Source: a virus. From it: a stretch of DNA of 23,681 nucleotides. Shown piece by piece: positions 1 to 23,681 of the stretch. The stretch spans positions 1 through 23,681 of IMG/VR virus record IMGVR_UViG_3300035698_006399; one strand, 5' to 3'. Both the position numbers and the translations under genes were made by a program. The number at the start of each line of letters is the position of its first letter. The stretch's first letter is position 1. The notes under the pieces were generated by a model, which was given only the letters and a program-made list of their open reading frames with translations, was not told where the DNA came from and did no database searches.

Positions 1-118
1 TGTCTTCAAAAAATCCTTGTAGAAATGATATGTATATAAAATGACCAAGAATAGACCATATTATTGTCATTATTACTACAACTATAAATAGAATGATGTC
101 TGTTATGAATTGTGTCAT
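1..118 (-). CDS. Small membrane protein, runs off the left edge (partial)
   Basis: This reading frame starts at the ATG whose complement is 116-118 and stays open for 39 codons to the window edge, so the C-terminus is missing. The visible protein is almost entirely one hydrophobic helix (about residues 8-33, rich in Ile, Val, Phe and Trp), so I expect an inner-membrane protein. It is the last visible member of a minus-strand run of tiny genes and begins 43 nt after the stop of the 52-aa gene. A 40-bp repeat element lies in that gap. No Shine-Dalgarno site is visible. No family is recognised; a small phage membrane or superinfection-type protein is possible but not shown. Confidence 0.55.
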   Translation of the reverse strand, partial: MTQFITDIILFIVVVIMTIIWSILGHFIYISFLQGFFED

Positions 119-128
119 ATTAGCTTAT

Positions 129-168
129 TTTAGCGACTTATGTGGATAATTCGTGGCTATATCAGAGT
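129..168. repeat. 40-bp intergenic repeat, copy 1
   Basis: This 40-bp segment matches 331-370 at 38 of 40 positions, the two differences being A/T swaps. On the minus strand it covers the stop codon of the 52-aa gene (162-164) and the spacer before the next gene. It contains the core GCGACTT..GTGG seen again, shortened, near 1044 and 1085. An imperfect hairpin can be drawn around a GTGG loop (GACTTAT against ATAATTC). It may be an RNA processing or regulatory element, or a duplicated gene junction. Confidence 0.8.
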
Positions 169-320
169 TGTTCTTTTACTGTACATTCTTCTTCTTTATA
201 AACTACATCATCAGGGAACAGAACACCATACCGATGACTACCATAGTAATCATCTAGCATTGTTACATTTTCCCATCTACGACTGTTCGGTCTTTTTGCT
301 TTTGCTCTGAAGTTACTCAT
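162..320 (-). CDS. 52-aa hypothetical protein of the minus-strand small-gene unit
   Basis: An ATG at 320-318 opens 52 codons ending in TGA at 164-162. The product is hydrophilic, with a basic Arg/Lys-rich N-terminus (residues 6-16), a Tyr-rich middle (YYGSHRYG, about 25-32) and an acidic C-terminal part (PDDVVYKEEE). The residue mix looks like a real protein rather than chance reading. It lies between two copies of a 40-bp repeat, one ending 11 nt upstream of the start and the other covering the stop. There is no Shine-Dalgarno site, and no family is recognised. It probably shares the transcript from the promoter at 779-807. Confidence 0.55.
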   Translation of the reverse strand: MSNFRAKAKRPNSRRWENVTMLDDYYGSHRYGVLFPDDVVYKEEECTVKEQL

Positions 321-330
321 ATATTGTTAG

Positions 331-370
331 TTTAGCGACTTAAGTGGATAATTCGTGGCTATATCTGAGT
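331..370. repeat. 40-bp intergenic repeat, copy 2
   Basis: Second copy of the element at 129-168, with two mismatches. On the minus strand it covers the last codons and stop (361-359) of the broken 39-aa gene and the spacer before the 52-aa gene. Both copies hold the same position relative to flanking minus-strand genes, which suggests a duplicated gene-junction element. Confidence 0.8.
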
Positions 371-491
371 CTTTTGTTTCTTGTGCATCTGTATCTGATT
401 AAGCATACAACCAACAACATAGTTAGTTCTATACTCTGGTTCTATACTCTGGTTTTATATTATACTTATTGAAGAACTCATCAACAGTCAT
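359..491 (-). pseudogene. Small gene frameshifted by a 13-bp tandem duplication
   Basis: The frame starts at ATG 491-489 and reads MTVDEFFNKYNIKPEYR before an early TAG. The cause is visible: the 13-mer TTCTATACTCTGG occurs twice in tandem on the + strand (427-439 and 440-452). Removing one copy restores a 39-residue frame that ends at TAG 361-359, inside the 40-bp repeat, at a place similar to the end of the neighbouring 52-aa gene. The repaired product has an acidic, aromatic N-terminus and a Lys/Gln-rich C-terminus. It could be a true inactivated gene, a reversible slip-strand switch or an assembly error. No family is recognised. Confidence 0.55.
427..452. repeat. 13-bp perfect tandem duplication
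   Basis: Two identical adjacent copies of TTCTATACTCTGG (427-439, 440-452). Because 13 is not a multiple of three, the duplication shifts the minus-strand small gene out of frame. Confidence 0.95.
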
Positions 492-497
492 TTGAGG

Positions 498-560
498 TTA
501 GTTTATTTGATTGTTTTCTATTTCTTCTTTTAGTTTATTTGCTAGATTTATATTTTGCAT
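498..560 (-). CDS. 20-aa micro-ORF or leader peptide
   Basis: ATG at 560-558 opens 20 codons ending in TAA at 500-498. The product is rich in Asn, Lys, Glu, Ile and Leu and would form a short charged helix. It stops 6 nt before the ATG of the next (broken) gene, a spacing that fits translational coupling or a leader peptide. It is the first ORF downstream of the minus-strand promoter at 779-807. At this length chance cannot be excluded. Confidence 0.3.
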   Translation of the reverse strand: MQNINLANKLKEEIENNQIN

Positions 561-579
561 AGATTTATATTAAGATTTG

Positions 580-681
580 GCTTAGTTGAGGTATTTATAT
601 ATATTATTTAGAGGTATTTATATATATTATTTAGAGGTATTTATATATATTGTTTATTGGAATTTAGCTTAGTTGAGGTAT
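580..681. repeat. Three 23-bp AT-rich tandem repeats between 15-bp direct repeats (iteron-like)
   Basis: A 23-bp unit beginning GAGGTATTTATATATATT is repeated at 588-610, 611-633 and 634-656; the third copy carries one A-to-G change. A 15-bp sequence GCTTAGTTGAGGTAT occurs at 580-594 and again at 667-681, so it brackets the array. AT-rich tandem repeats in the regulatory region between divergently transcribed parts of a phage genome can act as iterons or protein-binding sites. The array also lies in the 5' leader of the minus-strand small-gene transcript. No replication protein gene is visible here. Confidence 0.75.
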
Positions 682-705
682 CGTTTGAGTTGGTTTTTAC
701 ATCAA

Positions 706-734
706 CCCAACCCCACTCCCCCCCAAATTTCCCC
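706..734 (-). other. G-quadruplex motif in the minus-strand leader
   Basis: The + strand carries C-runs of 3, 4, 7 and 4 separated by 2, 3 and 6 nt. The minus strand therefore reads G4-N6-G7-N3-G4-N2-G3, which meets the usual four-run quadruplex pattern. It lies about 40-65 nt downstream of the predicted start of the minus-strand transcript, so it would be near the 5' end of that RNA. Confidence 0.6.
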
Positions 735-771
735 GATAAATACTCATATTTATTTAGGTTTGCTTATACCC

Positions 772-780
772 TGCTATAAT
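772..780 (+). promoter_or_regulatory. Extended -10 promoter, + strand
   Basis: The sequence TGCTATAAT is a perfect extended -10 element (TGnTATAAT), with no good -35 at the expected distance. A transcript would start near 787 and run into the possible structured RNA or 32-codon ORF at 787-992. The hexamer overlaps the minus-strand -10 at 779-784, giving back-to-back start sites. Confidence 0.5.
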
Positions 781-807
781 TGTACCATATAAAAAAAAGT
801 TTGTCAA
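779..807 (-). promoter_or_regulatory. Sigma70-type promoter for the minus-strand small-gene unit
   Basis: On the minus strand TTGACA (807-802) is followed after exactly 17 bp by TACAAT (784-779), one mismatch from the -10 consensus. The predicted start is near 772. The transcript would contain the G-quadruplex motif, the 23-bp tandem repeats and the string of very small genes running off the left edge. Confidence 0.8.
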
Positions 808-992
808 TACCTAAACAAATGGCTAAACCCAGCCAATAAACCAATGAATGCAGAGAAATGAGTAAGATTAAAAACGCCAAACCGTGTTTCTACTCGAGCG
901 GAATGGGAGGACAGCCTGTTTCAGTGTTTGAAAATCATGACTTGCTACCGATATGATGCTAGGACAGTAGCTCTCCTGCCCGACTATTTTTT
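787..992 (+). ncRNA. Possible structured non-coding RNA
   Basis: This stretch is visibly richer in G and C than its surroundings and holds several nested pairings. A small hairpin is TGGCT/AGCCA (820-824 with 831-835). A long outer stem pairs 905-913 with 972-981, with one bulged G and one mismatch. Inside it are TTTCA/TGAAA (919-923 with 929-933) and GCTACCG/CAGTAGC (944-950 with 965-971, one mismatch). ATCAT (934-938) could pair with ATGAT (953-957) as a pseudoknot. Six T's follow at 987-992, so the stem could end transcription. An extended -10 lies just upstream. I do not recognise a known RNA family, and a 32-codon ORF overlaps it. Confidence 0.3.
858..956 (+). CDS. Possible 32-aa small protein
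   Basis: ATG 858 opens 32 codons ending in TGA at 954-956. The residue mix is ordinary for a protein (begins MSKIKNAKPCFYSSG, then a Gly-Gly segment and an acidic, hydrophobic end), which could be another reason for the higher G+C here. A weak purine run lies upstream. It competes with the structured-RNA reading of the same bases. No family is recognised. Confidence 0.2.
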   Translation: MSKIKNAKPCFYSSGMGGQPVSVFENHDLLPI

Positions 993-1010
993 GTTAGATA
1001 TTATCGTAGT

Positions 1011-1040
1011 TTTTGATGGTTTTTGATGGTTTTTGATGGT
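1011..1040. repeat. Three exact 10-bp tandem repeats
   Basis: TTTTGATGGT occurs three times in a row at 1011-1020, 1021-1030 and 1031-1040. It lies in a non-coding stretch just before two shortened copies of the GCGACTT element. Confidence 0.9.
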
Positions 1041-1041
1041 T

Positions 1042-1098
1042 CTTTGCGACTTTTGTGGCTATGAGCATTCCTTTGCTCTGCACTTTGCGACTTATATG
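1042..1098. repeat. Two partial copies of the GCGACTT element flanking a hairpin
   Basis: CTTTGCGACTT occurs at 1042-1052 and 1083-1093 and matches the start of the 40-bp repeats at 129 and 331 (core GCGACTTWWRTGG). The first copy also keeps the later GTGGCTAT part, as if the middle of the 40-bp element had been deleted. Between them GAGCA (1063-1067) can pair with TGCTC (1074-1078). The element family is confined to the left 1.1 kb. Confidence 0.6.
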
Positions 1099-1113
1099 GA
1101 ACATTCAGACGCT

Positions 1114-1146
1114 AAAAAGAGGGATGGTTTTACCCATCCCCTTTTC
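1114..1146 (-). terminator. Intrinsic terminator of the minus-strand 85-aa gene
   Basis: GGGATGG (1121-1127) pairs perfectly with CCATCCC (1134-1140) around a 6-nt loop, and flanking A-rich and T-rich stretches extend the stem. Read on the minus strand the hairpin is followed by a T-run (complement of 1114-1118). It begins 3 nt past the stop codon of the 85-aa gene, as expected for a rho-independent terminator. Confidence 0.85.
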
Positions 1147-1148
1147 TG

Positions 1149-1406
1149 CTACAATGAGGCAATGTAGTCAATGATTGACATACCTGCATCATTTGCTTTT
1201 TGTCTAACATCTGACAATGCTTTTAGATTTTCACGGTTTGCACGCTTTGAGCCTGCAGTCCTGTGAATTTCTGCCACGCCACGAATTTCAACTAACTCGG
1301 GAGCATATAACTCGCCGTCTACTTCAAAATTGCCGTCGTCGTTTTTGCTTGCATTGTAACTTGACAATGTTTTTGTTGTACTTTCAAGTCCTTTTATTGT
1401 TGACAT
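1149..1406 (-). CDS. 85-aa hypothetical protein with its own promoter and terminator
   Basis: The protein is hydrophilic: a Ser/Thr/Asn-rich N-terminus (residues 1-25), an acidic stretch (about 22-40), a basic middle (HRTAGSKRANRENLK, about 48-62) and a short hydrophobic C-terminus (SIIDYIASL). I recognise no family, and no Cys or His cluster is present. It forms a complete single-gene unit: a consensus promoter at 1479-1507, a weak AGG 12 nt before the ATG, and a strong intrinsic terminator starting 3 nt after the stop. Its base composition looks less AT-biased than that of its neighbours. The orientation opposes the late genes, so an early or lysogeny-type accessory role is an inference only. 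Confidence 0.75.
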   Translation of the reverse strand: MSTIKGLESTTKTLSSYNASKNDDGNFEVDGELYAPELVEIRGVAEIHRTAGSKRANRENLKALSDVRQKANDAGMSIIDYIASL

Positions 1407-1478
1407 AGTTTTGTTTACCTGTTGCTATTATGTAAGGTGTATTACATAATAACTATAATTTGTTAAGTAACTATTATT

Positions 1479-1507
1479 ATAATAGCATCATTTTTTTATT
1501 TTGTCAA
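1479..1507 (-). promoter_or_regulatory. Consensus sigma70-type promoter for the 85-aa gene
   Basis: On the minus strand TTGACA (1507-1502) is followed by a 17-bp spacer and TATTAT (1484-1479), overlapping a perfect TATAAT (1481-1476). This gives a start near 1470 and a leader of about 65 nt before the ATG at 1406. A TATAAT (1478-1483) also reads on the + strand across the same symmetric AT run. Confidence 0.85.
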
Positions 1508-1604
1508 CACCCCTAAAAATGAATAAATTCGGGGATATAAGGAAGGGGGGGTTCAAAAACCCGAATCAAGAGTAACAGGCTACCCCATATATATATTAGA
1601 CATG

Positions 1605-1689
1605 CCCTTCCCCCCACACTCCCATTCTCACACATTCTCACACATTCTCCCATTTTACCATTCCCCCACACTCCCACATTCACTTTTAT
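1605..1689. other. 85-nt G-free, C/T/A-rich tract
   Basis: The + strand has no G over 85 consecutive bases, with repeated words (CCCCCACACTCCCA twice, TTCTCACACA twice). The minus strand is correspondingly G-rich, with several G3-G6 runs. Just to the left, seven G's (1545-1551) begin a short hairpin, GGGTT/AACCC (1549-1562). No gene is convincing between 1407 and 1884. The tract ends directly at the extended -10 promoter of the late genes. Confidence 0.7.
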
Positions 1690-1697
1690 GTTATAAT
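1689..1697 (+). promoter_or_regulatory. Extended -10 promoter upstream of the packaging genes
   Basis: TGTTATAAT matches the extended -10 pattern TGnTATAAT, with no clear -35. It is the best + strand promoter before terS and would give a leader of about 180 nt. That leader has a possible long-range stem, CGTTTTC (1735-1741) with GAAAACG (1789-1795), around a poly-T stretch. Confidence 0.5.
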
Positions 1698-1884
1698 ATC
1701 ATTATTTATGCTAATTTATGCCCATTTGCGTCCACGTTTTCGGCTCTTTTTTTGCTCATTTATCGCTAAGGCTACACACTTTTTAGAAGAAAACGGAGCT
1801 GACTGTAACACTTTTCTGTTTCATACGTCTACTACAATGAAAGGGGTTAAATTTGTCAATTTATAGAGGAAAAAAGAAACAATC

Positions 1885-2349
1885 ATGAAAAAACTTACAG
1901 ACAAGAACATTAGATTCTGCGAAGAATATATTGTAGCTAATTATAATGGTACGGAGGCTTATCACCAAGCTTATACTAATCCAAATAAAAATACATGTGC
2001 AGTAGAAGCACATAGACTTCTTAATGAGGTAATGATTCAAAACAAGATAAAAGAGATAGAGGGGGATTATAGGATACTGGGGCATTCAATGGGAATCGAT
2101 AAGAAGTTTATTTTAAAATTATTAAAAGATCAATTTCAGGCAACAAAACCTGTTAAAGACGGGGGAGAGACTAAGGATAACATTGCGATAAATAATGCAA
2201 TCAATACCTGGGCTAAACTTACAGGAGAGTTTGCTGCAGAAAAACAAGAGATTATTACTACAGATATATCTGGTTTAGATAGAGATCCAACGGAAATGAC
2301 ACCAGAAGAAAGAGCTAAATTAGAGAAGAGCATTTTAGAAGAACTATAG
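1885..2349 (+). CDS. terS: Terminase small subunit
   Basis: The 154-aa product begins LTDKNIRFCEEYIVANYNGT followed by EAYHQAY and an ARRLL-like segment (EAHRLLNEVMIQNKI, about residues 42-57). This is the pattern of the terminase_2 family helix-turn-helix N-terminus, which recognises phage DNA and recruits the large subunit. Residues 60-115 are helical and fit the oligomerisation region. The acidic tail (residues 125-154, many Glu and Asp) fits the part that contacts the large subunit. The length is normal for the family. The gene opens the packaging module and is followed by small genes and the large terminase. An AGAGG run lies about 16 nt before the ATG. Confidence 0.85.
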   Translation: MKKLTDKNIRFCEEYIVANYNGTEAYHQAYTNPNKNTCAVEAHRLLNEVMIQNKIKEIEGDYRILGHSMGIDKKFILKLLKDQFQATKPVKDGGETKDNIAINNAINTWAKLTGEFAAEKQEIITTDISGLDRDPTEMTPEERAKLEKSILEEL

Positions 2350-2363
2350 AAGAACTTTAAAAT

Positions 2364-2371
2364 AAGGAGGT
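2364..2371 (+). promoter_or_regulatory. Strong Shine-Dalgarno before the 65-aa zinc-ribbon gene
   Basis: AAGGAGGT lies four bases before the ATG at 2375. Such a perfect site is unusual here, where most starts have A-rich leaders. Confidence 0.75.
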
Positions 2372-2374
2372 AAT

Positions 2375-2572
2375 ATGGTTTATTGTCATAATTGTGGTCG
2401 CTTTATACACGATCTATTACCAATTAAAGATTCTGAAACATGTTGGAAATGCAAATTGGAATGCAAATCATTTTATAAGGAGAAGACGTGTGAAAACAAA
2501 AAAGAAGAAGAATCTACATCATCTAACACCAAGAAGCCGAGGAGGCAAAAGCACAAAAAGGAACTTGCTTGA
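2375..2572 (+). CDS. Small zinc-ribbon protein
   Basis: The 65-aa product has two CxxC pairs in its first half (C4/C7 and C23/C26), typical of a zinc ribbon, then a highly charged Lys/Glu tail (residues 35-65) with no fold prediction. A perfect Shine-Dalgarno sets the start. The last ~80 nt overlap the HNH-like gene in another frame. It lies between terS and terL, where small nucleic-acid-binding accessory proteins are common. Binding DNA or packaging proteins is an inference; the zinc site is what the sequence shows. Confidence 0.65.
   Translation: MVYCHNCGRFIHDLLPIKDSETCWKCKLECKSFYKEKTCENKKEEESTSSNTKKPRRQKHKKELA
2477..2482 (+). promoter_or_regulatory. Shine-Dalgarno that selects a GTG start
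   Basis: AAGGAG lies seven bases before GTG 2490 and inside the preceding gene. It argues for starting the HNH-like gene at this GTG rather than at the upstream in-frame ATG 2394, which merely shadows the zinc-ribbon gene. Confidence 0.7.
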
Positions 2573-2729
2573 TATCTATATCGAGCGACACATTGCATGG
2601 CATCAGTTGTTCAGAAACAGAACACTGAAAGAGGTAATATCGCTTTTGAAGCGATTAGATCGGCTGAAGAAAGCAGGCACAAATGGTAGTAAGATGCAAG
2701 TTATGTACAAAAAAGATTTACTGGGCTGA
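2490..2729 (+). CDS. HNH-like small protein (GTG start, overlaps two neighbours)
   Basis: From GTG 2490 the product is 79 aa. It has a Lys-rich N-terminus, then HHLTPRSRGG (residues 10-19), NLL (25-27) and H34, followed by HQLF and an amphipathic helix. The order H-(I/L)xPxSxGG, then Asn, then His matches the beta-beta-metal core of HNH endonucleases, which are frequent beside terminase genes and in some phages are needed for packaging. The second half of the core is short and the usual zinc cysteines are absent, so it may be a reduced or non-catalytic member. It overlaps the 65-aa gene by 83 nt and the next zinc-ribbon gene by 47 nt. Confidence 0.65.
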   Translation: MKTKKKKNLHHLTPRSRGGKSTKRNLLDIYIERHIAWHQLFRNRTLKEVISLLKRLDRLKKAGTNGSKMQVMYKKDLLG

Positions 2730-2844
2730 TGTGTCCGAAAAAGAGTTGAGGTGGTGTATTTGCCACAAATGTATTAAGAATGTAGTATTCTTACCATCAA
2801 AAGATGAAAGAGTCTGCATACCAAAAGATAATTTAAAAACATAG
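2683..2844 (+). CDS. 53-aa zinc-ribbon protein
   Basis: ATG 2683 opens 53 codons ending in TAG at 2842-2844. CxxC at residues 5-8 and CICHKC at 25-30 form a four-cysteine zinc ribbon, followed by a short hydrophobic and charged tail. The frame differs from that of the overlapping HNH-like gene. The ribosome site is weak (GCAGG). It is the second small zinc protein in this cluster, which raises the chance that both are real. Specific function unknown. Confidence 0.6.
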   Translation: MVVRCKLCTKKIYWADVSEKELRWCICHKCIKNVVFLPSKDERVCIPKDNLKT

Positions 2845-2856
2845 CTCTTTATTAAA

Positions 2857-2932
2857 GGGGGGTTGTCCAGAACAACAAAACTTTGAGCCTAGCTCAAATA
2901 ATACCATAAATGGAACATACCCCCCCATTTTT
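2857..2932 (+). other. Multibranched (cloverleaf-like) intercistronic RNA element or terminator
   Basis: Six G's (2857-2862) face seven C's (2920-2926) and can close a junction that holds three hairpins. They are GTTGT/ACAAC (2862-2876), a perfect seven-pair TTTGAGC/GCTCAAA with a CTA loop (2882-2898), and a weak CCA/TGG (2904-2913). Five T's follow at 2928-2932, so it could act as a terminator. It is not a tRNA: the loops are too small and there is no T-loop. It lies in the gap between the zinc-ribbon gene and the 39-aa gene. Confidence 0.45.
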
Positions 2933-2953
2933 CTAACTAATAACTACAAACAT

Positions 2954-3073
2954 ATGCCCAATGGAGTACCAAGAACAGATAAAGAACGAATGGCAAGACA
3001 TAAATCAAAATATGGAAATTCTAATATCCCAAAACAAAGACAGGGGAAACAAAGAAGAATAGGTAGAAAATAA
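2954..3073 (+). CDS. 39-aa basic protein upstream of terL
   Basis: ATG 2954 opens 39 codons ending in TAA at 3071-3073, 10 nt before the terL ATPase half. The product begins MPNGVPRTDKERMARHKSKY and ends in an Arg/Lys/Gln-rich tail, so it is strongly basic. I recall similar short basic proteins of this layout near terminases in uncultured phage genomes, but no function is known. DNA or RNA binding is a guess from charge. Confidence 0.55.
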   Translation: MPNGVPRTDKERMARHKSKYGNSNIPKQRQGKQRRIGRK

Positions 3074-3083
3074 CGATTTTAAA

Positions 3084-3785
3084 ATGAGTGACGTTGTATA
3101 TTTAAAAAAACTATATCAAGATCAAAGGCTGCAAGATTTAGAATGGGCAAAATGCGTACAAGATCCATATTACTTCATGACGCACTGGGCTAAAACCCTA
3201 GATGTGCATGACGAAGAAGACCCAATCAGGTTATTTCCTAAAAAAGAGTACATTAAGATTATAGTAGATATTTGGCATGCTAGTCAATTACTACTTGTTC
3301 CAAAGTCACGTCAAATGATGATGTCTTGGATCTTTACTACTCTATACTTATGGGACACACAGTTTCATAAAGGAAAATTAACATTTTTTCAATCTAAGAA
3401 GTCAGATGATGCCGATGATTTAGTCAAACGTGCAAAGTTTGTCTACGACCATGAGCCCCGTTTTCTTAAACGTTTTTATGAGAATGGTCAGTTCCATGAG
3501 TTAAAGTGTAATCCACAGCACGCTGGACAGCATACGCAAGGGAAATTGACCTTTCCCCAAATAAATTCCGAAATCAGGGGTATACCTGAAGGAGGAGATA
3601 TTATACGTATGCATACCGCATCAGGAATATTATCTGACGAAATGGCTTTTCAGCCAGAGGCATCAGCAGCTTACACTGCCTCGAAGCCTACAATTTCAAG
3701 TATGGGTAAATTCACTGGGGTAAGCACGGCAGAAGATAATACTTTCTTTGAGGATATGGTGTTTGATAGAATAGACACAGTTTAA
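3084..3785 (+). CDS. terL: Large terminase, N-terminal ATPase half (split gene)
   Basis: The 233-aa product carries the packaging ATPase domain. A Walker A-like KSRQMMMS is at residues 74-81 (the classical P-loop variant of large terminases), the Walker B GILSDEMAF at 181-189 with D185/E186, and the coupling motif FTGVSTAED at 210-218. This motor hydrolyses ATP to drive DNA into the prohead at the portal. The frame stops shortly after the coupling motif, where a normal large terminase continues into the nuclease domain. That domain is found about 820 nt downstream as a separate ORF. Together the halves have the usual total length (about 550 aa). No intein or group I intron signal is visible. 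Confidence 0.85.
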   Translation: MSDVVYLKKLYQDQRLQDLEWAKCVQDPYYFMTHWAKTLDVHDEEDPIRLFPKKEYIKIIVDIWHASQLLLVPKSRQMMMSWIFTTLYLWDTQFHKGKLTFFQSKKSDDADDLVKRAKFVYDHEPRFLKRFYENGQFHELKCNPQHAGQHTQGKLTFPQINSEIRGIPEGGDIIRMHTASGILSDEMAFQPEASAAYTASKPTISSMGKFTGVSTAEDNTFFEDMVFDRIDTV

Positions 3786-3819
3786 ATATAGTTCTTTTAT
3801 TATAAATAACAAAAAATGT

Positions 3820-4041
3820 ATGTATTATCCATTCAAGGAAATCTCTGTTTATGAGTTAAGAGAGTTCATTAAAAAATATAAACCGAAAAGTTTAACGTTG
3901 AATATTGTTCAGGCAGATCAAATATATTCAAAGTTAGATGTGTTCCCATCAAAACCATTACAATTTAATGAGTTTAGTACAGAAGAACATCCGTTAGAAC
4001 ATCCGTTATCATTCGAAGGTTTACCAGTAATAATATTATAA
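3820..4041 (+). CDS. 73-aa hypothetical protein inside the terL interruption
   Basis: The product is soluble-looking, with a helical, Lys/Tyr-rich first part (residues 1-45), a repeated EHPLEHPL at about 55-62 and a hydrophobic end (LPVIIL). It resembles short phage structural or accessory proteins only in general character; no family is recognised. It follows the typical A-rich leader (AACAAAAAATGTATG) of this genome and is directly followed, one base later, by the metallopeptidase-like gene. It belongs to the ~0.85-kb segment that separates the two terminase halves. Confidence 0.55.
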   Translation: MYYPFKEISVYELREFIKKYKPKSLTLNIVQADQIYSKLDVFPSKPLQFNEFSTEEHPLEHPLSFEGLPVIIL

Positions 4042-4042
4042 T

Positions 4043-4636
4043 ATGCCAAAAGAAGTATTAAAGAGTAAAAAAAAACTCAAAAAGATCGTAAAAAAAGTCT
4101 CAAAGAAATCAATAAAGAGAAACGTAAAGAAGAGGATACTTACAAGTGGGGAAAACAATCAACTGTTTAACTTTCTTTGTAACCACGGAACAGAGATGCT
4201 TATTTGTTTACGCTTAACACATCACAAGGTTTATTTCGAAGATGGTCTTCGTGGAGACGACGCAAAAAGATTAGATAATGAAGTTGCTGCAATGATTTAT
4301 GTTAATCCAACGTACTTAGTTGCTACTATAAATATAGCAAAGAATGTTAAGGAACTGTGGAGAATAAAAAGATATGAAGTAATCCTCGATATATTAATAC
4401 ATGAGATATGCCACATTGTAGTAGATCCATTATATTTTTCTTATGAGAACTGTGTAAAGGAACATACACCAAAAGATTCTATACAAAATTTTAAAGAAGG
4501 TGACAAACAAAGAGAACAGATAACAGAACATGTAAGTAGATGGGGTTCTAGATTATATAAAGATTATAGAAAAGAAAATAATGTTAATTTAAAAACTGGA
4601 AAATGTATAAGGACATCAAGAAAAAAGAAATCATAA
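4043..4636 (+). CDS. HExxH metallopeptidase-like protein inside terL
   Basis: The 197-aa product has a strongly basic N-terminal tail (residues 3-31, mostly Lys) and a catalytic-type helix DILIHEICHIV with HEICH at 120-124. A downstream Glu-containing helix (REQITEHVSRW, about 157-167) could supply the third zinc ligand. This is the layout of small zincin peptidases (SprT or minigluzincin style). Zinc binding and proteolysis are inferred from the motif; the substrate is unknown. The last ~34 nt overlap the start of the terminase nuclease ORF, so translation of that half may be coupled to this gene. It carries no homing-endonuclease motif. Confidence 0.7.
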   Translation: MPKEVLKSKKKLKKIVKKVSKKSIKRNVKKRILTSGENNQLFNFLCNHGTEMLICLRLTHHKVYFEDGLRGDDAKRLDNEVAAMIYVNPTYLVATINIAKNVKELWRIKRYEVILDILIHEICHIVVDPLYFSYENCVKEHTPKDSIQNFKEGDKQREQITEHVSRWGSRLYKDYRKENNVNLKTGKCIRTSRKKKS

Positions 4637-5586
4637 AAGGCTTAAAGTATTGGAAAAATCCAAAAAATAACTTTAGCGTTCTGATGTTACATTATACAGC
4701 AGATCCATATAAAGATCCAGACAGACATGGTAAAGAATGGTTCGAGAAAGAACAAAAGGGGGCTCTGAAAGCTCTTTGGAATAAGGAGATGGAAGTAGAC
4801 TTTACCACTAAGTCTGGTAAACTAATATTTGGACCAGAGTACTGTGACTTTGATTCAAATACACATTTTATTGACTCATTTCAATATGAGAATCCTGTTG
4901 AGCAACTAATAAGCCTAGACTTTGGTCAAAGGAATCCAACCTGTGCATTAGTTGGTGTATGGACGACGCAAAATGTTCTTTACATAGTAGACGAGTACTT
5001 CAACCCAGCTATACCATCTGTCACTTCACGTGAAATGTTTGATAAGTTTGGTTATTTAATGGGTGGTGTTGATAACCTTGGAATAAATGATCGTAGAAGT
5101 AGAGCTATTAATCGCTTTGGTGTAAGGGTTATTGATCCAACTACCAGAGCAAAAAATAGAGTTGCTGTTAAAAATGGTGAAGAAATAGAGTACTCAGTTA
5201 TAGAAGAATTTGAAGATAATGGTTGGGAGTTTGAAGCAGGTTCTAACGATGTACCTTCTGGTATTACAAGAGTTAGAGAATACTTTAAACTAGACAATAA
5301 AAAGAAAGCACATTTATATATTTTCAAAGACATGTGTCCAAATCTTTGTAGAGAGTTAAAAAACTACCGTTATAAAGAGTACACAGAGATACAGGCTAAG
5401 ACACGTAACAAATCAGAAGATCCTATAAAGAAAGATGACCATGCTGTCGATGCGTTAAGGTACATGATAATGACACGACCAAACACGCCATCAAAACCAG
5501 CAGTGGAAAAGACAAGGATACAAAAGGATATAGAAAGACTTTTAAAACCTAAAATTCTAAATAATAGTGAGTGGGACACGACATAA
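4603..5586 (+). CDS. terL: Large terminase, C-terminal nuclease half (split gene)
   Basis: The 327-aa frame begins at the only ATG after upstream in-frame stops, within the end of the metallopeptidase gene. From about residue 11 it reads as the continuation of a large terminase: HYTADPYKDPD (30-40), then the RNase H-like nuclease with LISLDFG (D106), VIDPTTR (likely D178) and DDHAVDALRY (D283) near the end. This domain cuts the DNA concatemer. The first ~10 residues (MYKDIKKKEI) overlap the neighbouring gene and look like an acquired start. Without splicing, the ATPase and nuclease would be separate polypeptides, presumably assembling as one motor. Confidence 0.85.
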   Translation: MYKDIKKKEIIKGLKYWKNPKNNFSVLMLHYTADPYKDPDRHGKEWFEKEQKGALKALWNKEMEVDFTTKSGKLIFGPEYCDFDSNTHFIDSFQYENPVEQLISLDFGQRNPTCALVGVWTTQNVLYIVDEYFNPAIPSVTSREMFDKFGYLMGGVDNLGINDRRSRAINRFGVRVIDPTTRAKNRVAVKNGEEIEYSVIEEFEDNGWEFEAGSNDVPSGITRVREYFKLDNKKKAHLYIFKDMCPNLCRELKNYRYKEYTEIQAKTRNKSEDPIKKDDHAVDALRYMIMTRPNTPSKPAVEKTRIQKDIERLLKPKILNNSEWDTT

Positions 5587-5604
5587 TAAATAACAATAAA
5601 AAGT

Positions 5605-5829
5605 ATGTTAAATTTTGGAGAAGCATTAGAAGCTTTAAAATCAGGTAAACAAGTTACAAGGGATAATTGGAATGGTGAAGGAATGTTCCTTGAACTTCAA
5701 GTACCAGACGAAAATAGCAAAATGAGTTTACCTTACATTTACATTAATACAGTAGATGAAACATTAGTTCCTTGGGTAGCATCGCAAACCGATATGTTAT
5801 CAAAAGACTGGATTGAATTAACCGAATAA
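5605..5829 (+). CDS. tad2: DUF2829 / Tad2-like protein (probable anti-Thoeris)
   Basis: The 74-aa product matches the DUF2829 pattern: NFGEALEALKSGKQVTRDNW at the N-terminus, then GMFLEL, then LVPWVASQTDMLSKDW at the end (about residues 54-69). DUF2829 proteins include Tad2, a phage protein that soaks up the cyclic ADP-ribose signal made by the ThsB sensor of the bacterial Thoeris defence, so the NAD-destroying effector is not triggered. The length and all signature segments are intact. The family call is strong; the anti-defence role is inferred, because not every family member has been tested. It follows terL with the A-rich leader AACAATAAAAAGTATG. Confidence 0.85.
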   Translation: MLNFGEALEALKSGKQVTRDNWNGEGMFLELQVPDENSKMSLPYIYINTVDETLVPWVASQTDMLSKDWIELTE

Positions 5830-5856
5830 CTATTTAAATAAATAACAATAAAAAGT

Positions 5857-6120
5857 ATGGCAAGAAAAGAACAAGATGGTGAGATAATCAATCCACCAAT
5901 TAAACAATCAAGACAATCAAAAGCACCAAACGAACAAGCAAGGATAGATCCAGATTTTGAAGCAAGAGCAAGAGCGTATCAAGAACAAGTTGAACTTTTA
6001 CAAAAGAAATTCGACATTGCACAGAGACCAATCATTACTCCATATGGTCCAGATATTCAACTATTTGATGCTACACCACAAGAAGAGAAACCACAAACAG
6101 AAACAATTGCTAGAATATAA
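5857..6120 (+). CDS. 87-aa hypothetical protein
   Basis: The product is hydrophilic, with a disordered Gln/Ser/Lys-rich N-terminus (residues 1-30), a helical middle rich in Ala, Arg and Glu (31-55) and a Pro-rich end. It has no membrane segment and no recognisable motif. Its leader is identical over 23 bp to that of the Tad2-like gene, so the two are probably expressed alike. It precedes groES with 11 nt spacing. Function unknown. Confidence 0.6.
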   Translation: MARKEQDGEIINPPIKQSRQSKAPNEQARIDPDFEARARAYQEQVELLQKKFDIAQRPIITPYGPDIQLFDATPQEEKPQTETIARI

Positions 6121-6131
6121 CCAAAAAATGT

Positions 6132-6383
6132 ATGAAAGTAGAACCAAAAGAAGGTGTTTTATTAATTAAGAAACACGAAAAAACTAAACTGAAGGTTGAC
6201 ATTGTTACTACAGAAACTGACGAGGACAAAAGATTGATTACTGGTGAAGTCCTAGAAGGTTCGTTAAAAGGTAAGACTGTAATCTTTGGTAAGTACGCAA
6301 TTTATGAATTAGTATTGCAAGGCGAAAAGTTCTTCTTCTTAAACGAAGAAGATACAATTGGCGTTTGCGATTATAAAGAATAA
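6132..6383 (+). CDS. groES: GroES-like co-chaperonin
   Basis: The 83-aa product aligns by eye with GroES. It starts MKVEPKEGVLLIKKHE and has TGEVLEG at 37-43, KGKTVIFGKYA at 46-56 (GroES: GDKVLFGKYA), then GEKFFFLNEEDTIGV at 64-78 (GroES: GEEYLILREDDILAV). The region expected to hold the GroEL-binding mobile loop (about residues 17-32) is shortened and lacks the usual Gly-Gly-Ile/Val pattern; only DIV remains as a hydrophobic triplet. It lies 4 nt before groEL, the same order as in bacterial operons. It probably caps the phage-encoded GroEL ring. Confidence 0.8.
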   Translation: MKVEPKEGVLLIKKHEKTKLKVDIVTTETDEDKRLITGEVLEGSLKGKTVIFGKYAIYELVLQGEKFFFLNEEDTIGVCDYKE

Positions 6384-6387
6384 AAAC

Positions 6388-7953
6388 ATGTATAAAGAAA
6401 TCTTATTTGAGGAAGATGCACGTAAAAAGATTATTGATGGTGTAAACACAGTCGCAAAAGCTGTAAACATTACACTTGGTCCTAAAGGACAGAACGTAAT
6501 CTTTGAAGAGAGCACATTTCCAACAATTACAAAAGACGGTGTAACAGTAGCCCAGCAAATATTCTTAGAAGATAAGTTCGAGAATATGGGTGTAATGCTC
6601 GCACGTGAGTGTGCAGAGAATACTAACCGAGATGCTGGAGATGGCACAACAAGTACAATAGTACTTTTACAATCAATGGTTAAAGAAGCCAATAAATACA
6701 TTGTTGCAGGAATGAATCCAATCCTTATTAAAAGGGGTATGGATATAGCATTAAAACAAATTTTAATTAATTTGGAAAAGCAAGTAAAGAAAATAAAAAC
6801 AGACGAAGAGAAGTTACAGATTGCTACAATTTCTGCCAATAATGATGAAAAACTTGGCAAGTTAATTAGCGATGTTATTAAAAAGATAGGTGCAGATGGT
6901 ATAGTGACGACGCAAAACTCTAACTCAGTTGAAACTGAAGTAGAATACGTTAAAGGTTTACAATTAAATAGTGGATATGAGTCTCACATGTTTATTAACG
7001 ACTCACGAAGGTTGGCTACTGCTATGGATAATCCAACCATAATTGTTTGTACAGATGCTATTATAAACCAAGACCAATTAGTACCTATTATAGAAAACTT
7101 AGTTACACAAAGTAAAAGACAATTAGTATTATTTTCAGATAAAATCGAAGGAAGTGCTTTAGCATTTTTAGTGCAAAATCACTTACTTGGTAAATTTACA
7201 TGCGTTCCTGTCAAGTTACCATCGTTTGGTGATTACAGGAAAGACTTAATATACGACTTAGCAACACTTGTTAATGCTACCGTTCTTGGTAATGAAGAAG
7301 CTGTTACGTTGGAAAATGCTACATCAGAAGAATGTGGTACATGCAAGAGCCTTATTGTTACAAGAGATAAGACAATTATATCTGGTGGCGAAGGCAATAT
7401 CAGTAATAAGATTACTGAAGTAAAATCAATGCTAAAGGATGAAAAAGATATCTTTAAGCAGGAAAAATTAAAAGACAGACTTGGTAGATTGACTGGATCT
7501 GTCGCAAATATTAAAGTAGGTGGTGCTTCCGAGACGGAACAAACCGAAATTAAATATAGAATAGAAGATGCGTTAAATTCAACTAAAGCTGCTATTAAAG
7601 AAGGTATAGTAGAAGGTGGTGGCGTTGCTTTACTTAAATGTTTAGATCCATTTGAATCTAACCAAAAAGAAATTAATGCTGGATTATCTATAGTATATAA
7701 TTCTCTTAGAAAACCATTAGAGAAGATAGCAGAAAACGCTGGAGAGAATGGAGAAGCAATATCATCTAAGGTTTACGATATAGGTTTAGGTTACAATGCT
7801 TTAACTTCTAACTTTGGTGATTTGTTTAAGATGGGAGTTATAGATCCTTTCAAAGTAGTTAAAAATGAAATACAAAACTCTGTTGCGACTGCTGGTATAT
7901 TAATTACATCAGGAGCTGCAATTGCATTAAAGGAGAAAAAAGATGACAAGTAG
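6388..7953 (+). CDS. groEL: Phage-encoded chaperonin GroEL
   Basis: From ATG 6388 the protein is 521 aa, slightly shorter than bacterial GroEL (about 548). Intact motifs include TLGPKG (29-34), PTITKDGVTVA (45-55, with the D52 equivalent at D50), AGDGTT (83-88, catalytic D85), GMNPILIKRG (108-117), a full apical domain, and RIEDALNSTKAAIKEGI (391-407, with the D398 equivalent at D394) followed by VEGGGVAL. The tail is KEKKDDK instead of the Gly-Gly-Met repeats. ATP-driven folding of phage proteins, probably the capsid or other virion parts encoded just downstream, is the likely role. An in-frame ATG at 6358 lies inside groES and would add ten unmatched residues, so 6388 is preferred. Confidence 0.95.
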   Translation: MYKEILFEEDARKKIIDGVNTVAKAVNITLGPKGQNVIFEESTFPTITKDGVTVAQQIFLEDKFENMGVMLARECAENTNRDAGDGTTSTIVLLQSMVKEANKYIVAGMNPILIKRGMDIALKQILINLEKQVKKIKTDEEKLQIATISANNDEKLGKLISDVIKKIGADGIVTTQNSNSVETEVEYVKGLQLNSGYESHMFINDSRRLATAMDNPTIIVCTDAIINQDQLVPIIENLVTQSKRQLVLFSDKIEGSALAFLVQNHLLGKFTCVPVKLPSFGDYRKDLIYDLATLVNATVLGNEEAVTLENATSEECGTCKSLIVTRDKTIISGGEGNISNKITEVKSMLKDEKDIFKQEKLKDRLGRLTGSVANIKVGGASETEQTEIKYRIEDALNSTKAAIKEGIVEGGGVALLKCLDPFESNQKEINAGLSIVYNSLRKPLEKIAENAGENGEAISSKVYDIGLGYNALTSNFGDLFKMGVIDPFKVVKNEIQNSVATAGILITSGAAIALKEKKDDK

Positions 7954-8200
7954 CATTATATTAATAGTATTAATACTTGTACTTGTATTTATATTTATTT
8001 TATACAAAGAAAGAAAATACACAGAAGCAGAGGGTGAAAGGTTCAGAGAGTTTGTAAGAGCCGTTAAGTCTAAAACATTGGAAGAATACGAACAAACAAT
8101 ACCAATAAAAAGCAAAGTACCAGAAGAACCAAAAGATGAGTTTGTTGAATTAGACGAGGTTGACCCGAGCGTACTATTGAATACAGTAAAAAAGAAATAA
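7943..8200 (+). CDS. Small membrane-anchored protein
   Basis: The 85-aa product has one N-terminal membrane helix (about residues 4-21, nearly all Ile/Leu/Val/Phe) followed by a charged cytoplasm-type domain with a helix (30-52) and a Pro/Glu-rich linker. The start overlaps the end of groEL by 11 nt and has an AGGAG site within groEL, so translation is coupled. No family is recognised. The layout (single N-terminal anchor, acidic soluble part) gives no specific function. Confidence 0.65.
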   Translation: MTSSIILIVLILVLVFIFILYKERKYTEAEGERFREFVRAVKSKTLEEYEQTIPIKSKVPEEPKDEFVELDEVDPSVLLNTVKKK

Positions 8201-8201
8201 T

Positions 8202-8453
8202 ATGCAGATAACAAAAGTGCAGATTCGTAAAATTGTTCCAAAAGAAGGACTAATAGGATTTGCTTCATTTGTAATAGACGATAGTTTATATATAGGAAAC
8301 GTTGGTATTTTCTCTAGATTAAATAAAGATAATTTCAGATTAATTTTTCCAGAGAAGAAAGTTAATAATAAAAAAATACCTATTTTCTATCCCTTAACTA
8401 CGGACTTCTATTATACATTAGAAGACGTCGTTAACGAAGAAATAAAAAAATAA
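8202..8453 (+). CDS. spoVG: SpoVG-family regulator
   Basis: The 83-aa product follows the SpoVG pattern: ITKVQIRKI at the start, then GFASFVIDDSLYIGNVGI (about 19-36), FRLIFPEKK (about 45-53), PIFYPLT and a C-terminal helix YTLEDVVNEEI. SpoVG proteins are small beta-sheet dimers that bind DNA and RNA and tune gene expression in Firmicutes, spirochaetes and other bacteria; copies also occur in phages. The length is as expected. It starts one base after the membrane-protein gene and ends 3 nt before the portal gene. The family call is fairly strong; control of phage or host transcripts is inferred. Confidence 0.75.
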   Translation: MQITKVQIRKIVPKEGLIGFASFVIDDSLYIGNVGIFSRLNKDNFRLIFPEKKVNNKKIPIFYPLTTDFYYTLEDVVNEEIKK

Positions 8454-8456
8454 TTT

Positions 8457-10304
8457 ATGGAGCTTAAAGATCTCAGAGGAAAAGTTGAGACTGGCAAAAA
8501 TAGCGGTGATACAGCCAAGTTTATCTCTACTCTTTACGATGATTCTTCAAGAATGTTCTTGAAACAACATCGTGATTGGTACATCAATGAACGTTTTGCA
8601 AGAGGTGATCATTGGATTGTTTACAATAAAACATTAAATAAAGTTCAATCTTTACCAGTTAGTGATGGAGAAATCCGCAGAACTGTTAATAAAATACGAT
8701 CACAGATACGTGGTATTAAAAACTTTATTAAAAAGAATCAACCACGTTGGGAAGTACACCCAGACGATGTTACCGATGAAGCAATGGCTGAAGCTAAGAA
8801 AAAGAATAAAATACTTCAGAACATTTACAGAACACGAAGACTTCCATTAGCATTAACAGATCAAATTGTTAATTCAATGAAGTTTTCTGTTGGTATATTA
8901 GAAGCTGGTGTTATTAAAAAGGATGGTAAAGATTATTTAGACTTTTGGGTAGATGATACATTTGATATAATATTTGATCCAATTGCTACAAAGGTACAGG
9001 ATTGTAGGTTTATTATAAAGACTTTTAAAAAGCCAGTAACTACAATTAAGAGTACATATGATGTTAAAACAATTGTAGCAGATAACAAAGAAGCTGCTGC
9101 TCAATATAAAGAACAGTTAGAGAATGAAAAATATAATCGTGGTGGTGGTAAAGGAAAAGATTTAGAAACATCTATTATTAGAGAGTTTTGGTTAAAATGG
9201 GAAGAAGATGGTAAACAAAAAGTTAGAGTAATAACAAGTATAGATAATCAAGTATTAAGAGTATTCGATACATCATATAAGCGTTATCCGTTTTTCATAT
9301 ATAATCCAGAGAAGACGTCTAATTCAATTTATTCTGATCCCTGGATTAAGGACCTTATTTCACTTAATAAGTCCTTAGATAAGACAGCATCGCAAATTGA
9401 AACATACATTCAACGTATGCTTGGTGGTAAGTATCTTATCAAACAAGGCGTTGAAGTATCTACAATAACCGATAAGGGTGCTGAAAAGATTTACTATAAA
9501 GGTAATGTCCCACCAGTACAGCAAAACTTACAACCACTACCTGCTGCTCCGTTTACATACACGAACAGCTTAGAGAGGTGGATAGAAGAACTTGGTGGCA
9601 TTAGAGAAGCAAGTCTTGGCAGAATGCCAGGATCTGCACAGTCTGGAAAAGCAATTGAGGCACTTCAGCTTGCAGATGCTGGTACAGTAGCTGAACCAAT
9701 AGAAGCATTAGAGTTAATGCTTGAAGATGTTGGTGAATTTGTACTAGAAGTTATTTCAGATTATAATTTAGCCTCAGAGGAGATTATAGAAGATGGTGAA
9801 AAAATTAAGTATGTGGGTGATATCAAAAATCCCCCTCAGGATGCAACTGTTGTTAAGCCAGCTCAGGTTAAGGTAGTAATCGTACCAGAGGTAGCATACT
9901 CAGAAGAAGCTAAAAAAGAATGGATATTAAGACTAGCAGAAGCTGGATTGGTTGATGCTGAAACAGTACTTGAGAAGTTTTCAATATCTAATATTGGAGA
10001 TATTATCGAAAGAGTTAGAAAACAAAAAGAAGAACAGTATAAAGAAGAAATGATGAAGCAAAAAGAATCTCACAGAACATCTGGTGAAGCTCCAGAGGAT
10101 AGTGCAGACTTAGCAGACCAAGAGAATATGCAAATGGCTGCTGGACAGCAAGTACCTGCAACACCACAAGCATTGTGGACACCAGAGCATCTTGAATTAC
10201 ATATGGCATTTATACAACAGAATGCAGATGCATATGATCAAGTTGGAATTAAAGAATTATTCGATGATCATATAACAACCGAACAAGGATATTCACAACA
10301 ATAA
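8457..10304 (+). CDS. Portal protein
   Basis: The 615-aa product fits a tailed-phage portal: an N-terminal helical segment with WYINERFARGDHW (about 40-52), RRTVNKI and IRGIKNFIKKNQPRWEV (about 80-100), a wing region with the beta segment DFWVDDTFDIIFDP, a helical stem region around 280-320 and a conserved-type SGKAIEALQLADAG (about 395-408). The C-terminus is helical and Gln/Met-rich, as in portals with a barrel. Twelve copies form the vertex through which DNA is packed and the tail is attached. Its position between the terminase and scaffold/capsid genes supports the call. The start follows SpoVG by 3 nt. Confidence 0.85.
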   Translation: MELKDLRGKVETGKNSGDTAKFISTLYDDSSRMFLKQHRDWYINERFARGDHWIVYNKTLNKVQSLPVSDGEIRRTVNKIRSQIRGIKNFIKKNQPRWEVHPDDVTDEAMAEAKKKNKILQNIYRTRRLPLALTDQIVNSMKFSVGILEAGVIKKDGKDYLDFWVDDTFDIIFDPIATKVQDCRFIIKTFKKPVTTIKSTYDVKTIVADNKEAAAQYKEQLENEKYNRGGGKGKDLETSIIREFWLKWEEDGKQKVRVITSIDNQVLRVFDTSYKRYPFFIYNPEKTSNSIYSDPWIKDLISLNKSLDKTASQIETYIQRMLGGKYLIKQGVEVSTITDKGAEKIYYKGNVPPVQQNLQPLPAAPFTYTNSLERWIEELGGIREASLGRMPGSAQSGKAIEALQLADAGTVAEPIEALELMLEDVGEFVLEVISDYNLASEEIIEDGEKIKYVGDIKNPPQDATVVKPAQVKVVIVPEVAYSEEAKKEWILRLAEAGLVDAETVLEKFSISNIGDIIERVRKQKEEQYKEEMMKQKESHRTSGEAPEDSADLADQENMQMAAGQQVPATPQALWTPEHLELHMAFIQQNADAYDQVGIKELFDDHITTEQGYSQQ

Positions 10305-10320
10305 TTAATAATATAAAATA

Positions 10321-10539
10321 ATGAAAAAATTACTTAAATGGGTAAATGAAAGATTTGTAAAGATGGATATATTCGATGTTGCACTTATAAAGTTATGTGT
10401 AGCATCAGTAGTTCTATTTATTATAACAGTTTCATCTACCGTAATGGATTTAGTAGTTCAGGTTAATCCTTGGATTTTCCTAGCTGCTGGAATAGTTTTC
10501 TGGATAAGACCAGTTTACAAAACATTCTTTAAAAAATAA
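10321..10539 (+). CDS. Small two-helix membrane protein
   Basis: The 72-aa product has two predicted membrane helices (about residues 18-42 and 48-63) and a Lys-rich N-terminus and C-terminal tail, so both ends probably face the cytoplasm. The segment MDIFDVALIKLC and the NPWIFLAAGIVFWIRP helix resemble small membrane proteins I recall from uncultured phage and bacterial genomes, but no function is assigned. Holin activity is conceivable from the topology, yet its place between portal and scaffold is unusual for lysis. Confidence 0.6.
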   Translation: MKKLLKWVNERFVKMDIFDVALIKLCVASVVLFIITVSSTVMDLVVQVNPWIFLAAGIVFWIRPVYKTFFKK

Positions 10540-10549
10540 AAATTAAGTA

Positions 10550-10593
10550 TTGACATATTTCTCAGTCGGAACTGAGTTAACAAATTTCGTTAA
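10550..10593 (+). promoter_or_regulatory. Intergenic regulatory region with dyads before the scaffold gene
   Basis: A perfect TTGACA (10550-10555) is followed by a hairpin, CTCAGT-CGGA-ACTGAG (10561-10576), and a second dyad, TTAAC/GTTAA. At the 17-bp spacing the would-be -10 (TGAGTT) is poor. The hairpin lacks a T-run, so termination is unlikely. It may be an operator-like site or mRNA structure before the capsid operon. Confidence 0.35.
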
Positions 10594-10610
10594 ATATTAA
10601 CAATAAATGT

Positions 10611-11366
10611 ATGCCAGACCCAAAAGAGGTCGAGGATGTAAACAAAACCCCAGATGGGGGTACTGAAACTCCTCCAGTAGAACCATCGAAAGAAGTAACT
10701 TCGCCAGAAGTAAAAACGGAACCAACTCCAGGTGGAGAAGGTAATGAAAATGCAGATATTGTCAAGTTAAGAAGCCAAGTTGATAACCTTAACATTGCTT
10801 TAAAGCAAGAAAGGGATAAACCAAGGGTTGATCCTAAAAAGGTTGAAGATTTGGAGAAAAAGCTTGAGGAATCCGAGATAATCAGTGAGAGGTTAAAGAG
10901 TGTGTTTGTTCCTAAAGAGGAAGATCCACAGGAAGCTAACCCTGACTATATGACAAAAGAAGAAGCTGAATCGTTTTTTACTCAAAAAACAGAAGAGCAA
11001 GAAACAGCAAAGAAAGAGCAGAGTCATAGAGAAATGATTAAAAGCCAAATAACTGAGCTAGAAAGCTCATGGACTGGTGAAGACGGAAAACCCAAGTACA
11101 GTGATAAGGAAATTCTTAAATGGCAAGAGGCGAATAATAAATTGTACCTCACGCCTAAAGAGGCATTTTCAGAAATGAAGCACGATGAAATTATTGATTA
11201 CGAGGTTAAGCAACGCTTAGCTGGTAAGAAACCAGTTGAAAACGTTGAGAGACCAGGTGGTGGTGGCGGTGAACCAGCAGCTCCTCAGGAGAAAACCCCA
11301 CAATCAGATCAAGAAACACGTGCTGCAATCATAGAAGCTATGGATAATGTTAGCTCAGAAGGCTAG
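10611..11366 (+). CDS. Scaffolding-like protein
   Basis: The 251-aa product is acidic and low in aromatics, with a Pro/Glu/Thr-rich disordered N-terminus (residues 1-45), a coiled-coil-type stretch (about 50-95), further charged helices (115-215) and a Gly-rich linker (GGGGGEP, about 217-223) before a short C-terminal helix. Together with its place directly before the major capsid gene, this is the usual profile of a head scaffold, which guides capsid assembly and is then removed. There is no protease domain. The call rests on composition and context, not on a sequence signature. Confidence 0.65.
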   Translation: MPDPKEVEDVNKTPDGGTETPPVEPSKEVTSPEVKTEPTPGGEGNENADIVKLRSQVDNLNIALKQERDKPRVDPKKVEDLEKKLEESEIISERLKSVFVPKEEDPQEANPDYMTKEEAESFFTQKTEEQETAKKEQSHREMIKSQITELESSWTGEDGKPKYSDKEILKWQEANNKLYLTPKEAFSEMKHDEIIDYEVKQRLAGKKPVENVERPGGGGGEPAAPQEKTPQSDQETRAAIIEAMDNVSSEG

Positions 11367-11389
11367 AGGTCTAACAGAAATATAAAATT

Positions 11390-12604
11390 ATGGCACAGTC
11401 AGTTACAAACCTGGCAGGAGCAGCAATGAGAGTTTATGACAAAGTTGTTCATGAACAGATATTTACAAAGAACGTACTTTGGAATAACATCTTAAGAAAC
11501 GTTGCTCATACACAGGGTTCGACTTCTAAATACATGTCAGTACATAGGGGTCGTAATGTTGGTTCTGCTGCTGGTAGTGAATCTTTCACTTTACCAACTG
11601 CTGGAAATCAACAGTACACACAAGCAACAATTACGATGAAATATAACTTTCATCAGATCAGTTTAACTGATGTTGCTTTACAAGCGTCAAAAAGGTCAAA
11701 AGAGTTTTTAGTTAACGCATTAGAATCAGAATACAATGGTGCTAAAAACGATATGCAGCGACAGTTAAGTCGTCAAGGTTATGGTGTAGGTACAGGTGTG
11801 ATTTGTCGTGTAAACGATGGGGCAGTTGATACCACACTAACGTTCGATACTCCAATGGTTGGTAAGTATCCAGCAGATTACTTTGATATCGACAATGCAA
11901 TCATGTTTGATTCTACTGCTGGTTCTGCTACCAGTGCAGCTTATACTACGGTTACAGCTATTACTGGTAACTATGACATGACAGTTACAAGTGCTAGTGG
12001 TGTAGCAGATGACGATTACGTTTATCTTGCTCACGCTAATGGAACTACAAGTCCAACAGTTTCTAATATTAATGCTGAGGTTTTAGGACTAAAGGCATTG
12101 ATTGACGATTCTAGTAACTTAGTAACATTGCATAACATTAGCAGATCTACATACATTTGGTGGAAATCATATGTAAGTTCAAACGCTACACAGCGTTCTT
12201 TAACAGAGGATCTAATGCACACAACCTACTTAGAGAGTAGGAAAAAAGGTAATCCTTCATACGGATTAACTCACTTTGATGTGTATAGTGCTTTCGGACA
12301 GATATTGAGTCCAGACAGACGATATACCAGTAAAATGCAACTTAACGGTGGCTTTACAGGTTTAGAGTTTAATGGTCTTCCAATTGTCCCTGATTACGAC
12401 TGCCCTTACGACGAACTATATTTCGTTGACAAGAGCACACTATCAGTAGAAGATTTAGCCCCAATTTCATTTTTGAATGAAGATGGTTCTATTTTAGACA
12501 GAAGTGCGACAACTCCTGCTTGGAATGCTACATTGAGATACTACGCTCAGTTAGCAAACTCAGCTCCTAACAAGAGTTCTGCCCTTAGAGACGTAATTAA
12601 ATAG
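11390..12604 (+). CDS. Major capsid protein
   Basis: The 404-aa product is of the size and order expected for an HK97-fold major capsid protein. It has an N-terminal arm (1-45), a beta-rich segment with QITMKYNFHQISLTD-type strands (about 75-100), a long helix (EFLVNALESEYNGAKNDMQ, 105-125), a Thr/Ala/Asp-rich beta insertion (about 155-215) and C-terminal strands including LPIVPDYDCP. The Gly/Ala/Thr-rich composition and higher G+C than the sugar cassette fit a highly expressed structural gene. It directly follows the scaffold-like gene, and two strong hairpins lie after its stop. The fold is inferred from context and general pattern. Confidence 0.8.
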   Translation: MAQSVTNLAGAAMRVYDKVVHEQIFTKNVLWNNILRNVAHTQGSTSKYMSVHRGRNVGSAAGSESFTLPTAGNQQYTQATITMKYNFHQISLTDVALQASKRSKEFLVNALESEYNGAKNDMQRQLSRQGYGVGTGVICRVNDGAVDTTLTFDTPMVGKYPADYFDIDNAIMFDSTAGSATSAAYTTVTAITGNYDMTVTSASGVADDDYVYLAHANGTTSPTVSNINAEVLGLKALIDDSSNLVTLHNISRSTYIWWKSYVSSNATQRSLTEDLMHTTYLESRKKGNPSYGLTHFDVYSAFGQILSPDRRYTSKMQLNGGFTGLEFNGLPIVPDYDCPYDELYFVDKSTLSVEDLAPISFLNEDGSILDRSATTPAWNATLRYYAQLANSAPNKSSALRDVIK

Positions 12605-12625
12605 CTTGAATATTTAATTGATACA

Positions 12626-12691
12626 TTGTAGGGGAGGGAAACTTCCCCTACAAGAATTAGTTAAGTATCCCTCTTTGGTCGAGAGGGGGTA
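12626..12691 (+). other. Two RNA hairpins after the capsid gene
   Basis: The first hairpin is a ten-pair perfect stem, TTGTAGGGGA/TCCCCTACAA (12626-12635 with 12644-12653). The second is CCCTCT/AGAGGG (12669-12674 with 12682-12687). Neither is followed by a T-run on either strand. They fill the only ~115-bp gap in the structural operon and could stabilise or process the capsid mRNA, or act as a partial terminator. Confidence 0.6.
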
Positions 12692-12720
12692 AACTATTAA
12701 TTAATAACTAAACAAAATAT

Positions 12721-13311
12721 ATGATAAAAGATAGAAATTTAGACACATTGGCTTTTAAGTTTTATACTATTCTAAAGCCAGATGTAGCAGTTGATAGTAT
12801 CGTTGCTGCAGAAGATATTTCTGGTGGTGATGTTGCTACTTGCACACTTGCAAAAACAACATTAGATTATCCTAGAAATTTGCTTTATACCGTAACTGAT
12901 GACTCTGGTTCTGCTACAGCAGCAACTTTTGTTGTTATCGGTATAGACCAATTTGGTGAAATAGTTACTGAATCAACAGCTGTTACTTATGCTGTTGCTG
13001 TCTCAGGAGAACAAATCTTTTCAGAGATTACAAGTATTGCAACTGTAAACACATCTGGAGAGGCTGCTTCTGATACTGCCGATGTAGGAGTAAGTATTGA
13101 AACCGATGTAGCTTCTTTCGGATTACCCGATAAGATTGGTGCTGTAGCGGATGTTAAAGCAATTACCTTAATTAACGATGGTGTTGTTGAAATGCAAAAT
13201 GTAGATTCAACATCTGTTGTATTAGCTCCTAGGCATTGTTATAGACCAGAACAAACTGTTGAGGTTGTTGACGATTATATCATTAGATATAAGAGTTCAT
13301 TTTATAATTAA
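12721..13311 (+). CDS. Probable virion structural protein (head region)
   Basis: The 196-aa product is rich in Val, Thr, Ser, Ala and Asp, with alternating hydrophobic residues throughout, indicating beta-sandwich folding. It has no Cys cluster, signal peptide or membrane helix. Segments such as VVIGIDQFGEIVTEST and the C-terminal VEVVDDYIIRYKSSFYN suggest packed strands. It is the first gene after the capsid hairpins, a place often used for decoration or head-completion proteins. No family is recognised; the virion role is inferred from position and composition. Confidence 0.6.
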   Translation: MIKDRNLDTLAFKFYTILKPDVAVDSIVAAEDISGGDVATCTLAKTTLDYPRNLLYTVTDDSGSATAATFVVIGIDQFGEIVTESTAVTYAVAVSGEQIFSEITSIATVNTSGEAASDTADVGVSIETDVASFGLPDKIGAVADVKAITLINDGVVEMQNVDSTSVVLAPRHCYRPEQTVEVVDDYIIRYKSSFYN

Positions 13312-13322
13312 TTTAAAAATGC

Positions 13323-13586
13323 ATGAAATTAGAAAATAAAAGCCCGAATGCATTTGAGGTAACCTTCAATGGTGCAACATTTGATATACCAGTTGGTGTA
13401 TTTGATGTTCAGGATGACACACTTGGTGCTCATATTTTAGATCAATCTAAAAAGTGGGACAAGAATGTTATTCAAGTTTCAGCAGAAGTAAAAGAACAAA
13501 TTGTAAAAGAAGAAACTCCAAAGAAAGAAGCACCAGCTAAGAAAACAGCAGGTGCAACCTCAGATAGTCTACCAAAATCAAAATAA
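13323..13586 (+). CDS. 87-aa hypothetical protein of the head operon
   Basis: The product has a beta-type first half (residues 1-45, including NAFEVTFNGATFDIPVG), then a Lys/Glu/Pro/Ala-rich low-complexity tail (about 58-87). This small-domain-plus-charged-tail layout is common in accessory virion proteins. It starts 11 nt after the previous gene and ends 5 nt before the next. No family is recognised. Confidence 0.55.
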   Translation: MKLENKSPNAFEVTFNGATFDIPVGVFDVQDDTLGAHILDQSKKWDKNVIQVSAEVKEQIVKEETPKKEAPAKKTAGATSDSLPKSK

Positions 13587-13591
13587 AACAT

Positions 13592-13903
13592 ATGGATAAG
13601 TTAGAACGTCAATTGAAGTTGTATGACCGTTTCTTACGAGTTAAGAAATTGTTAAATGGTACTGTACAAGTTTACAGGCTTTCACCATTTTCTCGACGTC
13701 AATACGACGTTCTAACCATCCAGAATAAACATATAGGTAGTAGCGATTGGATATTAAGAGAAGTCAATCTTAAAGATAATCAAAAACATGATATAGCTGG
13801 TTCTGTTAAAGATCAAAACATTCGTAAAAGAATGGAAAGAGATGATAACAGAGCACATAAAGAAATGGCAGATTTCATGTTAAAAGATCAGATTGTAGTC
13901 TAA
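13592..13903 (+). CDS. 103-aa hypothetical protein of the head operon
   Basis: The product is strongly charged (Lys, Arg, Asp) and mostly helical. It has KLERQLKLYDRFLRVKKLL near the start, a Tyr/Arg-rich middle (VYRLSPFSRRQYDVL) and a C-terminal helix with many ionic residues. It contains no zinc or nuclease motif. It lies between two structural-type genes, so a head-tail connection role is possible but not shown by the sequence. Confidence 0.55.
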   Translation: MDKLERQLKLYDRFLRVKKLLNGTVQVYRLSPFSRRQYDVLTIQNKHIGSSDWILREVNLKDNQKHDIAGSVKDQNIRKRMERDDNRAHKEMADFMLKDQIVV

Positions 13904-13921
13904 AAAAATAAAATTAAAATT

Positions 13922-14404
13922 ATGGCACAGGAAAAGAAAGTTAAGCTCATAAAGGTGCTTGATTCTGTTACTCTTGAAGGTACTGAAGCCAGTACACAAG
14001 CTGCTGCAAGCCGTGTTATAGTTGATTCCTATTATAGTGATCAGCTTAATTTGGTTTGTAAATATACAACTGGTACTGCAGAAACAAATAACATAGCTTA
14101 CCTAAAGGTCTGGGGTTATGTTGGACAATACACACCAAATAATAATTATCCATACGGTACTACTATAAATACTGATATAACAGGTGATTCAGATAACTGG
14201 ATACAGATTGGTACATTTGATACTACATCTGGTACATCAACATTTACTGCTAGTTCATATAAGATAACTGGAGCTGCTGCTGCAACTACTTACGATGCTC
14301 ACTTTGCACTTGGAATTACATTTCCAAAAATTAGAGTGTCTGCATACGAATCAGGTGTTGCAAGTGTTAAAGGAAATCTTAGTGCTTGGATATTAGTACA
14401 ATAA
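13922..14404 (+). CDS. Probable virion structural protein
   Basis: The 160-aa product is Thr/Ser/Ala/Tyr-rich and beta-patterned, with the segments LNLVCKYTTGTAETNNIAYL and a C-terminal GNLSAWILVQ. Such composition is typical of tail, fibre or decoration proteins. It has no membrane segment. It is followed after 4 nt by the Ser-Pro-Ser repeat protein, and the two may be parts of one surface structure. No family is recognised. Confidence 0.55.
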   Translation: MAQEKKVKLIKVLDSVTLEGTEASTQAAASRVIVDSYYSDQLNLVCKYTTGTAETNNIAYLKVWGYVGQYTPNNNYPYGTTINTDITGDSDNWIQIGTFDTTSGTSTFTASSYKITGAAAATTYDAHFALGITFPKIRVSAYESGVASVKGNLSAWILVQ

Positions 14405-14408
14405 ATAT

Positions 14409-15047
14409 ATGACCTATACCAATCGAATTAATTCTAATCCAATTAAACTTGGAAGTAGCGTAGAGATACGTTCTGGTGCATCTAGCACTGCAGCTACAAT
14501 TGCTGCTGAGTATGTTACAACTGGTTACGAGCCTAGTGTTGGTACATTATATTTATCTACATCTGGGATAGCTTTTATACATGATAGTTCTGGTACTACT
14601 TCTTATAACTGGTCTGCATTATCAGATCTTGGTCCATCAGCGAGTCCATCGTTGAGCCAATCCTTAAGTCCAAGTATCAGTTCTTCGACAAGTCCTAGTA
14701 CTTCATTGAGTCCAAGTATTAGTCCTTCAACAAGTCCTAGTACTTCATTGAGTCCAAGTATTAGTCCTTCAACAAGTCCTAGTACTTCTCTAAGTCCTAG
14801 TTTGAGTCCAAGTTTGAGTCCAAGTATCAGTCCTTCGACAAGTCCTAGTACTTCTCTAAGTCCTAGCATTAGTCCATCGGTAAGTCCTAGTACATCATTG
14901 AGCCCAAGTTTGAGTCCAAGTATCAGTCCTTCGACAAGTCCAAGTCAATCTTTAAGTCCAAGTTTAAGTTCATCAATTTCTCCTAGTATAAGTCCTTCAG
15001 TATCTCCTGAACCATCAGTAAGTCCTTCTGTAAGTCCTTCAATTTAA
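14409..15047 (+). CDS. Ser-Pro-Ser repeat virion protein
   Basis: The 212-aa product has an N-terminal beta-type domain of about 75 residues (including EYVTTGYEPSVGTLYLSTSG) and then about 135 residues of SPS-based low complexity (LSPSISPSTSPSTS and variants) to the end. The repeat is probably extended and heavily Ser/Thr-rich, and could act as a flexible stalk or be glycosylated; the nearby glycosyltransferases make the latter worth testing. At the DNA level a 42-bp unit is repeated exactly (14688-14729, 14730-14771), so copy number may change by slippage. It is probably a surface or tail-associated protein, inferred from position and composition. Confidence 0.65.
   Translation: MTYTNRINSNPIKLGSSVEIRSGASSTAATIAAEYVTTGYEPSVGTLYLSTSGIAFIHDSSGTTSYNWSALSDLGPSASPSLSQSLSPSISSSTSPSTSLSPSISPSTSPSTSLSPSISPSTSPSTSLSPSLSPSLSPSISPSTSPSTSLSPSISPSVSPSTSLSPSLSPSISPSTSPSQSLSPSLSSSISPSISPSVSPEPSVSPSVSPSI
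14688..14771. repeat. 42-bp exact tandem repeat inside the Ser-Pro-Ser gene
   Basis: Two identical 42-bp units (14 codons) lie at 14688-14729 and 14730-14771; a third, diverged copy begins at 14772. Shorter AGTCC-based repeats continue to about 15040. The unit is a multiple of three, so gain or loss keeps the frame. Confidence 0.9.
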
Positions 15048-15068
15048 TAAAGTAATTAAGTAATATCT

Positions 15069-15254
15069 ATGAAATACACAAGAGATATAATTGCAGTTAT
15101 TATTATATTAGCTGCAGCAGTTAGTTTGTTTATTACTGTTAATGAAACTGGTGAGGAGTTAATAAGGTATCTCGCTATATTAATTGTCGGTTTCTTTTTT
15201 GGTGCTAAAGAGATTCCAATAGCAACTGCTTTTAAAGAGGGTAAAAAGAAATAA
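15069..15254 (+). CDS. Small two-helix membrane protein (holin candidate)
   Basis: The 61-aa product has membrane helices at about residues 6-24 and 33-50, a short loop between them (NETGEEL) and a Lys-rich C-terminus. Size, topology and the place just before another small membrane protein and a peptidase fit a lysis cassette. There is no family-defining motif, so holin is a candidate role only. It stops 2 nt before the next start. Confidence 0.55.
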   Translation: MKYTRDIIAVIIILAAAVSLFITVNETGEELIRYLAILIVGFFFGAKEIPIATAFKEGKKK

Positions 15255-15256
15255 CT

Positions 15257-15469
15257 ATGGAAGACTGGCTAATAAAAATTATTGAAGAGAATGCTCATCA
15301 TATTGCAATAATGAATGATGAGCTTGGTCAGATTGTAATAAGACTCACTATTTTAGAGCAAAAGACTAATTTAATTCTAGGGATTGTTACATTTGTAGCT
15401 GTTTCCATAGGTGGTTTATTTATAGGATATTGTTGGAAAAAACTATTCAAAAATAGTAACAGTGAATAA
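15257..15469 (+). CDS. XhlA-like small membrane protein (holin-associated candidate)
   Basis: The 70-aa product has an N-terminal amphipathic helix or coiled coil (residues 1-37, with heptad-like Ile/Leu spacing through DELGQIVIRLTILEQ) and a single C-terminal membrane helix (about 39-60), ending in Lys. This is the arrangement of XhlA/haemolysin-type proteins found with phage holins. Coupled spacing with the preceding two-helix protein supports a pair. The call is by layout; sequence identity to XhlA could not be checked. Confidence 0.55.
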   Translation: MEDWLIKIIEENAHHIAIMNDELGQIVIRLTILEQKTNLILGIVTFVAVSIGGLFIGYCWKKLFKNSNSE

Positions 15470-15471
15470 AT

Positions 15472-16452
15472 ATGAATCTAGAAAAAAACTTTAATCCAGG
15501 TGCATATCCCGATAGACCTGATAGTAGGGATTACAAATATAAATATACAGTCTTTGGTACACCTATCATTGATTGGGAAAAAGGGTTCGACATTGAGAAA
15601 AATTTAGGCATCACACTTGTAGTGGAGAACCAAAATAGTTCTTCTTCTTGCGTAGGGCAAGCATGGGCTAAGTATGCTGAAGTATTAAATTATGTAGAAA
15701 CTGGTGAATTAGTTAACCATTCTTCAAAGTCTATCTATGAGCAGATTTACCTTCCTGGTGGTGGTGCTTACATAAGAGATGGAGGTAAAGCAATAGTTGA
15801 TGGTGGTATATCTTTAGAAAAAACATTACCTTCTTACGAGGGTATGAATAATGATACCCCACCTTCTGAAGAGTATATGACAAATCAGACAATAGACGAT
15901 GAGATTAGAAAAGAAATGCTAGTTTATCAAGCTAAAGAGTATCGATCTATTAATACATTAAATGCTGATTTAATTGCTTATTCTATTAAAAGTAACTATG
16001 GAGCAGTTTCTGGAGCTCTTGGAGATAATATTGGTTGGAAAGATTGGATAGTTAAACCACCAACAAGTTCTAATCCCTGGGGACATGCAATCTATTTTAT
16101 AGCCTTTGGTCAAGATGAGAGGGGTAAATGGTTTGATTTTATTAACTCGTGGGGTAATAGCTGGGGTAGTAACGGAAGAGGTAGAATGTATTTTGATGAA
16201 TATGCTATGCCAATTAACACTTTTGGTATTTGGACATTAATTGATAAACCTAATCTAGAAGAAGATATGTTAATAGTAACAACAAACGATAAACCTGCTA
16301 TTTATTTAATTAGAATGAATAAAAGGATTATGATTGTCGATATGCCAACATTAGAAGCTCTTAAAGAAAAGTTTAAGATTATCTCTGATGAAGAAATGAG
16401 TACATATGAAGATGGTGGCACATTAATTTGGACAGATCGTATAATAAATTAA
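15472..16452 (+). CDS. Papain-family (C1) cysteine peptidase
   Basis: The 326-aa product has the papain catalytic set in order: Q54 and C60 in ENQNSSSSCVGQAW, H205 in NPWGHAIYFI, and N225 in FINSWGNSWGSNGRG, the classical NSWG...WG block. The region before C60 is short, so there is no long inhibitory propeptide and no signal peptide. About 65 residues after the catalytic domain (260-326) form a separate mixed alpha/beta tail. It follows two small membrane proteins by 2 nt, where an endolysin would normally lie. It could cut peptide cross-bridges, host proteins or virion precursors. The peptidase fold is clear; the target is not. Confidence 0.85.
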   Translation: MNLEKNFNPGAYPDRPDSRDYKYKYTVFGTPIIDWEKGFDIEKNLGITLVVENQNSSSSCVGQAWAKYAEVLNYVETGELVNHSSKSIYEQIYLPGGGAYIRDGGKAIVDGGISLEKTLPSYEGMNNDTPPSEEYMTNQTIDDEIRKEMLVYQAKEYRSINTLNADLIAYSIKSNYGAVSGALGDNIGWKDWIVKPPTSSNPWGHAIYFIAFGQDERGKWFDFINSWGNSWGSNGRGRMYFDEYAMPINTFGIWTLIDKPNLEEDMLIVTTNDKPAIYLIRMNKRIMIVDMPTLEALKEKFKIISDEEMSTYEDGGTLIWTDRIIN

Positions 16453-16462
16453 ATAAAAATGT

Positions 16463-17251
16463 ATGAAGTTATCTATAGTTATACCAAGTTATAAAGACCC
16501 ATTGCTACATAAAACAATAGATGATTTACTAGAAAAAGCAGAGGGTGAAATAGAGATAATTCCAGTTCTAGATGGTTATTGGACAACAGAGCCAATCAGG
16601 GAAGATCCACGTATTAAAATAGTACACCTTGGAAAAAACAGGGGTATGAGAGATGCTATTAATGCTGGTGTGCTTGTTTCTACTGGTGATTACTTAATGA
16701 GAGCAGATGAGCACCAAATGTTTGATAAGGGGTTTGATACAAAGATATTAAGCACTATAGAAGACAATTGGATAGTAACACCTAGAAGATACGCACTTGA
16801 TGTTAAAAAGTGGGAGATAATGGATGAGATTCCTCCTGTTGATTATATGGCATTAAGAATAGGTAGAGTTAGCGATACTGTTAGTAAGTTTGCTGGAGTT
16901 GTTAAACCAGGAGATGATAAACAGATGATTCAGGAAAGTATGGCTATGCAAGGTAGTTGTTGGTTTATGAAAAAAAGCTTGTGGGAAAATGTTATTGTTA
17001 AATTACAGACAGAAGGATATGGTCCACTTTACCAAGACTCACATGAGATGGTGTTTAAATTATGGAAAGCTGGTGGTAAGTTAATGATTAATAAGAATAC
17101 ATGGCACGCACACAAACATAGAAGCTTTCCAAGAACACATAATAATGGGACTAAAGAGAACCCATCAAATAATGAACAATGTTTTAAATATTCATTAGAA
17201 CAATGGCAAGAGTACTTTGAAAAAGAGATTAAATCTAAATGGAAGACATGA
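16463..17251 (+). CDS. GT2-type glycosyltransferase 1
   Basis: The 262-aa product opens with SIVIPSYKDPLLHKTIDDLL (GT-A nucleotide-sugar fold), then VLDGYW (35-40) and NRGMRDAINAGV. The metal-binding site is ADEHQ (81-85), a DEH form of the DxH motif, and MQGSCWFMKK and KNTWHAHKH follow. This family transfers a sugar from a nucleotide donor; DxH is also used by polypeptide GalNAc-transferases. It is one of four paralogs in this cassette. Its stop overlaps the next start in ATGA. The start is set by the preserved SIVIP context at residue 4. Confidence 0.85.
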   Translation: MKLSIVIPSYKDPLLHKTIDDLLEKAEGEIEIIPVLDGYWTTEPIREDPRIKIVHLGKNRGMRDAINAGVLVSTGDYLMRADEHQMFDKGFDTKILSTIEDNWIVTPRRYALDVKKWEIMDEIPPVDYMALRIGRVSDTVSKFAGVVKPGDDKQMIQESMAMQGSCWFMKKSLWENVIVKLQTEGYGPLYQDSHEMVFKLWKAGGKLMINKNTWHAHKHRSFPRTHNNGTKENPSNNEQCFKYSLEQWQEYFEKEIKSKWKT

Positions 17252-18162
17252 TTAGTATAATTATACCAGCATATAAAGAACCTTTTCTTAATAAAACAAT
17301 TGATTCTTTACTTAAAAATGCTGTTGATGAAATTGAAATAATACCAGTATTTGATGGATGGAAATTAAATGAAGATTTAATTGTAGATGATAGAGTCAAA
17401 CCTATTTATTTTAAAAAACAACAAGGTATGCGTTCAGCTATTAATGCTGGTATTAAAACTGCCACAGGAAAGTTTATCATGAAAGTAGATGCTCATTGTG
17501 CTTTTGCACCTGGCTTTGATAAAGTATTAACTGATAGTTGTAAAGATAATTGGTTAATGATTCCAATGCGTTATTCTCTTATAGAAAACACGTGGGAAAG
17601 AAATAAGAGAAGATTAGTTGTAAATTATCATTATATTAATTTTCCAATGATAGTTGATTATGGTTTGAGTATATTTCCAATGAATTGGACAAAAATGACA
17701 CTTAAACGTAGAGACTCTAAGTATAATATAGATGATACAATGACATTTCAAGGTAGTTGTTGGTTAGCTAATAGACAATACTTTTTAGATAAGATTGGTT
17801 TATTAAATGGTAGTATAGATGCTTATGGACAATTTGGTTGTGAACAATTAGAGATTGGATTAAAGTATTGGCTAGGTGGTGGCGAAGTAAAGGTAAATAA
17901 AAATACTTGGTATGCTCATTTGTGTAAAATGAAAAAACATTATGCAAAGAACATATTTTCTCGTATTTATAAAAAAAATATATATACAAAAAAAACAAGA
18001 GCATGGTGTACTGACCATTGGTTAAATAATAAGGAGCCAAATATGATTCATGATTTTTCTTGGTTAATTGAAAAATTTTGGCAAATTCCTACATGGAATG
18101 ATAATTGGCAAGAAGAATATAAAAAATTAGAAGTATATGCAAGAAAAAACAAATTTATGTAA
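17248..18162 (+). CDS. GT2-type glycosyltransferase 2
   Basis: I chose ATG 17248, which overlaps the previous stop as ATGA and gives MISIIIPAYKE, matching the starts of its paralogs; ATG 17239 is a possible earlier start. The 304-aa protein has FDGW (35-38), GMRSAINAG (60-68), the DxH motif VDAHCAFAPGFD (80-91), FQGSCW and KNTWYAHL near 215-225. A basic C-terminal part (about 225-304) extends beyond the catalytic core. Acceptor and donor sugars cannot be read from the sequence. Confidence 0.85.
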   Translation: MISIIIPAYKEPFLNKTIDSLLKNAVDEIEIIPVFDGWKLNEDLIVDDRVKPIYFKKQQGMRSAINAGIKTATGKFIMKVDAHCAFAPGFDKVLTDSCKDNWLMIPMRYSLIENTWERNKRRLVVNYHYINFPMIVDYGLSIFPMNWTKMTLKRRDSKYNIDDTMTFQGSCWLANRQYFLDKIGLLNGSIDAYGQFGCEQLEIGLKYWLGGGEVKVNKNTWYAHLCKMKKHYAKNIFSRIYKKNIYTKKTRAWCTDHWLNNKEPNMIHDFSWLIEKFWQIPTWNDNWQEEYKKLEVYARKNKFM

Positions 18163-18718
18163 ACTAGCGTTTAAATATAAAACAGATAAATGTGTTGAGT
18201 TTAAACATAACTATACACCTCTTTATTATGAATTATTTAATCCAATAAAAGATAAAGTAAAAAAAGTTTTAGAGATAGGTATTGGTGGTCCAGATATAAT
18301 GACACATTGTGGAGATGATTATGTACTTGGTGCAAGTCTACATATGTGGAGAGATTTTTTCCCACAAGCACAAATATATGGTATAGATATTATTCCAGAG
18401 TATGTTTTTGAAAAAGATAGAATTAAAACATTTGTAAAAGACCAAAACAGTAAAGACGATTTAGAAAGTTTAATTAAAGAAATTGGTAATGACATTGACA
18501 TAGTTATAGATGATGGTTGTCATCGTAGTAAATCACAAATATTTAGTTGCAAAACATTAATGCCATTATTAAAAAAAGATGTTATATATGTAATTGAAGA
18601 TATGTTTTTACCAAATACTGTTAATAAGGCTATGTCAAAAGATTATGATTGTAATTTAATTAGAGCTACTGATAAAAGAAGAGACAGTTGGTTATTGATA
18701 ATTAAAAATAAAAAATGA
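18137..18718 (+). CDS. SAM-dependent methyltransferase 1
   Basis: The 193-aa product fits class I methyltransferases of the macrocin/cephalosporin-type group seen in sugar clusters: KYKTDK...HNYTPLYYELF, then VLEIGIGG (44-51, the SAM glycine loop), SLHMWRDFFPQAQIYGIDI (68-85, acidic residue D84) and VIDDGCHRS (about 122-130, probable metal or catalytic site). Members O-methylate sugar hydroxyls. The start overlaps the preceding glycosyltransferase by 26 nt, and the stop overlaps the next ATG, so it is translationally coupled within the cassette. Confidence 0.8.
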   Translation: MQEKTNLCKLAFKYKTDKCVEFKHNYTPLYYELFNPIKDKVKKVLEIGIGGPDIMTHCGDDYVLGASLHMWRDFFPQAQIYGIDIIPEYVFEKDRIKTFVKDQNSKDDLESLIKEIGNDIDIVIDDGCHRSKSQIFSCKTLMPLLKKDVIYVIEDMFLPNTVNKAMSKDYDCNLIRATDKRRDSWLLIIKNKK

Positions 18719-19299
18719 ATATTGAAACAGTAATTAAAGACTTAAATGATTTAGATGTTCATCGTCATCGTAGAATATGGAAACCATTTATGGAAAAATA
18801 TGATTGTCAGGTAATTGCAGAATTAGGAGTAAGGTCTGGACAAAACTTTTTAGAAATGATTGCACATAATCCTAAAGAAGCTGTGGCAGTTGATTGTTGG
18901 ATAGATGATGGTGTATTAGCTAGAAATGATACGCTAGGAACACAAGATGCTCTTGACAAACAATATTTAGATTTTAATAAAAAAGTTGAAGATAAGCTCT
19001 TTGTTAAAATTAATAGAGGATATACCATAGAAGAAGTTAAACATTTTGAAGATAATTATTTTGACTTAATCTATGTAGACGCTGACCATACATACTCTGC
19101 TTGTTTACGTGATATAGTAGATTGGTATCCAAAAGTTAAATCTGGTGGATTTTTATTAGGAGATGACTATAGACCTGGATATAAAACTTCATCTGGTATT
19201 GTATTTGGAGTAGTAGAGGCAGTAAAAGAATTTGCAAAAAATAATAATTTAAAATTTTATCCAATAAGTTATCATGGGTGGGTTATTATAAAACCATAA
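18715..19299 (+). CDS. SAM-dependent methyltransferase 2
   Basis: The 194-aa product has the class I SAM-binding loop IAELGVRSGQN (34-44), an acidic strand end AVAVDCW (57-62), and FDLIYVDADHTYSACLRDI, the DxDH block of methyltransferase_24-type enzymes, often sugar O-methyltransferases. LLGDDYRPG follows as a likely metal or substrate loop. The start ATG overlaps the previous TGA (ATGA). It presumably caps or decorates the glycan made by the flanking transferases. Confidence 0.8.
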   Translation: MNIETVIKDLNDLDVHRHRRIWKPFMEKYDCQVIAELGVRSGQNFLEMIAHNPKEAVAVDCWIDDGVLARNDTLGTQDALDKQYLDFNKKVEDKLFVKINRGYTIEEVKHFEDNYFDLIYVDADHTYSACLRDIVDWYPKVKSGGFLLGDDYRPGYKTSSGIVFGVVEAVKEFAKNNNLKFYPISYHGWVIIKP

Positions 19300-19300
19300 T

Positions 19301-20155
19301 ATGTTATCAATAATAATACCAGCAAGAACAGAAAAGTTTCTTAATCGAACAATTGAAGATGTTTTATTTAAAGCGACTGGTGAAATTGAAGTTTTGGTTG
19401 TTTTAGATGGGTATGGAGACCATCCTTATAAGCCAATCAAAGATAAAAGAGTAAAGTATATTTCTTTTCCTTTGCCCTACAACGATGAAAGAAGAAAACG
19501 ACAAGCTGTTAATGCTGCGGTATCAATTTCTAATGGAGAATATATTTGTTGGCTAGATGCTCATTGTGTTGTAGCTCCTGGCTTTGATAAAGTTTTAATT
19601 AGAGATTGTCAAGACGATTGGGTAATAGTTCCAAGTAGATATTACATGGATATAGAAAAATGGGATAGAGTAATTTCACCAGATTTACCACCAGAAGATT
19701 ATAGATATTGGCAATGGTCTTCTTTAAAAAGTGGAAAGCGTTTTAAACAATGGAGATGGGGTAAAAAGTGTGAAGATAGAAAGGATGTTTTAATAGATGA
19801 TATTTTTTGTACACAAGCTTCGTTTTTCTTTATGAAACGTAAGTGGTTTGATAAATGTGGTTTTATGAAAACTGAAGGATATACTGGTTGGGGTGAAGAG
19901 GGAGAAGAAATTTGTATGACAACGCTTCTTAATGGTGGTAGAGTAGTAGTTGATAAAAATACTTGGTATGGTCATCTAGGAAAAGAACAGATGGGAAAAC
20001 GAATGTATAAATATGTAAGTGTTGAACCGTGCTATGAATATTCGTATAATTATTGGATTAATGAACAAAAAGAGTTTTTTATTAAAACAATAAATAAGTT
20101 TATGCCGATACCTAATTATCCGTTAAACTGGGAAGATATAATTTATGAAAATTAG
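19301..20155 (+). CDS. GT2-type glycosyltransferase 3
   Basis: The 284-aa product starts MLSIIIPARTEKFLNRTIED and has VLDGYGD (34-40), RRKRQAVNAAVSISNGEY, the DxH motif LDAHCVVAPGFD (85-96), TQASFFFMKR, an EEGEEI segment in the acceptor part and KNTWYGHL near 222-229. It therefore shares the domain order of the other three GT2 paralogs but has TQAS where they have QGS. It begins one base after the methyltransferase and overlaps the next gene by 11 nt. Confidence 0.85.
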   Translation: MLSIIIPARTEKFLNRTIEDVLFKATGEIEVLVVLDGYGDHPYKPIKDKRVKYISFPLPYNDERRKRQAVNAAVSISNGEYICWLDAHCVVAPGFDKVLIRDCQDDWVIVPSRYYMDIEKWDRVISPDLPPEDYRYWQWSSLKSGKRFKQWRWGKKCEDRKDVLIDDIFCTQASFFFMKRKWFDKCGFMKTEGYTGWGEEGEEICMTTLLNGGRVVVDKNTWYGHLGKEQMGKRMYKYVSVEPCYEYSYNYWINEQKEFFIKTINKFMPIPNYPLNWEDIIYEN

Positions 20156-20648
20156 TAGACCAAAATGTTATTCTAGTCACAATGGTATACTTATTAAAGC
20201 CCTTTTATCTAGTAAAGGACCTGTATGCGAACTTGGATGTGGGTTATTTTCAACGCCATTACTTCATTGGCTTTGTAAGGAGATGAATAGAGAATTAATA
20301 ACGTATGAGAATAGTATGGAATATTTCCCATTTGCTAAATCTTTTCAAAGTAGATTACATAGAATTAGAAAAATAGAAAGTTGGGATGATGTAGATTTTA
20401 AAAAACATTTTGGTGTTGTATTGATTGACCATGAACCAAGTGAAAGAAGAGGACCAGATGCTATAAGATTTAAAGATAATGCTGATTATCTTGTACTACA
20501 TGATACTGAACCAAAAACACATAAAATTTATGGTTACGATAAGGCTTTTTCACAGTTTAAATATAGGTATGATTGGAAAAAGGGATTTCCAAATACAAGT
20601 ATAGTAAGTAATTTTTATTCATTAGATAAATTTGATGATGTATTATGA
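20145..20648 (+). CDS. SAM-dependent methyltransferase-like protein 3
   Basis: The 167-aa product has a Rossmann-type glycine loop VCELGCGLFSTPLLHWL (27-43), an acidic residue after the second strand (ITYENS, 52-57) and VVLIDHEPSERRGPD (about 91-105), matching short class I methyltransferases or related nucleotide-binding enzymes. The third-strand Asp-His block resembles metal-dependent forms. It overlaps both neighbours (11 nt upstream, ATGA downstream). The methyltransferase call is from the loop and overall layout and is less firm than for the other two. Confidence 0.65.
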   Translation: MKISRPKCYSSHNGILIKALLSSKGPVCELGCGLFSTPLLHWLCKEMNRELITYENSMEYFPFAKSFQSRLHRIRKIESWDDVDFKKHFGVVLIDHEPSERRGPDAIRFKDNADYLVLHDTEPKTHKIYGYDKAFSQFKYRYDWKKGFPNTSIVSNFYSLDKFDDVL

Positions 20649-21388
20649 AAAATCTTTTAATTTATATTAATCCAGATAGAAAATTTGATGAAGAAACTCA
20701 AATATTAGTTAAGATACAAATTGACAATAGTTTAGATTTAGGCTGGAAGAGAGAAGATATAATGTTAGTAACTAACTTTGACTATGAATATGATGGAGTA
20801 AAAGCATTAGTTATTAATGATAGTGCGTACTGTTCTATTAGACCACACTCAACAAAAACTACAACAATTCATTATCTTTTTGAACATGAATTAATAGAAT
20901 CTGGAATATTATACTGGGTTCATGATTTTGACAATTTTCAATCAGTACCAATTTCAAAAATTGAAGCTAAAATATTAATAGGTTTTCTAGATATGGGATT
21001 ATCTGATTATGGTAGACTTCCCAAGTGGAGTACTGGAAGTATCTTTTTTAGAATAGGTGCAAGAGATATTTTTAAATTAATGACAGAAACTATTTATAAA
21101 AAACACATAGATGAAGAAAAAGCATTATCTAAACTCACTAATGAAAATATTAATGATATTACCAGTAGAGTAAAGAAAATAAATATATCTTATAATTTTC
21201 AAGTTAATGATTTACAATTATATTATCCAGAAGCATTAAAACCATTAAGAGTTCTTCATTTTCATCCATTTAAAAATAATCTAGGCAAGAATCCTTTAGA
21301 CTTTTTTCTACATGGTAACAATGAAATAAGTACAGTCTTAGCATCAAAGCGTTTAATAAATATATTTAAAAAGTATGACATTGCCTAA
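20645..21388 (+). CDS. Probable glycosyltransferase (non-GT2 type)
   Basis: The 247-aa product opens with a short strand, NLLIYINPDRKF, and has YWVHDFDNFQ (90-99), where HDFD resembles the DxD metal site of GT-A glycosyltransferases, followed by an alpha/beta region and a C-terminal LRVLHFHPFKNNLG that could bind the acceptor. It does not share the start pattern of the GT2 paralogs. It is embedded in the sugar cassette with ATGA coupling upstream and a 14-nt overlap downstream. Glycosyltransferase is the best guess; a nucleotide-sugar-modifying enzyme is possible. Confidence 0.5.
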   Translation: MKNLLIYINPDRKFDEETQILVKIQIDNSLDLGWKREDIMLVTNFDYEYDGVKALVINDSAYCSIRPHSTKTTTIHYLFEHELIESGILYWVHDFDNFQSVPISKIEAKILIGFLDMGLSDYGRLPKWSTGSIFFRIGARDIFKLMTETIYKKHIDEEKALSKLTNENINDITSRVKKINISYNFQVNDLQLYYPEALKPLRVLHFHPFKNNLGKNPLDFFLHGNNEISTVLASKRLINIFKKYDIA

Positions 21389-22010
21389 TGCAACTATAAT
21401 TTATTATACAGCAAATACAGAGAAAGAATCTTTTGAAAAAAAGATGAGAGACAATATACTTAAACAAACAGATCTTCCAATCATAAGTGTATCTAGAAAA
21501 CCAATAGATTTTGGAAAGAATATTTGTATAGGTGAACAATCAGTTTGTTATCCCAATTCCTTTAGACAACTTTTAATAGGGTTGAAAGAAGCTAAAACAA
21601 AGTTTTGTATAGCTGCTGAATCGGATTGTCTATACCCACCAGAGTATTTTCAGTTTACACCACCAACGGAAGATAATGCTTATAGATACCATAATATTTG
21701 GATTCATTTTGATGGTAGAGATAAGTTTTGGCAAAAGAGATATGTAGAAGGAGCTCAGATGTGTGGTAGGGAATATTGGATTGAACAAATAGAGAGAGTG
21801 TTGGATGGACAGGAAGATTGGAAAGATTTCCAAGTAAACCCACCGTTCATTTTTACAACAAAAGATAAATATAAGTGGACATCAGAAAATCCTGTTCTTT
21901 ATTTTAAAACAAGAGAAGGTATAGGATTTAAAACTGGTTTCCTTGACGGTTCAAAAACTTCAATACCATATTGGGGTTCTGCTGAGAAAGTAAAAAAAGA
22001 ATATTTATGA
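21375..22010 (+). CDS. Probable glycosyltransferase, ExD-type paralog A
   Basis: The 211-aa product starts with ATIIYYTANTEKESF, has LPIISVSRKPIDFGKNI (34-50) and CIAAESDCLYPPEYF (78-92), where ESD sits where GT-A enzymes carry their metal-binding DxD, and continues with YHNIWIHFDG. The next gene shares this order (IIYYT, KPIDFG.NI, E.D.LYP, NNVW), so the two are tandem paralogs. Donor and acceptor are unknown. The start overlaps the preceding gene by 14 nt. Confidence 0.6.
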   Translation: MTLPNATIIYYTANTEKESFEKKMRDNILKQTDLPIISVSRKPIDFGKNICIGEQSVCYPNSFRQLLIGLKEAKTKFCIAAESDCLYPPEYFQFTPPTEDNAYRYHNIWIHFDGRDKFWQKRYVEGAQMCGREYWIEQIERVLDGQEDWKDFQVNPPFIFTTKDKYKWTSENPVLYFKTREGIGFKTGFLDGSKTSIPYWGSAEKVKKEYL

Positions 22011-22762
22011 ATAATCTAGGAATAATTTATTATACCGATAATAGAATAGGTGCTCCTATTATACCAATTTGCCAAAAGCAATTACTTAAAGCTAAATTAC
22101 CTATTAGTAGCTGTTCTTTAAAACCAATAGATTTTGGAGATAATATAGTATTGGAAAATAGAAAAAGAAGTTATCCAACAATGGTGCTGCAAATAATAAT
22201 GGCACTAGAAGCATGTAAATCTAAGTATGTATTTTTTTGTGAGCATGATGTACTTTATCCTGAATCACATTTTGATTTTACACCTCCCAAAGATAATATT
22301 TTTTACTATAACAATAATGTTTGGCGTTGGCATATTAAGACAGGTTTTGCCATTACTTATGATAGAATGTTACCTTTATCGGTACTGTGTGTCAATAGAG
22401 AATTTGTTTTAAATCATTATAAATTAAGACAAGAAAAAATAAAAGAATGGAAGTTAGATGAACTTAGATATAAAGAACCAAGATGGGCAAGAAAATGGGG
22501 ATATGAACCTGGCACAAAGAAAAAAAGACGTGGTGGTTTTACTGATGATGACTTTGATATTTGGACTTCTAAAGATCCAGTTGTAGATATTAGACATAAA
22601 CGTACCTTTTCTAGTCCAAAAATTACACTAGAAAGTTTTATACATAAACCAACAAATTGGATACAAATTCCTTTTGAGGAAGTACCGTATTGGAATTTAG
22701 GAGATTTATTTCCTAAATATAGAAATGAACAAAAAATAAATAAAGATCATCAAGTAGTATAA
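22007..22762 (+). CDS. Probable glycosyltransferase, ExD-type paralog B
   Basis: The 251-aa product parallels the preceding gene: LGIIYYTDNRIG at the start, LPISSCSLKPIDFGDNI (31-47), FFCEHDVLYPESHFDF (76-91, with the EHD site) and NNNVWRWH. It then carries an extra basic region (about 140-175, with PGTKKKRRGGF) missing from paralog A. It starts in ATGA overlap with paralog A. Tandem duplication followed by divergence is the likely origin, with different sugar or acceptor preference as one possible outcome. Confidence 0.6.
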   Translation: MNNLGIIYYTDNRIGAPIIPICQKQLLKAKLPISSCSLKPIDFGDNIVLENRKRSYPTMVLQIIMALEACKSKYVFFCEHDVLYPESHFDFTPPKDNIFYYNNNVWRWHIKTGFAITYDRMLPLSVLCVNREFVLNHYKLRQEKIKEWKLDELRYKEPRWARKWGYEPGTKKKRRGGFTDDDFDIWTSKDPVVDIRHKRTFSSPKITLESFIHKPTNWIQIPFEEVPYWNLGDLFPKYRNEQKINKDHQVV

Positions 22763-22784
22763 TTAACTATATAAAAGAAAGTGT

Positions 22785-23681
22785 ATGAGAGAACTATCAA
22801 TTCTAATTCCTAGTCGTAACGAAATGTTTCTTGCTAGGACTATACAAGATATATTAGAAAATATAGAAGCAGACACGGAAATAATTGCAGTAATGGATGG
22901 TCAATGGACAGATCCACCAATAGTAGATAACGATAGAGTAAATATAATACGTACTGGTAAACCAGTTGGACAAAGAGCTGCTACTAATTTAGGTGCAAAG
23001 CTAAGTAGAGCTAAATATGTAATGAAAGTAGATGCACATTGTTCATTTGATAAAGGCTTTGATAGGAAAATGATTGAAGGTTTTAAAAAGATGGGTGATG
23101 ACAATACAATGGTTCCAATTATGAGGAACTTGTGGGCATTTGATTGGAAATGTAAGCAATGTGGTAAGAAATGGTATCAAGGACCAACACCAACAAAGTG
23201 CAAAGAAGAGAAGTATAAGGTTACTGGTAAACCGTGTGAGAGTAAAAGGTTTATGAGAAAGATGATATGGGTTGGTAAAAAAAGACCACAAAGTGTATCA
23301 TATTGCTTTGATGCATCACCGCACTTTCAATACTTTAATCAGTATAAGAAAACAGAGGATTTTAAAAAACAGTTTGAATCTGGCTTCACAGAAACAATGT
23401 CTTTACAAGGTAGTGCATTTATGTGTACTAGAGAAAACTTCTGGAAACTTAAATTAAGCGAGGAAGAACTAGGGAACTGGGGCAACCAAGGAATAGAGGT
23501 TGCTTGCAAGACTTGGTTAAGTGGACAGAAGGTATTAGTTAACCATAGTACTTGGTATGCTCATATGTTTAGAACACAGGGTGGAGATTTCAGTTTTCCT
23601 TATGAGCAAAGAGGTAAAAATGTTTCTAGAACAAAAAAAGCTGTTAAAGACTTAATTTGGAATAATAAGTTAGATAATCAA
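22785..23681 (+). CDS. GT2-type glycosyltransferase 4 with zinc-ribbon insertion (partial at right edge)
   Basis: ATG 22785 opens 299 codons with no stop before the window edge. The protein starts MRELSILIPSRNEMFLARTI and has VMDGQW (36-41), QRAATNLGAKLS, the DxH motif VDAHCSFDKGFD (82-93), LQGSAF (207-212) and HSTWYAHMF (254-262). Between the DxH and QGS regions an insertion carries C123, C126, C139 and C151 (WKCKQCGKK, then TPTKC, then KPCES), which looks like a zinc ribbon absent from the other three paralogs. It is separated from the previous gene by 22 nt. The zinc site may bind the acceptor or stabilise the fold. Confidence 0.85.
   Translation, partial: MRELSILIPSRNEMFLARTIQDILENIEADTEIIAVMDGQWTDPPIVDNDRVNIIRTGKPVGQRAATNLGAKLSRAKYVMKVDAHCSFDKGFDRKMIEGFKKMGDDNTMVPIMRNLWAFDWKCKQCGKKWYQGPTPTKCKEEKYKVTGKPCESKRFMRKMIWVGKKRPQSVSYCFDASPHFQYFNQYKKTEDFKKQFESGFTETMSLQGSAFMCTRENFWKLKLSEEELGNWGNQGIEVACKTWLSGQKVLVNHSTWYAHMFRTQGGDFSFPYEQRGKNVSRTKKAVKDLIWNNKLDNQ

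Follow-up and report, generated by a model that had tools for sequence, protein, structure and literature searches.

Is the large terminase (TerL) of a tailed phage necessarily a single chain, or can the packaging motor be made of two separately translated proteins? The question is raised by the stretch of viral DNA considered here (23,681 nucleotides in all, hereafter the window), which carries a tailed-phage packaging and head module in the order small terminase, terL-N, gene A, gene B, terL-C, portal and major head protein. The small terminase subunit gene (1885-2349, + strand; Pfam Terminase_2, E 1e-10) lies 5' of terL in the same packaging module, and the portal and major head protein are encoded at 8457-10304 and 11390-12604. 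The terL sequence itself is found as two complete genes in different frames: terL-N (3084-3785, + strand, 233 aa), which ends with ...STAEDNTFFEDMVFDRIDTV and a stop codon, and terL-C (4603-5586, + strand, 327 aa), which begins MYKDIKKKEIIKGLKYWKNPKNNF at a start common to relatives. Two complete ORFs sit between them, gene A (3820-4041, + strand, 73 aa) and gene B (4043-4636, + strand, 197 aa), and the end of gene B overlaps the terL-C start by 34 nt (4603-4636, + strand). An earlier reading made from the sequence alone (hereafter the sequence-only reading) had described terL halves separated by two complete genes, and it had the coordinates right: the ORFs are present and the same break recurs in 64 contigs. 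It had the nuclease half resume at about 4630 or 4640, in frame with an ATG at 4603; the ATG stands, but the point of resumption does not, since conserved coding sequence (MYKDI...) starts earlier. By comparison among these contigs, the split of terL at the gene level is established.

Both halves can be identified as TerL. The product of terL-N, which has homologues in the 64 contigs, matches T4 gp17 (E 4e-7 in a PDB profile search) and TerL PHROGs (phrog_5989, E 6e-10; phrog_2 over profile positions 275-415). T4 gp17 is also the top fold match of its AlphaFold model (pLDDT 73, pTM 0.75; Foldseek TM 0.63). The product of terL-C matches several TerL PHROGs and other families: Terminase_3C (Pfam, E 8e-8), phrog_5653 (E 1e-17), phrog_2 (positions 421-607) and the TerL of phage D6E (E 1e-9); its AlphaFold model is poor (pLDDT 43). 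Within the ASCE ATPase core encoded by terL-N, the Walker A motif KSRQMMMSW (3303-3329, + strand) is deviant, with its lysine first and no GK[ST], and K74 and M78/M79 are invariant in alignment A1; among terminases, phage lambda is the comparison for such a motif. Deviant Walker A motifs in terminases were already known, at least from Mitchell and Rao (2004) as that work is cited in PMC5727402. The end of Walker B with the catalytic carboxylate (SDE of GILSDE, 3633-3641, + strand; D185 and E186 invariant in alignment A1) is followed by the coupling (C) motif STA (3723-3731, + strand), which lies 17 residues ahead of the terL-N stop and aligns beside the C-motif region of T4 gp17. In terL-C, the first RuvC acid D106 (LDFGQ, 4918-4920), the last RuvC acid D283 (DDHAVDALRY, 5449-5451) and D178 (VIDP, 5134-5136), likely the second RuvC acid by an inferred role, are all on the + strand and invariant in alignment A2. 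Of the properties expected of a TerL, this one shows an RNase H/RuvC-like nuclease with conserved acids and an ASCE core with Walker A and B, a coupling motif and the catalytic Glu (motifs that vary little or not at all in A1, with Walker A deviant); it lacks the union of core, lid and nuclease in a single polypeptide, with two ORFs in each of the 64 contigs.

The location of the break was determined by alignment to full-length TerL. In D6E TerL, the ASCE subdomain and the lid are followed by a linker of 12 residues (230-241) and then by the nuclease (PMC5727402). Residues 22-291 of terL-C align with D6E chain positions 191-416 (M216 and R224, residues that are named, suggest a chain numbering offset of 3), and this alignment makes residues ~22-65 of terL-C the lid, followed by the linker and the nuclease. 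On this basis terL is broken within the ATPase domain, where the ASCE core ("engine") gives way to the lid ("transmission"). The split had initially been placed between the ATPase and nuclease domains, with the ATPase domain ending just past the coupling motif. The split itself and the end of terL-N are borne out, but the junction precedes the lid, so that the ATPase/nuclease linker is intact and the ATPase domain of terL-N is not complete, its lid being in terL-C. In fused relatives, the same spot is a length-variable tether (e.g. FDQLDKGEGDVVKTDSKFKKIYPMEGVEVWKNPKNEF) that connects the first strand of the lid to the helix following the coupling motif, and split members break within this tether. 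The ends of the halves are conserved, terL-N closing with FFEDxVFDxxEx and a stop codon and terL-C starting M-Y-x-D-I.

The 64 contigs with separate terL-N and terL-C ORFs and the same break come from many metagenomes and comprise 39 with table-11 halves (the window included), 3 that read TGA as glycine and 22 further ones. Wherever the contig of a close IMG/VR relative (~49-86% identity in N) includes both halves, they are separated at this same position, and the gap between the halves ranges from -8 to 2237 nt across split contigs. In 19 of the 39 contigs the gap is 20 nt or less (-8, -8, -4, -4, -4, -1, 1, 1, 2, 3, 4, 6, 8, 13, 13, 16, 18, 19 and 20 nt), the remaining gaps of this set being of 94 to 2237 nt. 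The near-nil gaps still hold the stop of N and the start of C, sometimes as an ATGA overlap (L019/L059, L081, L251); this and the other terL-N/terL-C overlaps are typical of coupled translation. In eight long records, N and C each map to a single place, the intein-broken ones excepted, and the terL profiles found no second TerL in these eight. Whole inteins were observed within the halves of some relatives, at Walker B of terL-N (L067:3517-5034) or beside the final RuvC motif (DDH/DALRY) in terL-C (L034:3265-4806, L042:4056-5861, L076, L077, L080); that of L042 contains an overlapping HNH-like ORF in another frame.

Joined end to end, terL-N and terL-C align to the fused relatives with no part missing. 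Among relatives, dN is 0.12-0.13 against a dS of 2.3-5.1 for terL-C, and 0.10 with saturated dS for terL-N; by these rates both halves are under purifying selection. The pieces of a genes-in-pieces enzyme should be both selected and jointly complete, and this is the case here.

We consider it very probable that the TerL of this lineage is such a genes-in-pieces enzyme, whose two translated chains most likely associate non-covalently into the motor protomer. Two genes, a fixed boundary, purifying selection, the motifs, recurrent changes and cargo turnover are demonstrated at the level of sequence; non-covalent assembly and the mechanical role of a lid acting in trans are inferred, without protein or RNA data or a model of the complex. 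Because both proteins are conserved and nothing else supplies a TerL, a two-protein motor is strongly implied, with translocation, cutting and assembly into an active enzyme remaining inferences. The suggestion in the sequence-only reading that the motor may truly be of two polypeptides is supported, as a stop and a start still divide terL into two ORFs in relatives whose gap is only -8 to 20 nt.

According to this model, each half would be translated from its own start codon, terL-N supplying the ASCE ATPase core (Walker A and B, catalytic Glu, coupling motif) and terL-C the lid, the linker and the RuvC-type nuclease, and the two chains jointly hold every TerL element in the correct order with none missing. 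The lid would close in trans over the nucleotide pocket of the core and would hand the stroke on to the nuclease/translocation domain, to which it is covalently joined. In the wider family, the linker between core and lid has been opened (or closed again) on several occasions, and an opened linker acts as an ordinary gene boundary at which cargo genes (A and the zincin-like B; elsewhere HNH nucleases, a tRNA and kinases) come and go. Split motors are not automatically functional: T4 gp17 cut at the ATPase/nuclease linker kept both activities, and DNA translocation was abolished (PMC3012670, PMC9958956). The lid of gp17 (subdomain II) is the transmission that couples engine to wheel via that hinge (PMC3012670, PMC9958956) and, compared with this artificial cut, the split phages retain the ATPase/nuclease hinge as a covalent connection and break one joint upstream. 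A bolder form of the two-chain model is also possible, although we hold it only tentatively and think it rather doubtful: the motor would be hetero-oligomeric, with a core ring and separate lid-nuclease units that bind and leave during packaging, no covalent core-lid link would be needed to couple ATP hydrolysis to DNA movement, and the recurrent fission would mark the linker as a mechanically dispensable joint.

Among the alternatives, the one that survives best concerns the genes in the gap. Gene A has no function assigned (dN 0.41, dS 0.97) and its only homologue was found in L055, at the same place, with 46% identity. Gene B encodes a zincin-like protein (HEICH and a downstream conserved E; dN/dS ~0.24-0.31) that matches SprT/WLM models far below cut-offs; both genes look selected from their dN and dS. 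Zincin-like genes of the B family (HExxH...E) are found directly 5' of terL-C in L054 (2962-3465), L055 (534-1034), L056 (1132-1515), L067 (5606-6031), L040 (1698-2096) and L006, and L078 has a member (2365-2739) in the gap, one gene further upstream of terL-C. The recurrence of these genes at this position in several deep branches, one of them reading TGA as glycine, would be expected if the zincin-like protein were a working partner of the split terminase, i.e. a packaging or assembly factor rather than cargo. However, a profile search did not find the zincin-like gene in 7 of the 8 larger records and the gap is empty in many members of the clade, and we regard such a partnership as unlikely.

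Other gaps have other contents. Endonucleases occur in some (NUMOD3/HNH in L067 and L070, HNH in L057, a LAGLIDADG-containing ORF in L054); there is none in the gap of the window, nor in many others. The L054 gap (1232-3468) contains a tRNA, a cytidylyltransferase-like gene, the HAD-like/LAGLIDADG ORF, an APS-kinase-like gene and the zincin-like gene, that of L103 a sugar epimerase and that of L078 a thioredoxin-like protein. Even sister contigs differ, L057 having a gap of 450 nt with an HNH gene and L063 one of 2 nt. Since gap content differs even between nearest kin, the core/lid boundary is an insertion point, and the inserts have the look of cargo that this boundary tolerates. It is plausible, from the analogous case of Aeh1 nrdA (PMC2988022), that insertion of a homing endonuclease founded the split; a frameshift or stop in the tether, e.g. 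in L251, is an equally possible founder.

An unusual intron would leave A and B as intron-encoded passengers, ~0.85 kb being spliced from the mRNA to restore one TerL. The herpesvirus terminase gene UL15 has two exons around whole genes that are spliced in eukaryotic nuclei; like the terL of the window it consists of two coding blocks with genes between, and unlike it, it is spliced. Splicing of terL is also known from phages: Vibrio phage ICP1 (PMC10448857) and Bacillus phage Silence (PMC4599081) likewise have two terL coding blocks, spliced to one mRNA or with a group I intron, whereas the window has two translated genes and no intron. The HNH/NUMOD3 endonucleases in the gap of some relatives would fit an intron as well. 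Against it, no group I core had been seen initially, and Rfam searches for group I and II introns gave no match at the gathering threshold in the window (snoRNA-like noise only at relaxed E-values) and, in nine relatives, two tRNAs only and no intron. Moreover, an intron cannot fit in inter-ORF gaps of -8 to 20 nt, where terL is still split, and conservation extends to the ATG and first residues of terL-C, a part that this intron would excise. Relatives with near-nil gaps cannot make a spliced single mRNA, and by parsimony neither does the window; splicing from 3783 to 4640, which the sequence-only reading had kept as a possibility, is refuted for the family and very unlikely in the window, and we consider the intron highly improbable.

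We give equally little weight to a continuous product made by ribosome hopping, frameshifting or protein trans-splicing. The overlaps of 1-8 nt in relatives could allow a frameshift to join the frames, but neither frameshifting nor known hopping can bridge gaps that reach 2.2 kb and hold other genes (in one case a tRNA), and for trans-splicing the halves in the window have no intein-like piece at the break and the inteins of relatives are whole and internal to a half. An intein as the cause of the split in the window was rejected, those of relatives sitting in halves at Walker B and RuvC motifs; the first description of the insert as two genes and not an intein holds, the halves having no intein-like ends. 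Still less credible is a decaying terL, broken by insertion while another terminase packages the DNA: mobile elements often disrupt phage genes, but here the motifs are all invariant, dN is far below dS, the entire clade is split across deep divergence and profiles found no second TerL in long records. Least of all can the split be an assembly chimera or a sequencing frameshift, as this metagenomic contig comes without read-cover evidence but the same break is carried by independent contigs from many metagenomes, one of them (L055) with homologues of A and B in the same order.

To place the split in the wider family, the latter was scanned with a profile of distant split sequences (L045-L049), which gave 80 loci: 48 fused, 30 split (8 contigs already known) and 2 with only N in the available stretch. 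The fused members have ORFs of ~480-570 aa, some longer with inteins; with L050 and L051 added to these 48, relatives with one continuous gene exist, as a genes-in-pieces enzyme demands. A tree of 82 TerL implies at least 7 changes between split and fused states, 4 of them forced by supported branches, and places the window in a 28-row clade (support 100) that is entirely split, as is its neighbour L103 (96). This tree, which replaced an earlier one of 40 rows with too few fused relatives and long branches, was built quickly and retains some long branches (L050, L051, L103), which leaves the exact number of changes soft; single split contigs, e.g. L229 beside the fused L228, could be sequencing frameshifts. 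From its supported branches, it is well supported that fission (or fusion) at the TerL linker occurred more than once. One origin for all splits was rejected by the same tree, although the window's own clade is uniform.

Essential enzymes made as two polypeptides, with genes between the two coding parts, are known from T4-like phages, namely Aeh1 nrdA (mobE), T4 topoisomerase gene 60 (mobA) and the Aeromonas phage gene 43A/43B, and for nrdA and gp43 the fragments can assemble into an active enzyme (PMC2988022). The split described here resembles these cases and differs from them in that it concerns TerL, is fixed clade-wide and recurrent in the wider family, and in that most inserts are not homing endonucleases. 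The single-chain TerL of T4 (gp17) and of phage D6E have the same core-lid-nuclease order and motifs; that of the window lineage is two polypeptides, broken between core and lid. No previous description of a split TerL came up in the open-access literature searched (subscription literature was outside the scope). The general view is that every tailed phage packages its DNA with a single-chain TerL; by what means the core moves the lid and nuclease remains debated. A lineage with its engine encoded apart from transmission and wheel would indicate that evolution can drop this covalent link, complementing the finding in T4 that the other one must stay intact. The split TerL would be a ready two-component motor for reconstitution and a natural test of how motor parts must connect. 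In TerL-based phage trees and in annotation the halves would be misread as short or partial terminases, and short "terminase large subunit" PHROGs families may include halves of this kind.

Three split relatives, L039 (2593-4532), L040 (892-3084) and L041 (301-2086), use code 25, with TGA as glycine: TGA occurs in frame 46 times across their N and C reading frames, and TAA and TAG never; of the 36 TGA columns at which the relatives give a majority residue, 26 have Gly; and reading through TGA lifts the ORF cover of these loci from 0.03-0.10 to 0.59-0.72. Since this is the code of Absconditabacteria/Gracilibacteria (PMC10746230, PMC13059738), part of the phage family probably infects Patescibacteria. 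In the window itself, 5 of the 33 genes use TGA as stop. No match to terL-N was found in GTDB contigs, and the best matches of the window's GroEL are only 40-43% identical, to mixed bacteria and phages, and point to no host. This phage-encoded GroEL (6388-7953) lies with a GroES-like gene (6132-6383) inside the packaging and head module. Directly after terL-C is a gene with a Tad2-like (Thoeris anti-defence 2) domain (5605-5829; Pfam, E 2e-25). An identical 20-mer, AAATAACAATAAAAAGTATG, is present at 5588-5607 and 5840-5859, each copy running into the start codon of one of two consecutive genes (chance expectation 0.08). Most genes in the window lack a Shine-Dalgarno and are preceded by A-rich leaders. 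In the virion gene region, the protein encoded at 14409-15047 contains a long S-P-S/L-S-P low-complexity repeat tract, and 16463-22762 appears, by eye only, to be a run of glycosyltransferase and methyltransferase genes with several tandem paralogues.
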